Origin: a virus
IMG/VR virus record: IMGVR_UViG_3300042731_005935
Coordinates: 1-64,000 of that record
DNA: 64,000 nt
Direction: 5' to 3' (one strand)
How positions within the stretch are numbered: position 1 is the stretch's first letter; every line of letters starts with the position of its first letter. The notes beneath the pieces were generated by a model that was given only the letters and a program-made list of their open reading frames with translations, had not been told where the DNA came from and made no database searches. Positions 1-64,000 of the stretch are shown piece by piece. The position numbers and the translations under genes are program-made.

Positions 1-20
1 ATATGTATTGTGTTATTTTG

Positions 21-84
21 GCTACCATCGTCAGACGGCTGGCACCACCCAGCCGTGACCGCTCCGAAGAGCGGTTTCGGTTTA
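21..84 (-). ncRNA. Hammerhead-like ribozyme, copy A (open stem II)
   Basis: Read on the minus strand, the order is ACC, GAAA (78-75), stem III CCGCTC/GAGCGG closed by a TTCG loop (74-59), UC (58-57), stem I ACGGCTG/CAGCCGT (56-50 and 41-35) with loop GGTGGTGC, the core CTGACGA (34-28), then TGGT. These are the conserved hammerhead parts in circular order, with stem II as the open stem. Cleavage would fall after the C at 57. Copy B has the same core and stem I loop but different paired stems, which is good evidence for structure. Stem II is weak: ACC can pair with GGT only if one U next to the core bulges, so activity is unproven. It starts directly after the stop codon of the 82-267 gene. Confidence 0.8.
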
Positions 85-267
85 CTTTATTCTCCATACT
101 TTTTCCGCTTGTCTGAAACCGACATATTCGCCGTCTTTGTTTAAGCCGCGGTTTGCTATTTCTTTTTTGATCATTTTCATAGCATCAACCTCACCATTGG
201 CGAATTTAAGAAGTAATTCGGTATCCATCGTCTGAAAAGCAAATTCTGGATTCTTTTTGTCTTTCAT
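82..267 (-). CDS. Small hypothetical protein (61 aa) between two ribozymes
   Basis: The start codon at 267 is preceded by an AAGGAG ribosome site about 8 bases upstream. I do not recognise the protein. It is charged and soluble, and its middle (ELLLKFANGEVDAMKMIKKE) looks like one amphipathic helix pair. The stop codon touches the 5' strand of ribozyme copy A, and ribozyme copy B lies about 25 bases upstream of the start codon. If both ribozymes cleave, the message would be a free RNA of roughly 270 bases carrying only this gene. It reads opposite to the structural operon. Confidence 0.7.
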   Translation of the reverse strand: MKDKKNPEFAFQTMDTELLLKFANGEVDAMKMIKKEIANRGLNKDGEYVGFRQAEKVWRIK

Positions 268-291
268 TGTTTATCTCCTTTTAAATGTTTA

Positions 292-366
292 GCTACCATC
301 GTCAGTTGACAGGCACCACCCTGTCAAGACCGAGGAGACGATAAATTGTCAACTCGGTTTCGGTAA
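292..366 (-). ncRNA. Hammerhead-like ribozyme, copy B (open stem II)
   Basis: The minus strand shows TACC, GAAA (361-358), stem III CCGAG/CTCGG with an 18-base loop (357-330), UC (329-328), stem I TTGACAG/CTGTCAA (327-321 and 312-306) with the same GGTGGTGC loop as copy A, the core CTGACGA (305-299), then TGGTAGC. Nearly every pair of stem I differs from copy A yet still pairs, a clear case of covariation. Stem II can form four pairs (TACC/GGTA) with one bulged U. The predicted cleavage site, after the C at 328, is about 60 bases upstream of the start codon at 267. Confidence 0.8.
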
Positions 367-920
367 TAACACTGTAAGGAGGAGAACATTTATGCAACAC
401 ACTGAGGATTTACTTGGTTGATTCAATCCCGTGCTTCCAGTCAATGCATCTGGATTTTACTTAATTCAGCGCCCGATGGCCAAGTCTTTAGTATGTCTGG
501 CAGTCGTTTGCTTATTCAAACCCGCGGCGGATGCTGTGTGCGCCGAAGCGACTTATTAATTTGTTGATTGGTTTTTCGCGTGGTGGCTAACTTTTTACAC
601 TGATTCGAATCAATTCCGAGGTTCTCTTTGAAGACTCGCTCCCGAAATCGTTGGAGGTCATTGCCTTCGCGGTGTCGTTTGAGATGTTTTTTATGGGGTT
701 TACTCACTGGGTCCGTTTCCCGCTGACCCTCTCAAACTCGCTCTTGCTAATTCCGTGCGCTTTGTTTCGTGTTTCGCGCTATGTCAAAGAACACTTTAAA
801 TAAATGCAATTTTTGTGCAGGATCCACGGAAATACCGAAAAAATAACCGTTATTTTCCTTAATGGTTCCAGTGGTTTAACCGTGTTTGTGATTCGTATAC
901 CGAGGATATGGCTCAGGATA

Positions 921-962
921 TCAAAAAACTGACAAAAAACGTCAAAAAACTGACAAAAATCG
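921..962. repeat. Two tandem copies of a 21-bp repeat
   Basis: Units 921-941 and 942-962 are identical except for one base. Each contains TCAAAAAACTGAC followed by an A run and CG. The element GTCAAAAAA recurs at 1017-1025, and each unit contains GTC/GAC pairs in inverted orientation. This could be an operator or origin iteron; the function is not shown by the sequence. Confidence 0.7.
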
Positions 963-992
963 TCATAGCCAACCACCAGTAAACATTATAAA

Positions 993-1021
993 TATTTATA
1001 TTAAAAAATGCAATATGTCAA
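993..1021 (-). promoter_or_regulatory. Possible minus-strand promoter toward the ribozyme region
   Basis: On the minus strand a perfect TTGACA (1021-1016) is followed after 17 bases by TAAATA (998-993) in an AT-rich stretch. It would transcribe toward the ribozyme unit at 1-366. The TTGACA overlaps the repeated GTCAAAAAA element, so the match could be by chance. Confidence 0.25.
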
Positions 1022-1207
1022 AAAATGTCATATATGGGTATTATATCATGCTTTATATGGAACCCGGATAACCTGATATTTGGATATGACATAAGTATCT
1101 GATACTATGAACAATGTCCGAGGACGGAATAGGGTAACAGATTACATAACCTCCGTATACGGAATTGTACAGTCAACACAAGGGTACGGACCTCTGCAAT
1201 GTCTTGT

Positions 1208-1297
1208 GCCGTAAGTATCCATGGTTTCTGGTAGTTGTGGATACAGAGCCAGTAAGCATTTGCTAAACAAGTGACCCTAAACTTTCAACCTTACGGC
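1208..1297. other. Possible structured RNA domain
   Basis: GCCGTAAG (1208-1215) pairs perfectly with CTTACGGC (1290-1297). Directly inside it TATCCA (1216-1221) pairs with TGGATA (1238-1243), and a small AGC/GCT hairpin follows near 1255. The nested 8-bp and 6-bp helices suggest a folded domain. I do not recognise the RNA family, the strand is unknown, and the AT-rich context makes some pairing likely by chance. Confidence 0.25.
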
Positions 1298-1365
1298 CAG
1301 CCATAGCCTGCCATCTGCCATGGTTAGTGGTATGTCCGACTAAATACTATCAAGAGAAAAACAAC

Positions 1366-1395
1366 TTGACACGCTCAAATTAACATACTTATAAG
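1366..1395 (+). promoter_or_regulatory. Sigma70-like promoter for the structural operon
   Basis: A perfect TTGACA (1366-1371) is followed after 18 bases by TATAAG (1390-1395). Transcription would start near 1402, shortly before the small terminase gene at 1442. No other promoter of this quality is seen before the long plus-strand gene series. Confidence 0.6.
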
Positions 1396-1441
1396 TACAC
1401 CTGATTATATACGAGGAGTAAATACTTCAAATTACGGAATC

Positions 1442-1993
1442 ATGGATAAGCTGCCAAAGAGAAGAAAACGCAAACCCAACCCGATGGATAAGTTTAATCG
1501 ATCCACACGGGTCATTATATATAAGGCATTAAAAGCACGATTACCTATCCACCGTGCATGTAGTTTGGCAAATGTGAACCGATCCACGTATCGTGATTGG
1601 ATGAAGAAAGGAGAGAATCCTCGTCGCTACCCAAAACATGCCATGTTCCGTAAGACCATTACCATGATTGAATCAAAGAAAGAACAAGAGGCGTTAAGGG
1701 TGATAGAACTTGCCCAGTACGGTGGGCAAGAGATTGTGGAAACCAAGATACATATCGGCGGTAAGTATGGAAGAGAAATTACCAGAATACGAAAACAACT
1801 TAAACCACATTGGGGTGCAGCAGCATGGTGGTTGGAAAAGACCAAACCAAACGATTACGGCGGTGACCAAATTGGTGAGACTAACCAGACACCTGAGGAA
1901 CTGGCAAGAGAAATTCGCGAGGCGATGCAGGCAATGGATGAATCAGTTCCGGAAGAAGATTGTTGCCTGGAAGAAATACAATCTTGTGGATAG
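1442..1993 (+). CDS. Terminase small subunit
   Basis: This is probably the DNA-recognition subunit of the packaging motor. The 183-residue protein has a basic N-terminus, then a helix-turn-helix (ACSLANVNRSTYRDWMKKG, about residues 38-56), and a C-terminal WWLEKTKPNDYG motif that recurs in many phage small terminases. Its place two small genes before the large terminase supports the call. The ATG at 1442 is the only reasonable start in frame, although the GAGGAG at 1413 is far upstream. The C-terminus is acidic. Confidence 0.8.
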   Translation: MDKLPKRRKRKPNPMDKFNRSTRVIIYKALKARLPIHRACSLANVNRSTYRDWMKKGENPRRYPKHAMFRKTITMIESKKEQEALRVIELAQYGGQEIVETKIHIGGKYGREITRIRKQLKPHWGAAAWWLEKTKPNDYGGDQIGETNQTPEELAREIREAMQAMDESVPEEDCCLEEIQSCG

Positions 1994-2003
1994 GAGATAC
2001 GGC

Positions 2004-2207
2004 ATGGAAACAAAAATATTTAAAATCACCTATGACCCGACCGAAGGTACATTAAATGAAGAAAATATCCTTTTAATGGGTGAGTATTTTGGCAATTTAC
2101 AGATTGAAGATATTACCGATCAGGTAATAACCAACATTGCCGACACCGATAAGAGGCATAGATGGTTAAAATTCCATGCCCGATCAAGGGAAATAACAAA
2201 TGAATAA
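2004..2207 (+). CDS. Small hypothetical protein (67 aa)
   Basis: The start at 2004 follows a TAGGAGATACGGC ribosome site; the frame is open further upstream, but that part overlaps the small terminase gene. I do not recognise the family. The protein is acidic in its middle and basic at its end and has no membrane segment. It overlaps the next start by 8 bases, so translation is probably coupled within the terminase operon. Confidence 0.65.
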   Translation: METKIFKITYDPTEGTLNEENILLMGEYFGNLQIEDITDQVITNIADTDKRHRWLKFHARSREITNE

Positions 2208-2694
2208 TGTAATCGATCTGACCACTCGCACCGAAGTAAAATGGACGCTTTCCAACGGGTGGAATATTTACATTTGGAACAGGATGCTCCAAGACCAGGT
2301 TAATGCCGAAGAAGAAAATAAACTTTTATCTACCGCCAAAAAACCGCTGTTGGATCCTGCCGATATCGGGATGGAGATTGATCCTGATAACCTAAACAAC
2401 TTTCCCGAGGAGTTGTTTGATTCAACACCTTTAGGGGATAACTATTTTTATGACAATTATATCCAGCGCTTGAATCAACGAGAAGAATCAACCTTTACCT
2501 GGCCGACACCAAAAGAAGTAAGGGTTTCCGACCGAGACTTCCCAGCAGACTATAGCGCCAATATTACTATGGCGGATATTCCCAGCTTGGTTGGTGATGG
2601 GAAAAAGATTGGGTGTCCTCAACACAACTCCAAAGAATCAAGCCAGCAGGAAAATTCCTGCCGGATTCAAGACACCACCGGAAGAGAGGAGTAA
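2200..2694 (+). CDS. Hypothetical protein between the terminase genes (164 aa)
   Basis: An acidic, soluble protein with several aromatic patches (GWNIYIWNR near the N-terminus, NYFYDNYIQ in the middle) and a Ser/Gln-rich end. I do not recognise it. It starts inside the preceding gene and stops three bases before the large terminase gene, so it belongs to the packaging operon. No catalytic motif is visible. Confidence 0.75.
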   Translation: MNNVIDLTTRTEVKWTLSNGWNIYIWNRMLQDQVNAEEENKLLSTAKKPLLDPADIGMEIDPDNLNNFPEELFDSTPLGDNYFYDNYIQRLNQREESTFTWPTPKEVRVSDRDFPADYSANITMADIPSLVGDGKKIGCPQHNSKESSQQENSCRIQDTTGREE

Positions 2695-2697
2695 TTA

Positions 2698-4122
2698 ATG
2701 CCAGCCAAAGTGATTATTAATGATTCGCGCCTAACCAAACGATGGGAAAAACTTGGCTACCATCAGGAGCAGAGTAATTGCTACCGATCACCGGCGCGTT
2801 TTAATATTAATCACTCTGGGCGGCGGTCAGGAAAAACAGAACTCCAAGGCAAAAGAAAGGTAGTAAGAAAAGCACTTAGAGGCGCCACAATATTCCCCGA
2901 CTGGAGATGTTTTATTGGTGCGCCTGTACGGCACCAAGCAAAGAAGATTTATTGGTCGGATATTAAACAACTGGTGCCAAAGAAATTCATGGCCGGCCCA
3001 CCGAACGAATCGGAGTTAATTGTTCGGCTTATCAACGGAAGTGAGATACACGTGGTTGGTATGGACCGTCCCGAACGTGTTGAGGGTCAACCCTGGGACC
3101 ACGGTATACTCGATGAATACGGAAATATGAAGCCACAGACCTGGGAAGAGCATGTCCGCCCAGCCTTATCAGATAGAAAAGGATCATGCGATTTCATTGG
3201 TGTGCCAGAGGGTAGAAATCATTATTACGACCTGGTACAATTGGCCAAGGAAGATAAGACTGGATCATGGAGAGTCTGGCACTGGCCATCATGGGAGATA
3301 CTCGATGCCGAAGAAATTGAAGCCGCCCAGCGAGACATGGACCCGCTTATCTATGAACAGGAATATGGTGGAGAATTTGTTAATTTCACTGGAATGGCCT
3401 ACTATGTTTTTGATGAAACTCGGCACGTCGGAAAGTACCGACGTTTTTATGATCCCAAGCGGCCATTGGTTTTCTGCTTCGATTTCAATGTATCACCTGG
3501 CGTGGCAGTAATCTGCCAGGAGATGGGTAGCGATGTTTTTGATTTACCTATCGGGATGACGATTACTGCTATTATCGGAGAAGTATACATCCCACGCCAA
3601 AGCAATACCATCCGTGTGTGCAAGAAATTAATTGAAGACTGGGGCCAAGATGGAGAAGACCATCAAGGATTAATCATTTGTTACGGTGATTCAACTGGTG
3701 GCGCTGAAGGAACAGCGAAGATATCCGGTAATGATTGGGACCTGATTAAACAACAATTATATCCGTATTTCGGTGACCGTCTTTACTTCAAGGTGCCGAC
3801 CAAGAACCCGAAAGAACGCCAGCGGGTTAATGCTGTTAATAGCCGGTTGATGACATACTCTGGCGATGTTCGAATGGTAATGGACGGCAAGCATTGCAAG
3901 AAGACGATTAAGGATTTTGAGGGTGTACGAGTTATTGAAGGCACGGCGGGAGAGATTGACAAGAAGTCCGACCCGCTGCTCACCCATTTAACCGATGCCG
4001 TCGGCTACTATGTCCATAAGGAATTCCCGGTGCAGAAATACTACACCGCCGACGATATTCGCGATATGATGGCGCGCAGAAACAAAGAGCGCATTGATAC
4101 GGCTTTGAGGAGAGCCGCTTAA
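2698..4122 (+). CDS. terL: Terminase large subunit
   Basis: This is the packaging ATPase and nuclease. The 474-residue protein has a Walker A motif GRRSGKT (residues 41-47), a Walker B motif GILDEY (136-141) with the catalytic glutamate, and an RNase H-like nuclease domain whose acidic residues are visible at D262 (CFDFNVSPG), D331 (YGDSTGG) and D433 (LTDAVGYYV). Length and motif order are normal, so it should be active. It sits four codons downstream of a GAGAGGAG ribosome site. Confidence 0.95.
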   Translation: MPAKVIINDSRLTKRWEKLGYHQEQSNCYRSPARFNINHSGRRSGKTELQGKRKVVRKALRGATIFPDWRCFIGAPVRHQAKKIYWSDIKQLVPKKFMAGPPNESELIVRLINGSEIHVVGMDRPERVEGQPWDHGILDEYGNMKPQTWEEHVRPALSDRKGSCDFIGVPEGRNHYYDLVQLAKEDKTGSWRVWHWPSWEILDAEEIEAAQRDMDPLIYEQEYGGEFVNFTGMAYYVFDETRHVGKYRRFYDPKRPLVFCFDFNVSPGVAVICQEMGSDVFDLPIGMTITAIIGEVYIPRQSNTIRVCKKLIEDWGQDGEDHQGLIICYGDSTGGAEGTAKISGNDWDLIKQQLYPYFGDRLYFKVPTKNPKERQRVNAVNSRLMTYSGDVRMVMDGKHCKKTIKDFEGVRVIEGTAGEIDKKSDPLLTHLTDAVGYYVHKEFPVQKYYTADDIRDMMARRNKERIDTALRRAA

Positions 4123-4144
4123 CCCAAACAAAGGAGATACGGCA

Positions 4145-4714
4145 ATGAAGAAAACAAAAACATTTCAGGAAACTTGTATTTTAATTAATTCTCTTTTTAC
4201 TAATGACATCAATATCATTGCAAGAGAATTAGAGAATATCCTTCTCGGTGAAACAGTGACTACAGACATGAATCCTGAAAAACTTATTGATGGTACGGCA
4301 GAATTTAGTCACTGCTTCCATGAGGAGGATATACTTCGGGTGTATCGGAAGATTAAAGCGATCCAAAGGAATTGTGAAAAGTTAGAGCGGGACCTTGAGG
4401 AAGAAGATATTCCGGTGATGGAAGAATTCATGGACGCGGATCATATAGCAAAGCCCGATACGGTGAAAATTGTGGCTATTAAGCAACCCGACGGAAGTAC
4501 TTTTATTACCGACAACGTCCAAGCAGAGATGACTTGCAAGTGTGGCAAGTCAAAGTTGTGGATGCACGCCGGGCAGATATCCACACCATGCCCGTATTGT
4601 AGGAGACAATATCTTGCTGTACATCATCTTAAAACAGGACAATTTAAGTTTATCCATTGTAATGCGTGGTGGAGAACTCTTTGGTATAAGATGATCGGAA
4701 GGAGCCAGGCATGA
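4145..4714 (+). CDS. Hypothetical protein with a C-terminal zinc ribbon (189 aa)
   Basis: The C-terminal third has two cysteine pairs, CKCGK and CPYC, spaced as in a zinc ribbon, followed by a basic tail. The N-terminal two thirds is predicted to be helical and acidic (KLERDLEEEDIPVMEEF). The start at 4145 follows an AAGGAGATACGGC ribosome site nearly identical to the one at 2004. I cannot assign a function. It overlaps the next gene by four bases. Confidence 0.75.
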   Translation: MKKTKTFQETCILINSLFTNDINIIARELENILLGETVTTDMNPEKLIDGTAEFSHCFHEEDILRVYRKIKAIQRNCEKLERDLEEEDIPVMEEFMDADHIAKPDTVKIVAIKQPDGSTFITDNVQAEMTCKCGKSKLWMHAGQISTPCPYCRRQYLAVHHLKTGQFKFIHCNAWWRTLWYKMIGRSQA

Positions 4715-4935
4715 AATGGTGTAAGAAGACAAACCGGATGAAGTATAATTGGTGGGAGCGCCTTGTAGCCAATGTCCGCGTTTATCTATCCGGCCATTTT
4801 GAATTCGGGCTGGTTAGGAAAGAAGATACCTTCGGACATAACTATAAAGGCAATTATAAACACTTTGGTCATAAGGAGATGGTTAAGGAGTATTTATCCA
4901 AGGGTTCTTGGCATCGGAAGTGGAGGGTAGCATGA
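4711..4935 (+). CDS. Small basic hypothetical protein (74 aa)
   Basis: A basic protein rich in Trp, Tyr and His, with no recognisable motif. It starts in an ATGA overlap with the zinc-ribbon gene and ends in an ATGA overlap with the next small gene. The sequence KWCKKTNRMKYNWWERL at its start resembles the aromatic and basic style of the following 50-residue protein. Confidence 0.65.
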   Translation: MKWCKKTNRMKYNWWERLVANVRVYLSGHFEFGLVRKEDTFGHNYKGNYKHFGHKEMVKEYLSKGSWHRKWRVA

Positions 4936-5084
4936 AGAAAATCAAAATCAATTGGACCTGTTCTGATTACTGTCACCACTCTCACCGATTTAAATGGATA
5001 GCGTATTTGTGTGGGCGCGTTCAATTATTCAAACACTTGTGGAATGCGGAAGCAAAGTATAGTACCGCTCCATTGAGGAGATGA
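4932..5084 (+). CDS. Small Cys/His-rich hypothetical protein (50 aa)
   Basis: This short gene starts in an ATGA overlap with the previous one and has a GGAGG site just upstream. The protein begins MKKIKINWTCSDYCHHSH, a Cys-X3-Cys-His-His cluster that could bind a metal. The rest is basic and aromatic. I do not recognise it. The tight overlaps on both sides argue that it is translated. Confidence 0.6.
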   Translation: MKKIKINWTCSDYCHHSHRFKWIAYLCGRVQLFKHLWNAEAKYSTAPLRR

Positions 5085-5087
5085 TTA

Positions 5088-5960
5088 TTGAGTAAAGAAA
5101 ACAAAGAAAGTCTGTTGGTGACTTCGCCTATTCGTCCTATAGAGCAGATTTCAACGGTTTGCGTCGGTAAACCAAACGCCGTATCTCCTCACCCGACGCA
5201 CTCAAGCCCGGTCGGCTCCTCTGGTAGGGAGCTGCCGCCCGAAGGAGACGGCCGACCGGGTATTCCTCTCCCTCTATGCGCCGACCGGTCCGGGTATGGC
5301 CCGGACTGTGTCGGCTGCATAAAGGAGCAGGAATGCGAGGAGATAGAACGTAGTATTTATGAGAAATTTATGGCAGATATGACTGAAACAAATGGAGGAG
5401 ATCTAATGGCAGATAAAGTACAAATATGGAATCCGAAAGGTATGTGCTGGACCCTGATAGATCGAGAATTGGGACAGATTGTTGACCATTCACCGGGCAA
5501 GTTTCTGGACGTGCCGATTTTTACTCATAAATCTGTTATGGAGTCATGCAATGGAAATCTCCCTCTTCCGCAATTTCCGCCCGAGGTAGTAATTGAGGAA
5601 TGTTCATTTGAACAGAGTGGATATACAACCAGAGGGAATCATTGGAATGTTCCGACATTGTTAAAAGCGGCAAATGACCAACATTGCCTCGTATTTGATC
5701 TTCCGTTGTCCGCAATCGATTTGAGTGCATGTCCGTGGAAAGATACCCAAAGTGTGGAAGACATTATTTATCATGCCAACCGTGCTTACAAATCGGACTT
5801 GAAATATCCGATTATACTTGATTGGCACGGTTATATTTGTGATGGATGGCACCGGGTAGTCAAAGCGGTAATACTTCAGCATAAAACAATCCGAGCATAT
5901 AGGCTTAAAAAATATGTTGAACCTGATTTTATCAAGGAGGGGGAGAATGCCGGTAATTAG
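5088..5960 (+). CDS. ParB-like domain protein, possibly starting internally at 5406
   Basis: The frame opens with TTG at 5088, seven bases after GAGGAG, and gives 290 residues. The last 50 residues (GYICDGWHRVVKAVI and around) look like the DG-x-HR core of ParB/sulfiredoxin-like domains. Residues 1-106 are odd: they are Pro/Gly/Cys-rich and encoded by a GC-rich stretch with three strong hairpins (5160-5315). An in-frame ATG at 5406 has a better ribosome site (GGAGGAG) and would give a 184-residue protein without that part. I see the frame as real from 5406 and uncertain before it. Confidence 0.65.
   Translation: MSKENKESLLVTSPIRPIEQISTVCVGKPNAVSPHPTHSSPVGSSGRELPPEGDGRPGIPLPLCADRSGYGPDCVGCIKEQECEEIERSIYEKFMADMTETNGGDLMADKVQIWNPKGMCWTLIDRELGQIVDHSPGKFLDVPIFTHKSVMESCNGNLPLPQFPPEVVIEECSFEQSGYTTRGNHWNVPTLLKAANDQHCLVFDLPLSAIDLSACPWKDTQSVEDIIYHANRAYKSDLKYPIILDWHGYICDGWHRVVKAVILQHKTIRAYRLKKYVEPDFIKEGENAGN
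5160..5315 (+). other. Three consecutive GC-rich stem-loops sharing a GTCGG/CCGAC core
   Basis: Stem 1 pairs TGCGTCGG (5160-5167) with CCGACGCA (5193-5200). Stem 2 pairs CCCGGTCGGC (5207-5216) with GCCGACCGGG (5251-5260). Stem 3 pairs GCCGAC (5280-5285) with GTCGGC (5310-5315) and encloses GTCCGGG/CCCGGAC (5288-5294 and 5300-5306) with a five-base loop. All pairings are perfect. The stretch is far richer in G and C than its surroundings. It lies inside the N-terminal part of the 5088-5960 frame, just upstream of the alternative start at 5406. Confidence 0.6.
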
Positions 5961-6255
5961 TGAACGCGATGAATGGAGGGCCCAGGAAGATGCATACACC
6001 TTGGCTGAAGCAAAGAAGATTCAGAAAGACCAGGTTCGTCTCACTCGGGCGCAACAGGCAGCAAAGAAATTGGCAGACGAAAGGGCGGAGGATGCTCAAT
6101 CAATGCGACAAGTCGCCGGAAGAAAAGAAAACAATTCCACACCGGCGAAGGGCAATGCAAAGATGGTTCGTGATTCAAAACCGCAGGCGCAAACAGGTCG
6201 TCCTCGGCAGGGCCAGGGAGCAAGCCAATTTAACGTTTTCAAAAAGATTGGATAA
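5947..6255 (+). CDS. Hypothetical protein, Gln/Ala/Lys-rich (102 aa)
   Basis: The start at 5947 follows AAGGAGGGGGAGA; the frame is open further upstream, but that part is in the preceding gene. The first 60 residues are predicted to form a charged coiled coil (AQEDAYTLAEAKKIQKDQVRL). The tail is disordered and Gln/Gly-rich. The place just before the portal gene would suit a head assembly accessory, but there is no motif to support that. Confidence 0.65.
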   Translation: MPVISERDEWRAQEDAYTLAEAKKIQKDQVRLTRAQQAAKKLADERAEDAQSMRQVAGRKENNSTPAKGNAKMVRDSKPQAQTGRPRQGQGASQFNVFKKIG

Positions 6256-6340
6256 ATTGCTTGAGTGGCTGAAGACACCAGAAGCCGCAGAAGCATTAAG
6301 GAAAGCAAGTCGGCGATCGGAATTAGGAGAATCGGTATGA
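6155..6340 (+). CDS. Possible overlapping small protein (61 aa or shorter)
   Basis: In another frame from the 5947 gene, the stretch ending at 6340 reads LDKLLEWLKTPEAAEALRKAS, which looks like a genuine amphipathic helix, and it ends in an ATGA overlap with the next gene. It fills the gap between the stop at 6255 and the start at 6337. The start is unclear: ATG 6155 has a GAAGGG site placed too close, and TTG 6248 has none. The overlap with a good gene keeps confidence low. Confidence 0.4.
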   Translation: MQRWFVIQNRRRKQVVLGRAREQANLTFSKRLDKLLEWLKTPEAAEALRKASRRSELGESV

Positions 6341-6498
6341 AGTATAAAATATTCTGGCTGGATAATAAAGGAGAGAAAAAAGAAAAGCAGGTCAAAAAGG
6401 ATCGCCAGGAAGAAGCATTATTGGAGGCGTTTTTCGGATATTTAAAGGATAATTCGGAATCAGCACCTTTTGGAATAGTCGAAGAAATTGAGGACTAA
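6337..6498 (+). CDS. Small hypothetical protein (53 aa)
   Basis: The ATG at 6337 follows TAGGAGAATCGGT. The protein starts MKYKIFWLDNKGEKKEKQ and ends acidic; it looks like a single beta hairpin followed by a helix. I do not recognise it. It lies directly upstream of the portal gene. Confidence 0.65.
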   Translation: MKYKIFWLDNKGEKKEKQVKKDRQEEALLEAFFGYLKDNSESAPFGIVEEIED

Positions 6499-6509
6499 AG
6501 GAGAAACAA

Positions 6510-8123
6510 ATGCCTGAAGAAAAGAAACCGACCGGCAGCGGCGGAATGAAGAAACAACTTACCGTTGGTGATCTTATTGCAACTCATGAGTTGTACGACC
6601 AAAACGAAAGTGAATGGACATTCTTAACTGCCGTATATGAAGGGATTCGGGAAATTATTCGCCATGACCTCATTGAACGCCACGAACGCGAACCAATAAT
6701 CGCATACCAGCGGCGAATTAAAGAATTATTCAGTTTCGGTTATTCCAAGTCTGTAGTGGAGATATTCCATTTCTTTTTGTTTAAGAAAGAGCCAACTCAT
6801 AAACTCGGCAAATTATTAGAAGATAAACGCTGGAAACTCTTCCAGGAGGATGCTAACTTATATGGTATGGATTATAATGCTACCATCATGGAGATTGCAC
6901 TCTGGGCAGCAATACAAGGTCATATGGGTATTCTGGTAGACAAAGCGAATGCAGGATTCCAAACAGTTGAACAACAAGTCAACGCCAAGGTCTATCCGTA
7001 TCTTGCTAAGTATCACCCAAAGGCGATACTTGACTGGCAATGGGAACGTGATGAATACAATCGTCCGTACCTCTCCTATCTCAAATTGGAAGATGATGAT
7101 GGGCAATATCGTATTTGGGAGCCTGATCACTGGGAAATATGGGAGTTGCCAGAAGATAAAGATGGTAACCCAGATAAAAGTAGTGAAGGCGCCGATGCAG
7201 TATTTATTGATGCCGGCCCGAATCCAATTGGAATAATTCCTTTTATCTGGTTCTATAACCAACGGTCGAAAAAAGCTAACATTGGCAACTCCGATATCCA
7301 TGAAGTGACACGCATTGATCTTTCCATTATTCGAAGTATGTCTCAGATAGAGGAGACGATTTATTTTGCTGCATTCCCAATGATGCGAAAACCAATGCGT
7401 GATGCTAAACCAACGGAAATAAATTCTCCACAGCAGGACGATGAAGTTAGTGTTCAAACTGTGCTTGAATTCGATCCTGAACATCCTGAAAGTAAACCGG
7501 ATTGGCTTGATTCCGCAGTTGCCGAGCCTGTTCAAGCAACACTTAGTACAGTAAACAAGAAAATTGAAGAAATCTACCGGGCAGCAAATATTGGCGGTAT
7601 GGCAGCAACCGAACCGAGCAAATATCAGCAATCGGGAGTTGCCAAACGTATTGATTTCCAATTACTTAATTCCAAGATGGTATCGAAAGCGATTAACCTT
7701 GAGGACGCGGAGAACAAAATCCTTGAGCTTTGGTGCCGATGGGAGAATTTGTGGGATCATTATAAAAATGAATCAAAGATGGGTCGTGCCAAGACATTTG
7801 ATATTGAGGAACTTTCCACTACACTTGATGACGCATTAACCGCCAAGACGGTGGTTATCTCCAATCGCTTTAATGAATTACTTCAGAAACAAGTTGCCAG
7901 ACAGGTACTCCCAACAGCCACTGAACAACAGATGGTGGATATTGATAAAGAGATCGAAGCAAATGTCCAGAGAGAGACACCGACAGGAGAGAATATTCCG
8001 GATATCGATAACCCAGACCTTAAGCCCGGCGACCGTGACATTGTTAACAGCGGCACCTCTCCTGAAGAAACACCTACAGCCAGCGACAAGACTGGTCAAG
8101 TTCAACAGGGAGGTGAGGAGTAA
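6510..8123 (+). CDS. Portal protein
   Basis: The portal forms the dodecameric ring at the capsid vertex through which DNA enters. The 537-residue length, the place after terminase and before a MuF-type head protein, and the sequence features support this. These features include an aromatic-rich middle with IPFIWFYNQR, the long helix EVTRIDLSIIRSMSQIEET, and a disordered acidic C-terminus. It resembles portals of the DUF4055 type by eye, though I cannot confirm the subfamily. It starts 7 bases after an AAAGGAG site and shares one base with the next start. Confidence 0.85.
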   Translation: MPEEKKPTGSGGMKKQLTVGDLIATHELYDQNESEWTFLTAVYEGIREIIRHDLIERHEREPIIAYQRRIKELFSFGYSKSVVEIFHFFLFKKEPTHKLGKLLEDKRWKLFQEDANLYGMDYNATIMEIALWAAIQGHMGILVDKANAGFQTVEQQVNAKVYPYLAKYHPKAILDWQWERDEYNRPYLSYLKLEDDDGQYRIWEPDHWEIWELPEDKDGNPDKSSEGADAVFIDAGPNPIGIIPFIWFYNQRSKKANIGNSDIHEVTRIDLSIIRSMSQIEETIYFAAFPMMRKPMRDAKPTEINSPQQDDEVSVQTVLEFDPEHPESKPDWLDSAVAEPVQATLSTVNKKIEEIYRAANIGGMAATEPSKYQQSGVAKRIDFQLLNSKMVSKAINLEDAENKILELWCRWENLWDHYKNESKMGRAKTFDIEELSTTLDDALTAKTVVISNRFNELLQKQVARQVLPTATEQQMVDIDKEIEANVQRETPTGENIPDIDNPDLKPGDRDIVNSGTSPEETPTASDKTGQVQQGGEE

Positions 8124-8272
8124 TGCCTGCAGCATTTGATAGATGAGTAGCTAAAGGTGGCCGAGTTCGGACCAAGAAATTAAAAGGACGCAAATATCAA
8201 CATATTTGCTTTATTGGTGGCAAGAGTTATGTTGGTGAGGTAAAAACCAAGAAAGGGAAGAGGAGAAAATAA
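8123..8272 (+). CDS. Small phage protein interrupted by an in-frame TGA
   Basis: The ATG at 8123 shares a base with the portal stop and follows a GGAGGTGAGGAG site. Codon 8 is TGA (8144-8146). Past it the frame stays open to a TAA at 8270 and reads VAKGGRVRTKKLKGRKYQHICF and on to KSYVGEVKTKK. I recall a common phage family with the pattern FD-x-C-V-x-x-GGRVRT, where Cys stands at the TGA position. So this is either a one-base loss of function, a sequencing error, or readthrough. TGA is a normal stop elsewhere in the window. A further tiny frame (8276-8299) separates it from the next gene. Confidence 0.6.
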
Positions 8273-8297
8273 TAATGGCATCGGGAGAAATGTCATA

Positions 8298-9173
8298 ATG
8301 TCGAATCCTCGCCGTATAAGAACCGTAGCCGAAAGGACCGATAAATGGTTATTGGCCCGGCAGCGGAAACATGTCAAGATGGTAGAGAAAAGCGTGGAGA
8401 ACTTGCAAAACAAGATTATAAACTCCGTGCAAACACTCTCTACCAAGCGAGGACAGCTTGAAGGTGTGCGTGTAAATCTAAAGCAAGCTCAGAAAGTACA
8501 CAAGGATGTTATACGTCTTTTCGGTGATCAGTTCAGCCGTGACATGCGGCGTATGATTGATGACTTTAGTTCGGTGGAGAGTTTAATTGAATCGAGTTAT
8601 TCCTATTTAGGTGAGTCAGTAAAATTCACCGGGCTTGACCGTACAACTATGGACATTTTGAAAGATGGTTATTGGAGAGATTACTTGGCGATTGGTGATC
8701 AACAAAAAAATAAAGTTATCCAAGAGATATATAACCAAGTGATTGCCGGAGGAGAATTCTCTCAACTTGTTGGTTCGGTCGAGCAAGCACTCCTCGGAAG
8801 TAATCTTACCGGTGTGACCGGGCGCCCGCTTGTAGGCTATGCGCGCCTGTATGCCCGGGATATGATAATGAATTTCCATAATGAGGTGAATATAAAAAAG
8901 GCAGAAGAAATTAATATTAAACACTTTCTTTATGTGGGAGATATTATTGCCACCACCCGACAGTTTTGCAAGACCCGTGTGGGAAAGTACTACACAAAGA
9001 ATCAAATTCAATCATGGACTTACCGCTGGGCTGGTAAGAGCGGTCCCGCGTTCACTCATAGAGGCGGATGGAATTGTCGTCATCATTGGCAACCAATAAG
9101 ACCAGAATGGCTTGAGGGAAAGAAGAAATTAGATGTTGCCGATTGGAATCTTGAGAAAAGAGGGAATGGTTAA
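8298..9173 (+). CDS. MuF-type minor head protein (SPP1 gp7 family)
   Basis: The C-terminal 90 residues carry the MuF/gp7 pattern: YVGDIIATTRQFC, then a spaced GPAFTHRGGWNCRHHW. The Cys and His residues suggest a small metal-binding fold. The N-terminal half is helical and charged. In relatives this protein travels with the portal and enters the prohead in few copies. Position directly after the portal fits. The start overlaps a seven-codon frame by two bases. Confidence 0.85.
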   Translation: MSNPRRIRTVAERTDKWLLARQRKHVKMVEKSVENLQNKIINSVQTLSTKRGQLEGVRVNLKQAQKVHKDVIRLFGDQFSRDMRRMIDDFSSVESLIESSYSYLGESVKFTGLDRTTMDILKDGYWRDYLAIGDQQKNKVIQEIYNQVIAGGEFSQLVGSVEQALLGSNLTGVTGRPLVGYARLYARDMIMNFHNEVNIKKAEEINIKHFLYVGDIIATTRQFCKTRVGKYYTKNQIQSWTYRWAGKSGPAFTHRGGWNCRHHWQPIRPEWLEGKKKLDVADWNLEKRGNG

Positions 9174-9667
9174 TGAGACTTGATAATTTGACAGATGGAA
9201 GGGTTCATCCTTCGGATGGTGGTGTAAATGATCATCATGCTGCTCCGATTTCTGTTGATTTCATAAATACAACCCAATCCTTGCCACCCGGGACTTCGTA
9301 TAACCTTGATGTCTCTTTGGGTCGTGATGATTTTCGGTTCGCCCGGGTTATGATAATTGGACCGAATGATTCAGCAGGATTAAATTCTCCTTGGAAAGAG
9401 TGTGCCGAATTATTAGTGACCAGGGACTCTACCAAGGCTATGGGACATAGTATTTCGAACGCTGGTCAAAAGAAAGTTTATGCGTCCACTTATTCGAAGC
9501 AGAATTCGGATTCATATTTAACTCACAAGATTTTCAATGCTGGGGTCGGTGATTATATTGCCGTGGAAAATGCAGTATTAACCGGCAGTGTTCTTCGGTT
9601 AACCTTCCGAAGTTTTTACGGTGGCTCAATGACCCTGAATGTTCGGGGTCAAGCTTTGTTATGGTAG
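9173..9667 (+). CDS. Virion-associated beta-rich protein, paralog 1 of 3
   Basis: A 164-residue, beta-rich protein of unknown family. It shares a layout with the two following genes: a short start (MRLDN), then G-V-N-D-H-H near residue 20, a region rich in Ser/Tyr (VYASTYSKQNSDSYLTHKIF), and a final beta strand. The three are diverged tandem copies. The gene starts in the stop of the MuF gene. Their position in the head block suggests head fibres or decoration proteins, which is inference. Confidence 0.7.
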   Translation: MRLDNLTDGRVHPSDGGVNDHHAAPISVDFINTTQSLPPGTSYNLDVSLGRDDFRFARVMIIGPNDSAGLNSPWKECAELLVTRDSTKAMGHSISNAGQKKVYASTYSKQNSDSYLTHKIFNAGVGDYIAVENAVLTGSVLRLTFRSFYGGSMTLNVRGQALLW

Positions 9668-9673
9668 GTGATC

Positions 9674-10165
9674 ATGAAACTTGATGCAAATAGAAAAATT
9701 ACTGACCATGATTTAATGACTGGTATTGGAGAAGATGATCACCATAACCGGGGAACATCAGTTAAGGTTTTGATCAACTCCCAGTCAATATCTGCTCAAT
9801 CTGCTTATGAAGTTCGGATCGATCTGGGAGCCAGTGGTTATCGGACATTCCGTGTTTTGTTACGGGGCAGTAGTAATGTTGATATCCAAGGTCACACCGG
9901 GGTTTTTGTAATTGCCGGCGGGGCAAGCGAAGATTGCTCCGGAATTGGGATTGAACCCTATGGAGCAGCAGAGTATACAATTTCATATATGGGGGCTTAT
10001 TCTCGGATTCACGGAGACTCTTATTTATCTCCGATCGGTACCTTCGGTACAAATATAGCATTACGGGATGCCTATATCGATGATAACGAGGCGGTCCTTG
10101 AATTTTATAATGCGTCAGTATCTACCCAGGATTTAAAAGTTTACGGGACATTAGTGGTGAAATAA
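9674..10165 (+). CDS. Virion-associated beta-rich protein, paralog 2 of 3
   Basis: The second of three tandem paralogs, 163 residues. Shared features are MKLDAN at the start, GIGEDDHHNR near residue 20, then SYMGAYSRIHGDSYLSPIGTF aligned with the Ser/Tyr region of paralog 1. I chose ATG 9674 over the in-frame GTG at 9668 because AGGTGAT precedes it and the paralogs begin the same way. No known fold is recognised. Confidence 0.7.
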   Translation: MKLDANRKITDHDLMTGIGEDDHHNRGTSVKVLINSQSISAQSAYEVRIDLGASGYRTFRVLLRGSSNVDIQGHTGVFVIAGGASEDCSGIGIEPYGAAEYTISYMGAYSRIHGDSYLSPIGTFGTNIALRDAYIDDNEAVLEFYNASVSTQDLKVYGTLVVK

Positions 10166-10689
10166 TGAGATTAAAAGAGTATAGGGAACATCCAGCAACA
10201 CATGCAGCTTTGTCTAATGTTGGAATCGATCAACACCATGATCGTCCAGAGAATATTGAGGTTTCTAATACTTCTCTATTGGTTTATCCATTGCCGTCCG
10301 GGCCTTATACATGGGATATATCGGTCCCTTTGAATGCTAAGGTTGTTAAGTTTTCTTTTCGAAGCAATCATACGGTCGCCGAGGGAGGTGGTAAAGCCGG
10401 AGTTCATGGGATAGCAACAAGAAATCAATTCGAAACAACTGTATTTTCTTTGGGTGGTCATGGCACAACTTCAATTACTTCTTACAATGCGGTTTATTCT
10501 AAAGTTGCCTCGGCTACGAATCTATCCCATAAGGTCTTTTCTCAAGCGGATACCGAAAGTGTCTGCCTAACAGATGCTTATCTAACATTAATATCTGGAA
10601 CCGAAAGAGTTCTCAGAACAATCTGGACAAATTATGGGGGATCAATTGAGACCCTGAATTGCTGGGGAGAGGTTCAGGTTATCGGATGA
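10165..10689 (+). CDS. Virion-associated beta-rich protein, paralog 3 of 3
   Basis: The third tandem paralog, 174 residues. It carries GIDQHHDRP near residue 20 and NAVYSKVASATNLSHKVFSQ in the region aligned with the others. It overlaps its neighbours by one base upstream and four bases downstream. The downstream neighbour is a glycosyltransferase, translationally coupled by ATGA, which may point to glycosylation of this group. Confidence 0.7.
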   Translation: MRLKEYREHPATHAALSNVGIDQHHDRPENIEVSNTSLLVYPLPSGPYTWDISVPLNAKVVKFSFRSNHTVAEGGGKAGVHGIATRNQFETTVFSLGGHGTTSITSYNAVYSKVASATNLSHKVFSQADTESVCLTDAYLTLISGTERVLRTIWTNYGGSIETLNCWGEVQVIG

Positions 10690-11918
10690 AAGATAAATTA
10701 AAAGTATTGGCAATTTGTCAGGAAGATCCTGAATGGTTACTTGGAGGTATGGGTCGGCATCTACAAGAACTTTATAAAGCTATGGCCAAAAGGGAAGATG
10801 TTTCGGTGGATTTATTAGTAGGAGGTCCATCTCATATCTCCTATGAATACAACGGTTTCCAAAAACACCATAGCCACAAATTATTGTGCTACAAACCGAA
10901 GGCAGCAAATATGGCAAGTCTCCTTATTACTGATATACAGCTTGCCACAACCCTAATGAAGTTAATTGCTGATGGGAATCGATGGGACCTTATTCATGTT
11001 CATGAATGGAACTCAATCCAGGTTGCCCGTATGGCTCGGGAAGCATTGGATATTCCAATGGTGGGTACAATGCATCTTTGTATCACAAAGTTGATGGAAG
11101 AAGCTCACCAGGATCCGACGAAATTACGGGAACCGGATATCTATTTAATGCAACAGGAGGGTCATTTGATTGTGGATGTTGATGAATTAATTCTTTGTTC
11201 GCAGGCTTATATTGATATGGCCAGAAGAACATTCATGACCGACCGCCCAATCAACCTAATTTACAACGGCATTGATATGAAGAAGTGGAGTAAAGATAAC
11301 GAGGCAGGGATTGAAGTAAAAAAACATCTTTCAATTTGTACAGATAAACCAATCGCCTTGTATGTCGGTCGTATTGCTGAGATGAAGGGGATTCGTGATC
11401 TCCTTAAAGCAATAGAAATATGGGATGACTGTCCCTATATGTTTGTTTTGGCAGGCGAAGTTAACGCAAATAGTGAAGCGGATAGAGAAAATTGGGACGT
11501 AACAAGAAAAATCAAAGAACTTGAAGAAATATGTCCTCAAAGAATACGGTGGGTAGGATTTCAAAACGACGATGATCTTAGAGGTCTTTATTCGCTTGCA
11601 GAAATAGGAATTATGCCGTCTGTCCATGAACCATTTGGGATAGTTGCACTTGAATTTATGGCAACTGGTGTACCACTTATTTGTACCGAAGTTGGAGGTC
11701 TCGGTGAAATAGTAATTGATGAAAATGGTAATGAATATGCGTTTATCATTGATCCTTGTTCTCCAGATCAGATAATAGAAGCTGCTAAACACCTACGTGA
11801 TAATACTTGCGCGAAAGAGGAGCTGTGTAGAAATGGAATCAAGAGAACAACAAAGTTTACTTGGGAATGTGCAGCAGAACAAACAGTTGCGCTCTACAGA
11901 AAAACAATTTCAAAATAA
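10686..11918 (+). CDS. Glycosyltransferase, GT4-like
   Basis: A two-domain GT-B sugar transferase of 410 residues, using a nucleotide sugar donor. The N-terminal domain begins LKVLAICQEDPEWLLGGMGRHLQEL, a typical acceptor-side start with a glycine-rich loop. The C-terminal domain has ALYVGRIAEMKGI and then PSVHEPFGIVALEFMATGVP, the E-x7-E donor-binding signature of GT4 enzymes. It is complete. It lies in an ATGA overlap with a virion-type gene, far from the other glycosyltransferases, so its target may be a head component. Confidence 0.85.
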   Translation: MKDKLKVLAICQEDPEWLLGGMGRHLQELYKAMAKREDVSVDLLVGGPSHISYEYNGFQKHHSHKLLCYKPKAANMASLLITDIQLATTLMKLIADGNRWDLIHVHEWNSIQVARMAREALDIPMVGTMHLCITKLMEEAHQDPTKLREPDIYLMQQEGHLIVDVDELILCSQAYIDMARRTFMTDRPINLIYNGIDMKKWSKDNEAGIEVKKHLSICTDKPIALYVGRIAEMKGIRDLLKAIEIWDDCPYMFVLAGEVNANSEADRENWDVTRKIKELEEICPQRIRWVGFQNDDDLRGLYSLAEIGIMPSVHEPFGIVALEFMATGVPLICTEVGGLGEIVIDENGNEYAFIIDPCSPDQIIEAAKHLRDNTCAKEELCRNGIKRTTKFTWECAAEQTVALYRKTISK

Positions 11919-11931
11919 GGAGAAATTGAAA

Positions 11932-12438
11932 ATGTCTTTAAAGCCTTTGGTTCTTGCGACTCCTTACAGCTCGGTATCGCTTGATCACGTAAAAATAGCA
12001 AGATATCTTTTGGAAGATAACGATACATCAGGGCAACATTGGGTTGAAATATGGGTTATCCTTGGATATTTGGCAACTCCTGGCGATGAAAGCACATTTA
12101 TTCAACATGTTCATCCAATTTCTGGAGACGCCGCCTTTGGATATATGAAATTCGAAGATGGATTTCATCCATTAAATCCATCTACAGCTCTTGGAAAATG
12201 TGATGATTGCGGAACTTGGTATCAACAAACTTCTGGTGATTGCACGGAGCAAGGATGTAATGGTTCCATAGAACCTTATGATGGATATACAAGAATTATG
12301 GATGAAAATCCTCGCGGCCCCGGCGGCGCATTTGAAAAAACATATAATGCAATTCAATATTTTTTAATCAATGAGGCTGTTCCAAACCCCAATACATGGG
12401 TAGAAGAACCGATTATAGATGGTATGGAGTGGACATAA
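11932..12438 (+). CDS. Hypothetical protein with a zinc-finger motif (168 aa)
   Basis: The start at 11932 follows TAAGGAGAAATTGAAA. Two cysteine pairs (CDDCGTWYQQ and then a spaced CTEQGC) suggest one zinc site near residue 90. The rest is mixed and soluble. I do not recognise it. It stands between the GT4 gene and a run of head-block genes. Confidence 0.7.
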   Translation: MSLKPLVLATPYSSVSLDHVKIARYLLEDNDTSGQHWVEIWVILGYLATPGDESTFIQHVHPISGDAAFGYMKFEDGFHPLNPSTALGKCDDCGTWYQQTSGDCTEQGCNGSIEPYDGYTRIMDENPRGPGGAFEKTYNAIQYFLINEAVPNPNTWVEEPIIDGMEWT

Positions 12439-12439
12439 A

Positions 12440-13111
12440 ATGGAAACAAGAATTCAAACAGATGAAACCGAAAGAATAGAAGTTTTATTATTGGATGGTT
12501 CACTTTCGCCACTTACAAGTCTCTCCAATGCTTTTCTTTCTATTCGTCGTGTAAGTGATGGTTATTGGTATGATTTTAATGATGACACTTTTAAAAATTC
12601 CGGCTGGACAACGCGCCAACAAGTTATGACAGAAACAGACTCAACAAATGATCAAGGAGTCTATCATTATGATTTTGATACTTCTGCCATCACTAACGTT
12701 TCTGCTAATGATACTTATGAATTAAGGGTTGATTGCGCTTCGGCAACAAATGTCCCTCAAATAGGAGAGATTAAAGTTGGACAGTTTATAGATTATATAA
12801 ACGGTTCAATTTCTTCAAGAGCTTTAGAAGCAAATGTTGAAGGACATGTAACTACCGCATTAAATACTTATGATCCTCCAACAAGATCCGAAGCTACATC
12901 AGACAAGGAAGAAGTACTTGCAGCAATCAATATTGCACAAAGTGATATTACCTTCTTAAAAGATATTGAAGGCGGAAGGTGGAAAATCGAAGGGGTTCAA
13001 ATGATTTTCTACAAGTCTGATAATTCAACTGAGGTTGCACGGTTTAATTTATTTGATGCTGCCGGAAATCCAACTTCGGCAGTGGAAGTATTTGAAAGAA
13101 GAAGAATATAA
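12440..13111 (+). CDS. Structural protein of unknown family (223 aa)
   Basis: A beta-rich N-terminal domain of about 120 residues is followed by a helix (EEVLAAINIAQSDITFLKDIEGG) and a C-terminal GRWKI...MIFYKSDNSTEVARFNLFD module. That end piece recurs in many phage structural genes, in my recollection. It is probably a neck or tail-associated protein. The ATG at 12440 is two bases after the previous stop. Confidence 0.65.
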   Translation: METRIQTDETERIEVLLLDGSLSPLTSLSNAFLSIRRVSDGYWYDFNDDTFKNSGWTTRQQVMTETDSTNDQGVYHYDFDTSAITNVSANDTYELRVDCASATNVPQIGEIKVGQFIDYINGSISSRALEANVEGHVTTALNTYDPPTRSEATSDKEEVLAAINIAQSDITFLKDIEGGRWKIEGVQMIFYKSDNSTEVARFNLFDAAGNPTSAVEVFERRRI

Positions 13112-13112
13112 C

Positions 13113-13406
13113 ATGCAGACAATTATTATACGTGGCTTTAGTTTAGAAGGTGGCCACCAGAAGATTATAACCAGGGGTTATGGTTATTTTCTTGATAATA
13201 TTCAGAAAGAAATATTGCGTTTGGATTCATTGGTAACCCGTGTTACATCTATTGATGGAGGGGTTTGCTTAAATAAAAGTTTCAATTCGGAAATAATTAA
13301 TAATTTTGTTTTGAAATGTGAAATAAAGAAAATCGAAGAACAAGAATCGATTTTGCAAAAATCAATAACTTCCGATAGTTCAATACAGTTGGAGGATATT
13401 TTATGA
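13113..13406 (+). CDS. Hypothetical protein (97 aa)
   Basis: A small mixed protein starting MQTIIIRGFSLEGGHQKIITRGYG, with a predicted helical second half. It starts one base after the previous stop and overlaps the next start by four bases. This chain of coupled genes (12440-13693) resembles head or neck accessory groups. No family is recognised. Confidence 0.65.
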   Translation: MQTIIIRGFSLEGGHQKIITRGYGYFLDNIQKEILRLDSLVTRVTSIDGGVCLNKSFNSEIINNFVLKCEIKKIEEQESILQKSITSDSSIQLEDIL

Positions 13407-13693
13407 CAACGACAACCGTTTTTGTTAATGATGTTGGAACAATTATCCGTCTCGATACCGGTGTTGATATATCAAACGCCACGGAGACGGTTATTGTAAT
13501 GAGAAAACCAGATAAAACAACAGTGGAGTTAAGCGCCACTATTTATGATACAACCACTTTACAATATATTACCGTTGATGGGGATATTAGTGCTGCTGGT
13601 ACCTATAAAGTTCAGGCAAAGGTTGTTACACCTGATTGGAGTGGGCGTGGATCAATAGCTACGTTTAATGTTTTGTCTGGGCTTTCAGACTAA
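13403..13693 (+). CDS. Ig-like/BppU-type virion domain protein (96 aa)
   Basis: The pattern VGTIIRLDTGVDISNATETVIVMRKP, followed by YITVDGDISAAGTYKVQAKV and a final beta strand, matches the small beta-sandwich found in many phage structural proteins and in BppU-like N-terminal domains. It is probably a virion accessory. It overlaps the preceding gene by four bases and has an A-rich GGAGGATATTTT site. Confidence 0.75.
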   Translation: MTTTTVFVNDVGTIIRLDTGVDISNATETVIVMRKPDKTTVELSATIYDTTTLQYITVDGDISAAGTYKVQAKVVTPDWSGRGSIATFNVLSGLSD

Positions 13694-13706
13694 GGAGGAA
13701 GTAATT

Positions 13707-14186
13707 ATGTATTACAAACCTAAACATTTTGTTGTAGAAGAGATATTTCCTCCAGGAATTATTGCCGAACATAACTCTATTGGTAAACTTGATCAGATTT
13801 GGAGACTTATGGATTGGAGAGTCCTTTGGACACAAGATCAACTCCGAGAGAGATATGGTTCAATGATTTGTAACGATTATTTGTGGGGCGGTAGTAATCA
13901 ATACCGTGTCTACCGCCCGGCAATTGGTTTGATTGACTGGGATTATTTCAGAAGATTCCGGGAAGTCAAAGCTAAATGGTCTTCTTTTACTTCTCAGCAC
14001 TGTTTTGGACGTGCAAGTGATAGTAAGTTTAAGAAGGTAACAACGGAAGAAGTGCGCCAGGATATCAAAAGGAATCCGGACCACGAAGCATTTAGGTATA
14101 TTACTGCTGTTGAGGATAAGGTCTCCTGGCTACATTTCGATACCCGCTCATGGAATCGAACCGAGAGCGGAATACTTTTTTTCTAA
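13707..14186 (+). CDS. M15A-type peptidase, probable endolysin
   Basis: The 159-residue protein has the M15 zinc peptidase motifs: S-x-H-x-x-G-x-A-x-D at SQHCFGRASD and the closing WLHFD near residue 145. The strand EEVRQDIKRNPD between them is typical of M15A-like domains. These enzymes cut peptidoglycan peptides, so host lysis or DNA-entry wall digestion is likely. There is no signal peptide. The start at 13707 has a strong AAGGAGGAAG site. It lies in the head block rather than near the holin-like gene. Confidence 0.75.
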   Translation: MYYKPKHFVVEEIFPPGIIAEHNSIGKLDQIWRLMDWRVLWTQDQLRERYGSMICNDYLWGGSNQYRVYRPAIGLIDWDYFRRFREVKAKWSSFTSQHCFGRASDSKFKKVTTEEVRQDIKRNPDHEAFRYITAVEDKVSWLHFDTRSWNRTESGILFF

Positions 14187-14193
14187 GGAGGTG

Positions 14194-14268
14194 ATGTTTG
14201 AATTGTCTATTGGTAAGAACTTTAAACGGCTTGAGGAAACTCTGGATAGAGAAGTACTCCGGCCATAA
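14194..14268 (+). CDS. Possible micro-ORF (24 aa)
   Basis: A frame MFELSIGKNFKRLEETLDREV and on, closely behind AAGGAGGTG. The ribosome site is strong, but its spacing to this ATG is very short; a GTG at 14191 in frame would be even closer. It may be a relic or a leader before the scaffold gene. Confidence 0.3.
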   Translation: MFELSIGKNFKRLEETLDREVLRP

Positions 14269-14299
14269 CGAGCCTGGATGGGCCAAGGAGTAAAAAACT

Positions 14300-15181
14300 A
14301 TGACATGGAAACTAAAGACAGACCCCGAAAACAATGACGCCCCGGTGATTGACGACCAAGGTCGAATTGTTTACATCGATCCCGATGGCAAAGAACTGCC
14401 GCTTGATCCGCCGCAGATGTATAACAAGATATCCGAATTGGGTAAAGAAAATCAGACCCATCGAACAAAGCACGAAGAGGTGGTAAAGAAATTCGAAGCC
14501 TTCAAGGATATCGAAGACATTGCCAAGTGGAAGGAAGAGGCAGACAAAGCCTTGGAAGCCGTCGCCAACTTCAACGACAAAGACTGGATGAAGGCCGAGA
14601 AGGTAGATAGCATGAAGAAGCAGATTACCGATGCCTATGAACAGAAATTGAAAGATAAGGATAAAGGTATTGGTGATTTGAAGACTGAGCACCAACTGGC
14701 CATCGAGAAGTTGAATCAGCAAATCAGGCGGCTGCTTGTCTCCAATAAATTCGCCGTATCGAAATACTTCTCCGGCGGCGGGGACAAATCAGTCACCATT
14801 CTGCCTTCAAACATTGCCGAAGACCATTTTGGAAAATACTTCCAAGTGGAAGAAGGAAACGACGGCATGCCGACTATCAAGGCACTTTATGCTAATGGCG
14901 ATCCGGTTTTATCAAAGGTCAATCCTGGAGAGCCCGCGGACTTCGAAGAAGCCATCGGGTTGATCATCGATCAATATCCAGGGAAGGAGTCAATTCTCCG
15001 CGGTACTTCCGGTGGTTCCGGAGGCGGCGGAGGCGGTGGCGAAGATGAAACAGGGGATTCTGGCGACCTCGCTAAACTGAAAAAGCAGTACGCCGAAGCC
15101 CAAACAGCAGGTAATTCACGGCTTTGTGTTACCCTCAAAAATCGAATCTTCGAATTGGAGAGGAAACTAAAAGCTGCATAA
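14300..15181 (+). CDS. Capsid scaffolding protein
   Basis: A 293-residue, highly charged and mostly helical protein directly upstream of the capsid gene, as expected of a scaffold. Residues about 45-155 are a coiled coil rich in Lys and Glu (KHEEVVKKFEAFKDIEDIAKW). A glycine-rich linker (SGGSGGGGGGGED) near residue 240 joins a short helical C-terminal domain, which in scaffolds binds the capsid. It resembles the DUF6651-type scaffolds by layout. Base composition is more GC-rich than in its neighbours. Confidence 0.8.
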   Translation: MTWKLKTDPENNDAPVIDDQGRIVYIDPDGKELPLDPPQMYNKISELGKENQTHRTKHEEVVKKFEAFKDIEDIAKWKEEADKALEAVANFNDKDWMKAEKVDSMKKQITDAYEQKLKDKDKGIGDLKTEHQLAIEKLNQQIRRLLVSNKFAVSKYFSGGGDKSVTILPSNIAEDHFGKYFQVEEGNDGMPTIKALYANGDPVLSKVNPGEPADFEEAIGLIIDQYPGKESILRGTSGGSGGGGGGGEDETGDSGDLAKLKKQYAEAQTAGNSRLCVTLKNRIFELERKLKAA

Positions 15182-15232
15182 CCTCTAAATGGGCGGCTGG
15201 TAGTACTGCGGAAAACAAGGAGAATAAACACC

Positions 15233-16195
15233 ATGGCAAATACGAACAATCCAGCAACTATGTGGAACTGTCCGAACTATACCGGTGAACTTTACATGAT
15301 TGGCGCGAATCAAACGCCTTTCTTGAATATGATCGGTGGGCTCCAGGGCGGTCTCGTTCGGACCGTATCTTCGTTTGAATTCCCGTTGGCTCAACCGTGG
15401 GCCCTTGAATCCGCTTCACAACCCGAGGTTACGGAAACTGCTTCTCTTACGGCGCCCGATCCGTGGACTTATGTTCGCGGTCAGGATACAAACACTGTAC
15501 AGATCTTCCATCGTGCGGTGACCGTATCTTATGCCAAGCAGTCCGTGACGGGAGCAATCGTGGCCGATGCAACCACTGGCCTGGTTGATAAAAACGAAAA
15601 TCAGCCGGTTCAAAATGAGAAAGACTTCCAAATCACTGCGCATATGCGTCAAATTGCTGTGAATGCGGATTACACCTTTCTCAACGGTGCCTATCAGAAA
15701 GCCACAGATTCGGGAACGGCTGCCAAATCCCGTGGTATCATCACCGCCTGTGTGACCAACAGTGTGAACGCGAATTCCGCCGCACTGTCCCGGACCCTGA
15801 TCAACCAGTTGATCCGGACAATGGCCAACAACGGTGCCGAGTTCATGAACCCGGTTATTTTCTGTAATGCTTTTAACAAACAGAATATTTCGGAAATCTA
15901 CGGGTATGCCCCGGATTCCCGAAATGTCGGCGGAGTGAATATCAACCAAATTGAGACTGACTTTGCTATCCTTGGGGTTGTGTGGGCGCCGAACGTTCCG
16001 GCCTCTACCTTGCTGATTGCCGATTTGGCGGTCTGCAACCCGGTCTTCCTGCCCGTGCCCGATAAGGGAGTTCTGTTCTATGAAGAACTATCCAAGACGG
16101 GTGCTGCCGAGAAAGGTCAGATTTATGGCCAAATCGGTCTTGACTATGGTCCGGAAGAGTATCACGGCAAAATCACCAACCTGGCCACCAGCTAA
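15233..16195 (+). CDS. Major capsid protein, SU10-like
   Basis: A 320-residue protein following the scaffold. The beginning (NYTGELYMIGANQTPFLNMIGG), the Gln/Asp-rich middle and the end (GQIGLDYGPEEYHGKITNL) match the pattern of SU10-type (DUF5309) major head proteins, which have the HK97 fold. No N-terminal delta domain is evident because scaffolding is separate. Like the scaffold gene it has higher GC content and favours codons typical of strong expression. A weak terminator follows. Confidence 0.9.
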   Translation: MANTNNPATMWNCPNYTGELYMIGANQTPFLNMIGGLQGGLVRTVSSFEFPLAQPWALESASQPEVTETASLTAPDPWTYVRGQDTNTVQIFHRAVTVSYAKQSVTGAIVADATTGLVDKNENQPVQNEKDFQITAHMRQIAVNADYTFLNGAYQKATDSGTAAKSRGIITACVTNSVNANSAALSRTLINQLIRTMANNGAEFMNPVIFCNAFNKQNISEIYGYAPDSRNVGGVNINQIETDFAILGVVWAPNVPASTLLIADLAVCNPVFLPVPDKGVLFYEELSKTGAAEKGQIYGQIGLDYGPEEYHGKITNLATS

Positions 16196-16211
16196 GTCTT
16201 CTTGACTTTTT
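16194..16211 (+). terminator. Weak intrinsic terminator after the capsid gene
   Basis: AAGTC (16194-16198) pairs with GACTT (16204-16208) around a five-base loop, and a run of T follows. The five-pair stem is short, so it probably allows partial read-through into the later genes. Confidence 0.4.
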
Positions 16212-16244
16212 ACTTCCTAAAATAGGAGAAAGGAGACAGAGCAC

Positions 16245-16475
16245 ATGTCCAGTAAAGACAGGTTAGAAATCAGGAACTGGGTTAAGAATAACCCCGGTGT
16301 CCATCCCAAATTGCGCGAGTTCTTTGAGGTGCTTGACCGCGACTTGAAGGCGAACAATGTTTGGAGCACCACAACCACAACCACTTCAACTACGACCACC
16401 ACAACGTCGTCGACCACAACGTCGTCGAGTACGACCACGACGACCAGTAGTAGCACCACGACGACTACGGAATAG
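16245..16475 (+). CDS. Small virion protein with a pure Ser/Thr tail (76 aa)
   Basis: Residues 1-40 form a charged helical head (ELRNW-like, ending NNVW). Residues 41-75 are only Ser and Thr, and the last residue is Glu. The tail is encoded by ACC, ACA, ACG, ACT, AGT, AGC, TCG and TCA codons in a near-repeat. It is one of four tails of this type in the window. The place right after the capsid gene suggests a decoration or head-surface protein carrying a mucin-like, possibly O-glycosylated, tail; this is inference. Confidence 0.75.
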   Translation: MSSKDRLEIRNWVKNNPGVHPKLREFFEVLDRDLKANNVWSTTTTTTSTTTTTTSSTTTSSSTTTTTSSSTTTTTE

Positions 16476-16505
16476 TTGAAGCAACGGTTCTGGGAGGATA
16501 ACCCA

Positions 16506-16946
16506 ATGGCAAAAACAAAACAAAAAGCCAGCGAACCAAAAGCATGGCGATTTTATCGGTCGAATCTTTCGACTATCGTATGGAACCCGAAATCGGAGCA
16601 ACCATTGGCCGATTTCACCGCTGGGCACTTTACTACCGATGACCCGAAGGTAGCCCGGACATTAAGAGAACTTGGATATCCTGAGATTCCGCTTGATGCT
16701 TCTGAGCCACCTGCAAATGTCATTATTAGTCAACCGACTCAAGCAATTGATGGAGATGTACCAATCGTTAGGTCATTAATGAATCAGGCGATTACTCCAA
16801 CGCCAAGTCAAGAGAAGGCAGTGGAGAAAAACCTGGCCATGAAGACCCATTCAGTTGGCGGGCCTCCTGCATTGAGATCGGAGGAGCAAACACATTCCAG
16901 CGGGATTACAAAGCTACCGCGTAGGCGGAAGAAAAAGACCGCGTAG
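16506..16946 (+). CDS. Hypothetical head-region protein (146 aa)
   Basis: The start at 16506 follows GGGAGGATAACCCA. The N-terminal half has a beta-rich region (AWRFYRSNLSTIVWNPKSEQP) and reads like a small phage protein that follows capsid genes. The C-terminal half is disordered and ends in a basic cluster (PRRRKKKTA). No family is recognised. Confidence 0.65.
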   Translation: MAKTKQKASEPKAWRFYRSNLSTIVWNPKSEQPLADFTAGHFTTDDPKVARTLRELGYPEIPLDASEPPANVIISQPTQAIDGDVPIVRSLMNQAITPTPSQEKAVEKNLAMKTHSVGGPPALRSEEQTHSSGITKLPRRRKKKTA

Positions 16947-16956
16947 GAGATAGGCA

Positions 16957-17394
16957 ATGACGTACTGTGTTGACAGTGACCTTGTCAAATATCGCCCGAA
17001 CATCCTGTCCCTTGGTGTTGCCTCATGGGAAGACCAGCGGGAGGAAGCATATGCGTTGATCAACCGAGTTATTCAGGCTCGGTGGTATCGCAAAGTTGCG
17101 CCGGAGATGGGTTATGATCCGAATGTTACCTTGTTCGATCCGACCCAAATACGCACTGGTACGCTAACCAGGCTTGAGTGTTTCAAAACGCTTGAGCTTG
17201 CTTACATGCTCATGATGAAAGACTCTCCGGAAGCGGATGGCTTCGAAAGGAATATGAAGACTTTTCGTGACCGATACAATGAGGAATTGGAACTTATACT
17301 TGCGGTTGGTATTGATTACGATTGGTCGGATTCGGATTCATTTGATGATGACGAATTATATCTTCGGGCACCGCGGAGACTTGTACGGGGGTAA
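16957..17394 (+). CDS. Head-tail connector (adaptor)
   Basis: A 145-residue helical protein in the standard position after the capsid gene. The pattern of three helices with REEAYALINRVIQARWYRKV and LECFKTLELAYMLMM resembles gp6/gp15-like adaptors that extend the portal ring. The acidic stretch DWSDSDSFDDDE lies near the C-terminus. The call rests on gene order and size rather than on a unique motif. Confidence 0.6.
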   Translation: MTYCVDSDLVKYRPNILSLGVASWEDQREEAYALINRVIQARWYRKVAPEMGYDPNVTLFDPTQIRTGTLTRLECFKTLELAYMLMMKDSPEADGFERNMKTFRDRYNEELELILAVGIDYDWSDSDSFDDDELYLRAPRRLVRG

Positions 17395-17397
17395 ATC

Positions 17398-17871
17398 ATG
17401 GCAAACGCCATAAGCATAGACCTGGTTGGAATTACTCGTATTCAAAGGAAGTTAACACTTCTCCAAAATAGTATTTTCTCCAGGGCTTTGATGACGGAGA
17501 TTGGCCTCTTTGCCATGACCCGTATTAAGTCAAGAACGGTTGAAGGCAAGGATGTGGATGGTACACCATTCAAGCCTTATTCTCCAAAATACGCAATGTT
17601 CCGACAAGAGCATGGTCATCCGACCAATAAAGTCAACCTGACTTTTTCTGGTTCCATGTTATCTTCAATGACGTTTAACCCGGATGCGGATAAAGTAACA
17701 CTTTACTTCTTAAACACTTATGGATTTGGTGCTGGTAACAAAAGTCATACCAGTAATCCTAAAAAAGCATTCTTTTTGAATGAGGAACGGAGATTCTTTG
17801 CATTATCCGGAGAAGACGTTGAAGACATTGTGGATATCGTAGAACGTTATTACAGGAGGTTAATAGCATAA
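17398..17871 (+). CDS. Virion morphogenesis / head-tail completion protein
   Basis: A 157-residue protein with the pattern G-K-D-V-D-G-T-P-F-K-P-Y-S-P-K-Y, then VNLTFSGSMLSSM and a closing RYYRRL helix. This is the signature of the HK97 gp10 / Mu gpG-like morphogenesis group, which joins head and tail. It starts 3 bases after the connector gene and overlaps the next start by one base. Confidence 0.75.
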   Translation: MANAISIDLVGITRIQRKLTLLQNSIFSRALMTEIGLFAMTRIKSRTVEGKDVDGTPFKPYSPKYAMFRQEHGHPTNKVNLTFSGSMLSSMTFNPDADKVTLYFLNTYGFGAGNKSHTSNPKKAFFLNEERRFFALSGEDVEDIVDIVERYYRRLIA

Positions 17872-18320
17872 TGGCCGCCAATTCAATACGCGAACGCTTA
17901 ATTCTTGCTGATAAGGCAATCCTTGATGAATTGTCTTTCATCAAGACGGTGGAGAGGAGACTTCCATCATATAAAGACTTGCAAAATTTCGCACTCACGC
18001 AACTGCCTGTAGCAGCAATTGTCGGACGTATACCGAAACCGACCAACAAGGTGAGTAGTCGAACAGGTCAGGTGGATCAGATCCTTTCGGAACTTCGTGT
18101 GGATATCTATGTTTTTCTCCAAGAAAATGAATCTGCGGACTCGGCAATATCGAGCTACTTGGATGATTTGTGGCCGCAACTTTACGCCGACCCGACACGT
18201 GGTAGACTTTGCATGTTTACTACCCTTGAAGCAACGGAGAATACAGAGACGTGGCCGCCATTCGTAGCATTTCAATTAACTTGTGTTCATAACTACCAAC
18301 ATTCAACCGGAGGAATTTAA
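17871..18320 (+). CDS. Tail terminator-like protein
   Basis: A 149-residue protein in the slot where tail terminators occur, just before the tail tube gene. It has a helical N-terminus, then beta strands (RVDIYVFLQ), a helix (AISSYLDDLWPQLY) and a final strand. The fold order matches gpU/gp17-like terminators. Assignment is by position and length. Confidence 0.6.
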   Translation: MAANSIRERLILADKAILDELSFIKTVERRLPSYKDLQNFALTQLPVAAIVGRIPKPTNKVSSRTGQVDQILSELRVDIYVFLQENESADSAISSYLDDLWPQLYADPTRGRLCMFTTLEATENTETWPPFVAFQLTCVHNYQHSTGGI

Positions 18321-18323
18321 AAG

Positions 18324-18902
18324 ATGACCGAAGCCCACAGTACCTCATTGTATTCACCAGCAGGGCGAGGTATCCTCTATATTGCGGAGTGGAGTGGAAC
18401 TACTCCTCCGACGGATCCCGACGATTACACTGAAGTCGGTAACTGTCCGTCGCTTGAAGCGGAGCCTACTATTGAACGCCGCCCGCATTATTCTAGCCGT
18501 TCTGGTCTCCGTACCCGCGACCTTAACCCGGTCGTGCAAACGGAGTATAATATCACCTTTGAGTGTGACGAAATGTCCGCCAAGAACCTTGCACGGTTTT
18601 TCTTGGGCACTCTAAATGCTTCAACCAAGGTGATCGCTGGTCTTCAGAGCGCGGATAAAGAGTATGCCTTGAAGTTCGTTTCCGACAACCCGATCGGGCC
18701 CAACCAGATTTTTTACTACTGGAGAGTAACACTGGGGCCCAACGGACCGCTGCAACTTATCGGCGATGAATACCTGATAATGTCGTTCACGGGAGAGGGC
18801 TTGAGCGATAGTGCCAATCATGCTTCCAGCCCGTATTTTGATATTAAATATGTGACGACAACTACCACAACTACCACAACTACCACAACTACCACAGAGT
18901 AA
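18324..18902 (+). CDS. Major tail tube protein with a poly-Thr tail
   Basis: The 177-residue body is beta-rich with the layout of a tail tube protein: RGILYIAEW at the start, RPHYSSRSGLRTRD near residue 55 and a strand-rich end. Residues 178-191 are fourteen threonines and the last residue is Glu. The tail is encoded largely by four copies of a nine-base ACTACCACA unit. On the mature tail it should be displayed many times. Position between the terminator and the tail chaperone supports the call. Confidence 0.8.
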   Translation: MTEAHSTSLYSPAGRGILYIAEWSGTTPPTDPDDYTEVGNCPSLEAEPTIERRPHYSSRSGLRTRDLNPVVQTEYNITFECDEMSAKNLARFFLGTLNASTKVIAGLQSADKEYALKFVSDNPIGPNQIFYYWRVTLGPNGPLQLIGDEYLIMSFTGEGLSDSANHASSPYFDIKYVTTTTTTTTTTTTTTE

Positions 18903-18929
18903 TTGTGTGGTATAGCAAAGGAAACGCCA

Positions 18930-19376
18930 ATGCCGAGGAAAAGAGAAGTCGTGAAAATCGACGACAAGGAGTATACCATTAAAGAACTAACCGTCGGGGA
19001 GATTATCAATATCACCCAAGGGTCGGTGTTTTTTAGTGGTCCGCTGAAAGGTAACGGTGTTGGAGACAAAGATAAGTCCAAAAAAGGAGATGAAGCAAAA
19101 GGAAAGAAATCCGAAAACCTGACTGATGAAATCACTGATATTATGTCTGATTTCAAAAGATTAATGAAGACCTGTTGTGATTTCGGTCCGGAAGACTTGG
19201 TTAAGTTGACTCCTTCTCAAATTCGCGAAATTTACGATGGTTTCAAAAAAGTGAATTCGGATTTTTTATCTTCGTTAAAAGCACTGGGGGTGGCGGAAGC
19301 CCTGGTAAATATCAGGGACGTAGCTCTCAATCGCTTTTCAAAAATGCTTGTCACCTTGTTGAATCAGGACATGTAA
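18930..19376 (+). CDS. Tail assembly chaperone, short (G-like) product
   Basis: A 148-residue protein between tail tube and tape measure genes, where the G/GT-type chaperones sit. The N-terminal half is beta-rich (EVVKIDDKEYTIKELTVGEI), then a charged disordered loop, then helices. The ATG at 18930 follows AAAGGAAACGCC. A -1 shift near the end would extend it (see 19340-19528). The chaperones coat the tape measure during assembly and are absent from the virion in model phages. Confidence 0.75.
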   Translation: MPRKREVVKIDDKEYTIKELTVGEIINITQGSVFFSGPLKGNGVGDKDKSKKGDEAKGKKSENLTDEITDIMSDFKRLMKTCCDFGPEDLVKLTPSQIREIYDGFKKVNSDFLSSLKALGVAEALVNIRDVALNRFSKMLVTLLNQDM

Positions 19377-19528
19377 ATGTCTTCCAATACGGCTTTTCAT
19401 TTTTTCTCCAAGCGTTGAATGAGCATCAAATTATTTCCAACATTCAACGAAAAAACATGGCTATTGCCATGCGGGTTGCCCGATGGGCGTCTGATAGAGA
19501 ATGGAAGAAATTCATGAAAAGGAAGTAA
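19340..19528 (+). CDS. -1 frame extension of the tail chaperone (GT-like)
   Basis: No start codon precedes this open frame, but it continues the chaperone in the -1 frame. The frame stays open from before the stop at 19376 to TAA at 19526-19528, reading ESGHVNVFQYGFSFFLQAL and on to a basic end. A possible slip site is A-AAA-ATG at 19340-19346, where the Lys codon can re-pair one base back. The G-rich run near 19290 is a second candidate. The extension ends two bases before the tape measure start, whose ribosome site lies inside it. Programmed frameshifting in this gene pair is common in long-tailed phages. Confidence 0.65.
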   Translation, partial: KNACHLVESGHVNVFQYGFSFFLQALNEHQIISNIQRKNMAIAMRVARWASDREWKKFMKRK

Positions 19529-19529
19529 A

Positions 19530-22500
19530 ATGACCGAACGACTGGATATAATAGTCCGGATTAGAGATGCCGCCCAAGCTGGAGTGCGGTCGGTTAAAAA
19601 GGGTCTTGCAGGAATCGGAAGTACTGCTTCAGCAACAACTGGAGCAATCCGTGGAATGTATGGACAACTTGCAGCCGTCACCGCACTCTTTGCCGGTGGA
19701 GCATTTCTTGGCAGCGCCGTCAAAACTTTTACCCAGTTTGATGATGTAATGAGGCAAGCTGGTGCTGTAACAAATGCCACCAAGGGAGAAATGGAGGCGA
19801 TGACGGAGCAGGCAAAAGAAATGGGTAAGACAACTCGTTTTACTGCTTCCGATGCTGCCAATGGTTTGCGTTTGCTCGGTATGGCGGGGTTTGAAGCCAG
19901 TGAATCTACCGCAGCACTTCCTGGAGTACTTAATCTCGCTGCCGCTGGTAGTATTGATCTTGGAACTGCGGCAGATATTGCAACGAATGTCTTGGCTGGC
20001 TTTGGTTTAGAAGTGGAGAATTTAGGTCAGGTTAATGATGTTCTGGTTCAAACTTTTACTTCTTCAAACACTACCATCACCGAACTTGGCGAAGCGTTTA
20101 AACTTGTTGGCCCAATTGCAAAAGGTGTTGGATCAAATTTTGAAGACTTATTCGCCGCGATTGGAAAGTTAGGTGATGCAGGTCTGAAAGGAACACTTGC
20201 CGGTACAGCATTAAGAGGAGCAATCAACGCCCTATTGAATCCAACCAAAGAAGAAGAGAAATTAATGGAAGGATTGCAAAAACGTCTTGGCGGAGTTGCT
20301 CTAAAAGTCAAAGATGCCGAAGGAAATTTTATTGGCTTTACTTCGATTATCAAGCAATTGGAGGATGCTGGCTTAAAAGGAGATGAAGCCCTCAAGCTTT
20401 TTGGATTGAGGGCTGGGCCAGGTATGGCAGCATTATTAAACCAGGGCTCGGAAGCACTTGCAGAACTTGAACGTAAAATAAATAATGCTGGTGGAGTAAG
20501 TGAAGAAATTGCTGATAAGATGGAGTCAGGAATCGGTGGTGCGGCACGTGAGGCGGCCGCAGCATTTGAGGCGGTAAAGATTGCTATCGGAGAAGCATTT
20601 TCGGAAGATATTATTAAGGCAATTAGAGGGTTCCGCGATCGGATGCTTGAGGTTATTGATATTATCAAGCAATTAAAAAAAGAAGGAACCCTTAAAGCAT
20701 ATGTTGACGCGGTGTCCGCAACATTAAATTTTCTTGGCAGGAGAATTGAAGAAATTACAACCGGATTTAAGGAACTTACCAAGGTTATAGTTGCGGGAAT
20801 TGCTGCAATAAATGGAGATTTAGGAATAGCAAAGGAGGCATTAAAAGATATTGGGTCTGATTTCGATAGACTTCTTGTTAAGAGGGGTTTACTTGAATCA
20901 CAAACCAAGAGAGAGTCAATGGCAATAAAGGAGCAAATTAATGCCATTCAAAATCAAATTGTTATCTCTGAAAAGAAAATAGAGCAGGATAAAGAGGATC
21001 TGAACGGTTGGAGGGCCAAAATTGCAGGTTCCAAAGTTTATCAGAAACAACTTGAAAAACACCAAAGGCAGTTACAATCATTATATGATGAGCTTGACAA
21101 ACTTAATAAGAAGAAAACACAAATTGATGTTAAATTAAATATTGAACAAATAAAAGAGGAAGGGGAGTATATTGATTATTGGGCAAGAAGTGTTGGTAAA
21201 AAATTAGAAGAAGAGTCAAAGCCAAGCGGTCCGATTGGAACCGGCGGGAAGAAAGTTGCAGAGACAATTGCGGAGTCAATTGTTCCTGATTCTCCAACAA
21301 TGGAAGCATTAATGAAAGCCGGTCTCACCAAACTCACTGCTACACTTCAGACAGAAGCAGCAAAGATTGAAGGCCAGTATGACCAGAATTTGATTTCTCT
21401 TGATGAATATTTCAATCAAAGGCGAACATTGATTGAGAGGAGAATTCAACAGGAACTCGCTCTCCTTAGAGCCCAGGCGGAATCGGAGACTGATACCGAC
21501 AAACGTGCCTTAATTAATGCTCAGATATTCGCCAAAGAGCAACAACTCCAAACAGCCTTACTCCAGTTGGAGAATGAACGCTATGAGGAACAAGATCGAT
21601 TAAAACAAGATCAACTCCGAAAAGAGGATCAACTCAATAACCTCCGGTTAAAAGCAGAGAAGGCATTTCAGGATCAAAAGGCTCGGGTTGCTGGTGGTCC
21701 TTCGTTTGGTCTTGAAGCTACATTCTTGGAAGAACAAGCAAAACTCCAGCAGCGTCAGAATGCGGAACTTGCAGCAATCCAAGAATTTTATTCCCAAAAA
21801 CTCCAATTACTCCGGGAGAATAAAGCTGCCGAAGCTGAAATCGAAGCAGCTTTTCAGGAACAGAAGGCTTCAATTGAAGAACAACACAGGTTACAACAGA
21901 AGGAGAAGATTAGATTAACGCAAGACCAGGAACAACGCCTGGCCGAATATAGACTCAACAATATTGCTCAGACAGCGCAAGGAGTCTCCCAAATCTTCAC
22001 CCAATTGTATCAGTTAACTGGGAAGAAACAGAAAGAATTCTTTTACATTGCCAAAGCGGCAGCAATCGCAGAGGCAACCATAAATGTAGCACAAGGTGTT
22101 ACTAAAGCTTTAGCGCAGGGTGGCTTCTTTGGAATTATTACGGGTACTCTTGTCGCAGCCGCAGGCGCAATTCAGATTGCTACAATTGCAAATCAGAGCC
22201 TTGCTGAGGGTGGCCTTGTTGCTGGTAAATCTCCAACGAAATCTTCGGATGATAAATTGATTAATGCAACATCTGGAGAATTTATGCAGCCGGTTGATGC
22301 AGTGAATTATTATGGTCTCGGTGTTATGGAAGCAATGCGCCGAAAATCAATTCCTAAAGGAATCTTTGATGGATTTTCTATGCCTGGGGTTCGATACGGA
22401 ACGAGCCACTTTGCAGAGGGTGGAGCAGTTAAAGCACAAAACAGTGGTATTGGAGATACCAAGAATGATACGAAAAAAGGACAACAAACAAATATTGTAA

Positions 22501-22625
22501 ACGTACTTGATCCGGCTGTGTTTGAGCAGTGGTCAAGCAGTACTCCCGGCCAGCGCAATATTTTGAATGTATTGTCTCAAAATATCTTCGAAGTCAGGCA
22601 GATGGTTTTTGATAACCAAAGTTAA
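19530..22625 (+). CDS. Tail tape measure protein
   Basis: The longest plus-strand gene, 1031 residues. The first 400 residues have the TP901-type layout (FDDVMRQAGAVTNATKGEMEAM, then repeated glycine/alanine-rich segments). The middle is a long Lys/Glu/Gln coiled coil (residues about 460-830). Near residue 860 a hydrophobic patch (IAKAAAIAEATINVAQGVTKAL and following) precedes a glycine-rich end. The length sets the tail length in model phages; at about 1.5 angstrom per residue this would be near 150 nm, an estimate by rule of thumb. Confidence 0.9.
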   Translation: MTERLDIIVRIRDAAQAGVRSVKKGLAGIGSTASATTGAIRGMYGQLAAVTALFAGGAFLGSAVKTFTQFDDVMRQAGAVTNATKGEMEAMTEQAKEMGKTTRFTASDAANGLRLLGMAGFEASESTAALPGVLNLAAAGSIDLGTAADIATNVLAGFGLEVENLGQVNDVLVQTFTSSNTTITELGEAFKLVGPIAKGVGSNFEDLFAAIGKLGDAGLKGTLAGTALRGAINALLNPTKEEEKLMEGLQKRLGGVALKVKDAEGNFIGFTSIIKQLEDAGLKGDEALKLFGLRAGPGMAALLNQGSEALAELERKINNAGGVSEEIADKMESGIGGAAREAAAAFEAVKIAIGEAFSEDIIKAIRGFRDRMLEVIDIIKQLKKEGTLKAYVDAVSATLNFLGRRIEEITTGFKELTKVIVAGIAAINGDLGIAKEALKDIGSDFDRLLVKRGLLESQTKRESMAIKEQINAIQNQIVISEKKIEQDKEDLNGWRAKIAGSKVYQKQLEKHQRQLQSLYDELDKLNKKKTQIDVKLNIEQIKEEGEYIDYWARSVGKKLEEESKPSGPIGTGGKKVAETIAESIVPDSPTMEALMKAGLTKLTATLQTEAAKIEGQYDQNLISLDEYFNQRRTLIERRIQQELALLRAQAESETDTDKRALINAQIFAKEQQLQTALLQLENERYEEQDRLKQDQLRKEDQLNNLRLKAEKAFQDQKARVAGGPSFGLEATFLEEQAKLQQRQNAELAAIQEFYSQKLQLLRENKAAEAEIEAAFQEQKASIEEQHRLQQKEKIRLTQDQEQRLAEYRLNNIAQTAQGVSQIFTQLYQLTGKKQKEFFYIAKAAAIAEATINVAQGVTKALAQGGFFGIITGTLVAAAGAIQIATIANQSLAEGGLVAGKSPTKSSDDKLINATSGEFMQPVDAVNYYGLGVMEAMRRKSIPKGIFDGFSMPGVRYGTSHFAEGGAVKAQNSGIGDTKNDTKKGQQTNIVNVLDPAVFEQWSSSTPGQRNILNVLSQNIFEVRQMVFDNQS

Positions 22626-22635
22626 GGAGTAAATT

Positions 22636-23949
22636 ATGCCTTTAAATGGAGCAATTCAGACAGGAACAGTCACCAGTTTCTCCGGTGCAAACGGACTTTT
22701 GCAGGCTTTGTTGGATTTTGTGGCTGGAACAAAAGTAACAGGAGCAACAACGACTGGTTCTGGCTCAGGACCATACACGGCAACCTTGACCACTACTGTT
22801 GGTTTAGGATCTGTTATCATCAATTATACAGTTGGCGGGATAGATTTCGAGGCACAAGATGATGGTGCGAACGGCTTAAATGATGCAACAGATGGATATA
22901 TCTCTTCAGGATCGATTGATTATGGAACCGGAGCGTTTACAGTAACTTTTACCACAACACCAGATGCAAATCCAACAATTGATTATGTACACGGAGATGA
23001 TGGTCAGGACTGGGAAATTAAATATCAACGTAATACGAGAGATAGCGATAAGTTAACACCAGAGGAGCCATTCGGAAGTGATTGTGAGGAGGTTATTCTA
23101 CACAACCGTGGACTATCTGGTGCTGAGAATGTTCTGATTGGTATCCGTGAATGGAAGTATGTTGCTGGCGCTGCATATGGTTGGGATCTTACTGGCTATC
23201 AGGCATACACGGATGGGATGTATTGGGGAAAGACAATCATTGATGATTTGTCTCTTGATTATGATTCATTATGGGATCATTTTGATGATACTCCAATCCT
23301 CCCGCTCATTGATGATACAATGTACTACTGGTTTTATAGTAACCGTCAGCGCATAGTTGTTATAGTAAAAGTACAGAGCAATTATGAATGTTGTTACATG
23401 GGTTTCGCAAACCGCTTCGGGAATCCAGAAGATTATCCATATCCGCTTGTTATTAAGGGTTGTGGATATGGTAATATCAACAACACAAGTACTTCACAAA
23501 GTAACCATTCATATATACCGTATGGACCATCTAATGGAACAGAAATGCTCCATAATGTTCTTCCTAACAATGCTTGGAGTATAAACTGGGGAACAGGATC
23601 GACCTACTTTGCAACATGGCTGTTCCCAACGGCGAATTGGGCAGATACAGGACAGATGTACGAGGCTCCGGCTAAGAAGGAAGTAATGATGACTCCTGTT
23701 ATTGGTATGAATGCGCTAATAAATGCTGGACTTTGGGAACTGGATGGAGTATATCATGTTTCCGGTATCGGTGTCCAATCCGAAGACTACATTCGGGCGC
23801 ATGATGGAATAAAGTACCGGGCTTTTCAGGATATTGCCAGAATAGAATACGACGATTGGATGGGTGTGGCAGAAATAGAATTTACTACCACAAGCACTTC
23901 TACAACCACAACAACTACTACATCAAGTACCACAACAACTACAGTATAG
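22636..23949 (+). CDS. Tail protein with a C-terminal Thr/Ser tail (437 aa)
   Basis: A Gly/Thr/Asp-rich N-terminal beta domain of about 130 residues, then a larger beta-rich domain with many aromatic residues. Residues 417-436 are all Thr or Ser, and Val ends the protein. It follows the tape measure gene, so it belongs to the distal tail. The last 34 bases, including the stop and ribosome site, match the end of the tail-tip gene exactly. I do not recognise the fold. The next gene looks distantly similar in composition and layout. Confidence 0.7.
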   Translation: MPLNGAIQTGTVTSFSGANGLLQALLDFVAGTKVTGATTTGSGSGPYTATLTTTVGLGSVIINYTVGGIDFEAQDDGANGLNDATDGYISSGSIDYGTGAFTVTFTTTPDANPTIDYVHGDDGQDWEIKYQRNTRDSDKLTPEEPFGSDCEEVILHNRGLSGAENVLIGIREWKYVAGAAYGWDLTGYQAYTDGMYWGKTIIDDLSLDYDSLWDHFDDTPILPLIDDTMYYWFYSNRQRIVVIVKVQSNYECCYMGFANRFGNPEDYPYPLVIKGCGYGNINNTSTSQSNHSYIPYGPSNGTEMLHNVLPNNAWSINWGTGSTYFATWLFPTANWADTGQMYEAPAKKEVMMTPVIGMNALINAGLWELDGVYHVSGIGVQSEDYIRAHDGIKYRAFQDIARIEYDDWMGVAEIEFTTTSTSTTTTTTTSSTTTTTV

Positions 23950-23953
23950 GAGA
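23920..23953 (+). repeat. 34-bp exact repeat, copy 1 (end of Thr/Ser tail)
   Basis: The sequence from ACATCAAG to the GGAGA of the ribosome site is identical to 30508-30541. It covers the final codons of the tail, the TAG stop and the Shine-Dalgarno of the next gene. Confidence 0.85.
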
Positions 23954-23961
23954 AGCGAGTC

Positions 23962-24903
23962 ATGCCGTATGTACTTTCAGAATCAATACACTATAATCCG
24001 ACTGATACAAAAGAAGCTATTGACTACATACGCCAGTTTGCCTTATCCGTTGGGTGGACCGTAGATACATGGGTTACCGGAGAGCCGACGCAATTACAAT
24101 TGTGGTCTCCTGGTTATGTTGCACAAGAACTTTGCTACCGAATCCAGGTAGTGGATGTTGATGCTCAGGAGCAAACATTATCATTGAAGGGGGTTGTGCC
24201 CGGGTATCGTTCAACAAGTTTTTCAGTTACAGACTCAGTATCTACCTGGGGTGGTAACAGTACATCATATTACAACACCTCTCTTACAGCCTCTTTTTTT
24301 GATGCGTTATATTTGTATGGTAATAAGCATTTTATTTGCGCTATTTTCCATGTAGATCCGATTGCTGTGATTACTCTTCAGATTGGTTCATGGGATCTTT
24401 ATCCAAGTTGGTGGTATTATAGCCCTGGTATAAACTTTGTATACAACCCACAGGATAATTGGGGGTCTTCCTCTACATATAAATGGTATAATATGACAAG
24501 TAATCCGACTCGTTGGGCACCACCAATGTCCCAGAGATGGTCTATTTCGTTAGGGTCCAATGTGTGGTATGAAGGAGCAAAGAGAGGATCATCAGATTAT
24601 GCTTGTAACTACAGGCCAGCAGCCGATATTTCTCTTGGTTTAGAAGCAGGAGAATTTAATCGAGCGAAAGGAATCTTAACCTATAATAGTTATACAGCAA
24701 AGAGGATGGCTTTTCAATCATCCTTCTTTGTTAGAAACCCATCACTTGGTATTTGGTACCCAGTTGGTGTTAGTCCATTTGCATGGATAAATGGTAGGAA
24801 CCTGACTATTGGAGAAGTAGTTAAGTTTGGAGCAGATGAATACAGATGCTTCCCAGGGGTATTCAGTACTTATGAACACTGGCAAGCGTATAGGATTGCA
24901 TAA
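23962..24903 (+). CDS. Tail protein, beta-rich (313 aa)
   Basis: A protein rich in Trp, Tyr and Ser without a known motif. Its layout, with a mid-protein stretch ICAIFHVDPIAVITLQIGS, a WYY-rich loop and a final EYRCFPGVFS strand, parallels the 22636 gene and suggests a remote paralog. It shares a base with the next start. It probably belongs to the distal tail complex. Confidence 0.65.
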   Translation: MPYVLSESIHYNPTDTKEAIDYIRQFALSVGWTVDTWVTGEPTQLQLWSPGYVAQELCYRIQVVDVDAQEQTLSLKGVVPGYRSTSFSVTDSVSTWGGNSTSYYNTSLTASFFDALYLYGNKHFICAIFHVDPIAVITLQIGSWDLYPSWWYYSPGINFVYNPQDNWGSSSTYKWYNMTSNPTRWAPPMSQRWSISLGSNVWYEGAKRGSSDYACNYRPAADISLGLEAGEFNRAKGILTYNSYTAKRMAFQSSFFVRNPSLGIWYPVGVSPFAWINGRNLTIGEVVKFGADEYRCFPGVFSTYEHWQAYRIA

Positions 24904-26003
24904 TGGCAAATGATGGAGCTATAAACTCAATAATCAATGGGATTGAACGCACTATTGTTCGGAAGAATTATGAGCAGCAGTATGCTGATAGAACACCTGT
25001 GCTTCAAAATCCAATTGTTAATAAGATCTGTGCCGTGTATACAACAATAGGAGAATCTGAGAAGAGAAGACAAACTCCTGTCATAACACCAGCTCAGGAC
25101 AATCATGCTGGGCTATTTTCTACAGACCCTGGCGGAGGCTTTTTCTTTGAGAGGGTTTGGGTAGAACCCTTGCTTTTTGCTTTACAATTTATTACAGAAG
25201 ATAACGAATATGAAATCAAGATCTGGAACGCATACCGTTCAAAGAATGTTCAAACCACTTCTGTTATCGTTCTAAATCAGGAAGGTACTAATTTAACATA
25301 TCCTACACTTCCTGATACAATTAATATTTTTGGTGATACAATTTACACACTTGACGTCTATGGAGATGGACCACCGCTACAGGACACTTCTTATACCCTT
25401 ACTATTGACGGTGAGGAATATGTAATTGAAATAACTGGCATTCGGATCATTCCATTTGATCTTGATCCGAATTGGGATGAAAATTTGCAATTTACATATG
25501 ATTTTGCTACAACCATCTGGTCAAATGATAGATTCACGGAACAACGGAGACCTTTGAGCCGAGAAAGTTGGTTTACAATGGTTGCATCTTTTGACGCTTC
25601 TGGTGCCCGTAATCGGAAGGTGATGAATCTTCTTGGATATGGAAAAGATAAAGTATTTGGTATTCCAGTCTTTACAGAGAAGATGACGCCAGTGTCAGCG
25701 GCGGCTGAATCTTCAACTATAATAGTAAATGAAGATTTTACATACTTCTACAATTTAAAGAGTCGGGCTGGATATATTATCATTGTTGATCATAATGTAG
25801 GGCAAGCGGAGATTAAAGTGATATCGAGCCTAACAGGAACAAACCAGATTGACCTAACCCAGCCGATCTCCGCAACATTTGATTTGAAGTATACATATAT
25901 ATATCCATGCATGTTTGTTATCATTAATTCATTTTCAGGCAATAATATTACGGATGATTTTGATAATGTGAAGATAAACTTTAAGGAGTTTAAAAGTGGT
26001 TGA
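24903..26003 (+). CDS. Tail protein (366 aa)
   Basis: A beta-rich protein with acidic patches and a helical first part (NSIINGIERTIVRKNYEQQY). Regularly spaced Ile/Val/Tyr strands suggest two or three small beta domains. It overlaps the next gene by eight bases. I recognise no family; its place before DUF2163-like and NlpC/P60 genes puts it at the distal tail. Confidence 0.65.
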   Translation: MANDGAINSIINGIERTIVRKNYEQQYADRTPVLQNPIVNKICAVYTTIGESEKRRQTPVITPAQDNHAGLFSTDPGGGFFFERVWVEPLLFALQFITEDNEYEIKIWNAYRSKNVQTTSVIVLNQEGTNLTYPTLPDTINIFGDTIYTLDVYGDGPPLQDTSYTLTIDGEEYVIEITGIRIIPFDLDPNWDENLQFTYDFATTIWSNDRFTEQRRPLSRESWFTMVASFDASGARNRKVMNLLGYGKDKVFGIPVFTEKMTPVSAAAESSTIIVNEDFTYFYNLKSRAGYIIIVDHNVGQAEIKVISSLTGTNQIDLTQPISATFDLKYTYIYPCMFVIINSFSGNNITDDFDNVKINFKEFKSG

Positions 26004-26634
26004 TAGTCTTCTTGACATCGGTGGTGAACCTGAATTCCCACTATCCATTGATTGGAGTAGCCAGCCTAGTTATAATTTTCAAATCAGCAGGTACCTATTC
26101 GAAGGGCGCGGAACAGCATCTAAGATTGAGGAGAAAAACCCGGAGACACCAATTAGCTTTGAAGCAAAGTTTTATGTTGGGGACCGTGAGACTGAATATG
26201 CTTTTCTGGACTTTATTCATACAACTGTTGGAAGAACAAACCGCTTTTGGCTTAGATATCCAAAACAGTCGTTTATCCCAACGGAAGGACTTTCAAACGG
26301 TTCTATGATTTTAAAGGTTGAACCAAATAATTTTGATCTATTTCACGTTGGACATGAACGGATATATATCCAAACAATTTATGGGGATACAATAACAAGG
26401 CATGTTAGTAATGCGACTTATGATGCAACATTTGATGAAATAAGTCTCCAGTTGCTAACTGCAATTGATAGAGATATCTCCTTGGATGAATTCTTAATAA
26501 TTGGGAGATACTTGCTTGTAAGGTTTGATCACGATGACTTTAACATAAATGTTTTAACTGAGGATAAATTTGACTTCTCATTAAAGTTTATTGAATTAAT
26601 AAGAGATTATTCGGATCTTGCGGCTAATCCATAG
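25996..26634 (+). CDS. Tail protein (212 aa), GTG start
   Basis: The GTG at 25996 follows AAGGAG by seven bases and lies inside the end of the previous gene. The protein has alternating strands and FLDFIHTTVGRTNRFWLRYP in the middle. Similar-size genes precede the BR0599-type gene in lambda-like tail tips, where they belong to the hub. The call is by position. Confidence 0.6.
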   Translation: MVDSLLDIGGEPEFPLSIDWSSQPSYNFQISRYLFEGRGTASKIEEKNPETPISFEAKFYVGDRETEYAFLDFIHTTVGRTNRFWLRYPKQSFIPTEGLSNGSMILKVEPNNFDLFHVGHERIYIQTIYGDTITRHVSNATYDATFDEISLQLLTAIDRDISLDEFLIIGRYLLVRFDHDDFNINVLTEDKFDFSLKFIELIRDYSDLAANP

Positions 26635-26643
26635 GAGTAGAAA

Positions 26644-27453
26644 ATGGCAGAGTATGAAGAAAATTTAGAAGCTGTACAACAATCTCCAGTACCTGAGTTT
26701 TTTCTATTCAATGCGTCAGGAACCGTTGAAAGATATACATCATACTCCTCTTCTCTTACGTTCCTTGGACAGTATTGGGCGGCTGCATCTATAACCCGTG
26801 GTGGTATTAAGCAAGATTTAAACTTTGGTGTGACAACACTTAACATTACTACTCCGATCACGCCAAATATTGCAAAGTACATCCCGAATCAGCCGGTTGA
26901 ACCGGTAGATGTGACAATCTACCGTAGCCATATTGATTACCTTGACCAGTATGATATTTTTTTCAGAGGTAAGGTTAAATATGTTCAGTTGAAAGGGAAA
27001 CTGGCATCGGCTCAATGTGAGGCAAAGAATAAGTATATGGCAACGAAGATTCCAAATATTATCTACCAGTCAAATTGTAACCATGATATATATGATGATG
27101 GATGCGGAGTTGACGAATTTGCATACCGTCGAACTGCGAACGTATCAAATATTGTTGGTAGTAAATTGTATTTCTCCTTCACAGATGGTGGTAGCCCTGT
27201 CTCCACCGGATACTTCACAGGTGGAAAAGTTAAATATGGCAATGATCTCCGGTTCATAACCTATGCAACTAATACATATCTTGATCTCCATATTCCGTTT
27301 GATAGTAAAGTTGCAATTGGTACAGAAGTTTATATATATCCTGGTTGTGATGGCAATCCTGCCACATGCGTTGGAAGATATAACAATTTGAATAACTTCT
27401 TGGGAATGCCATATATTCCTGAGACAAACCCGGTAATCTGGGGGTTTAAATAA
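26644..27453 (+). CDS. Tail hub protein, BR0599/DUF2163-like
   Basis: The 269-residue protein ends with YPGCDGNPATCVGRYNNLNNFLGMPYIPET split over its last 40 residues. This Gly-Cys-Asp...Cys...Asn-Asn-x-x-Asn-Phe-x-Gly pattern is the hallmark of BR0599-type tail proteins that pair with an NlpC/P60 gene and a tip gene. Further cysteines near residue 145 (NCNHDIYDDGCG) fit the family, which may bind a metal cluster. The next two genes complete the expected trio. Confidence 0.8.
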   Translation: MAEYEENLEAVQQSPVPEFFLFNASGTVERYTSYSSSLTFLGQYWAAASITRGGIKQDLNFGVTTLNITTPITPNIAKYIPNQPVEPVDVTIYRSHIDYLDQYDIFFRGKVKYVQLKGKLASAQCEAKNKYMATKIPNIIYQSNCNHDIYDDGCGVDEFAYRRTANVSNIVGSKLYFSFTDGGSPVSTGYFTGGKVKYGNDLRFITYATNTYLDLHIPFDSKVAIGTEVYIYPGCDGNPATCVGRYNNLNNFLGMPYIPETNPVIWGFK

Positions 27454-27968
27454 TGTGGACGCCTTATTTTAATGATGATGCCATCTGGAAGAAGTATAGG
27501 GATGAAGTATTGTCCTGGGAAGGTACGCCGTATAAGCATTTGAAAATGGTAAAGGGAAGGGGAGCCGATTGTACAATGTTTATTGGGGCTCAATGGTTGT
27601 ATATGGGTATCCTTAAGCAGGTGGAGTATGACTACTATCCGAAGGACTGGTACATCCATAAACCAACAGAGTTCGTCATTCAACAATTACACTACCATTG
27701 GCAGAATTACTCAGCACCGGGTTTTGACATTTTGAAGATAGACACCCGTTATGAGAAAGACTTCATAAGAGGAGATGTGCTTTGTTTTGCTCTATCTACA
27801 ACCGGAGTGACGAACCATGCAACAATTTGGTTTGGGTATTTTGATGAGACGAGGCAGCGCCGGCAAATGTATAATTCAATAAATGGTCATGGAGTCTGCA
27901 GAATGACATATGGTAGTTTTTGGAGAGATAAACTGACAACTATTTTCAGGGTGATGAGGGACGTATAA
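27453..27968 (+). CDS. NlpC/P60-like tail peptidase
   Basis: A 171-residue cell-wall peptidase candidate of the lambda K type. The catalytic cysteine is in GADCTMFIGA near residue 48, preceded by the usual EGTPYKH motif. The catalytic histidine is in VTNHATIWFG near residue 125. It should help the tail cross the peptidoglycan layer. It shares one base with its upstream neighbour and is followed at once by the tip gene. Confidence 0.8.
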   Translation: MWTPYFNDDAIWKKYRDEVLSWEGTPYKHLKMVKGRGADCTMFIGAQWLYMGILKQVEYDYYPKDWYIHKPTEFVIQQLHYHWQNYSAPGFDILKIDTRYEKDFIRGDVLCFALSTTGVTNHATIWFGYFDETRQRRQMYNSINGHGVCRMTYGSFWRDKLTTIFRVMRDV

Positions 27969-27969
27969 G

Positions 27970-30537
27970 ATGGTAACTGGACTAATTATAGCAATTGTCG
28001 TTCTTGTTGCTGGTTTGTATATGGCATCTATGAATAGGCCTGATACGGAGCAACAAGATATGTCTCCAAACACCCTGGAGTCATTTAAAGCAACAACAAA
28101 TCAGGAAGGTGCTGTTGTTCCTCTTGTCTTTGGACAGGCAAGAATATCCGCTAATCTTTTGTGGTATGGAAATCTTGAGACCGAAGAAGTAACAGAAGAG
28201 GTTGAAACAGGTGGTAAGGGTGGTGGCGGCGGAAATAAAGAAGATGTTACTGTTGGATATAGATATTACATGGACATATGGGAAGCGCTCTGCATTGGTC
28301 CTGGTGTATCAGTACTTGGGACTTTTGTTAATGACAAGTTTGCCGGTGGAGCACTTGGAACCCTTAATCCAGGTGATACAACTTATTATCCGACGGAACC
28401 TGGTAGTTATGCGGCGCCTTTAAACCCGGTCGCACATGTTTTCATGAAACGCCAATATCTTGGTGAAAATGTAGCATCAGTGCCAACCTATCATTGGATA
28501 GTAAAAAGGCTTAGTGATGCGCCTTTAACACATGCTAACCTATCAAACGGAGTTAATCCAGCCGCAGCTATCTATGATATGTTACGGATGTCTGGTGCCG
28601 AACCTTCTGCATTTGTTCTATCTACCTTTCAAGATGCGGCTACTTATTGGTATACCAAAGGATATGGAATTAACATTACTCTCTCCAGGCAGGAGGAGAC
28701 AAGAAATGGAATTAAAAGGATCTTTACTTATGTTGATGGCAATCTTCGGGTGGATAATCAAGACCGCTTTGAACTAATTGCATGGAAAGATACAGATACA
28801 TATCAGTATACAATTGATCAAAACGATATCAAGGAATTTAACTTCAGGCGACGGAGTTGGTATGATGTATATACAGACTTCAGGGCAAACTTTATAGATA
28901 GTACACGTTCATATACTCAGCGAACAATCAGAGTGCGCAACACAGCCGTTCGGGATATAACTGGACAAGATCGCCAACTAACGGTAGATTTGACAGCATT
29001 CATTGACGTAAATACAGCAAGTAAACGCCTTTGGGAGATTATGAAGCAAATGTCTTATCCAGAAGCGGAAGTGTCAATGAAGGTAAGTTGGAAATATATT
29101 GGTGTTCGGGTTGGTGATGTTGTTCGTGTAAGCTATAATGATTATGGGATATCAGATCTTGATTTCCGCATTATTGGTATAGATATATCCAAAGCTGATT
29201 CCAATGAAATAACATGGACTTGTAAGCAACTTTTAAGCACTCTCTTTGATGCAAATTTTGAATTAGGAGGAGATCCACAATGGGTTGCTCCAAGTTATTC
29301 TCCACAGGTTCCATATGCGGCGCAAGTATTTGAATTACCCTACAATGAATTCACCGGACGTTCTCCTGCTTATTTACTACTCTGTGCCAGAAAAGGAGCG
29401 GAGACTGGCTTCAAGTGTATGTTATCTATAACCGGAACGGATTATGTAAGTAAAGGAACCTTCGGAACATTCACCCAACATGGTACACTGGATGAGACTT
29501 ATCCAGCAACAACGTATACAATTGATGATGAAATAGGCGTTCTATATACTCCAGATAGGGAAGATCCGCTATTTGATGATCTTGATAGAGCAGACCTTTT
29601 TTCAACAATGCGCTTTGTGATTATAGATGATGAAATTATGGCTTTCCAGAATGTTGATTATGAGGGTGGTGCTGGAGCTATAAGACTGACTGGAATTATT
29701 CGTGGAATCCTGAATACTACTATTGCCCAGCATAACTCCGGCGCTCATATCTGGATCACTGCTCTTCGGAATAATATCTTGAAAAACGTTACATCAACAA
29801 ATTTTTATATTAAGATGTTGCCATATTTTGGAACAGAAGTGGTTGACGCCTCTTCGGTTAGTCCAATATCTGTAACCTATGAAGAGAAGGCTGTGACACC
29901 TTGGACTCCATGGAATGGTGTTGCAACTCGCTCTGGCTCAGATATCTCCGTTGTCTTGAATAATACTACACAAGAGATCCTTGGAGCTGGAATGAGGGCC
30001 GCTGAGAATCAAACGCTTGAGGAGGTTCATCAGATAGAAGGCTTCATTCAATATGGTATTAACTCCCAGGCAGCACAATACGAATCGGTAACAGCGGAGT
30101 TTTCTTATGTCCAGGCTGGTTCACATTATCTTTATATGCGGCAATACCTTGAAGGAAGATATACCAACTGGGTAAGTATCTATGTTGGTGCGGCAGATGG
30201 TGATTACTATGTAGCTGCGAATCAGCTTACAAATACAGGTTTGGAGAAGGTTCAATGGGGGTCCCAGGGATTTATCGAAGTAATAAACAGAAATCTTTCA
30301 AGACTTAATGATGAATTACTTCTCGTATCGGGACTCCTTGATGTAGACCTTTCTGGCCTTGCAGATACAAATGCGTTGACGTGGAATGAATCAGCGCAAA
30401 AGTTTGAACCACTTGATTTTGAGGTTGCATTTTCAACTACCACGACAACAACCACCACCACAACCACTACAACCACAACCAGCTCAAGTTCCACAACCAC
30501 AACAACCACATCAAGTACCACAACAACTACAGTATAG
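27970..30537 (+). CDS. Tail tip (J-like) protein with a Thr/Ser tail
   Basis: An 855-residue tip protein. It starts with a hydrophobic stretch (LIIAIVVLVAGLYM, residues 5-18), usual for this family, and continues with a VVPLVFGQARI motif and a Gly/Lys loop near residue 80. The middle is made of beta-rich hub domains. Around residues 750-820 is a module (LNDELLLVSGLLDVDLSGLAD) shared with the two following small genes. Residues 822-854 are only Ser and Thr, and Val ends the chain. It may form the host-binding tip. Confidence 0.85.
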   Translation: MVTGLIIAIVVLVAGLYMASMNRPDTEQQDMSPNTLESFKATTNQEGAVVPLVFGQARISANLLWYGNLETEEVTEEVETGGKGGGGGNKEDVTVGYRYYMDIWEALCIGPGVSVLGTFVNDKFAGGALGTLNPGDTTYYPTEPGSYAAPLNPVAHVFMKRQYLGENVASVPTYHWIVKRLSDAPLTHANLSNGVNPAAAIYDMLRMSGAEPSAFVLSTFQDAATYWYTKGYGINITLSRQEETRNGIKRIFTYVDGNLRVDNQDRFELIAWKDTDTYQYTIDQNDIKEFNFRRRSWYDVYTDFRANFIDSTRSYTQRTIRVRNTAVRDITGQDRQLTVDLTAFIDVNTASKRLWEIMKQMSYPEAEVSMKVSWKYIGVRVGDVVRVSYNDYGISDLDFRIIGIDISKADSNEITWTCKQLLSTLFDANFELGGDPQWVAPSYSPQVPYAAQVFELPYNEFTGRSPAYLLLCARKGAETGFKCMLSITGTDYVSKGTFGTFTQHGTLDETYPATTYTIDDEIGVLYTPDREDPLFDDLDRADLFSTMRFVIIDDEIMAFQNVDYEGGAGAIRLTGIIRGILNTTIAQHNSGAHIWITALRNNILKNVTSTNFYIKMLPYFGTEVVDASSVSPISVTYEEKAVTPWTPWNGVATRSGSDISVVLNNTTQEILGAGMRAAENQTLEEVHQIEGFIQYGINSQAAQYESVTAEFSYVQAGSHYLYMRQYLEGRYTNWVSIYVGAADGDYYVAANQLTNTGLEKVQWGSQGFIEVINRNLSRLNDELLLVSGLLDVDLSGLADTNALTWNESAQKFEPLDFEVAFSTTTTTTTTTTTTTTTSSSSTTTTTTSSTTTTTV

Positions 30538-30541
30538 GAGA
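30508..30541 (+). repeat. 34-bp exact repeat, copy 2 (end of Thr/Ser tail)
   Basis: Identical to 23920-23953, at the same place relative to the stop codon and ribosome site. This points to a recent copy or exchange of the tail-coding end between two virion genes. Confidence 0.85.
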
Positions 30542-30578
30542 TAACCTAATATTATATGCGAAAGTGTAGGTAAACAAA

Positions 30579-30788
30579 ATGACAGTACTATCTCCAAGCG
30601 GACTTGAAACATTTGACTACGGGACACCCGGATGGAACCACATTTACAATCGTAATATGGATCTTCTTGAGAATCAGCTATTGAAACTGGCTGCTTTGCA
30701 GGATGTAGATGTAACAGGCTTAACCGATGAAGATGTTTTAATCTGGAGTACTTCTGCAAATAAATGGATTAGGACGGAGAGGTATTAA
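30579..30788 (+). CDS. Small tail-tip module protein 1 (69 aa)
   Basis: The whole protein is one copy of the module seen near the end of the tail-tip protein: GWNHIYNRNMDLLENQLLKL, then LQDVDVTGLTDEDVLIW and a final KW pair. It probably folds as a helix plus a small beta unit that attaches to the tip or fibre. It starts 41 bases after the tip gene. Confidence 0.7.
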   Translation: MTVLSPSGLETFDYGTPGWNHIYNRNMDLLENQLLKLAALQDVDVTGLTDEDVLIWSTSANKWIRTERY

Positions 30789-30789
30789 T

Positions 30790-31002
30790 ATGTCTATAAA
30801 CTTGAACCCATCAGGACTTGACCAGAGTGAGGTTGGTGATAGTAATTGGGTAAATACGCAGAATTCGAATATTACTTATCTCAACAGCACCTTGCTTAAA
30901 TTAAATTCACTCGGAGATGTTAATGTTTCGTCTCAACAGGATTTTGATGGATTGCAATGGGGTGAAGGTGCTGGTGAATGGGTGAATGTACCAACTATAT
31001 AA
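30790..31002 (+). CDS. Small tail-tip module protein 2 (70 aa)
   Basis: A second free-standing copy of the module: NWVNTQNSNITYLNSTLLKL, then LGDVNVSSQQDFDGLQW. It starts one base after module protein 1, so the two are translated together. The L-x-D-V-x-V spacing resembles short segments common in phage fibre proteins. Confidence 0.7.
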   Translation: MSINLNPSGLDQSEVGDSNWVNTQNSNITYLNSTLLKLNSLGDVNVSSQQDFDGLQWGEGAGEWVNVPTI

Positions 31003-31016
31003 GGATAAATGAACCT

Positions 31017-31286
31017 ATGTCTGGATCAATTGACAAGGGTGTAGCGGATGTCGCCACTGGGATAGCTAAATTGATTGGAGATCCTGTGTTGATTGTACTT
31101 ACAATCGTTATTATTTCTCTTATCATCTTGCTATTCCTTATGACGAAATCTATGGAAAGGAAGGATAAAGCTCATAAACAATCAATAAAAGAACTTACAC
31201 ATGAATTGCATGAGAATAGTCAAACTCTCATGCGGCTTGCTACTTTAATCGAGGTACTTGTCCATGGAAGAAAACAAACTAGTTAA
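31017..31286 (+). CDS. Holin-like small membrane protein (89 aa)
   Basis: One strong membrane segment (PVLIVLTIVIISLIILLFLM, about residues 24-43) is followed by a charged helix of 45 residues. This layout matches BhlA-type holin-like proteins or single-span accessory lysis proteins. The start at 31017 is set by AAGGATAAATGAACCT. It lies between tail-tip and lipoprotein genes, consistent with a lysis role, which is inferred. Confidence 0.6.
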   Translation: MSGSIDKGVADVATGIAKLIGDPVLIVLTIVIISLIILLFLMTKSMERKDKAHKQSIKELTHELHENSQTLMRLATLIEVLVHGRKQTS

Positions 31287-31302
31287 TCAGGAAGGCAGCA
31301 CT

Positions 31303-31527
31303 ATGAATATTTTTAAAATGTTAGCAAATACAATACTCTATAAAGGATCTAAAGTTGCTGATTCAATGGTGATAGAGGCCAAGAGTAGAGCCAAAGAAGC
31401 CAGAGATGTTACACAACAGAAGATTGAAAATGTTTACGCACAACTGAATAGTTGTGTTGAGCGCGGAGATAGATGGTTTCTTGTACCGAATACTCCAATT
31501 GATGAATGTGGTAGAGAAGATAAATAA
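31303..31527 (+). CDS. Small hypothetical protein (74 aa)
   Basis: The ATG at 31303 has an AGGAAGG site; an in-frame ATG at 31264 within the previous gene is the alternative. The middle is a charged helix (MVIEAKSRAKEARDVTQQKIEN). The end carries two cysteines. No signal or membrane segment is clear. It is part of the lysis-region series. Confidence 0.55.
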   Translation: MNIFKMLANTILYKGSKVADSMVIEAKSRAKEARDVTQQKIENVYAQLNSCVERGDRWFLVPNTPIDECGREDK

Positions 31528-31623
31528 TTTTACCCCCGCATAAATAATATTTCAAAAGAATAGGAGGTGAAAAAAAAGTAAAATTGGTGGCAGAAAACAA
31601 TTACTTTGAAAAGGAGAAAAATA

Positions 31624-32016
31624 ATGCTTCAACAATTTACCATGTTTGTGGTTAACGCCTTGCTGTCCGTTTTGACACCTGAAAAGGTACGTGGATTCCT
31701 TCAATCCGGTATTGCCAAAATCAAGGAGTATGTCAGATCGACGCCAACCGATATTGATAATTCCCTTGTTATTCCGGCTTGCAATCTGGTGCTTGCTGCC
31801 CTTGAAATTCCCGGCCCAGACGGACAGATTGACATTAATGGAGAACTCAGAAAATTGTTTGACGCTCTGGGTGATCTGAAAACAATTTTTCTTGATGCTG
31901 GCCTGGATTATATTGAAGATAGGGTGATTGCCTCGGAGAACAAAGTTGACAATGCACTTATCCTGCCGGCGTGCAGTTTGGTACGTACCGTTCTCCGCGT
32001 ACCCGATAATGATTAA
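31624..32016 (+). CDS. Hypothetical protein with an internal duplication (130 aa)
   Basis: A hydrophobic start (LQQFTMFVVNALLSVLTPEKV) is followed by two similar segments: TDIDNSLVIPACNLVLAALEIP and NKVDNALILPACSLVRTVLRVP, each with a conserved Cys. The repeat suggests a two-lobed helical protein. I do not recognise it. The start at 31624 follows AAAAGGAGAAAAATA. The 97 bases before it hold no other gene, only a GGAGGTG site with a three-codon frame. Confidence 0.65.
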   Translation: MLQQFTMFVVNALLSVLTPEKVRGFLQSGIAKIKEYVRSTPTDIDNSLVIPACNLVLAALEIPGPDGQIDINGELRKLFDALGDLKTIFLDAGLDYIEDRVIASENKVDNALILPACSLVRTVLRVPDND

Positions 32017-32042
32017 CTAAAATGGCAAAAGGAGGGACTCTA

Positions 32043-32432
32043 ATGTTTCAAAGAAAACAATTCATAATGCTCCTGGTAATGTTTATTACCATGGTATTTC
32101 TCTTTGGCTGTCCAATGATGCCAACTGGAGCGAAATCGGTTTCCCAGATGACACCGAAAGAAAAAGTCACCTGGATGTATGGAGTCTACAATTCGCAGTA
32201 TGCGGATTATCAATCGATGACTGGACATATCTGGGACGATACATCAGAGACATGGAAGAAGACTTCTTCTCCAACTTTGTCGGAAGATCAAAAGGAAATT
32301 CTGCGGAAACGCAAAGAAATCCTTACCAGGGTATATCCAATTATTAAATTATATGATTCTATGTTGAACAGCGGTGCTGTGCCGGACAGGGAGACCGAGC
32401 AAAAGATCATTGATCTTTTGAACGGATTGTAA
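32043..32432 (+). CDS. Predicted lipoprotein (129 aa)
   Basis: The first 25 residues are a lipoprotein signal: two basic residues, a hydrophobic core (FIMLLVMFITMVFLFG) and a Cys at the cleavage site, in lipobox FLFGC. The mature part is soluble and helical. In this place an outer-membrane spanin-like or other lysis lipoprotein is plausible, although the mature length is long for Rz1. The ATG at 32043 follows GGAGGGACTCTA. Confidence 0.7.
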   Translation: MFQRKQFIMLLVMFITMVFLFGCPMMPTGAKSVSQMTPKEKVTWMYGVYNSQYADYQSMTGHIWDDTSETWKKTSSPTLSEDQKEILRKRKEILTRVYPIIKLYDSMLNSGAVPDRETEQKIIDLLNGL

Positions 32433-32448
32433 CTGATATAATCCGTTC
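32401..32448. repeat. Two adjacent inverted repeats at the end of the lipoprotein gene
   Basis: AAAAGATCA/TGATCTTTT (32401-32419) is a perfect nine-base palindrome in the coding end. GAACGGATT (32420-32428) pairs perfectly with AATCCGTTC (32440-32448) across the stop codon. There is no T run behind the second, so it is not a standard terminator. It may be an operator or a message-processing hairpin for the promoter that follows. Confidence 0.5.
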
Positions 32449-32474
32449 CAAAACCTTGTAAAATATAGTATAAT
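32446..32474 (+). promoter_or_regulatory. Possible promoter before the 32510 gene
   Basis: A perfect TATAAT (32469-32474) is preceded after 17 bases by TTCCAA (32446-32451), a poor -35 match. It could drive the small gene at 32510 and perhaps the glycosylation cassette. It abuts the inverted repeat at 32420-32448. Confidence 0.4.
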
Positions 32475-32509
32475 GGAAGTATAACTTTAGAAGCAAAGGA
32501 GATCGAACC

Positions 32510-32677
32510 ATGGCCGATCCGGCACTTGTTGTAATTGAAGGAGGCAAATTAATCCTGCAAGCGTATCTTAATTATATGCGGCAGGCGGGCAAGACGGAGG
32601 AAGAGGCTGAGGCACTCTACCGATCGGAAAAATCCCAGTTTGATTTCAATAAGCCGTCCAGCCTGGAAGACGTCTAA
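32510..32677 (+). CDS. Small acidic hypothetical protein (55 aa)
   Basis: The ATG at 32510 follows AAAGGAGATCGAACC. The protein reads as one helix (KLILQAYLNYMRQAGKTEEE) with an acidic end. It is more GC-rich than the surrounding sequence. A strong hairpin follows 20 bases after its stop. I do not recognise it; it is a stand-alone gene at the end of the structural region. Confidence 0.65.
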   Translation: MADPALVVIEGGKLILQAYLNYMRQAGKTEEEAEALYRSEKSQFDFNKPSSLEDV

Positions 32678-32697
32678 ACCCCCACACACCCATCGAA

Positions 32698-32719
32698 TGC
32701 CCCGGGTTCGCCCGGGGCA
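32698..32719. terminator. Strong GC-rich hairpin, probable terminator or processing site
   Basis: TGCCCCGGG and CCCGGGGCA pair perfectly over nine positions around a TTCG loop, an unusually stable hairpin. No T run follows on either strand, so it is not a classical intrinsic terminator. Its place between the structural operon and the sugar cassette suggests a transcript boundary. The following 116 bases up to 32836 contain no gene. Confidence 0.5.
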
Positions 32720-32835
32720 ACTAAGGAATAAATTATAAAAAATCAAGATAACCAATTAATATATCCACCTAATCTTTTAAATATCCATAATTGCTCCGCT
32801 TGGCGGAAAGTAAATGGAGAAAAGAGGAGTAGAAA

Positions 32836-34326
32836 ATGAAAAAGAAAGATAAAAGAACCATTGGCATTTTCACGAATTTTCAAGAGTTTAATCCTGGTTA
32901 TAGCCTAACCGGCATTGTTGTTGATCAATCATTAATGCTCCTGGAAAACGGACATGATGTTCATGTGTTCGTCAATGAAACCTTCAATTCGAAATACAAT
33001 CAGGACGCAAGAATCTCCTACCTAATGAATAAATTCAGAGGGAAATTTCATTTACATAAAGCGACCAAGTTTATGCATTTGATTGATTATGAAACAAAAT
33101 CCACCCTTACGGAAGACCACAAAAAAGCCCTAATCGATGCTGCAAAGATCTTTACAGATAGCATTTTAAAATTTGACATTGATCGGATTTATACCCACGA
33201 TTTTATTTTTACTGGATGGAATCTTCCGTATGCTCTTGCAATAAAAGAAGCAAGCAGACTTCTATCCATAGCTGGCAAACAAGTTTATTGGCTCCATTGG
33301 ATCCATAGTGTGCCAGGATCCCATCGGAGAGATTGGTGGGATATTAATCAGTATGGGGATAATCATCTGATTGTATTTCCAAATAATATTGAAATTAATC
33401 GGATATGTGAAACATTTATGACAAATCCGTCAAGGGTCCGTATGATTCCACACATTAAAGATATCCGTACATGGTACGATTTTTCTGATGAATCGTGGGA
33501 ATTCACAAAACGGTATCCTCAGATAATGGAAGCAAATGTGGTCCAAGTTTATCCTATCTCAACCGACCGCATGTCAGCAAAGCAATTACAATTGGTGATC
33601 AAAATATTTGGTTATATGAAACAAGCCAAAGTTCCTGTTTTCCTGTGTGCTGCAAATCAATGGGCTACCGGTCGCCGGCGCAAGGAAGATGTTAATAAAT
33701 ACATCCTTCTTGCGGAACATTGTGGTCTTGAATATGGTAAGGAATTTGTCTTTACTTCTGAATATTCATATGATCCAGTACTTAATGATATTATCGAAAG
33801 CTCGGAGAATTTCGAGGAATTAGATCAAAGATTACCGAAATGCGAATCTTCCGGAGATGAAAAAGATGATACATATGGGCAATTCCTAAAAGGTATTAAA
33901 TGGGATGGTGATTTTGCGGAAGAAAAAGTCCGACTTCTGCAACTCTCCCAACCATATGCTACAGGTATCAGCCGCCGGATGCTTCGCGAACTTCAACTCC
34001 TATCTAATTTATTTATTTTTCCAACCCGTGAGGAGAGTTTTGGATTGGTTGGGCCAGAGGCAGCATTTTCAGGTGCCTTATGTATTATTAATCGAAGCTT
34101 AATTATGCAGTTTGAGGTTATGGGTTCAAATGCTCCGGCGTTTGACTTTGGTTCACACTATAATAATACTCCAAGTATTAATGATGAAAAATATATCCGT
34201 GGAGTCTCCTTTGCGATTCTAAATCGGATTTATTCTAATGAGGCGATCACGACCAAAATCCATTGTCGCCGGCGATACAACATGAACTCGATTTATAACC
34301 GGTATTATGTTCCCAATGCAATATAA
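32836..34326 (+). CDS. Glycosyltransferase, GT-B fold (496 aa)
   Basis: First gene of the sugar cassette. The N-terminal domain begins with a strand (TIGIFTNFQEFNPGYSLTG) followed by a helix with D-Q-S-L-M-L-L, as in GT4 enzymes. The C-terminal domain has FIFPTREESFGLVGPEAAFSGALCI, the E-x7-E region that binds the nucleotide sugar. An extra 60-residue insertion near residue 320 is acidic. The substrate cannot be told. The start has a GAGGAGTAGAAA site. Confidence 0.75.
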   Translation: MKKKDKRTIGIFTNFQEFNPGYSLTGIVVDQSLMLLENGHDVHVFVNETFNSKYNQDARISYLMNKFRGKFHLHKATKFMHLIDYETKSTLTEDHKKALIDAAKIFTDSILKFDIDRIYTHDFIFTGWNLPYALAIKEASRLLSIAGKQVYWLHWIHSVPGSHRRDWWDINQYGDNHLIVFPNNIEINRICETFMTNPSRVRMIPHIKDIRTWYDFSDESWEFTKRYPQIMEANVVQVYPISTDRMSAKQLQLVIKIFGYMKQAKVPVFLCAANQWATGRRRKEDVNKYILLAEHCGLEYGKEFVFTSEYSYDPVLNDIIESSENFEELDQRLPKCESSGDEKDDTYGQFLKGIKWDGDFAEEKVRLLQLSQPYATGISRRMLRELQLLSNLFIFPTREESFGLVGPEAAFSGALCIINRSLIMQFEVMGSNAPAFDFGSHYNNTPSINDEKYIRGVSFAILNRIYSNEAITTKIHCRRRYNMNSIYNRYYVPNAI

Positions 34327-34335
34327 GTGGGCGCC

Positions 34336-35010
34336 ATGCATATTGCTATTATACCAACAATGGAGATGGATCGTTGTCTCGATCTTGTTTACTCTATAAA
34401 TAAAGGGAAAATTAAACCAAGCAGAATTATTATTATCAATAATTCTGGTTCTGTTTACACTAAGGATTTATCTTTATATAATACTATTGTATGTAATTAT
34501 TCTAAAAATATTGGTGTAAATGCAGCATGGAACATTGGTTTAAAACTTGCCAAAGAGCAGTCCTCGCATTTATCTATATTAAATGATGATATTCTAATCA
34601 AAGAAGACTTTTTCAAAAGGATCAATCTCCTTCTTTCCATTAGATTATTACTCGATGTTCCTGTCTTTTGCCCATCTACAACTCATGATAAAACTTTATT
34701 TGATCGGTCGGAAGTAAATAATCATACAAGCCGGACTCATTATATGAGGAAGAAAGAAGGTTGGGCTTTTACAATCCGAGACCGGTTTGTTAAAATGATC
34801 AAACCGATTCCAGAGGAATTATTTGTTTTCTGTGGAGATGATTGGATTTGGAATGAAACGGTTAAGTATGGTACGATGTGGGTAAAAGATGAAAGAAATA
34901 TTATCTACCATACGGTTGGAGCAACTTTAAAAAATAACCCCAAACTCCGTGCTTTATTGAAGCATGAGAAAAGGATATTTCATGGGAAGGGTAAGTCTTG
35001 GAAGGCATAG
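34336..35010 (+). CDS. Glycosyltransferase, GT2-like (224 aa)
   Basis: A compact GT-A type enzyme. It begins MHIAIIPTMEMDRCLDLVYSI with a strand IIIINNSG, then GVNAAWNIGLKLA and LSILNDDILI. The NDD is the metal-binding D-x-D-like site. The short C-terminal part ends in basic residues. The start ATG 34336 was preferred over an in-frame GTG at 34327. It overlaps the acetyltransferase gene by 29 bases. Confidence 0.75.
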   Translation: MHIAIIPTMEMDRCLDLVYSINKGKIKPSRIIIINNSGSVYTKDLSLYNTIVCNYSKNIGVNAAWNIGLKLAKEQSSHLSILNDDILIKEDFFKRINLLLSIRLLLDVPVFCPSTTHDKTLFDRSEVNNHTSRTHYMRKKEGWAFTIRDRFVKMIKPIPEELFVFCGDDWIWNETVKYGTMWVKDERNIIYHTVGATLKNNPKLRALLKHEKRIFHGKGKSWKA

Positions 35011-35494
35011 TTATGGAGATATTAAAGTAATTGGACAACGTTGCCATGTCTATGTTGGTAACTTTTGCTCTATTGCTGACCATGTTAAGGTGATTGTCCT
35101 CGGGCATGATCCAAACAATGTTTCCACATATCCTTTTAATAAGAAAAACTGGCAAAGGGCCGCCGATTCAAAAACGCATCCGGTTGTTTACGGAGATGTC
35201 CATATCGGGAATGATGTTTGGATCGGTTACAATGTAACGATAATGGGTGGAGTAAAGATTTGTGATGGAGCAGTGATTGCTGCCGAATCAGTTGTAACGA
35301 AAAATATTGAACCTTATACAATTAATTATGGTGTTCCAACCAGAGTAAAACGTTTAAGATTTACTCCATCAATTGTTTATAAATTATTAAATATAAAATG
35401 GTGGGAGTGGCCGGATGAAAAGATCGCCGAAAACGCTCATTTGCTTTGCAGTAAAAACATTGATGAATTCATAAGACTTCACGGGAGGAAGTAA
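34982..35494 (+). CDS. Hexapeptide-repeat acetyltransferase (170 aa)
   Basis: The sequence shows left-handed beta-helix repeats: VGNFCSIADHVKVIV, VHIGNDVWIGYNVTIMGGV and DGAVIAAESVVTKNI, with GVPTR at the end. These features are typical of CatB/XAT-like acetyltransferases that act on sugars or antibiotics. In a sugar cassette, O- or N-acetylation of a glycan is the likely role. The C-terminal 40 residues form a helix with WWEWPDEKI, common in this family. Confidence 0.85.
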   Translation: MGRVSLGRHSYGDIKVIGQRCHVYVGNFCSIADHVKVIVLGHDPNNVSTYPFNKKNWQRAADSKTHPVVYGDVHIGNDVWIGYNVTIMGGVKICDGAVIAAESVVTKNIEPYTINYGVPTRVKRLRFTPSIVYKLLNIKWWEWPDEKIAENAHLLCSKNIDEFIRLHGRK

Positions 35495-35495
35495 A

Positions 35496-36068
35496 ATGGC
35501 AATCAAGACACCGAGGGAATATCGGCAGATGGAATTCAGGCAATTACTTTTCGAATTGGTATGCCTGCTCAAACCACATACTTATGTGGAGATTGGAGTA
35601 AAAGACGGGTGGACATTCAATAAGATTGCTCCACTTGTTGAACGCGCCGTTGGTGTGGATATTGTAGCGTCTCCAGTAGAAAGACTTCCACATGTTGAAT
35701 TTATCCATGATAATTCTGCCAGGTTTGCAAAAACATGGAAGGATCCAATCGATTTCCTTTTTATTGATGCATACCACGAATGTGAAGGAGTCTTACTTGA
35801 TTTCTACCGTTTGCATCCTTTCGTTCGGCCAGAAACCGGAATGATTTTTCTCCATGATACATATCCTGTGAAACCGGAATTACTTCTTCCAGGTTATTGT
35901 CACAATGCATGGAGAGCGGCAAAGACGATCCGGGAGAAGTTTGTTGAAGAATTTGAAATTGTTACACTCCCCGGTCCGTGGGCAGGCCTCTCAATACTTC
36001 GGAAATTGAAAGATGGCAGGCACGGGTGGATGGACAAAGATGCCTTCGCTGGAGGGAGAGGAAGATGA
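35496..36068 (+). CDS. SAM-dependent methyltransferase, Methyltransf_24-like (190 aa)
   Basis: Class I methyltransferase signature: TYVEIGVKDGWTFNKIAPLV (motif I), then VGVDI (acidic end of strand 2) and DFLFIDAYHECEGVLLDF (motif IV region). Such enzymes often methylate sugars or macrolide glycans in glycan clusters. It starts one base after the acetyltransferase stop with a GGGAGGAAGTAAA site. The substrate is inferred from context. Confidence 0.8.
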   Translation: MAIKTPREYRQMEFRQLLFELVCLLKPHTYVEIGVKDGWTFNKIAPLVERAVGVDIVASPVERLPHVEFIHDNSARFAKTWKDPIDFLFIDAYHECEGVLLDFYRLHPFVRPETGMIFLHDTYPVKPELLLPGYCHNAWRAAKTIREKFVEEFEIVTLPGPWAGLSILRKLKDGRHGWMDKDAFAGGRGR

Positions 36069-37207
36069 CTAAATTACTTTTTCTTTTTATGAGCCAAGGG
36101 GCAGCATCTCCTGGAACGACTAAACGGGTGTATCCAACAAATGATTGTGGAACAAAATATATGGATGCATTTGCAGGAGAAGGCTATTTCAAGATGCTGG
36201 ATGTACTCCTCAAAAATAAAGTGATTGATGACTTGAAGATTTTCTTTGAGTCGAATGTCCAGCCCGGCATAGCGTCCTGGGTGAAGGGCCCTTCAACATA
36301 TTGCGAAGTAATTCCGGAGATTCGTTTTGTTGAGGAGTATATTGAGGAGGACACAATCATCTTTGTCCGCGGCGGGTTTAAACACTGGCATGATTTACTT
36401 TTGAAATACAAAAATAAAAATTGGCTTTTACTTTATGGTGCAAATACCGGAAGAGAAAGATGGACATGGTGGGATATTATTTTTGATGATATCTTGTGTA
36501 AAAATGAAATTGATCGGCATGGAAGATATTGGTTTCCTTTTATCAAACCAATAAATGAGGAGATGTTTTTTCCGGAAGATACGATACGGCAGCAACCAAT
36601 TCCTCAATGGGACTTTTGCATCGGAGCATCTCATATTCATGACAGGAAAGGACAATGGAGAATTTTTAACGCTATACTGGAATATAATAAAAAATATGGA
36701 GAACTTCATACGATTATGCCTGGCGGACCGCGACGTGGATTGAAAACGCTTGAGATGATTAAAAATCTTCCGAATGCAAAGTATGTAGAAACGCCCGGTC
36801 ATGTTCATCGAACCGAACTTCAGAGAATTTTTAATGATTCAAAATATTTTATCCACTTTGGTGCTCATGGACAAAATGACCGCGGTCCGATTGAGGCACT
36901 TGCATGTGGGACACCTGTAGTAATTGGTTCTCCGAGTTATCATGCACCATTCTTATCTGATATATGTTACACGGGTTGCAATATTAATGATCCGGTTTCG
37001 ATAGCAGAGAGTTTGAAGATATTACTTGAACGCTGGACAATTGAGGAGAAAAGTAAAACATATTGGAAATATAAGAAGAAAAGTGGATTCAATGAAATAA
37101 TTATTCCAAGGATGATAATGCTATTTTCTCTCATAAAACACATGAAACCAACAATAAAGGCAAAACAACTTATAATGGAGGAGGTAATGAATCATGCGAT
37201 CAGTTAG
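36065..37207 (+). CDS. Glycosyltransferase, GT-B-like (380 aa)
   Basis: The second GT-B candidate of the cassette. The C-terminal half has LQRIFNDSKYFIHFGAHGQ then DRGPIEALACGTPVVIGSPS, the donor-binding core of GT4-type enzymes. The N-terminal half is less typical. The ATG at 36065 lies in the end of the methyltransferase gene, after GGAGGGAGAGGAAG. It overlaps the next gene by 14 bases. Confidence 0.75.
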   Translation: MTKLLFLFMSQGAASPGTTKRVYPTNDCGTKYMDAFAGEGYFKMLDVLLKNKVIDDLKIFFESNVQPGIASWVKGPSTYCEVIPEIRFVEEYIEEDTIIFVRGGFKHWHDLLLKYKNKNWLLLYGANTGRERWTWWDIIFDDILCKNEIDRHGRYWFPFIKPINEEMFFPEDTIRQQPIPQWDFCIGASHIHDRKGQWRIFNAILEYNKKYGELHTIMPGGPRRGLKTLEMIKNLPNAKYVETPGHVHRTELQRIFNDSKYFIHFGAHGQNDRGPIEALACGTPVVIGSPSYHAPFLSDICYTGCNINDPVSIAESLKILLERWTIEEKSKTYWKYKKKSGFNEIIIPRMIMLFSLIKHMKPTIKAKQLIMEEVMNHAIS

Positions 37208-37820
37208 TAAAATGTATGGTGATAGTTTCTTCCATCGTAGGAAGAAGTTGATTTGGCGCGCTCCAATACTTTGTGAAATTATTAAAGAAATATTTCCTGG
37301 TGCAAAAAGTATCATTGATGTTGGTTGCGCCATTGGAGAGTTTGTACATCAATTCCAAAAAATGGGGATATCTTCAGAAGGTATTGAGGGTAGTGAAAGT
37401 GCATTAAAGTACGCATCTCCAGAGACCGGTATATCATTATGGGATATTAGAACACCATTACCTACCTCAAAAACCTGTATTGGTAAAACATGGAATTTGT
37501 GCATGTGTCTTGAAGTTGCAGAACATATCGAAGAGGAATATACAAATATATTTATTGATAATCTTTGCTTCTTATCAAATACTATTTTGATATCTGCTGC
37601 ACCCCCAGGACAACAAGGATACGGTCATTTTAATTGTCAAAAAATGGAATATTGGGAAATCAAATTCGGAATTAGAGACTACAGGAGAAGAGTTGAAAAA
37701 GAAAAGCGTTTTAAAAGTCTCCTTGAACCTTACAAGAGGAAGAAGGGTTTGAGTGGATATTATAACAATATCATGATTTATGAACATAATGATATTATAT
37801 TGCATAAATATTGGGGGTAA
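37194..37820 (+). CDS. SAM-dependent methyltransferase (208 aa)
   Basis: Class I fold with SIIDVGCAIGEFVHQF (motif I), GIEGSESALKYA (acidic strand 2 end) and LCMCLEVAEHIEEEYT (motif IV). This matches the sugar/lipid methyltransferase group more than DNA enzymes. A GGAGGAGGTAATGAATC ribosome site sits inside the preceding gene. It is the second methyltransferase in the cassette. Confidence 0.8.
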   Translation: MRSVSKMYGDSFFHRRKKLIWRAPILCEIIKEIFPGAKSIIDVGCAIGEFVHQFQKMGISSEGIEGSESALKYASPETGISLWDIRTPLPTSKTCIGKTWNLCMCLEVAEHIEEEYTNIFIDNLCFLSNTILISAAPPGQQGYGHFNCQKMEYWEIKFGIRDYRRRVEKEKRFKSLLEPYKRKKGLSGYYNNIMIYEHNDIILHKYWG

Positions 37821-37821
37821 A

Positions 37822-38592
37822 ATGAATAAGGAAATATTTGATATTACTTGTACAGCAACACTTCGACCAGGACTCCTCGATAGAACACTTTCTTCATTTA
37901 CAAAGAATTTATTCAAGGAAAGGATATCTTGTGCAAGGCTTATTATTAATATTGATATGGCTGGTGCAGAAAAAAGCAGAGAAAAACAGAAATTGATTGA
38001 TGTAATCAATGTAATAGATAAATATCCTTTTTGCAGAAGAGAAATTAGGATTGGAAGAGAGCCGCATTTCCCAACAGCTTTTACTTGGTGTATGGATGAA
38101 GTCTACAGCAAGTATTTTTTTCATCTTGAGGAAGATTGGGAATTGCTTTTTCCTATCGATTTTGAAGCAATGTGGGGTTTACTTGACAAGTATGGAGACC
38201 TTGCCCACCTTCGATTATCGCAATTTACTTCCGAAGAGTTTCGGTGTAAAAATTGGAACAAGTTTCTTGTCTGGAACGGAGAATTCTTTGAAGTGCCGCT
38301 CGATGAAAAATTGGTGATCGGATGGGCTGGCCATCCGTCGCTCAATCGATCATCTTTTATAAAAGACTGTCTACCATACATTGATCGAATGGCAAATCCC
38401 GAAAAGCAGATCAAAGGCAAGATACATCCATGTATAACTCAATCAATTAATGCACACAGGTTTGGTTCATTTCATCCACAAAACTCGCCGAATTCAATTG
38501 TGGATATCGGGCGAGAGTGGATGGTCAATAATGGGTGGAGTAAAGCAGGCAATAAAGCCTGGTTCACCAATTGGGAAAGGAGTAATCAGTAA
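37822..38592 (+). CDS. Glycosyltransferase family 2-like (256 aa)
   Basis: A GT-A candidate: ITCTATLRPGLLDRTLSSF at the start, AFTWCMDEVYSKYFFHLEEDWELL in the middle (acidic EED motif at the metal site) and a C-terminal catalytic base region. Starts one base after the previous stop and shares one base with the next gene. Acceptor and donor are unknown. Confidence 0.7.
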   Translation: MNKEIFDITCTATLRPGLLDRTLSSFTKNLFKERISCARLIINIDMAGAEKSREKQKLIDVINVIDKYPFCRREIRIGREPHFPTAFTWCMDEVYSKYFFHLEEDWELLFPIDFEAMWGLLDKYGDLAHLRLSQFTSEEFRCKNWNKFLVWNGEFFEVPLDEKLVIGWAGHPSLNRSSFIKDCLPYIDRMANPEKQIKGKIHPCITQSINAHRFGSFHPQNSPNSIVDIGREWMVNNGWSKAGNKAWFTNWERSNQ

Positions 38593-39632
38593 TGGATTTA
38601 TCTATCATCATTCCGTTTGTTGGAGAATACCCGCAAGTATTATGGACAATTCAATCGATTGCACAAGGCTTGATTGAAACGGAGATTGAGTTTGAAATTA
38701 TTGCAGTGGATAACTACTGCGAACAGGCTGTCCGTCAATGTAATGTGGCAACTCAGAAAGCAATTGACAAATTGAAACAGATTTACTTCAACGAAGGAAG
38801 AGAAATTGAGGCTTCCGATATGTTTGAAATCCATGACATGATCCCGCCAATTTATAAAAATAGAAGCGGAGAGGCAATCAAGGCTTGTGCGCGTGGGAAT
38901 CCGTGGCTCCGTTATGTTGAATATCCTGACAGTTTATCACATTGGCAGGCAAAGCGTGTTGGTGTTCAAGAATCAGATGGAAAAGTTCTCCTGTTTGTTG
39001 ATGCACATACCATTCCGTCGGTTGATGCAATTGAAGAAATGTTTTTAGAATATACACGTGGATCATACAATGAAAATGGAACAATGCATTTACCTTTAAC
39101 ATACAAGATCCTTGAATGGCACCGATTGATCTACAAGTTTTTTGTTGAGAATGAATTTTTCTACAGTTATAAGTTTACTCCTTTCAGACAAGCCAAAGAG
39201 CCGTACGAGGTACAATGCATGTCAACTTGTGGCATGATGATCTCCAGAAGTATTTATGATCAACTCGGCGGCTGGCCAGCAACTCTTGGAGTTTATGGTG
39301 GCGGAGAAAATTTCATGAATTATACGCTGGCAGTATGCGGTTTTAAGAAGTGGATATATCCGCATGGGACGCTTTTTCATCATGCGGATAGACGTGATTA
39401 CCATTGGTATGGTGATAATTTGATTTATAACAGGATGCTTGCTCATTATCTTTTCGGGGGTAAAGACTTGTTGGCGAAGTTTACTTCTATTTGTAAAGGT
39501 AGACCATCTACTCTGCAAATGTTTGCAGAGATGGCCCTTAAGGAAGGTTTCGATCAACGGCAGCAAATCAAATCAATTCAAAAAATGACTATTGAGGAAT
39601 GGGCGGAGAAATGGAGAGAAAATGAACTTTAA
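38592..39632 (+). CDS. Glycosyltransferase family 2 (346 aa)
   Basis: A clear GT2 enzyme: MDLSIIIPFVGEYPQVLWTI, FEIIAVDNY, and VLLFVDAHTIPSVDAI, where DAH occupies the D-x-D-like site. The end has a GGWPATLGVYGGGENFMNY motif usual in GT2 acceptor regions. It is full length. It overlaps the next gene by 11 bases. Confidence 0.8.
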   Translation: MDLSIIIPFVGEYPQVLWTIQSIAQGLIETEIEFEIIAVDNYCEQAVRQCNVATQKAIDKLKQIYFNEGREIEASDMFEIHDMIPPIYKNRSGEAIKACARGNPWLRYVEYPDSLSHWQAKRVGVQESDGKVLLFVDAHTIPSVDAIEEMFLEYTRGSYNENGTMHLPLTYKILEWHRLIYKFFVENEFFYSYKFTPFRQAKEPYEVQCMSTCGMMISRSIYDQLGGWPATLGVYGGGENFMNYTLAVCGFKKWIYPHGTLFHHADRRDYHWYGDNLIYNRMLAHYLFGGKDLLAKFTSICKGRPSTLQMFAEMALKEGFDQRQQIKSIQKMTIEEWAEKWRENEL

Positions 39633-40041
39633 AGATTACCTTTGTAAATTCGAAAGACAAGTAATTTATACAGGGTTTATGATGGGTCGTTTCGGAGAAC
39701 GCAAGGAAGAGATTGTGCCTCTCCGATATGGAAAATTATCAAAGTCGGAATTTGGAGAATTCATTGAAAAGACATTTGATGCTGGTGTTTTACTTGCGAT
39801 CAATTATTATGGACTTTTCAAACTATCGACTGAAATAATTAAAGCGGCTGAATCTGTGAGACATATTTTTGGAGAAATTCGATCCATAAAATCTCCAGTT
39901 GTTCATTTTAATTCCATAAAAATTGAGGATGTTAAGGAACTTGCACCAGAGTTGTTTCCGGATTATCTAGAATTCAAGAAGTATATTGTGGAATTGAGAT
40001 GGGGCCAGCGTGATGCCAGCCCAGATTTAAAGATTATTTAA
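39622..40041 (+). CDS. Hypothetical last gene of the sugar cassette (139 aa)
   Basis: The start at 39622 lies inside the end of the GT2 gene. The protein is mixed alpha/beta with no motif I know; GFMMGRFGERKEEIVPLRYG is its most distinctive stretch. It ends convergent with the first minus-strand gene, with which it overlaps by eight bases. Confidence 0.65.
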   Translation: MNFKDYLCKFERQVIYTGFMMGRFGERKEEIVPLRYGKLSKSEFGEFIEKTFDAGVLLAINYYGLFKLSTEIIKAAESVRHIFGEIRSIKSPVVHFNSIKIEDVKELAPELFPDYLEFKKYIVELRWGQRDASPDLKII

Positions 40042-40417
40042 GAGAGTTCAGGAAGTTAATGAATTTCTGAAACATTGCAAACCATTTTTCACGAATAAGC
40101 CCGCCAAATCCATTTGTCCAGAATTCATTGTTAGCTTGTTGAATTCTTTCCTTATCTGTTTCATATTGCTTCACATAAGGCGGCCAGTTTGGTGTATTTC
40201 CATAGATGGAGATGAGTTCATTTATTTCTGCTTTTGTTTTACAATCAATCAACGGCCGTTTGAAATTTCTGATAAAATTTTCTTGTGCAAGTCTGATTTG
40301 AAGACCAAAACCATCATTGTAAAAATGGGCTTGGTAATGTTCATCAGTCGGTGATACAGGTTGGAGAATTTGAGCTGCTTCTGCCAATGTTTCCTTATTG
40401 AAATATTTTGGTTTCAT
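40034..40417 (-). CDS. Hypothetical protein (127 aa)
   Basis: First minus-strand gene when read from the cassette side; it is the last one of the long leftward series. The protein is soluble and rich in Asn, Phe and Lys. No motif is recognised. An AAAGGAGA site precedes the ATG at 40417. Confidence 0.7.
   Translation of the reverse strand: MKPKYFNKETLAEAAQILQPVSPTDEHYQAHFYNDGFGLQIRLAQENFIRNFKRPLIDCKTKAEINELISIYGNTPNWPPYVKQYETDKERIQQANNEFWTNGFGGLIREKWFAMFQKFINFLNSLK
40047..40071. terminator. Imperfect hairpin between convergent genes
   Basis: TTCAGGAAGTT and AATTTCTGAA form an imperfect stem around AATG at the meeting point of the two transcription units, within the end of the minus-strand gene. 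It may act as a weak bidirectional terminator. No long T run is present. Confidence 0.35.
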
Positions 40418-40438
40418 TTGTTTCTAAATCTCCTTTGT

Positions 40439-40699
40439 TTAAAACTTTTTAAGAAATGTACCAGGATTGATTGCGGTTATAACTCTTTTCAGGCATTCAA
40501 GCATACCTTGAAAAGAAGGATGTACGAGGATCATAATAGCTACATTAAGTTCGTGACCACAACCTATGCAGTTATCTCTCCATATTTTGGTTACGTCCTT
40601 GTCGAAGATACGAAGGTCAATCTTCTGAACCTTGCCGCATTTCGGGCATTGCACCATTGGGGTTCTTTCTTCTTGTTGGATTTTAATTAGTTCGCCCAT
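40439..40699 (-). CDS. Zinc-ribbon protein (86 aa)
   Basis: Two cysteine pairs, CPKCGK and CIGCGH, about 24 residues apart, form a zinc-ribbon site in the first half. The second half is helical. It has an AGGAGAAAAC site. One of many small zinc-ribbon proteins in the leftward region; DNA or RNA contact is possible but not shown. Confidence 0.7.
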   Translation of the reverse strand: MGELIKIQQEERTPMVQCPKCGKVQKIDLRIFDKDVTKIWRDNCIGCGHELNVAIMILVHPSFQGMLECLKRVITAINPGTFLKKF

Positions 40700-40707
40700 G
40701 TTTTCTC

Positions 40708-41328
40708 CTATTCTTTGAATGCTGTAGGTTTGATTTCGGATTCGATTGGCAATTGCTCCAAACGATGGATTAAGTTCAGGAATTCCGAGGAGATTTTGTT
40801 TACATCAATCTCCTCCTTGATTAACCTGGCAAGTGTACGTCGGCCTTTCTCGATATGCTTCCTGGCACCAGCACCGCCAAATTTGGTGCGTTTTTTCATT
40901 ACTTCGGTTATAAGGTGATAAGTGTTCCACCAGTAGGCGTAGACATAGACAAAACGACGACGAAGGTTGACAAGTTGTTCATCCTTTTCTAAATCCAGGT
41001 CTTTTATTTTCGCTCGGAGTATTTTATTAAAATGATGACTCCAGATCCCAAATTCGGTTTCAATGTCTTCCCACATCAACATCCATTTGGCCCTGGATGC
41101 GCGTTCTTTTTTCTTTGCACCCGTCGGTTTTCGAAATGGCAGGATGTATTTTTGCAAAGTTGCAGTTACCAAATCAACCTGTGCCATCATATCAATAGGA
41201 TGCATTTCTTTTAACTTATCTTCATCCCACTCCATGATATTTTCAAGACCAAGTGTGTAAACAAATCCAATTGACTCGATCATCTCCAGTGGAGTTTTTC
41301 TTTTTTCCTCGGTCGTCGTTTCTTCCAT
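40708..41328 (-). CDS. Hypothetical helical protein (206 aa)
   Basis: A mostly helical, charged protein. It shares a base with the stop of the upstream gene. Repeated Trp and Tyr residues (FVYVYAYWWNTYHLITEV) lie near residue 125. I do not recognise it; nothing indicates a membrane location. Confidence 0.7.
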   Translation of the reverse strand: MEETTTEEKRKTPLEMIESIGFVYTLGLENIMEWDEDKLKEMHPIDMMAQVDLVTATLQKYILPFRKPTGAKKKERASRAKWMLMWEDIETEFGIWSHHFNKILRAKIKDLDLEKDEQLVNLRRRFVYVYAYWWNTYHLITEVMKKRTKFGGAGARKHIEKGRRTLARLIKEEIDVNKISSEFLNLIHRLEQLPIESEIKPTAFKE

Positions 41329-41552
41329 TATCGCACCCTTTCACGTTGTTTGATTATCTTCACATTCCGCCTTACCTGCATAATAACCTGGAAAACAAGA
41401 TATGGCCAAATAAGGCAGAAGAAAACTATTAACACGGCGACCCAGAAAGGTTTCTTCCCACGAAGTATTGGGTTACCGATAATTCTGATAATCGTGGCAA
41501 CAAGCCCGATCACCGCTATCGCCAAATAGATTTTTAGAATAAGAAATAACAT
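41328..41552 (-). CDS. Small membrane protein, two spans (74 aa)
   Basis: Two hydrophobic segments (LILKIYLAIAVIGLVATII and FWVAVLIVFFCLIWPYLVF) flank a basic loop, and a strongly basic end follows. It probably lies in the host inner membrane. Function unknown. Confidence 0.65.
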   Translation of the reverse strand: MLFLILKIYLAIAVIGLVATIIRIIGNPILRGKKPFWVAVLIVFFCLIWPYLVFQVIMQVRRNVKIIKQRERVR

Positions 41553-41569
41553 GGTTTTACCTCATAAGT

Positions 41570-41911
41570 TTATTTGATTTGGATATCTTGGTAGATTTGT
41601 ATAATAATCTTTGTTTTCAGGTTGACAGTTATCTCCGTCCAATAACGGTGTTTGACACTACCACTTGATACTTCAAATTCCAGAGAATACTTTAGATATT
41701 TATCATTCTGATTCCATTTCTCACTTCCATCGATGACTCTTACATCTCCACCAGATGCAAGTTGGAATTGATATAAACCACGCATCATGATTCGCTTGGT
41801 TTTGGTATAAATATCTTCGGCGTCCGCTCGTCCGTGAAAAATCACAATCAAAAGAAGTATTACTCCGATTGTGATGATTGATAATGCTTTAGTAAGTTTT
41901 TCCGGTGTCAT
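41570..41911 (-). CDS. Membrane-anchored or exported protein (113 aa)
   Basis: The ATG at 41911, after an AGGAAGGAAC site, gives a protein with one N-terminal membrane segment (ALSIITIGVILLLIVIF) and a soluble part of about 85 residues rich in beta strands. An in-frame start upstream at 41968 would overlap the next gene further. The soluble part probably lies outside the inner membrane. Confidence 0.6.
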   Translation of the reverse strand: MTPEKLTKALSIITIGVILLLIVIFHGRADAEDIYTKTKRIMMRGLYQFQLASGGDVRVIDGSEKWNQNDKYLKYSLEFEVSSGSVKHRYWTEITVNLKTKIIIQIYQDIQIK

Positions 41912-41912
41912 C

Positions 41913-42173
41913 TTAATGTTCCTTCCTGAAGAAGTCATAATCATAAGTGTTGTCAGTTTCATCTTCATCTAAGATTCCATATTTTTTTCTGAACTGATAT
42001 TCTCGATCAGCAGCCCAACAGATCGCTTTGTTTTGCTCTGAATCTTCCCGCCAGTTTTCTGCTACCCATTTAAGATACCAAGATGGACATTTGGAGACTG
42101 GAGTCCATACTTTTTTAAATGGAATCTTTATCTCCTTCGGTTCAACCTTCCTGAGTTTCTTCCGTTTTTCCAT
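41913..42173 (-). CDS. Hypothetical protein, DUF3820-like pattern (86 aa)
   Basis: The ATG at 42173 follows CAGGAGCCAATTA. The pattern IPFKKVWTPVSKCPSWYLKWVAEN, with Pro-Ser-x-Tyr-Leu-x-Trp, resembles the small DUF3820 domain, whose role is unclear. The end is acidic. It overlaps its upstream neighbour by 32 bases. Confidence 0.6.
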   Translation of the reverse strand: MEKRKKLRKVEPKEIKIPFKKVWTPVSKCPSWYLKWVAENWREDSEQNKAICWAADREYQFRKKYGILDEDETDNTYDYDFFRKEH

Positions 42174-42672
42174 TAATTGGCTCCTGTAGCTTATCAATTG
42201 TTGTTTCAATATGGATTTCTCTAATGCCAATCCCATCGACAAATTTTCCTAAAGCCTTGATCGATTGGTGAATATAGGCATCAGTGGATATTGACGTAAC
42301 ATAACATCCAGACCGTTCTTGGAAGCGTTGGATAGCTTGAAGGATATCACCTTCAAATATTTGCTTTGCTTCATCATATGCTTGTTTGGGGTTGATATTC
42401 CTGAACTTCTCCTTGATCCGCTCAGCATATACTTTTGAACCATAAGGGGTAACTGGAATAATATCTTCGGAAGCCTGATCCCAGAAGAAATGATTATCCA
42501 ATTTAAATTCATTCATTATTTGACCGCTTGTGCCGAAGTTTATCCTTTCTCCTGTATCAATATTTTCCATTGTTAGTGATGGACTGGAACAGTATGCACA
42601 AACACGCCAGAACCCTTCTCCCTGGTAACTGTAAACTCCTCTTTGCAATGTGAAGTCCTTTGATGGTATCAT
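42142..42672 (-). CDS. Hypothetical protein (176 aa)
   Basis: A soluble protein with a cysteine pair near residue 25 (VCAYCSSPSL) and a helical middle. It has a GAGGAAATA site. I do not recognise it. The gene overlaps the 86-residue protein gene downstream. Confidence 0.65.
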   Translation of the reverse strand: MIPSKDFTLQRGVYSYQGEGFWRVCAYCSSPSLTMENIDTGERINFGTSGQIMNEFKLDNHFFWDQASEDIIPVTPYGSKVYAERIKEKFRNINPKQAYDEAKQIFEGDILQAIQRFQERSGCYVTSISTDAYIHQSIKALGKFVDGIGIREIHIETTIDKLQEPINGKTEETQEG

Positions 42673-42679
42673 TATTTCC

Positions 42680-43018
42680 TCACTTTTTTGGAATTTCTAA
42701 TACTTTCATACCGAAAACTTTTTCAATGCATTGTTTGCCACTTCTGTATGCATTTATTTTCGATTGATATTCCTTTTTATCATTCGGTTTAATAACATAA
42801 TCATGTGTGGTTATTTCGTTTCCTCTTCCTCTTATTCGACAAACATATGCAATCCATGAAAAATAGAAATCTCCAGGCTCCTTTGACCTCCTAATTTTTA
42901 CTCCTTCGACATGGCAGCCGCGTTTTATTTTTATGCGATGGTTCTTTTTCTCCTGGTCGCGGATAGCCGTATTTACACATTGAGTAATCCGGTTTGCTTG
43001 GGTGTTTGACATACTCAT
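42680..43018 (-). CDS. Hypothetical basic protein (112 aa)
   Basis: The ATG at 43018 has a strong GAGGAGGGTT site. The protein is very basic and beta-rich in its middle (GDFYFSWIAYVCRIRG). Its first 128 bases overlap the end of the nuclease gene in another frame. Both readings look protein-like there, which is unusual. Confidence 0.6.
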   Translation of the reverse strand: MSMSNTQANRITQCVNTAIRDQEKKNHRIKIKRGCHVEGVKIRRSKEPGDFYFSWIAYVCRIRGRGNEITTHDYVIKPNDKKEYQSKINAYRSGKQCIEKVFGMKVLEIPKK

Positions 43019-43736
43019 AACCCTCCTCGTTTTCCTGATATAATCCACGGAAGTTTATAATTCGATTGCCACCATATCTCCCGCGGTTCCATATTTTCCT
43101 TCTCGACGATAAAATGTTGACCTTCCGAAAGAAAGCATTTGGTGGACACCAATGGAGAAAATCTTCAAGTCTGAAAATATGGAAGTTAAGGTGGAAAAGT
43201 AATATTTGACAAGACTGTCCATCTGTCATTGTAAAATTCCGGTAATTATTTCGGAGCATTTTGTAAGTATGATCCATAATTATAATGCAGGAGACTTTGC
43301 GATCACGTCGGAATATAATGATCGGATGATCCTTTTTGTGCTGTTTTGCTTCTTTGATTGCTTTATCGATCCAGCGTAGTAATACAGGACCCCTTTTTAG
43401 TTTTTTGGAAAGAGGTGCGTCAAGCATATTTAAAATGGATATTCCATTATTTGTATGATCCGAATACCCACGTTTTAACTCAATCATACAAATCCTGGTA
43501 AGTTTTCTTCCGATCCGATGCAAGGCCATTACATCTCCACAGGAATTGGCAGTTCTAATATCCTTTTTCATGCGAACGGTTGCCCTCGCACCGGATGCGG
43601 AAGTTCTCCAAAATATATCGTCACGTGGTTCACCAAATGATTTTGAAAACCACAGAGAGAGTTCCTTGCATGTGGAACGTTCGTATGCTCCACCTTTTTT
43701 TGGATTACCCTTCTTCTTTTTTTTCTTTTTTGGCAT
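42891..43736 (-). CDS. PD-(D/E)XK-like nuclease (281 aa)
   Basis: The first 110 residues match a phage nuclease pattern: a poly-Lys start, YERSTCKELSLWF (Glu of motif I), a spaced SGARATVR, GDVMAL (the Asp) and IELKRGY (the E-x-K pair). This is the catalytic set of Holliday-junction resolvase/VRR-like nucleases. A C-terminal part of about 100 basic, Cys- and Tyr-containing residues has no known match and overlaps the next gene by 128 bases, so the true end may be earlier or the gene may have been extended by a frameshift. Confidence 0.65.
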   Translation of the reverse strand: MPKKKKKKKGNPKKGGAYERSTCKELSLWFSKSFGEPRDDIFWRTSASGARATVRMKKDIRTANSCGDVMALHRIGRKLTRICMIELKRGYSDHTNNGISILNMLDAPLSKKLKRGPVLLRWIDKAIKEAKQHKKDHPIIIFRRDRKVSCIIIMDHTYKMLRNNYRNFTMTDGQSCQILLFHLNFHIFRLEDFLHWCPPNAFFRKVNILSSRRKIWNRGRYGGNRIINFRGLYQENEEGYEYVKHPSKPDYSMCKYGYPRPGEKEPSHKNKTRLPCRRSKN

Positions 43737-43772
43737 CTTTCAACCCTTCTTATGCTGCGAACTTCTCTTCCA

Positions 43773-44393
43773 TTATAACATGTTTTTGCGGATCACCTTG
43801 ACCCGGGATTTGCCTTTTACATGTTCAATTTTAAATACTTTGTCGGCAATTTCAATTAGATCGTCATCATGTGTAATTAGGATAACCTGGAATCGAAGTT
43901 TTTTGGAAAGTTCTTTCATTATCATTCCGGTTAAGGAGATAAGTTTGCCAGTCCACTTGAATGGTTCGTCAAGAATAAATACGTTCCGTGTTTTAGGAGA
44001 AGACATATGCCACAAGATAATTCGAAACGTGAAAGATATTATATCTATAATGCTGCCACCAAGATCATCTTTAGGATCGAGTTCCTCTCCATTCTCTTTT
44101 ACTATAATCCTGGATTCAATTTCATTTCTTTTCACTTTGTAAACGAGTTCAAAGGATAAATCCCTATTAAATATCTGCCGAATCGATCTTGTTACTGTTG
44201 CTTCGATCCTATTTTTAAATTTCTTGTGGATAATTTCAATTGCTTTATTGAGTAAATTCCTGGCATCAATATGATCTTTTATCTTCCGCCTTGTCTTGCG
44301 GATTTTCCTGGTAAGTTTTCTTTCCTCTATTAGGAGGCTTGCCTTCTTTGCAAATAACCTATCGTACCGATTTTTAATATCTTCGAATTCCAA
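43773..44393 (-). CDS. sbcC: SbcC/Rad50-like C-terminal half, separate gene (206 aa)
   Basis: The protein begins with a coiled coil and ends as the C-terminal half of a Rad50/SbcC ATPase: a signature-like LGGSIIDIISFTFRIIL, the Walker B strand VFILDEPF and the closing ILITHDDDL. No Walker A or zinc hook is present; both are in the gene at 46416-47381. So the ATPase is split into two polypeptides on either side of the Mre11/SbcD gene. It starts with TTG at 44393 after GGAGATATAAA. Confidence 0.75.
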   Translation of the reverse strand: MEFEDIKNRYDRLFAKKASLLIEERKLTRKIRKTRRKIKDHIDARNLLNKAIEIIHKKFKNRIEATVTRSIRQIFNRDLSFELVYKVKRNEIESRIIVKENGEELDPKDDLGGSIIDIISFTFRIILWHMSSPKTRNVFILDEPFKWTGKLISLTGMIMKELSKKLRFQVILITHDDDLIEIADKVFKIEHVKGKSRVKVIRKNML

Positions 44394-44394
44394 T

Positions 44395-44646
44395 TTATAT
44401 CTCCAATGTAAATTTTCTGTATCTTATATAATTATATAAACATGTTGGAAGACCTATAGGTATCCAAAAAACAAGAATCATTCCCGGTAATATAAGATTC
44501 ATAAATGGAATTATTCCAAAAAATACAGATATAAAATAATGAAACCAGTATTGTTTTCTACCATCCATATCATTTATAGTATAAATAAAAGCAATCCAAA
44601 TTGGAATACATATAACACATGATAAAATATAATAAAGTAATTCCAT
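44395..44646 (-). CDS. Small membrane protein (83 aa)
   Basis: At least two long hydrophobic segments (LYYILSCVICIPIWIAFIY and FGIIPFMNLILPGMILVF) and a basic end. It shares one base with the upstream stop. Probably in the inner membrane; function unknown. It sits inside the recombination gene block. Confidence 0.65.
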   Translation of the reverse strand: MELLYYILSCVICIPIWIAFIYTINDMDGRKQYWFHYFISVFFGIIPFMNLILPGMILVFWIPIGLPTCLYNYIRYRKFTLEI

Positions 44647-44879
44647 TACCTAACCTTATCCAGAATACGTCTTGCTTTCTCTTTGAGGGTTTTCGCCCTA
44701 CTGGAGAGTTCTTTTAGTTTGTCGTCAATCCTCTCCAATTCTTTTTCAGCCTTCTGTGGAGTACTAAGATCAAAATCACCAAGTTCTGATTTCTTCTTCT
44801 TGATGATTTCATCCTTTACACCGATTTGAATTTTTATATCCTGCAACTCCTTGGATAGTTCTCTAATATCAGTTTTCAT
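44646..44879 (-). CDS. Small coiled-coil protein (77 aa)
   Basis: The ATG at 44879 follows AAGGAAGAAA and lies within the end of the zinc-ribbon gene. Almost the whole protein is a charged coiled coil with heptad spacing (EKELERIDDKLKELSSRAK). It could pair with the coiled coils of the split SbcC halves nearby, which is speculation. Confidence 0.65.
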   Translation of the reverse strand: MKTDIRELSKELQDIKIQIGVKDEIIKKKKSELGDFDLSTPQKAEKELERIDDKLKELSSRAKTLKEKARRILDKVR

Positions 44880-45181
44880 TTTCTTCCTTCTTATTTGGTG
44901 ATGGGTCTGCAATTAATTTCATTCTACCAGATTTTCCGCATTGACCACAAAAAGAATCTTCATCATTTAAAAAAGTAAGACAATCCCACGGGATATCATA
45001 TTGATTTCCACATTCGCATCCAACTAATACAGTATCAAGGTCAGCTTCATTTGGTTTCCAATCAATTTTCTCCCTTTTTTCTTCAACTACCTTTCCATTT
45101 TTAAATCTTGTTGTAATTAATTCACCTGGTTTTATATTTTTTTGGAACGATATTCAATAGATAATCTATTATTTTTTTCAT
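44869..45181 (-). pseudogene. Zinc-ribbon protein broken by a frameshift at an A7 run
   Basis: The ATG at 45181, after AAGGATTTTAAA, reads MKKIIDYLLNIVPKK and then stops soon after a run of seven A (T run at 45137-45143 on the plus strand). With six A the frame would continue with NIKPGELITTRFKNGKV and end at 44869 as a protein of about 103 residues. It carries CECG and CGQCG pairs 26 residues apart, a zinc ribbon. So the gene is shifted by one base. It may be a real mutation, an assembly error, or slippage on the A run. Confidence 0.65.
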
Positions 45182-45182
45182 T

Positions 45183-45386
45183 TTAAAATCCTTCCACATC
45201 AATTCCAAGGTCTAATGCTTTTTGAATTATGTTTAGGTAGCATTGGGTAAGTAGCCTAGATTTATATGACCTGTCTTCTATCTTGTGGGCCCTTATTTGA
45301 CCAAATCTTGACATGTTAAGCCTTATCGCCATGCATAAATCCGTATACTCCAGTAAGTTAAGTTTATCAAATACTATCGGTTTCAA
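45183..45386 (-). CDS. Small hypothetical protein (67 aa), TTG start
   Basis: The TTG at 45386 lies seven bases after AAGGAG, inside the end of the SbcD gene; a TTG at 45392 is too close to the site. The protein is helical and basic. No family is recognised. Confidence 0.55.
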   Translation of the reverse strand: MKPIVFDKLNLLEYTDLCMAIRLNMSRFGQIRAHKIEDRSYKSRLLTQCYLNIIQKALDLGIDVEGF

Positions 45387-46305
45387 TATCAATCTCCTTT
45401 GCTACCTCAGCGAGGACACTTTTGATCCCGCGTTTATTTTTTGCTTTCATTAGGAGCATTTCGATAACCCTTAAAATGTTAACTTCTTCAATTTGTTTAG
45501 TACTTATATACAAATCACCGAGGGTTTCTTCGGTGACAATTTCTTCATGGACACCAAAGTTTAAAACATCTCTGGCTGGAGCAACCGGGATATCAACAAC
45601 ATCAAAATTCCTATCCGTCGAATCATAAACTACCACACGTGGTTTATGCTCTTTCATGTAGTCTGTGACCTCAAGACGCATCATTGGACCAGTGTTTGCA
45701 AAAACTCCCGGTTTTTGGCTTTTCGTATAGTAGTAATGCATTGATGATCGATGGATATCTCCCATTACAATAAAGTCAAATAAATTGCCGTATGTATCTA
45801 TCCACCTGGTTGTCTTCTTAAATTTGTGTCCAGGAAATAGGGAATTCCTTGTTATTGGAGCATGAGCAGCAAGAACATTCCTATATGGGTCCCTTCGGAA
45901 ATGCTTCGGGACAGGAAATTTATCTCCCCAATTACATCCATACAAAAAACAATTTCCACATTTTATTGGTTCACTTCCGAGTAATTCGATTACTCCAGAA
46001 CGCGCCAGAATCGCAAGGTTATTGATTACTTTTTTATTCCTCATATACATATCATGTTGACCATAAACAGTATAAAAGGGAACGTCTGGGAACCGCATGG
46101 TGATGGATAAAAACTTAAACAAGGCGAGAATATCCCGTGGAGAGTTAAAAAGATCACCCGCACAAATTATTGGAGCGTTCCCCAAATCCGATGCAAGTTT
46201 GAAGACAAACTGCATTTTATTCCTGAAGTCAGAAAGTGGATTACCAAGTCTACCTCTTGGAATCCTGCTCGTACAATGTGGATCACTAATGCCGATTAAT
46301 TTCAT
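45367..46305 (-). CDS. sbcD: SbcD/Mre11-like nuclease
   Basis: The calcineurin-like metallophosphoesterase motifs are all present over 312 residues: GISDPHC (motif I), ICAGDLFNSP (II), YGQHDMY (III, with Gln in place of the usual Asn), LAAHAPI (IV) and VMGDIHRSS (V). The Asn-to-Gln change in motif III is worth noting because this residue contacts the metals. With SbcC it would process DNA ends and hairpins. It has an AGGAGTAAAA site. Confidence 0.85.
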   Translation of the reverse strand: MKLIGISDPHCTSRIPRGRLGNPLSDFRNKMQFVFKLASDLGNAPIICAGDLFNSPRDILALFKFLSITMRFPDVPFYTVYGQHDMYMRNKKVINNLAILARSGVIELLGSEPIKCGNCFLYGCNWGDKFPVPKHFRRDPYRNVLAAHAPITRNSLFPGHKFKKTTRWIDTYGNLFDFIVMGDIHRSSMHYYYTKSQKPGVFANTGPMMRLEVTDYMKEHKPRVVVYDSTDRNFDVVDIPVAPARDVLNFGVHEEIVTEETLGDLYISTKQIEEVNILRVIEMLLMKAKNKRGIKSVLAEVAKEIDIETDSI

Positions 46306-46318
46306 TTTTACTCCTAAT

Positions 46319-46432
46319 TTATTTTACAAGCGATTGTAAAAAACGACCAATAAAACTCCCAAGTGATAATGAAAAAAATGTTAAAATAATTATTCCCATA
46401 ATGAGTAATTCAAATTTATTTTTCAATTTCAT
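46319..46432 (-). CDS. Small membrane protein (37 aa)
   Basis: The ATG at 46432 lies in the end of the SbcC N-half gene, after TAAGGAAATACGAA. The protein has a single membrane segment (LLIMGIIILTFFSLSLGSF) and a short basic end. It fills the gap to the SbcD gene exactly. Function unknown. Confidence 0.5.
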   Translation of the reverse strand: MKLKNKFELLIMGIIILTFFSLSLGSFIGRFLQSLVK

Positions 46433-47381
46433 TTCGTATTTCCTTAATCCTCTCTGCGGTGATTCTCGAAAGACAAGTTGGACATCTCCTCGATTTTTTT
46501 AATTCTTTTATGTAACTATTAAGCTTTTTAGAAAATTTCTCCCGAAGTTTTTCAAGTTCCGATTGATTGTCAAGTAAGGATATAATTCCATCCTGTTTAT
46601 CTTCCAAATCCTCAAGTTGTTCTCCAATTTTAATCGCTTCTTTAATTATATCTTCAGCTTTTAAAGCTCGCTCAAGTCTTCTCTTTGCCTGCTCTGCTGC
46701 TTTAATTTCAGCCACTATTGATTCTATAGTATAATATTTTCTTTCCAATTTTATTTGTTGTTGTTCGATTTTCTGGAGTTCTTCCATTATTGGTTCAAGT
46801 TTCTCCAGGTCTTTCAATGCGGCAATATCTTCTCGGACGCTTTTGCGTTCCTGAACGGCATCATCTAATATAATAGATAGACTTTTAACGTCCTGGTTTA
46901 TTCGTTTGATCCAATTATCTACCGAACTAACTTTTGTTATGTCGTTAATGATCTTTGTTACCTGACCGGCAGAATTGGAGACAATGTAAGGAAGATCAAG
47001 TTGACTTTGAAAGTTTATCTCCTTTAGATTTAATGCATCTTTAACCTCAGATGGAACTGTTTTATTTATCTTCCTGAAAGTTTGCGTTTTACCTGATTTA
47101 TTCTGCAAGGTATAAACCGGTTTTGATTCTCTTCCTTGTTTTAAATTAACAATAAATCCATCCGATGTTTTAAGTTCAATTTCAGATAGTGTATTTTTTG
47201 GAGCAAAGTGGCTCATAAACTTGAGATTAATCGGACGAAAATCTTTTATCCTTCTGATTGCTCGTAGGATGTTAGACTTACCTGCCAAGCCTTCTCCAAT
47301 GATAGCATTGACTCCACGGTGGAAGACAAATTTTTGATCCTTATAACTTCGGAAATTTTTAACTGTTAATATTTTTAACAT
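46416..47381 (-). CDS. sbcC: SbcC/Rad50-like N-terminal half, ends at the zinc hook (321 aa)
   Basis: Starts as an SMC/Rad50 ATPase: ILTVKNFRSYKDQ, then the Walker A motif GEGLAGKS (about residues 29-36). A coiled coil covers residues 170-290. The protein ends about 20 residues after CPTC, the zinc hook that joins two Rad50 arms. Nothing of the C-terminal ATPase half follows; it is a separate gene at 43773-44393. The start overlaps the upstream gene by 23 bases and has only a weak ribosome site, suggesting coupling. Confidence 0.8.
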   Translation of the reverse strand: MLKILTVKNFRSYKDQKFVFHRGVNAIIGEGLAGKSNILRAIRRIKDFRPINLKFMSHFAPKNTLSEIELKTSDGFIVNLKQGRESKPVYTLQNKSGKTQTFRKINKTVPSEVKDALNLKEINFQSQLDLPYIVSNSAGQVTKIINDITKVSSVDNWIKRINQDVKSLSIILDDAVQERKSVREDIAALKDLEKLEPIMEELQKIEQQQIKLERKYYTIESIVAEIKAAEQAKRRLERALKAEDIIKEAIKIGEQLEDLEDKQDGIISLLDNQSELEKLREKFSKKLNSYIKELKKSRRCPTCLSRITAERIKEIRNEIEK

Positions 47382-47625
47382 TTTTTCGATGCTTTCTTAT
47401 TCGCCTGATTATTGCTGCAAATTCCCTGGAAAAAGAACTTATTTTGTGAAGTTTTACTCCTAATTTCCTCGCTGGTAAATCTCTGCCTTGGTTGAAACTG
47501 GCTACATTTTTGGATAAGTCATCTACCATCAAGATTAATCGTTTGAACAGGTGGTCAATATTATCCTTTTTTATTGTCTTTTCAATTTCTTCTTCCATGT
47601 TTTGTATGACTCGCCTACGTGGCAT
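47359..47625 (-). CDS. Basic helical hypothetical protein (88 aa)
   Basis: The ATG at 47625 follows AAGGAGATTTTAAT. The protein is helical and basic, ending in an Arg/Lys/His-rich stretch (IIRRIRKHRKNVKNI). It may bind nucleic acid. It overlaps the SbcC N-half gene, so it could regulate or join that complex; no family is recognised. Confidence 0.6.
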   Translation of the reverse strand: MPRRRVIQNMEEEIEKTIKKDNIDHLFKRLILMVDDLSKNVASFNQGRDLPARKLGVKLHKISSFSREFAAIIRRIRKHRKNVKNINS

Positions 47626-47626
47626 A

Positions 47627-47767
47627 TTAAAATCTCCTTAGCCAGTTATTAAATTTATCCAATGATGATTTGTGAATAAATTTCCAAATAAGTATAATTA
47701 AATTACTGGTGTATTTGCGAAAGCAAATCAAAAATAATCCAATAAAAAGATAATTAATTGAATTCAC
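47627..47767 (-). CDS. Possible small membrane protein (46 aa), GTG start
   Basis: A GTG at 47767 overlaps the FEN-like gene stop (GTGA). The frame reads NYLFIGLFLICFRKYTSNLIILIWKF, one or two hydrophobic segments split by basic residues, and ends right before the ribosome site of the next gene. Its own ribosome site (GAGG) is too close. The frame fills the gap between genes. Confidence 0.45.
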   Translation of the reverse strand: MNSINYLFIGLFLICFRKYTSNLIILIWKFIHKSSLDKFNNWLRRF

Positions 47768-48663
47768 CTCAAGAAAACTCTTTCCCACTGATCGAAAGTC
47801 TCCTTTTCAAGAAAACTCTTAAAATGATATTTATCGAAAACCTGGATAAATTTCTTGCGCGTACATTTATCCCGGCGGATAAAAGGATCTTTCATTTTTT
47901 CTGGCATATATGGAAGAGTAACGATTGGAAGATTTTTCTTTATTATCTTTTGACCTTCGTCAGAAGTAATTCGATCATATATAACGCCTGTTGATATCTC
48001 TCCGCGGACATATTGCATGGTACGACTTCTTGGACCCTTTTTCATGTCTTTCGGGTCTCCACAACCTTTAATGCCAATAACATTATCTCCAGAACAACCG
48101 CCGATTGATTTGCAAATTGGCCATTGTGACGGAAGCACTTTATAAATTGAAATAAACTTCTCCGCCGTCATCCGTTTAAATGTTGTTGGGTTTATAATAT
48201 CACAATGATCTAAACATTGCCACATGTCGTTGTCCGCTGTTACCATCAAGACTTTCTTTGTTTTGAGTCGTTCAGCAATTACCGCCATAAAGTCGTCAGA
48301 TTCGTAGCCTCTTTGTTGGAAATGGTTCATAAATCCCATGTGATGGAGTGTGGAATCTTTTAATTCGTTTTCTTGTTTGAATTTAAGTTTATATTCTTCC
48401 TCTTCTGTTGGGGTAAGATCTGTTCGGCGATTAAATTTATAAATTGGATAAACTTCTTTCCGGAAATTAGTTGGGTGGTCCCAGCAAAATAGGATATGGC
48501 GGGTCCTAAATTTCTTTCCTAATTGTAGAACTTTTTTTAGAAATCCATAGATTACTCCAGTTGGTTTATTGTTATATGTTAACACCGGTCCGAATGCAAA
48601 GAAAGCAGCATAAACCAAACTGGAGCAATCAATTACCAAATGATTTTTATTAAAAATCTTCAT
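47764..48663 (-). CDS. 5'-3' nuclease, FEN/RNase H-like (299 aa)
   Basis: A flap nuclease with the expected metal-binding acidic residues: VIDCSSLVYAAFFAFG (first Asp), FCWDHPTNFRKEVYP (second Asp with the Arg/Tyr motif), GYESDDFMAVIAE, VTADNDMW and GCSGDNVIGIKGCG (helix-hairpin-helix-like). It matches T5/T4-type 5' nucleases, which remove RNA primers. The size is normal. It overlaps the next gene by four bases. Confidence 0.85.
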   Translation of the reverse strand: MKIFNKNHLVIDCSSLVYAAFFAFGPVLTYNNKPTGVIYGFLKKVLQLGKKFRTRHILFCWDHPTNFRKEVYPIYKFNRRTDLTPTEEEEYKLKFKQENELKDSTLHHMGFMNHFQQRGYESDDFMAVIAERLKTKKVLMVTADNDMWQCLDHCDIINPTTFKRMTAEKFISIYKVLPSQWPICKSIGGCSGDNVIGIKGCGDPKDMKKGPRSRTMQYVRGEISTGVIYDRITSDEGQKIIKKNLPIVTLPYMPEKMKDPFIRRDKCTRKKFIQVFDKYHFKSFLEKETFDQWERVFLR

Positions 48664-48836
48664 TTTTTATGATATCTTTCATCGGTTAATATTTCATCAA
48701 GAAGAAGTTTTGCATATTCCGGTTCTTCTGGAAGTTTTCTCATTGCTTCATCAATCTTATTGCACATCCAATTGATTGTTCGCTGCAATTCAAGAATATG
48801 GTTTTTTCTTTTTTCTGCCTGCTTATAAATATCCAT
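48660..48836 (-). CDS. Small hypothetical helical protein (58 aa)
   Basis: The ATG at 48836 abuts the RecA-like gene stop, and the TGA overlaps the FEN-like start. It reads as a helical charged protein (EKRKNHILELQRTINWMCNK). Tight fit on both sides argues for translation. Function unknown. Confidence 0.6.
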   Translation of the reverse strand: MDIYKQAEKRKNHILELQRTINWMCNKIDEAMRKLPEEPEYAKLLLDEILTDERYHKK

Positions 48837-49946
48837 CTATAATTCCTTGCCACCAAGTTGATCAATTTCTCCATCAAAAGCTTCCTCAACTCGGTTCCAA
48901 ATTCTTTCGACTTTTCTGGAGAGTTTATCCTCAAGACCGCGTTTCTTAACTTCCGATGCAAACTTCAGCCAGTTTGCTTCTGAAGTATCGAGACCTTTCC
49001 ATTTTTCGATCTTGTGCTTTTTCAGGTAATTTGCCATGGCGATAACATCACTCATACCATGGTTTCGAATAATGACAAATTCTTGAGTGTTGAATGCCGG
49101 CCCAACTTTGCTTCTTTCAACATTAACTCCGCAAAGTGTTCCATAAACCCTGTATTCTCCGAGGCGTTGTTTGGAGAGTTTCTTGATTACTCTTATCCAT
49201 GGCACCAGGTGAGTGTAGAAGTTAAGAGCATCTCCACCACTCCTGTATTGTTTCTTTCCAAATGTAATGCCGATCCTTGATTTTGTTTGACTGATGATAA
49301 TCAAAGTGGCGTCCACCTTGTTGCTTTCGATAAGTTCACAAACATCGGCGAAAAACTGCCAGGCAAATTGTTGCTTTTTCAGTTTCATGCTTTTGGCAAT
49401 ATCTTCATCCTTTGTTTCCCTGATCTTGTTATCATGGATCGATCGGAAGGAATCCCATGAATCGATGATATAAAGAAGAGCCTCTCCTTTTTTGAGTTTG
49501 TCCGCCTCTTCAAGAAAGTCCCGGCCGGCGGATTCAATTGTTTTACTCCTCCGCCATGTTATCATCTTTTCGAATTTCTCTCCATACATGCGTTTCAATG
49601 GAAAGTCCATAACTCCCTCTCCATTATTATACACGACTTTAGCTTTTTTTACCTTGCCAAATATGTTGCTTTTGATGGAGTAAATGAATTTCAGGAACCA
49701 GAAGACAAGTTCAAGAGCAAGCAATGTCTTTCCGCTTGATCCATCTCCTACAATATTTGAAACTCTGGCACGTGGCCACCCAAACTTTGCTAAACCAGTT
49801 AGAGCAAGATTGAGCATTGTGGCACCAGAAGTAAAGAACTCAACCTTTTTGCTCCTCTCCCTGGAACCTTTCTTCGATTTCCCTGACAATTTCACGGACT
49901 TTGCGAGAGTCTGCGTTTTCTTCCTCCGTTTCGGTAATACCTTCAT
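48837..49946 (-). CDS. RecA/UvsX-like recombinase (369 aa)
   Basis: Strand-exchange ATPase: Walker A is GDGSSGKT (near residue 70), Walker B is ALLYIIDSWDSF, followed by LIIISQTKSRIG and GGDALNFYTHLVPWIRV, the layout of RecA-fold recombinases. The N-terminus is a Lys/Arg-rich stretch of 40 residues without homology to E. coli RecA. The ATG at 49946 follows GGGAGGAACT. Its first 107 bases overlap another gene. Confidence 0.85.
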   Translation of the reverse strand: MKVLPKRRKKTQTLAKSVKLSGKSKKGSRERSKKVEFFTSGATMLNLALTGLAKFGWPRARVSNIVGDGSSGKTLLALELVFWFLKFIYSIKSNIFGKVKKAKVVYNNGEGVMDFPLKRMYGEKFEKMITWRRSKTIESAGRDFLEEADKLKKGEALLYIIDSWDSFRSIHDNKIRETKDEDIAKSMKLKKQQFAWQFFADVCELIESNKVDATLIIISQTKSRIGITFGKKQYRSGGDALNFYTHLVPWIRVIKKLSKQRLGEYRVYGTLCGVNVERSKVGPAFNTQEFVIIRNHGMSDVIAMANYLKKHKIEKWKGLDTSEANWLKFASEVKKRGLEDKLSRKVERIWNRVEEAFDGEIDQLGGKEL

Positions 49947-50142
49947 AGTTCCTCCCATTTCTTACGCCGCGCTTTCCTTTGTTAAATTCAATCATACTTC
50001 TTTTAAGGAATTCAATACTGTTAATTAAATCCCTCGTGGTGAACTTTTTGGAGTTATCTCCAATAATAGATTCATTCCTATAGATTTCCTCGGAAAATCC
50101 TTTGCTTGAGTAAATTCCAATTTTAATATCAATCTTCGGCAT
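49840..50142 (-). CDS. Hypothetical protein overlapping the recombinase start (100 aa)
   Basis: The ATG at 50142 follows GGAGAAAAAG. Residues 1-60 look like a normal small domain (IDIKIGIYSSKG). The last 35 residues are charged and helical (ENADSRKVREIVREIEERF), and they overlap the recombinase N-terminus in another frame for 107 bases. The overlap coding looks real in both frames. Confidence 0.6.
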   Translation of the reverse strand: MPKIDIKIGIYSSKGFSEEIYRNESIIGDNSKKFTTRDLINSIEFLKRSMIEFNKGKRGVRNGRNYEGITETEEENADSRKVREIVREIEERFQGEEQKG

Positions 50143-50341
50143 CTTTTTCTCCAATTTCTTCAAAGCTAACCGTAAATACTTGGAGGACGACATACTTTTG
50201 ACCAGGAACGGTTAAATCTATTATTGCGGCATTAATTTCGTCTTTACTGCCAGATTTTATAAATTGGAGCCTTCCTTTTGTATGGATGCGGAAGAGTCCA
50301 AGTTCTGTGTGATATTGGAAATTCAAAGGTTCTGTAGGCAT
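50129..50341 (-). CDS. Small hypothetical protein (70 aa)
   Basis: The ATG at 50341 is nine bases from AAGGA; another ATG at 50347 is possible. The protein is beta-rich (TELGLFRIHTKGRLQFI, then QKYVVLQVFTV), which could be a small nucleic-acid-binding fold. It overlaps the next gene by 14 bases. No family is recognised. Confidence 0.6.
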   Translation of the reverse strand: MPTEPLNFQYHTELGLFRIHTKGRLQFIKSGSKDEINAAIIDLTVPGQKYVVLQVFTVSFEEIGEKDAED

Positions 50342-50352
50342 ATCCATTTTCC

Positions 50353-50607
50353 TTATATCTTTAATGCTTCAGTAAGTTGCTCCGGCCATGGATGACCAGA
50401 CTCTGCCAGATAGTTATTTATTAATGCTTTGATATCAAATATGCGTTTATTGGTGGAAGCAAAGTCTCCGTGGAAAAGTGAGAGCGCCCGATACATTCCA
50501 GCTTCAAGTTCTCTCCTGAAATTTGAATTTGGATTTATGTCATAGAAAGAAATTTCGTAAAATTTTTCACCATATTTAATAATAATTTTAGTAGGAATAT
50601 TGCCCAT
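50353..50607 (-). CDS. Small hypothetical protein (84 aa)
   Basis: The ATG at 50607 has a perfect AAGGAGG site; an in-frame start upstream would overlap the next gene. A short beta part (KIIIKYGEKFYEISFYDI) is followed by helices. No motif is seen. Confidence 0.65.
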   Translation of the reverse strand: MGNIPTKIIIKYGEKFYEISFYDINPNSNFRRELEAGMYRALSLFHGDFASTNKRIFDIKALINNYLAESGHPWPEQLTEALKI

Positions 50608-50620
50608 TATTTTCTCCTCC

Positions 50621-51052
50621 TTAGAATGGAATATCATCCTCCCTATCTTCTACTTTCTTATCATATTGGTAAAATTTTCTATCATAATCCTCATTTATCT
50701 GTGGTTTCGGTGTTCTTTTTACTTTTGAATTTTTAATGTATTTTAGAATCCCGGTTGCAGCAGCTTTCCAATGGTCTCTCCTTGGGATCTTATTTGCTGG
50801 TTTGGATGCTCTATCAATAATCCGTATAAGTCTTTTATATAGGTAGTTTGGGATAACATAGCATTTTATCCTCGGAGTATAATTCATCGCTCGATTAATA
50901 GAATTAAATTCTACATCTGTATAGAAAATTTGAGCAAGAAAAGCGCCAGGCTTCTTCTTCTCGGACATGCGAGTTAAAACTTTAGTTGCGCCTTCCATTT
51001 TCTTCACTTGCTCTGGAGTTAATTCGATTTCAATTTGCAGGATTGGTTTCAT
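50621..51052 (-). CDS. Hypothetical protein with an SSB-like acidic end (143 aa)
   Basis: The last residues, EDREDDIPF, copy the acidic tip of bacterial single-strand binding proteins, which recruits host repair and replication proteins. The body has a helical first part and basic middle (KRLIRIIDRASKPANKIP) and does not look like an OB fold at first sight. A role in linking host proteins to phage DNA is inferred. It overlaps nothing and stands between recombination and nucleotide genes. Confidence 0.6.
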   Translation of the reverse strand: MKPILQIEIELTPEQVKKMEGATKVLTRMSEKKKPGAFLAQIFYTDVEFNSINRAMNYTPRIKCYVIPNYLYKRLIRIIDRASKPANKIPRRDHWKAAATGILKYIKNSKVKRTPKPQINEDYDRKFYQYDKKVEDREDDIPF

Positions 51053-51053
51053 T

Positions 51054-51386
51054 TTATTCTTTCTTGTAACGAAGATATTTCCTATTGTAGTGAAGATATT
51101 TCCACACTTTGTGGCTTTTTAAAATCATTGACCGTTCAACATTATTTGTAGAAATATCTCCTCTTTGTGCCATCAAATGGATTGCAAACATCAAATGTCC
51201 GAGTTCCGTTTCAAGATCTCCACGGTTGTTATACTCAATACCTTCGAAACTCGCGTGGTAACCGTGTCTCTGGATTTTACCGATTATTTGTAATACTTCA
51301 CCGATTTCTTCCACGAGAAGTGAAAATCGTTCGTATTCTTCCGGAGTCATCGTGTCATAGCCAGATGGAGGTGGATGATTTTTCAT
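51054..51386 (-). CDS. MazG-like nucleotide pyrophosphohydrolase (110 aa)
   Basis: The helical pattern ERFSLLVEEIGEVLQIIGK, and then DLETELGHLMFAIHLM about 30 residues later, is that of MazG/dUTPase-like all-alpha NTP pyrophosphatases, with the EEIGE metal site. The ATG at 51386 follows AAGGAAAAACAATTCA in an ATGA overlap. In this setting it may clean up dUTP or other nucleotides. Confidence 0.7.
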   Translation of the reverse strand: MKNHPPPSGYDTMTPEEYERFSLLVEEIGEVLQIIGKIQRHGYHASFEGIEYNNRGDLETELGHLMFAIHLMAQRGDISTNNVERSMILKSHKVWKYLHYNRKYLRYKKE

Positions 51387-51556
51387 TGAATTGTTTTTCC
51401 TTCTTTCACAATAAGGTTGCAAAGTATCGCCTCATTTTCATCGATATTCCGGTCAAGATGACATTGACACCTCCAGTCTGGTTTTTCTTCTCCGACCGGG
51501 TTATTGCGGAATAATGGTTCATCAAAACAACTGACATAGCAAACAGAGCAATGCAT
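51383..51556 (-). CDS. Small Cys-rich protein (57 aa)
   Basis: The ATG at 51556 follows AGGAGGTTGTG and overlaps the deaminase stop. The protein has cysteines at CSVCYVSC and WRCQCH, a possible zinc site. It ends in an ATGA overlap with the MazG-like gene. Not recognised. Confidence 0.65.
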   Translation of the reverse strand: MHCSVCYVSCFDEPLFRNNPVGEEKPDWRCQCHLDRNIDENEAILCNLIVKEGKTIQ

Positions 51557-52101
51557 CACAACCTCCTATCGGAAGTAAAGGACATTATGATTCTTTTGAT
51601 TTGGTTTATTTCGGAATGTGTGAAATGGATTTCTTCCGTTTCAAGTTTATATTCCTCTGCCTTCTTGAGCCAATATCTATCGCGTTCCTCGTCATCACTC
51701 TGGTAAATAAGTTCATAATATATTTTAGTGATTCCGACTCGTTTGATATTCTTTAGACAGTGAATGCATGGGAATAAAGTGCAGTAAAGAACAGAACCAC
51801 GGAGACCGATTCCGCCGAATTCTGCTATTTGGTTGATGGCGTTTTGTTCTGCATGAATCGATGGGCAGTCCTGGTACTTTTTAATTCCGGAATCATCTCT
51901 TCCAAGTTCTCTCCGCAAACAGAATTTGGGCCCTTTATCCGTGCATTGCGGCTCGCCAGGCATACTGCCATTATAGCCGGTTGCAACGACTCGCCTACCG
52001 GAAACAATTACTGCTCCGGTAGGACGAGAGTTGCAACCGGACCTCACGGCGGCCAGTTTTGCCAACGCCATGAAGTACTTATTCCAAGGAAGCCGGTTCA
52101 T
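51556..52101 (-). CDS. dCMP deaminase
   Basis: The zinc-dependent deaminase motifs are present: HAEQNA (His ligand and catalytic Glu) and PCIHC (two Cys ligands), within 181 residues. The enzyme turns dCMP into dUMP, the substrate of the nearby thymidylate synthase. The ATG at 52101 overlaps the upstream stop. It is complete, with the insertion near residue 60 common in phage deaminases. Confidence 0.9.
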   Translation of the reverse strand: MNRLPWNKYFMALAKLAAVRSGCNSRPTGAVIVSGRRVVATGYNGSMPGEPQCTDKGPKFCLRRELGRDDSGIKKYQDCPSIHAEQNAINQIAEFGGIGLRGSVLYCTLFPCIHCLKNIKRVGITKIYYELIYQSDDEERDRYWLKKAEEYKLETEEIHFTHSEINQIKRIIMSFTSDRRL

Positions 52102-52307
52102 TAATCTGCCGCTCTGGAATACGGAAATTTCCGCATCCGCAGGGCACATTCAAAAGCATCGCGGAGTTTTTCGTCCGAAGCATGGAAGTTTTCTTTGATC
52201 CATTCAAGGACGATTCTGGGCGACGAAGCATCTTGGGCCCGCAAGGTAAACATTTCCTCATCGTCTCCAATTTTAACCAATGTTGGACATGTTGATTTAA
52301 GTGCCAT
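52101..52307 (-). CDS. Small hypothetical protein (68 aa)
   Basis: A soluble protein, helical in its second half (DEKLRDAFECALRMRKFPYS). It has an AAGGAGAAGAAAT site and is coupled to the deaminase gene (TAATG). Not recognised; a partner of the nucleotide enzymes is possible by context only. Confidence 0.65.
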   Translation of the reverse strand: MALKSTCPTLVKIGDDEEMFTLRAQDASSPRIVLEWIKENFHASDEKLRDAFECALRMRKFPYSRAAD

Positions 52308-52323
52308 ATTTCTTCTCCTTTCT

Positions 52324-52428
52324 TTAGTTAAAGTATATCATATAAAGAACCCCTAATGATATACCAATCCATATTCCGGATGAAAAGCCTTGCCACCAAA
52401 TTTTCCAAAAATCTTTTTTGTTATTCAT
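52324..52428 (-). CDS. Small membrane protein (34 aa)
   Basis: It starts in an ATGA overlap with the thymidylate synthase gene and reads FWKIWWQGFSSGIWIGISL, then a hydrophobic stretch to the end. One membrane span is likely. Function unknown. Confidence 0.5.
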   Translation of the reverse strand: MNNKKDFWKIWWQGFSSGIWIGISLGVLYMIYFN

Positions 52429-53180
52429 TTAATTTCATCAATCCTTTTCTCCCTGGGATTCTTCCGAAGATAAGCTGCTACCGCTTCAATCTGATAATGA
52501 TAACAGTGGAGTCCTTGGGAGTAAAACGAAAGTGGGCCGGGTTCAATACCGAGTTGGTCGGCGATGTATTGGTTAAGGAGTGTAAATCCTCCCATATTCT
52601 CCGGGAACCCAGCATATAAGTCCCATGAACGGTAAACAATGCCAAGAAGTACTTTCTTGGCTTTGACTTTGATATCAAGACCTCGAAGACATGGCGATGT
52701 CCTCCGCTCGGTTTCAGTCGTGTAAGGGATATCATAATTGAAGTTGATTCGTGGGTCGCCAACAGTAATAAAACAATGGTTGTTTCCGAATCCTTTGGTG
52801 GCAAGATGTCTAATGCACCAATCAAGCTGAGTGATCATTGCTCCGCTGAATGGATGTGCAAAGTGACCATTGATCCATGTAGAATACCTGTACTCCTCAT
52901 TTGGATTGAGTTCAGGGTCCATAAGATAGTTGGTGAAGTACTTCTCGATTTCTTCATCCGTAGTGGTTGCAGGAATGCCGGTTGGCATGATTGGTGCAAG
53001 CGGACGGGTATGCGGGTAGTGAATGAATCCAGCGGCGACCGGGAATTCTAATCTTCCGCCGCCCTTGCCTGAACCTTCATCAATAGCGATATTGTATCCG
53101 GTTTCGTAGCATTTTGAAATCAATTGGAAGTATGCTTCATCCAACGTCATTGCTTCGACAAATGCTGGGACGAATTTCAT
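52425..53180 (-). CDS. Thymidylate synthase-family enzyme (251 aa)
   Basis: The ThyA fold pattern is visible: the catalytic Cys in RTSPCLRG, YRSWDLYAGFPENMGGF (phosphate and dUMP contacts) and LSFYSQGLHCYHYQ. It should make dTMP, or a 5-hydroxymethyl nucleotide, from the dUMP made by the deaminase. The residue after the catalytic Cys is Leu instead of the usual His. The protein is slightly short at its N-terminus compared with bacterial ThyA. Confidence 0.8.
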   Translation of the reverse strand: MKFVPAFVEAMTLDEAYFQLISKCYETGYNIAIDEGSGKGGGRLEFPVAAGFIHYPHTRPLAPIMPTGIPATTTDEEIEKYFTNYLMDPELNPNEEYRYSTWINGHFAHPFSGAMITQLDWCIRHLATKGFGNNHCFITVGDPRINFNYDIPYTTETERRTSPCLRGLDIKVKAKKVLLGIVYRSWDLYAGFPENMGGFTLLNQYIADQLGIEPGPLSFYSQGLHCYHYQIEAVAAYLRKNPREKRIDEIK

Positions 53181-53290
53181 TTTACCTCCTCCTTTTTTTC
53201 AAGAACACCTCCGCAACAACATAAATCTCCGTCATCAAACGGCGCTGATTCCTCATAGCCACAGTTTTCACAACAGAGTAAATCTTTCAT
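53177..53290 (-). CDS. Small zinc-ribbon-like protein (37 aa)
   Basis: The ATG at 53290 lies inside the end of the next upstream gene. Cysteines at LLCCENCGYEE and DLCCCGG make a compact metal site. It ends in an ATGA overlap with the thymidylate synthase gene. No better ribosome site than CGGAT is seen. Confidence 0.5.
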   Translation of the reverse strand: MKDLLCCENCGYEESAPFDDGDLCCCGGVLEKKEEVK

Positions 53291-53528
53291 TGAAATCCGA
53301 TTTGAAATTGTTGCGGATATTTTTTGCTAATGCTTCTTGCATATCATGAAGACAAGCGGAACAGATTCTTAAACTCCTACTCCGGTTATTTAATTTTGTA
53401 TCCATGAAGGTTGTTTTTGGAATACATAGAACTTGTGAAGCAAACCGCTGGCAGAAGTCGCATGGATATTCCATGCTAAAGCTGTTTGCTTCTGTTCGCT
53501 TATTTCGAAGGATATTGAATTGGGTCAT
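53268..53528 (-). CDS. Small protein with Cys pairs (86 aa)
   Basis: It contains CDFCQRF and ICSACLHDM about 30 residues apart, a probable zinc site. The remainder is basic. An AGGGGAAATG site precedes the start. It adds to the many small zinc-binding proteins in this region. Confidence 0.65.
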   Translation of the reverse strand: MTQFNILRNKRTEANSFSMEYPCDFCQRFASQVLCIPKTTFMDTKLNNRSRSLRICSACLHDMQEALAKNIRNNFKSDFNERFTLL

Positions 53529-53546
53529 TTCCCCTACCTTTTATGG

Positions 53547-54722
53547 TTAATCATTGATTCCGAGTTCGTCGCAAATTTCATCCCGGAGGTCATCAATGCT
53601 GTCCTTGTCATAATCATCGATATCAACGTCCAGGCCTTCTTCTTTGATTAACTTCTTCAGTTTAACCCAGGACATGTCGTCAATATCGTCCCGGTCGTAA
53701 TCTGGCTCATTGTCATCTCCGCCGCTATTTTCTTCCGCTTCTTCCAATCTCTCCTTCAGATAGGCAATAACCTTCTTCTTCTCCTTCTTAAACCTGCCTT
53801 TCTCATCGAAGTCAGCATCATCCAGGTCATTATCATCAACAAATTCCTCCAATTCGTCCATTTTATCGATGTCTTCCAATTCATCGATCAATTCCTGGAT
53901 TTCTTCGACGGCATTGGCGACGCCATCTTCAGTGCCACCTTTCGGTTCGCCTACGTCGCCATCTTCGAGACAGGATGCATCTTTGATTTCGTCATAGGTT
54001 GCAATTACAACAATTTCATCCAAGACGAAAGCGGCATCCAGGATATCGTCATCAATTTCATATTCCCGGTCATCAAAAGAGTGGCCAACAAAGGATGGAA
54101 AGTCATTTTTACTTTTTGCAGGCTCGATGGTAAACGTAATGGACTTGCCATCTTCAGGATGGACAAAGTTAACTGTCTTTTCCTCTTTGCCATCCCGACT
54201 CGGTTTGCGACTAATAGCCATCAATTGTTTTTCGAAGTAATACCATGAAACATCCCAAATTTGGACACCCTTCTTTGCTTCCTTCTTGTCGTCGTATGAA
54301 ATAACGTTGTAAAGATTACGAGTCTTTGGAAAGTAATCTTTATACCGGTCATCATCCTTATCCCGAAGTTTTTGGCGATATTCGCAAATCGGACATTTTT
54401 TATCAAACATTGCCGGGCAAATATATTGCTTATTGGCAGGGCCGACGTTCGTATGGACTTGGTATTCAAAAGTATAAGTCGGACTTCCTTCCTCAGTTGC
54501 AGGATCACGTTTGCCGGCCAGGTAGGGAATAATATCAATAATATGAGTCCCATCCTTCGGTTTCCAGATCGGAAGACTTTTGTCCTCCGGGAAGATATTC
54601 GAGCGGCGACCTTTTGACTTTTGTTGACCGGTCTTTATCCGTTTCTGAAGACCATTACCTTTAAATAATCTTGCCTTCCGACTTTCTTTTGTTGATTTCT
54701 TTTCTTTGCGATTTCTTTTCAT
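53547..54722 (-). CDS. gp32-like single-stranded DNA-binding protein (391 aa)
   Basis: A basic N-terminal arm (50 residues of Lys/Arg/Ser) is followed by a core with CPAMFDKKCPICEYRQKL, the zinc-binding region of T4 gp32-like proteins, and aromatic strands. The last 140 residues are strongly acidic (DELEEFVDDNDLDDADFDE), as in gp32, where the acidic end controls DNA binding and recruits partners. It should coat single strands in replication and repair. Ribosome site AAGGAGGAATTTTCC. Confidence 0.8.
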   Translation of the reverse strand: MKRNRKEKKSTKESRKARLFKGNGLQKRIKTGQQKSKGRRSNIFPEDKSLPIWKPKDGTHIIDIIPYLAGKRDPATEEGSPTYTFEYQVHTNVGPANKQYICPAMFDKKCPICEYRQKLRDKDDDRYKDYFPKTRNLYNVISYDDKKEAKKGVQIWDVSWYYFEKQLMAISRKPSRDGKEEKTVNFVHPEDGKSITFTIEPAKSKNDFPSFVGHSFDDREYEIDDDILDAAFVLDEIVVIATYDEIKDASCLEDGDVGEPKGGTEDGVANAVEEIQELIDELEDIDKMDELEEFVDDNDLDDADFDEKGRFKKEKKKVIAYLKERLEEAEENSGGDDNEPDYDRDDIDDMSWVKLKKLIKEEGLDVDIDDYDKDSIDDLRDEICDELGIND

Positions 54723-54888
54723 GGAAAATTCCTCCTTTTCTACCCCGTTTTAGGTCTTTAGCTTGGTAAATACTTTTTGCAATTGCTAAGGTTAGAAGTC
54801 TTACAAATATGTAAACGATTGCTACACATACAAGCAATGCGCTAAATGCCATAAATCCGTTTCCGATTATTTCAATTATATTTCTCAT
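54661..54888 (-). CDS. Small membrane protein (75 aa)
   Basis: One membrane segment (GFMAFSALLVCVAIVYIFV) near the start and a very basic end of 35 residues that overlaps the gp32-like start by 62 bases in another frame. It begins in an ATGA overlap with the upstream gene. Function unknown. Confidence 0.6.
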   Translation of the reverse strand: MRNIIEIIGNGFMAFSALLVCVAIVYIFVRLLTLAIAKSIYQAKDLKRGRKGGIFHEKKSQRKEINKRKSEGKII

Positions 54889-55415
54889 TTATATCCTCGC
54901 CGCCGTTTTAATTTTCTGTTTCCACTTGGTCGGTAAGTCCCACGTAATTGATTTTCAATATCCTTGCGTGTGTCTTCACTCATACGCTTTTGCTCTTCAC
55001 GCGGTACACGGACATCTCCTTCCATTTTTTTATTCCGATAGTAAAGATAGGCTTCAAGCATACGCTTCCGCTGTTCAAATGCTTTCTCTGCCTTTTTCAA
55101 TAGATTAAAGTTTGTCCTTGCGTGTGTCCACTTGCGCCGGGCGCGTTTTACTTTGCTGTTAGAATTAAGGGCGGATTTGATTGCGCCTTCGGTAATATTC
55201 GAATCGGAATCGAAGTACTTATCAGGATTTGTTCTGATATCATATTCCACATCGATCAAAACCAGGTCATAATTATCTTTTGCATCATCCCGTTCAACTT
55301 CTGCTTCCGCTGTGGCCTGGGCCCAGTCGTAGTACTTTTGTGGTTGCTCCAGCAATTCATCGTCCAAACGGTGCTTGTTGATTCTCAAATCCGCCCTATA
55401 TCTATTTTTTGCCAT
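54885..55415 (-). CDS. Helical protein, possible recombination mediator (176 aa)
   Basis: A helical, charged protein with WAQATAEAEVERDDAKDNYDLV and a beta or helix pair around DIRTNPDKYF. This resembles, in my recollection, a widespread phage family encoded beside single-strand binding and RecA-like genes and likened to the UvsY mediator. It ends basic (RRRGYK). The name is tentative. Confidence 0.5.
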   Translation of the reverse strand: MAKNRYRADLRINKHRLDDELLEQPQKYYDWAQATAEAEVERDDAKDNYDLVLIDVEYDIRTNPDKYFDSDSNITEGAIKSALNSNSKVKRARRKWTHARTNFNLLKKAEKAFEQRKRMLEAYLYYRNKKMEGDVRVPREEQKRMSEDTRKDIENQLRGTYRPSGNRKLKRRRGYK

Positions 55416-55573
55416 TATTCGGTTTCTCCAGCCTCTTGCGCGTCGGCGTCAATGTAGCCTTCATTCCAGATTTTAATATCTCTTTCCTTTGTATAAGGAC
55501 AGGAATCGGAACTTTCCCCTTTTCTGAATGCTTCCGCGCCTTTGTAGTAAATATTCAATTGCTTTTTATTCAT
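55415..55573 (-). CDS. RMF/CrpP-like small protein (52 aa)
   Basis: The ATG at 55573 has a GGAGGGAAA site. The pattern YYKGAEAFRKGESSDSCPY, then WNEGYIDA, matches the ribosome modulation factor / CrpP group (G-x3-A-x6-Cys-Pro-Tyr ... W-x-x-G). RMF makes bacterial ribosomes dormant; what a phage copy does is not known to me. Overlaps its neighbours by 1 and 4 bases. Confidence 0.65.
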   Translation of the reverse strand: MNKKQLNIYYKGAEAFRKGESSDSCPYTKERDIKIWNEGYIDADAQEAGETE

Positions 55574-56034
55574 TTTCCCTCCTTAATCTTGTTTTCGGTT
55601 TTCCTTGCTAATCTTGTAGCACCAAGTGGTTTGAATACATTCTTTTGGTGTGCAACCTTGATCATATGGATAATTAGTGCAGGGTACCATGTGGCAGGCA
55701 AATTAGAAAGAATATTTATTAAGTTATCCCATCCGAGAGCATCAATACCAGCGCATTTTGGAAGTATTTGATCTTTACTTCCAAAATGCGCCTCACCAGA
55801 TTTCTGATCACCTCCTAAGATTATATCTCCACAATGAAAACATCTGTAATGTTGGGCTTGATAATCGATTGAAAGTGGATTGAAATGGCATTCCCATGCT
55901 TGATGGTCATTATCTCCGCAGACGGCGCAGCAATTACCATCTGGTTTTAATTGTTCCATGGCAAGTTTGCATTTATGTATTATTTCTACATAGTCGCGTT
56001 CTGTCGGCAATCTTTTCGGTTTAGGTATCTGCAT
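55570..56034 (-). CDS. Zinc-binding hypothetical protein (154 aa)
   Basis: Two clusters of metal ligands, CCAVCGDNDHQAWECH and YRCFHCGDII, form a likely zinc fold near residue 45. The second half contains an aromatic helix. It overlaps the RMF-like gene by four bases. Not recognised. Confidence 0.65.
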   Translation of the reverse strand: MQIPKPKRLPTERDYVEIIHKCKLAMEQLKPDGNCCAVCGDNDHQAWECHFNPLSIDYQAQHYRCFHCGDIILGGDQKSGEAHFGSKDQILPKCAGIDALGWDNLINILSNLPATWYPALIIHMIKVAHQKNVFKPLGATRLARKTENKIKEGK

Positions 56035-56036
56035 AG

Positions 56037-56423
56037 CTAAATCCTAAATGTTTCTTGCTTAATATTGTTTTTCTCCGCTTTTTTCTTCTGGGCAGCATTG
56101 ATTTTGCGAAGTTTGTGTCCGCATTTCCGGATGAAACGCATTCGCCTTTGAAAAGTCTTCAAGGTATACATTTCACCAACGCGCAGGACAAATAATTCAT
56201 CATTTTCTTTCTTATCGATAGTGAATAGGGCGTCGACCTTTCCTTTAGTGGTGATGTATGTATCACGGAAGACATTATAGGATTGATTGAGGTACTGGTT
56301 TGGTAGTTCTTCGCGGCGTAATGCTTCAATTTTAACCACCTCAATTTTCACCGACGGAGTTGTCAACATTTGATCGCTGTGGAGTTTTCTTTGATATTGT
56401 TTAGCTTTTATTATTATTGCCAT
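56037..56423 (-). CDS. Hypothetical protein (128 aa)
   Basis: A soluble protein with a beta-rich middle (DALFTIDKKENDELFVLRVG) and a basic helical end (RRMRFIRKCGHKLRKINAA). It may bind nucleic acid. It has an AAGGAGGGAGAAA site. Confidence 0.65.
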   Translation of the reverse strand: MAIIIKAKQYQRKLHSDQMLTTPSVKIEVVKIEALRREELPNQYLNQSYNVFRDTYITTKGKVDALFTIDKKENDELFVLRVGEMYTLKTFQRRMRFIRKCGHKLRKINAAQKKKAEKNNIKQETFRI

Positions 56424-56436
56424 TTTCTCCCTCCTT

Positions 56437-56655
56437 TTAGTTTTTTATTTCATGTATTTTAAATTTTATTCTTAAAAATGGTTTAATATTTTCGGCAAAT
56501 ATTTTTGGATTAATATTTTCAGTCCCGGATGTATGACTAAGTTCCTGAATCGGATGAACCTGTCTGTGTTCAAGTATTATTTCCTCGATTATAACGTCAT
56601 TTCTCGGTCTGGCATAATCGATTACTTCATTGATTAATTTGTCTATTATTTTCAT
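56437..56655 (-). CDS. Small hypothetical protein (72 aa)
   Basis: A small soluble protein just after the polymerase gene, three bases from its stop. It reads MKIIDKLINEVIDYARP and has no known motif. Confidence 0.6.
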   Translation of the reverse strand: MKIIDKLINEVIDYARPRNDVIIEEIILEHRQVHPIQELSHTSGTENINPKIFAENIKPFLRIKFKIHEIKN

Positions 56656-56658
56656 TTT

Positions 56659-59600
56659 TTATCTCCTTCTCTTCCTATTATATACTGTTTTATCAGAAAG
56701 TCCGGGCGCTAATATCCGCATTAATCGGAAGAAATTTTTCATCCCTGCGATATAAAATGATTTATTATCAGGATTATGGAATGTTGCTGCTGGATGTAAA
56801 CACCAAGCAATCCAACAACCATACTTTTCATTCCATGTAGTTCTGCCGCTCATTCCGGTAATACCAGATTTTATTCCTTCAAAGAATTGAAGAGAAGTGT
56901 TACCAAATGCAAGAATTAAAACGGGTTTAATTTGCTTTAATTCATCATTAAGATATCTGGAAGTACATTCTTGAATTTGCTTTGAGTTTGGTTTTCTACT
57001 TTTGCTTGGATAGCATTTATTGATATTGGTTACATGAAATAATGATCGTTCATATCCTTTTCGATTTATATCTCCCCAGAGTAACCCTCCTGCCGGTGCT
57101 TCTTCGTAAAAACCCCAACCAAATTGGTCTTCCTTTGGACCAGGTGCTTCTCCAGCTAATACTATATTATATTTTCCTGGGCTGGGCATAACAGGTCGAT
57201 GGCATTCATTTCTCAATTTGCAAGCAGTACAGGATTGTAGTTCATAATATCCATATTTCTTGAATCTTCTCCTTTTAACTGCATTGCCGCCAAGTTTTTT
57301 AAGTTCTTTTGTCTCCCCATTCAAAGTATTATCAAGTCGATCCAAACGGATACTACCTCCAAAGAGATTATAAAGATTTTTGTAATTCTCTTTTGGATTA
57401 GAAACCACTCTAAAATCAAAGTATTCACGCATTTCTTCGGTAATTGTTGTGTCAGTTGGATCATATGCCTTGATGGCATCGAGTTTCTTTCCCAGATCAC
57501 CAGGATGTCTTTTTATCTTTTTAACTTTCATTTTATTTTCCTTATTAAAGAATTTAGTAATTCCAGGATCATCGTCTTTTATTCCACCACCTCTTGCTGC
57601 CTCAACTGCTTTGACAGGTCCAAGTCCTCCAACTTCTTTAAATGGAATAAAAAGCATATTATCACGCGCAACCCACTTGGTAGCATGGCTGATACCAATC
57701 TTCGGCAGTCGCATTACAAGTCCGAGCCGATATGCTTCTTCCACAATCTCTCTTTTTTTCTCTTTTGCTCCAAATGTTAATGATGCACAAATAAACTCTG
57801 TCGGATAGTAATGCTTTATCCACATACACCACATTCCAAGGATTGCATATTCCACAGCATGGGCCCGGTTGAAACCATATCGTGACCACTTTTGCAAACC
57901 AGCCCAGAATTGCGTTGCTTCACGTTCTGAGAATATCTTCGTTTTCCGGCAACCGCGCATGAACTTCCGTTCGAACTTCTTAAATTCTTTGGCATCACGT
58001 TTCTTACCAATAATTTTTCGGATTTTATCTGCCGTTTCATATGGTAGACCAGCAACCTTATTAATTACTGCCATAATCTGCTCTTGAAAGACAAGAAGTC
58101 CGTAGGTATCAGAAGTTAATTCTTCATAAACATGGTGCATTTTGTCCCAGTGTTCTCCACGTTTTCTCTTTATATAATTATCGGTCATTCCCGATTCAGT
58201 TGGGCCGGGTCGTACGAGAGAGATTGCATGGGCTATATGATTAAACTCTTCCACACCCATGTCTTTGATCAAATTTGTCATTGCCCAAGTATTTATTTGA
58301 AATGCTCCTACCGTATTGCCCTCACTTATCTCCTTTAGCACTTGTGGGTTTTCAAGTTCAAGGAGATCAAGTTCGATGTTTTTGTTGTGGTTCTGTTTAA
58401 TGAGTTCGATGGCATGGGATAGAATAGAGAGGAGTTTTAATCCAAGGGAGTCAAGTTTCATCAAACCGACAAATTCTGTATCATCCTTCTCCCAATTAAT
58501 GTTTCTTCCTTTTTTGGTATCGATAAGAACACAACGACCAGACTTGCCGATTTCTTGCATGGAAACAATGATCGCCGCGGCGTGCTTTCCATAGTTCTTT
58601 ACCTGCCCTGCAAGTTGTTTTGCATACTTAATTATCCTCGGATAATTCTCTGCAAACTCTTGACAGACCTGGTATTCATCAATAGCGTTTTGAATCTTTT
58701 CCGCTTCGGTACCAGGGAACTTATCATCAATCATTTTTGTAAAAGAGTTCGCTTCACCTTCGCTAACCTCAAAAACTCTGGCGACGTCTTTGACTGCCGC
58801 TTTTGCTTTCATTCTATTGAAAGAAGAAACACCGGAAATATTTCCTTCCCCATATAATTCTTCCAAATGTTCCTTAATAAGGTGGCGCTTTGTGTCTTCA
58901 AAATCAATATCAATATCCGGATAGTCAATACGATCTTTGTTAATAAATCGATCAAAAATCAAATTGTGTTTTATTGGATCAACAGAAGTAATTCCGAGGA
59001 GATAAGCCATTAAACTTCCGCCAACAGAACCGCGGCCGGGTCCAATTAAGATTCCTTGTTTCTTGCACCAACTGCATAGTTCCCATACAATTAGAAAGTA
59101 TCGTGTAAACTTTTTCTCCACGATAAGGTCGTATTCCATCTTTAATCGCTCTTTGTATTCAGTATTATGGGAAACACTTCGATGGAATCGATCCCTATAA
59201 CCGTCCACGCAAAGTTGCCAAAGTGTTTTGTTTTCTTTGTCTGGATCAATACCTGGGACATGTGGAAGTTTAATGTCTCGTTTTGGGATTCTGTAGTCCG
59301 AACATTTTTCTGCAATCTCTAAAGTATTAATAAGGAATTTTTCATTATATATTCCAACCGCTTTCATTGCTCGGATCATTTCGTTAGTTTTACGAAGATG
59401 AAGTCCGTGGAATCCAAAACTCCATCTTTTAGGATCATTCCATGTTACCTTACGCTGAATTGCGAGAAGTACATCATGGACTTTCCAATCAGACCGATCA
59501 ATATAATGGCAGTCATTAGTGACGATTACTTTTACTCTTGTTTCTTTGGCAAGTTTCAGGATTCTTTTGTTATGCTCCGCCTGGATTTTAATATCATGAG

Positions 59601-60093
59601 GCATTAATTCCAGATATAGATCATCTTTCATTCTTTTATGGAGTTTATGAAAGAAATCAATACCGCCTTCAACATTAATGAAACTCATAACACAAGCAGT
59701 TCCAATAACCAGTCCGCGTCTGTATTTCATCAAAGTTTTGAAATCAATTCTTGGTTTGTAGTGATAGCCCTCCAGATTTGCTATGGTTAGCATTTTGCAG
59801 AGATTTCGAAATCCGGTGTTATTTTTTATCCATAAAGAGACGTGACCTCGGACCGCTTTCTTCTTCCATTCATTGACCAGGTAACCTTCGCAACCGAGAA
59901 TTGGTTTGATTCCTGCCTGGTCACATGCTTTCTGGAATTTAATAAGTCCATCGATATTACCGTGATCAGTACAGGCCAAGAATTTCTGACCATTAGCCAC
60001 GGCCTTCTCCGCATATTTGGACGCAGAGCCGAATCCATCAAGTTGAGAATATTCGGAGTGGAGATGTAAATGGCAAAAGTCTTCTTTATTCAT
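56659..60093 (-). CDS. dnaE: DnaE-type DNA polymerase with a C-terminal uracil-DNA glycosylase domain
   Basis: A 1144-residue replicative polymerase of family C. It starts with a PHP domain (HLHLHSEYS, residues 8-16, with DHGNIDG). The catalytic centre has PGRGSVGGS (352-360) and PDIDIDFED (392-400). From about residue 950 the chain is a family 4-like uracil-DNA glycosylase: Fe-S cysteines at about 955, 958, 1027 and 1043, motif GEAPGPKED (981-989) and LHP near 1100. The usual DnaE C-terminal OB and clamp-binding regions are not evident. The ATG at 60093 follows GGAG by 11 bases. Confidence 0.9.
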   Translation of the reverse strand: MNKEDFCHLHLHSEYSQLDGFGSASKYAEKAVANGQKFLACTDHGNIDGLIKFQKACDQAGIKPILGCEGYLVNEWKKKAVRGHVSLWIKNNTGFRNLCKMLTIANLEGYHYKPRIDFKTLMKYRRGLVIGTACVMSFINVEGGIDFFHKLHKRMKDDLYLELMPHDIKIQAEHNKRILKLAKETRVKVIVTNDCHYIDRSDWKVHDVLLAIQRKVTWNDPKRWSFGFHGLHLRKTNEMIRAMKAVGIYNEKFLINTLEIAEKCSDYRIPKRDIKLPHVPGIDPDKENKTLWQLCVDGYRDRFHRSVSHNTEYKERLKMEYDLIVEKKFTRYFLIVWELCSWCKKQGILIGPGRGSVGGSLMAYLLGITSVDPIKHNLIFDRFINKDRIDYPDIDIDFEDTKRHLIKEHLEELYGEGNISGVSSFNRMKAKAAVKDVARVFEVSEGEANSFTKMIDDKFPGTEAEKIQNAIDEYQVCQEFAENYPRIIKYAKQLAGQVKNYGKHAAAIIVSMQEIGKSGRCVLIDTKKGRNINWEKDDTEFVGLMKLDSLGLKLLSILSHAIELIKQNHNKNIELDLLELENPQVLKEISEGNTVGAFQINTWAMTNLIKDMGVEEFNHIAHAISLVRPGPTESGMTDNYIKRKRGEHWDKMHHVYEELTSDTYGLLVFQEQIMAVINKVAGLPYETADKIRKIIGKKRDAKEFKKFERKFMRGCRKTKIFSEREATQFWAGLQKWSRYGFNRAHAVEYAILGMWCMWIKHYYPTEFICASLTFGAKEKKREIVEEAYRLGLVMRLPKIGISHATKWVARDNMLFIPFKEVGGLGPVKAVEAARGGGIKDDDPGITKFFNKENKMKVKKIKRHPGDLGKKLDAIKAYDPTDTTITEEMREYFDFRVVSNPKENYKNLYNLFGGSIRLDRLDNTLNGETKELKKLGGNAVKRRRFKKYGYYELQSCTACKLRNECHRPVMPSPGKYNIVLAGEAPGPKEDQFGWGFYEEAPAGGLLWGDINRKGYERSLFHVTNINKCYPSKSRKPNSKQIQECTSRYLNDELKQIKPVLILAFGNTSLQFFEGIKSGITGMSGRTTWNEKYGCWIAWCLHPAATFHNPDNKSFYIAGMKNFFRLMRILAPGLSDKTVYNRKRRR

Positions 60094-60304
60094 ATTTTTT
60101 TTCACTCCATAATAAACAGGGGCCTTGTCCTGAACCAACAATATACCATCCTATTTTTTTATGCCTTCCGATGCCAATAAGTGGCTCGGAGTTATCAACT
60201 ACTTCCTTGCATTCTTTTGGCATTATGTCATAAAAATGTTTCCATAATTCAGAAGGAAGCATTATTTTTTCAAGTTCTAAATATCCAGTTTCTTTTGTTC
60301 TCAT
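60086..60304 (-). CDS. Small hypothetical protein (72 aa)
   Basis: The ATG at 60304 is in an ATGA overlap with the upstream gene. The protein has a helical first half (SELWKHFYDIMPKECKEVV) and a beta-rich second half (IGWYIVGSGQG). It overlaps the polymerase start by eight bases. Not recognised. Confidence 0.65.
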   Translation of the reverse strand: MRTKETGYLELEKIMLPSELWKHFYDIMPKECKEVVDNSEPLIGIGRHKKIGWYIVGSGQGPCLLWSEKKYE

Positions 60305-60519
60305 AAGAAGCATTCCTTTTCTTCCGTATTGAATTCCGGATTGTCGAACGTAAAGTAAATATTGTTAAGTCCAAGAATCTCAATCAACTCCATGGCCGAC
60401 ATCTCTTTCAATCGATCAATTGTGAAACCTGATATCGCTCCTCCGGCTTTATGTATTGATTGGAGAAGACTATGGAGACAAGCCGTCCTTGAAACCAGGA
60501 CGTATTTATTCTTGATCAT
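60301..60519 (-). CDS. Small hypothetical protein (72 aa)
   Basis: The start is within the end of the next upstream gene; ATG 60519 lies eight bases after AAGG, with two more ATGs at 60525 and 60528. The protein is helical (LHSLLQSIHKAGGAISGF) with an acidic end. Not recognised. Confidence 0.55.
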   Translation of the reverse strand: MIKNKYVLVSRTACLHSLLQSIHKAGGAISGFTIDRLKEMSAMELIEILGLNNIYFTFDNPEFNTEEKECFL

Positions 60520-61228
60520 TTCCATCATCCTTTCCGAGCAATTCTTTCGCCGCGATGTTTTTCCATTGTTCTTTCCATTGTTCTTTGTTTTTCTCAATCT
60601 CTTCTATTATATCATCCATTATATCATGCTTTAAAAAATATGCCGTGAACGATTTAAAAGCAATTCCAATCCATGACGCCAGTAATGCGTTTCCTTTGGT
60701 GATCTCCTCAAGTCTCTTGGATATCTTCGCATATCGAGACATGAACCGTTCTTGATTGTTTTCGGTGATTATAGCTATATGTGGATGTTCAAACCTTAAA
60801 TCTTCTACTATGTTTCCTTGGGCAATCTTCCATATCAATTCATACCTATCCGTGTAGTATTTCCCCCAGTTCTTTTTGATTCTCTCCCATACTTCTTCCG
60901 TGTAGTTGTCGAATACCTCTTGGATAACTTCGTGAATATTGGTACAGGAGAAGAAAACGCGGGAGCCAATTGGTGGGATATAATTTGGAGTGAATCGATC
61001 ATGACTCCAATTAATGTGTTGCATCGTGCCACGACAGAAAGGACAACCAACCATGAATGGTGTTACTCCGTCACGGCTATTCCAGATGATTTCTACCTTG
61101 CCGCATTCCTCGCATCCATACTCCATCAAGGCAAATGCTTCATGTGGATATTGAAAGGAGTTTTTCATTTGGATATCCATGAATGGCGGTTCTTTGATTG
61201 TTAATTCTACAGACGGTTTGTTTTCCAT
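60506..61228 (-). CDS. Zinc-ribbon hypothetical protein (240 aa)
   Basis: CEECGKVEIIWNSRDG and CPFCRGTMQH form one zinc-ribbon site near residues 40-65. The C-terminal two thirds is helical and charged, ending in EKNKEQWKEQWKNIA. It has a GTGAGGAAATG site. Function unknown; replication or transcription accessory is possible. Confidence 0.65.
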   Translation of the reverse strand: MENKPSVELTIKEPPFMDIQMKNSFQYPHEAFALMEYGCEECGKVEIIWNSRDGVTPFMVGCPFCRGTMQHINWSHDRFTPNYIPPIGSRVFFSCTNIHEVIQEVFDNYTEEVWERIKKNWGKYYTDRYELIWKIAQGNIVEDLRFEHPHIAIITENNQERFMSRYAKISKRLEEITKGNALLASWIGIAFKSFTAYFLKHDIMDDIIEEIEKNKEQWKEQWKNIAAKELLGKDDGNDQE

Positions 61229-61237
61229 TTCCTCACC

Positions 61238-61480
61238 TCACGGTTTTAAAATATAAAGTTTTTCGGCAATATCGAGTAGGCGATCAAATTGCTTCTCGGT
61301 CACCTTCATTTTCTCTCCATGCAGGCGAAACTTTTGGATCAAGTTGTTAACCAGGTCTACCTCAAATTGTGTCATCATTACCGTGTGAGGGTGGAGGTCC
61401 CTCAGAGTGATGATAAGGTCAGCAACTTCCTCCTGATCAATATTTTTGTCTTTGTCTTCTTTTGGGTAATATGCTGCCAT
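61238..61480 (-). CDS. Small hypothetical protein (80 aa)
   Basis: An acidic, helical protein after an AAGGAGTAAAAAAC site. It ends next to the 240-residue gene and its first 44 bases overlap the acetyltransferase gene. No motif is seen. Confidence 0.65.
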   Translation of the reverse strand: MAAYYPKEDKDKNIDQEEVADLIITLRDLHPHTVMMTQFEVDLVNNLIQKFRLHGEKMKVTEKQFDRLLDIAEKLYILKP

Positions 61481-61943
61481 GTTTTTTACTCCTTATTAAA
61501 TTGTTAATTGTTACGCGCCGGCACATTACCAGCCCCTTTATTATATTGTTCTTCCATGCAATATCTCCTACTTTCCGAAACCGATTGCGTTTGTAGAATT
61601 TAATTGCCTGGTAATTATCTGCTTTGACGTTTAGGAAGACAGTTCTACCGTGGCAAAACTTCTCTATAATTTGGTGAGCGTAACCGCTCTTTGGGGATGT
61701 ATTGATTAATTGGTGGAGCATGTAAGAACCTTTCGGAGCAAGTACTGTTCCGAGTCTTACCGCCTTGACGTATTTCTGGAAGACTATGACCACGCCTTTT
61801 TCAAATATAACCAAGTCATTGTCGATCATACGCTGGAGATAATCTTTACGAATATGAGAAAAGATATCCCTTAATTCGGTCATCCTTTTAAAAATAAAAT
61901 CCAGATCTTTCTCCGTTGCCATTTTAAACTTTTTGGAAGACAT
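61437..61943 (-). CDS. GNAT-family acetyltransferase (168 aa)
   Basis: The pattern of a GNAT enzyme is visible: FLNVKADNYQAIKFYKRNRFRKVG is the conserved C-terminal acetyl-CoA-binding motif (N-x-x-A-x-x-F-Y-x-x-x-G/R-F), preceded by strand-helix units. The ATG at 61943, after GGAGAAAATAT, lies inside the end of the methyltransferase gene. The substrate is unknown; it may act on a host or phage protein or on a DNA base. Confidence 0.7.
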   Translation of the reverse strand: MSSKKFKMATEKDLDFIFKRMTELRDIFSHIRKDYLQRMIDNDLVIFEKGVVIVFQKYVKAVRLGTVLAPKGSYMLHQLINTSPKSGYAHQIIEKFCHGRTVFLNVKADNYQAIKFYKRNRFRKVGDIAWKNNIIKGLVMCRRVTINNLIRSKKHGSILPKRRQRQKY

Positions 61944-62946
61944 ATATTTTCTCCATCTTTTTCGGTGTGTCTTCACAACCAAAAAGACTATTCATCGGAA
62001 GCGCCAATATCTCTTTTAGGTTTCCGAATATTTTTGTGCCAAATCGTTCCGCATCTCTACCACAAGGATAATTTTTACCTTTAATATTTATATCTGCAAT
62101 ATTTATTATAAAATAACCACCAGATTTTAACAGTTTGTAGCAGTTCTTTATGGTCTTGCGAAGGAAGAAGATTCTCCACATGTCGTAGGTTGGGTATTTT
62201 TTAAAAGATTGCTCATTGTCTTCCGAGTAAAGTTCTTTGCAGAAGTAGGGAGGAGAAGAAAAAGCAAGATCGATAGTGCTATGGAGTTCGTTTGGACAAA
62301 ATGCTTCAGCAATAGTTTTGTGTATAACCGCTTTATTCTTTGCATGGAGAAATCCTATCATATTATTGAGGCCATCAACGGCCGGGGTTGAAGGGTCAAC
62401 TCCAATATATTTCGAAGTCCTGGCATACTTGCTTGCAAGAAATCCAGAAAGTCTCCCGCCGAACCCAGCGCAAAAATCATAGGCGACCGAACCGTTTCGG
62501 AGATACCGTTCATATATTGCTTTTGCTGCGGCTGGCCTAAAGTTTGTTGCAAATTGATGCCATTCTATTCGTGACAAGTACGAGCGGACCGATGTGTTGG
62601 TTATCTTTCCACTGTACTGGTATGCCATTCTTATTGATTTTCGGAGAAGTCTTCTTTTACTGAATGCATCAACTGGACTTCCCATCGAGCCGAATACCTT
62701 CACGGTGTATTGGTGTGGCATAAAGTGTTTGCAGAATTCAATGCCAGCAAGGCCGGTTCCAACTGAGTAGAAAAGTCTGCCTTTATAGTCATAGCGTTTT
62801 GTGATGACTGGCTTTGATTCCAGGAGTTTTTTAAAGTCTACCAACAATTCGTGAGGAGTCAAAGAAACAAAAGGGAAGCCGACGCACTTATAATAATTGT
62901 ATGCTTCCTTTAATATCCAGTGGTCAACGTTTTTTACTTCAATCAT
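61924..62946 (-). CDS. DNA methyltransferase, amino-type (SPPY motif)
   Basis: Motif I is DFCAGFGGRLSGF and motif IV is SSPPYFCKELYS, the Ser-Pro-Pro-Tyr box of N4-cytosine or N6-adenine enzymes. The 340-residue length is usual for a stand-alone phage DNA methyltransferase. It could protect phage DNA from host restriction. It overlaps the neighbours by 4 and 20 bases. Target base and site cannot be told. Confidence 0.75.
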   Translation of the reverse strand: MIEVKNVDHWILKEAYNYYKCVGFPFVSLTPHELLVDFKKLLESKPVITKRYDYKGRLFYSVGTGLAGIEFCKHFMPHQYTVKVFGSMGSPVDAFSKRRLLRKSIRMAYQYSGKITNTSVRSYLSRIEWHQFATNFRPAAAKAIYERYLRNGSVAYDFCAGFGGRLSGFLASKYARTSKYIGVDPSTPAVDGLNNMIGFLHAKNKAVIHKTIAEAFCPNELHSTIDLAFSSPPYFCKELYSEDNEQSFKKYPTYDMWRIFFLRKTIKNCYKLLKSGGYFIINIADINIKGKNYPCGRDAERFGTKIFGNLKEILALPMNSLFGCEDTPKKMEKIYVFQKV

Positions 62947-63140
62947 GATAGAATATCCTTATATTTTTGCAATAGTACTTTCCGCCTATGTCCATTTTTA
63001 AATTTTATTTTAATTCCACAATTCGGACAATATTTATAACTGGATAAAATTTTGTCACATGTACATTTAGGACAATTAAACCACTCGGTATATAATTCGT
63101 CATATCCAGTACTATCATCAATATCTATTTTTATTATCAT
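62943..63140 (-). CDS. Small zinc-ribbon protein (65 aa)
   Basis: CPKCTC and CPNCGI, 17 residues apart, form a zinc ribbon. The end is basic (GHRRKVLLQKYKD). It overlaps both neighbours by four bases, so the three genes are coupled. Function unknown. Confidence 0.7.
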   Translation of the reverse strand: MIIKIDIDDSTGYDELYTEWFNCPKCTCDKILSSYKYCPNCGIKIKFKNGHRRKVLLQKYKDILS

Positions 63141-63520
63141 TTCGGCTTCTCCATTCCAAATAATGATTCTGGTTTTATGTTCATCCTGCGATACAATTCA
63201 ATGGTTTGGCGTCCATGTTTGCTATTACAATTGAATGCACGGCAAATCTTCTGGAGTAAAATTGGTTCTTGTTTCGGTTTTTTCTTTGGGTACCGAACCC
63301 ATGGAGCATTTTTAGTGCCGACAAATTTCCGATAAATCAGAAGCAAAAGTTTGTTTGGGATTCGACCAACGAATTGATTGCATATAATGGAGATAACAAA
63401 ATCATCCGTTAATGACATTAGACGGTTGGCCATAAAAGGAGAGGTTAAATCCATATCGTCGTCGGATTCAAATATCTCCTTAAATTCAGCGAATATCGGA
63501 TTACCCTTTTTGTTTATCAT
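63137..63520 (-). CDS. Possible clamp-loader small subunit-like protein (127 aa)
   Basis: The stretch SPFMANRLMSLTDDFVISIICNQ followed by aromatic residues and a basic cluster (PWVRYPKKKPK) recalls small phage clamp-loader subunits (T4 gp62-like) by memory of their pattern. The resemblance is weak. It has an AAAAGATGGAATAACTAAT start context without a strong ribosome site. Confidence 0.35.
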   Translation of the reverse strand: MINKKGNPIFAEFKEIFESDDDMDLTSPFMANRLMSLTDDFVISIICNQFVGRIPNKLLLLIYRKFVGTKNAPWVRYPKKKPKQEPILLQKICRAFNCNSKHGRQTIELYRRMNIKPESLFGMEKPK

Positions 63521-63521
63521 A

Positions 63522-64000
63522 TTAGTTATTCCATCTTTTATTATTAATTATTAACCCAACATGACCGGTTGAAACCATAAATACTTTCCCTAACTCCTTT
63601 TGTGTATACTTACCAGTCTTATATAAATTCCTTATCCATTTTACTTTCTTTTTGGTTAGTTTGGATTGGGAATTATTCTCACCATAACTATTCCTTAAAC
63701 CAATTTTAAAAGCGTGAATTTTATTATTTGAAGATGTTACCCACTCCAAGTTTCCTATCCAATTAAACGACTTATCTCCATCTTTATGATTACATTCATG
63801 AATTGGAGATGGTTTTGTCGGACCGAAGTATTCCAGGACGAGTCTATGAATATAAAATGTTTTCTTTTTACCAAATTTTGATAATGTTATTATTTTATAA
63901 TTCCATTTATTTTTGCTTTGTTTTAGAATTATTTTGTTTCTGATAGACCTAATCCTACCAAAATTCGATACTTTGTAATGCCAACCCGATATTTTCTTCC
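63522..64000 (-). CDS. HNH homing endonuclease, truncated by the window edge
   Basis: The frame runs off the right edge, so the start is not seen. At the visible start it has a NUMOD4-like piece (GWHYKVSNFGRIRS), then an HNH core: FYIHRLVLEYFG, ECNHKDGDKSFNWIGNLEWV and NNKIHAFKIGLR. A C-terminal helix-turn-helix (TQKELGKVFMVSTGHVGLII) would bind DNA. The likely role is DNA cleavage to spread its own gene. Free-standing or intron-linked status cannot be judged from this window. Confidence 0.8.
   Translation of the reverse strand, partial: KKISGWHYKVSNFGRIRSIRNKIILKQSKNKWNYKIITLSKFGKKKTFYIHRLVLEYFGPTKPSPIHECNHKDGDKSFNWIGNLEWVTSSNNKIHAFKIGLRNSYGENNSQSKLTKKKVKWIRNLYKTGKYTQKELGKVFMVSTGHVGLIINNKRWNN

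Follow-up and report, generated by a model that had tools for sequence, protein, structure and literature searches.

Four proteins encoded in a stretch of 64,000 nucleotides (referred to as the window) end in tails consisting of threonine and serine, and these tails are probably acceptor tags for O-glycosylation on the outside of the virion. The window comes from a virus record of 83,163 bp, which was used as its surroundings, and its virus group comprises uncultured long-tailed bacterial viruses. Selection for hydroxyl residues, the outward-facing proteins that carry the tails and a positional link to glycosyltransferases, above all to the family of the gene at 32836-34326 (GT32836), make glycosylation the best-supported reading.

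The 83,163-bp record was scanned in all six frames for Ser/Thr runs of at least 8 residues; exactly four were returned, all of them C-termini of + strand late genes. The initial annotation had reported tails of 35, 14, 20 and 33 Ser/Thr residues at the ends of four genes, and both the lengths and the places were reproduced; its assignment of these genes to the head or tail agrees with the tail-tube, J-like and phrog_687 families and with the capsid-adjacent position. The genes and their tails are as follows.

16245-16475, + strand: small capsid-adjacent protein with a body of about 40 aa and homologues at the same place; 35-aa Thr/Ser tail at 16365-16469, then Glu and stop
18324-18902, + strand: major tail (tail-tube) protein (phrog_807, 2e-29; PDB 6xgr match); tail of 14 Thr at 18855-18896, then Glu and stop
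22636-23949, + strand: tail-module 'structural protein' (phrog_687); 20-aa Thr/Ser tail at 23884-23943, then Val and stop
27970-30537, + strand: tail-tip/J-like protein (phrog_1101, PF13550); 33-aa Thr/Ser tail at 30433-30531, then Val and stop

No real family match was obtained for the protein at 16245-16475. Its gene immediately follows that of the SU10-type capsid, a position at which it is conserved, and nine of the ten homologues of this small protein carry a Thr/Ser tail. The homologues of the protein at 22636 were tailed in 13 of 15 cases, plus one with a short tail. When ORFs of at least 100 aa were counted, 131 of 3,710 were Thr/Ser-tailed in the loci of this lineage, compared with 1 of 2,022 in random viral loci. 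A motif of the type LxxLxDVDVxGLxDxxxLxWxxxxxKW was common to two short proteins (30579-31002) and the C-terminus of the tail-tip protein (end of the 27970-30537 body), and proteins with a motif of this type bear Thr/Ser tails in some relatives.

Nearly all of the roughly 80 distinct tail-tube homologues are tailed at the same position of the core; among distinct tail-tube C-termini, 65 of 85 were tailed and 9 more had short tails. An alignment of 17 tube proteins, in which the relatives share 53-97% identity with that of the window, has five Thr directly after the last core residue in 17/17. Tails are retained in proteins with as little as about 50% identity; that of the tube homologues varies in length between about 5 and 29 residues, and its final residue is free. 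In 80 distinct tail-tube proteins, the post-core stretch, delimited by position and not by purity, contained 702 Thr, 153 Ser and 30 other residues, 12 of which were Glu. All 21 of the 21 non-Thr residues in the window tails are Ser, a residue expected from about 19% of the one-step missense changes at these Thr codons (P ~6e-16, with the sites treated as independent). The conserved feature is a hydroxyl-bearing tail of flexible length. Judged from these alignments, the shared core position in nearly all tube homologues and the replacement of Thr almost only by Ser argue that the tails arose neither by chance nor by DNA slippage. The tube ends of L061 and L062 are Ser/Glu-rich, and Ser/Glu-rich repeats (SSSSSSSSESS) occur in a 1372-aa protein (G012:39829-43947, L425-L426); both are possibly a serine version of the same theme.

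To survey which proteins carry tails, all the loci fetched were mapped for homologues of each gene of the window. No tail was called on the homologues of terminase, portal, scaffold, capsid, neck, tape-measure and neighbouring genes (about 400 C-termini, with a few partial calls) or on glycosyltransferase homologues, while one homologue of the gene at 24903 (L252) had a Thr/Ser tail. Tails were also present on some fibre-type proteins of relatives, including SPRY and Laminin_G (LamG) fibre proteins of G003 and G017 that have both Thr/Ser tails and Thr/Ser linkers, and in G015 a tail was found on a head decoration protein of the lambda gpD type (PF02924, 4.4e-19). The tube core matched YSD1_22 (PDB 6xgr, 4.5e-26) up to about residue 279 of 381. 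In YSD1, the C-terminal Ig-like domain of the tail tube juts loosely into the exterior (PMC8718954), and the tail of the window tube starts where this domain starts. Taken together, the junction at the tube exterior, the tails on gpD-type and SPRY/LamG proteins and their absence from the approximately 400 other C-termini suggest that the tails mark proteins expected on the outer virion surface. The predicted acceptor would accordingly be placed on an exposed virion protein, both at the tube junction and on the gpD-type protein of the relative.

The window protein at 12419-13111 is tailless and ends in ...EVFERRRI, and the homologous ends NVYERVRV (G003) and NVYERRRAG (G017) run on into Thr/Ser tails (L402:8016-10769 and L413:795-2336). 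In these homologues, gain or loss of the tag thus appears to occur at one set position.

Six glycosyltransferases, two methyltransferases and an acetyltransferase had been claimed for the window, and this inventory was largely borne out, with weak assignments at 34327, at 37780 and for the methyltransferase at 37194. The genes concerned are as follows.

10659-11918, + strand: GT4 glycosyltransferase, strong match (PF00534, 1.2e-27), inside the head gene block
32836-34326, + strand: glycosyltransferase of GT-B fold, the family linked to Thr/Ser-tailed genes (GT32836)
34327-35010, + strand: rhamnosyltransferase-like protein, weak (TIGR01556, 8.5e-6, below cut-off)
34964-35494, + strand: hexapeptide acyl/acetyltransferase (PF00132, 6.1e-12)
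35496-36068, + strand: methyltransferase (PF13578, 6.7e-10)
35978-37207, + strand: GT4-like glycosyltransferase (PF13692, 2.5e-5, just below cut-off)
37194-37820, + strand: methyltransferase, weak (PF13489, 8e-4)
37780-38592, + strand: conserved cassette protein without a family, possibly GT-A-like (LEEDW-type motif in alignment; structure model of low confidence, mean pLDDT 52)
38592-39632, + strand: GT2 glycosyltransferase (PF00535, 3.3e-9), with homologues in relatives
39592-40041, + strand: conserved small cassette protein, no family assigned

Members of the GT32836 family match PF00534, and their alignment keeps an EX7E-type motif. The AlphaFold model of the 32836 protein (pLDDT 87) matched GT4 enzymes of the PDB, among them BshA and MshA, with low whole-chain TM-scores (0.29-0.35), so its assignment as a glycosyltransferase rests on the E-values together with the Pfam matches and motif of the family; the acceptor specificity is not readable from the fold. 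The cassette at 32836-40041 closes a co-directional late block on its 3' side, outside the replication genes. On the - strand, at 45367-49958, the window has a replication/recombination block consisting of a metallophosphatase, a RecF/SMC-like ATPase, a 5'-3' exonuclease and a RecA-like protein. The cassette order is conserved in G001 (50-68%), mostly in G015 (34-51%) and in part in G003 and G006. The tailed relative G017 is without this cassette but has a module homologous to that at 10659.

Among records of at least 30 kb, GT2 or GT4 matches were present in 18/27 lineage records and 9/25 random records (p=0.026, a value that ignores relatedness). The 9 lineage records without a glycosyltransferase end within 20 kb of the tail-tube gene; in records that extend at least 22 kb beyond that gene, a glycosyltransferase was found on the same strand in 16/16 (where a record had been retrieved through its capsid gene, the tube gene was taken to lie 3.1 kb past the latter). 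Unrelated contigs with the poly-Thr/Ser pattern were not enriched in generic glycosyltransferases (19/44 vs 9/25 random, p=0.37), and unrelated tailed contigs often had no detectable one. The reverse test, in which 63 distinct loci were sampled by the GT32836 family, found a same-strand Thr/Ser-tailed gene in 25/63, compared with 0/120 random loci, and in about ten of the 63 the tailed gene was 24-120 bases from the glycosyltransferase gene. A further 15/63 had an internal Thr/Ser tract and 1/63 only an opposite-strand tail; in 22/63 both strands of the fetched flanks were free of tails and tracts. No tails were found at the loci of another phage GT4 (0/12), a weak control of few and closely related loci. 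In several lineages, tailed genes and GT32836 genes are direct neighbours on one strand. G028 and G029, relatives with tailless tail-tube proteins, still carry GT32836 homologues. In L018, L170 and L211, a GT32836-family gene has directly upstream of it an array of two or three genes for small fibre-type proteins whose tails are long TSTSTS stretches; nothing else in these contigs matched the window proteins that were tested.

The co-occurrence of poly-Thr/Ser tails with glycosyltransferases, which the initial annotation had put forward as a check, gave a mixed picture: it was seen within the lineage and from the side of GT32836, but not for generic glycosyltransferases in unrelated contigs, and two tailless relatives have the enzyme family as well. 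The tails are accordingly linked to a single enzyme family and lineage, not to glycosyltransferases at large. The dense O-glycan proposed for the tails is likewise favoured by the hydroxyl selection, the outward-facing proteins and the GT32836 linkage, and disfavoured by the lack of generic enrichment.

According to the proposed mechanism, cytosolic phage enzymes would put sugars on the Thr/Ser hydroxyls of the disordered C-terminal tails during late expression. The enzyme set would comprise the GT-B enzyme of the 32836 family and the other GT2/GT4 enzymes, with two methyltransferases and the acetyltransferase decorating the sugars, and the acceptors would be the tails on the capsid-adjacent protein, tail tube, tail structural protein and tail tip. 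Assembly would then display the glycosylated tails outwards as a mucin-like brush, and the benefit may be shielding, solubility or weak surface binding. The tails, the Thr/Ser selection, the restriction to certain proteins, the tube position and the glycosyltransferase link were computed; we infer the sugar attachment, the chain-starting enzyme and the benefit. A broader proposal, for and against which we see even chances, is that in a widespread uncultured phage lineage the portable poly-Thr/Ser tag, the GT-B family and the methyl/acetyl cassette make up a general mucin-like coat on head, tube, tip and fibres. If the reading is true, a recognisable acceptor tag and a linked enzyme family would make virion glycosylation predictable from sequence in uncultured viruses, and a small genetically encoded acceptor with its enzymes would become available for experiments on the role of a phage's sugar coat.

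Other explanations of the tails differ widely in their probability. Functionless codon repeats grown by slippage would account for the tail of the tail-tube gene, which is a perfect 9-bp tandem array of 4.3 copies. This array is an exception: the Thr codons of the four tails (ACA 29, ACC 26, ACT 15, ACG 11) occur in proportions near those in the protein bodies and the tail Ser comes from both TCN and AGY, so most tails are no simple DNA repeat. A DNA-level artefact was rejected on this codon mix and on the substitution pattern, and is also opposed by the confinement of tails to certain genes and their conservation to about 50% identity; we regard it as highly improbable. Linkers to the next gene product through stop-codon readthrough are still harder to credit. 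Although for three of the four tailed genes the following ORF continues in the same frame beyond one stop (16475/16476, 18902/18903 and 23949/23962), an in-frame open stretch of at least 60 codons after the stop was found in only 7.5% of 80 tail-tube relatives, and readthrough was rejected as the arrangement is not conserved.

Tails that act unmodified, as disordered hydrophilic brushes or spacers, with the cassette modifying, say, phage DNA or the host surface, deserve more weight, since Thr/Ser tracts also serve as interdomain linkers of fibre proteins, GT32836 persists in the relatives without a tube tail and unrelated tailed contigs often lack detectable glycosyltransferases. However, Gly, Ala, Asn or Pro should be acceptable in a plain spacer, yet Thr is replaced almost only by Ser, and the same-strand adjacency of tailed genes and GT32836 genes in several lineages would be left aside; nor does a cassette that ends the late block, away from the replication genes, suit another target. 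We consider this explanation unlikely, and less likely again a docking tag in which a shared partner (host receptor, glycan or other virion protein) binds poly-Thr/Ser directly. The presence of one tag on several unrelated proteins of a particle would suit docking, as would the position of the tube tail at the site of Ig-like domains, which are proposed to bind cell-surface carbohydrates in other phages, yet a length that varies from about 5 to 29 residues and the lack of any fixed motif speak against it, and the glycosyltransferase linkage is left unexplained. Glycosylation of the tails remains the preferred reading.

Among the matches listed from isolate phage records, the tube and J-like proteins shared less than 35% identity and the capsid less than 40%, save for one 46-residue piece, and none of 50,697 isolate phage records matched GT32836. 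The only close tube match in GTDB genomes was on a Deltaproteobacteria MAG contig (L044, 54% identity, with a Thr tail); Deltaproteobacteria were considered as the host, and this single contig is too little to name one.

Dense Ser/Thr tracts characterize mucin-like domains and glycosylated serine-rich repeat adhesins, the latter with linked glycosyltransferases. The window tails have such a tract, but are short C-terminal tags made cytosolically, and gave weak low-complexity Pfam matches only. Siphophage tubes with C-terminal Ig-like domains (YSD1/Chi, T5, lambda and SPP1) resemble the window tube in having a homologous core followed by an extra, outward element; unlike in these tubes, no folded Ig-like domain was found after the window core, and only the Thr/Ser tail follows. 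In the open literature that was searched, virion glycosylation is proven for just a few phages, and nothing fitting was found there on poly-Thr phage tails. In mycobacteriophages, phage enzymes glycosylate capsid and tail-tube proteins, with the glycans at the C-termini, according to passages of PMC12363180 and PMC12619734 (citing Freeman et al. 2023). The phages concerned, Che8, Corndog and Myrna, resemble the window in their phage glycosyltransferases and in the place of the modification, proven there and predicted here, at C-termini of capsid and tail-tube proteins. Phage-encoded glycosyltransferases are present in the window, as indicated by Pfam matches and the GT-B model. In contrast, the capsid and tube C-termini of Che8, for which glycosylation is proven, are without a poly-Thr/Ser tail, whereas the window lineage, compared with all three phages, has a long tag on several proteins per particle. 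What differs from the mycobacteriophage precedent is the portable poly-Thr/Ser tag on several proteins, together with an enzyme family that has no isolate-phage match.
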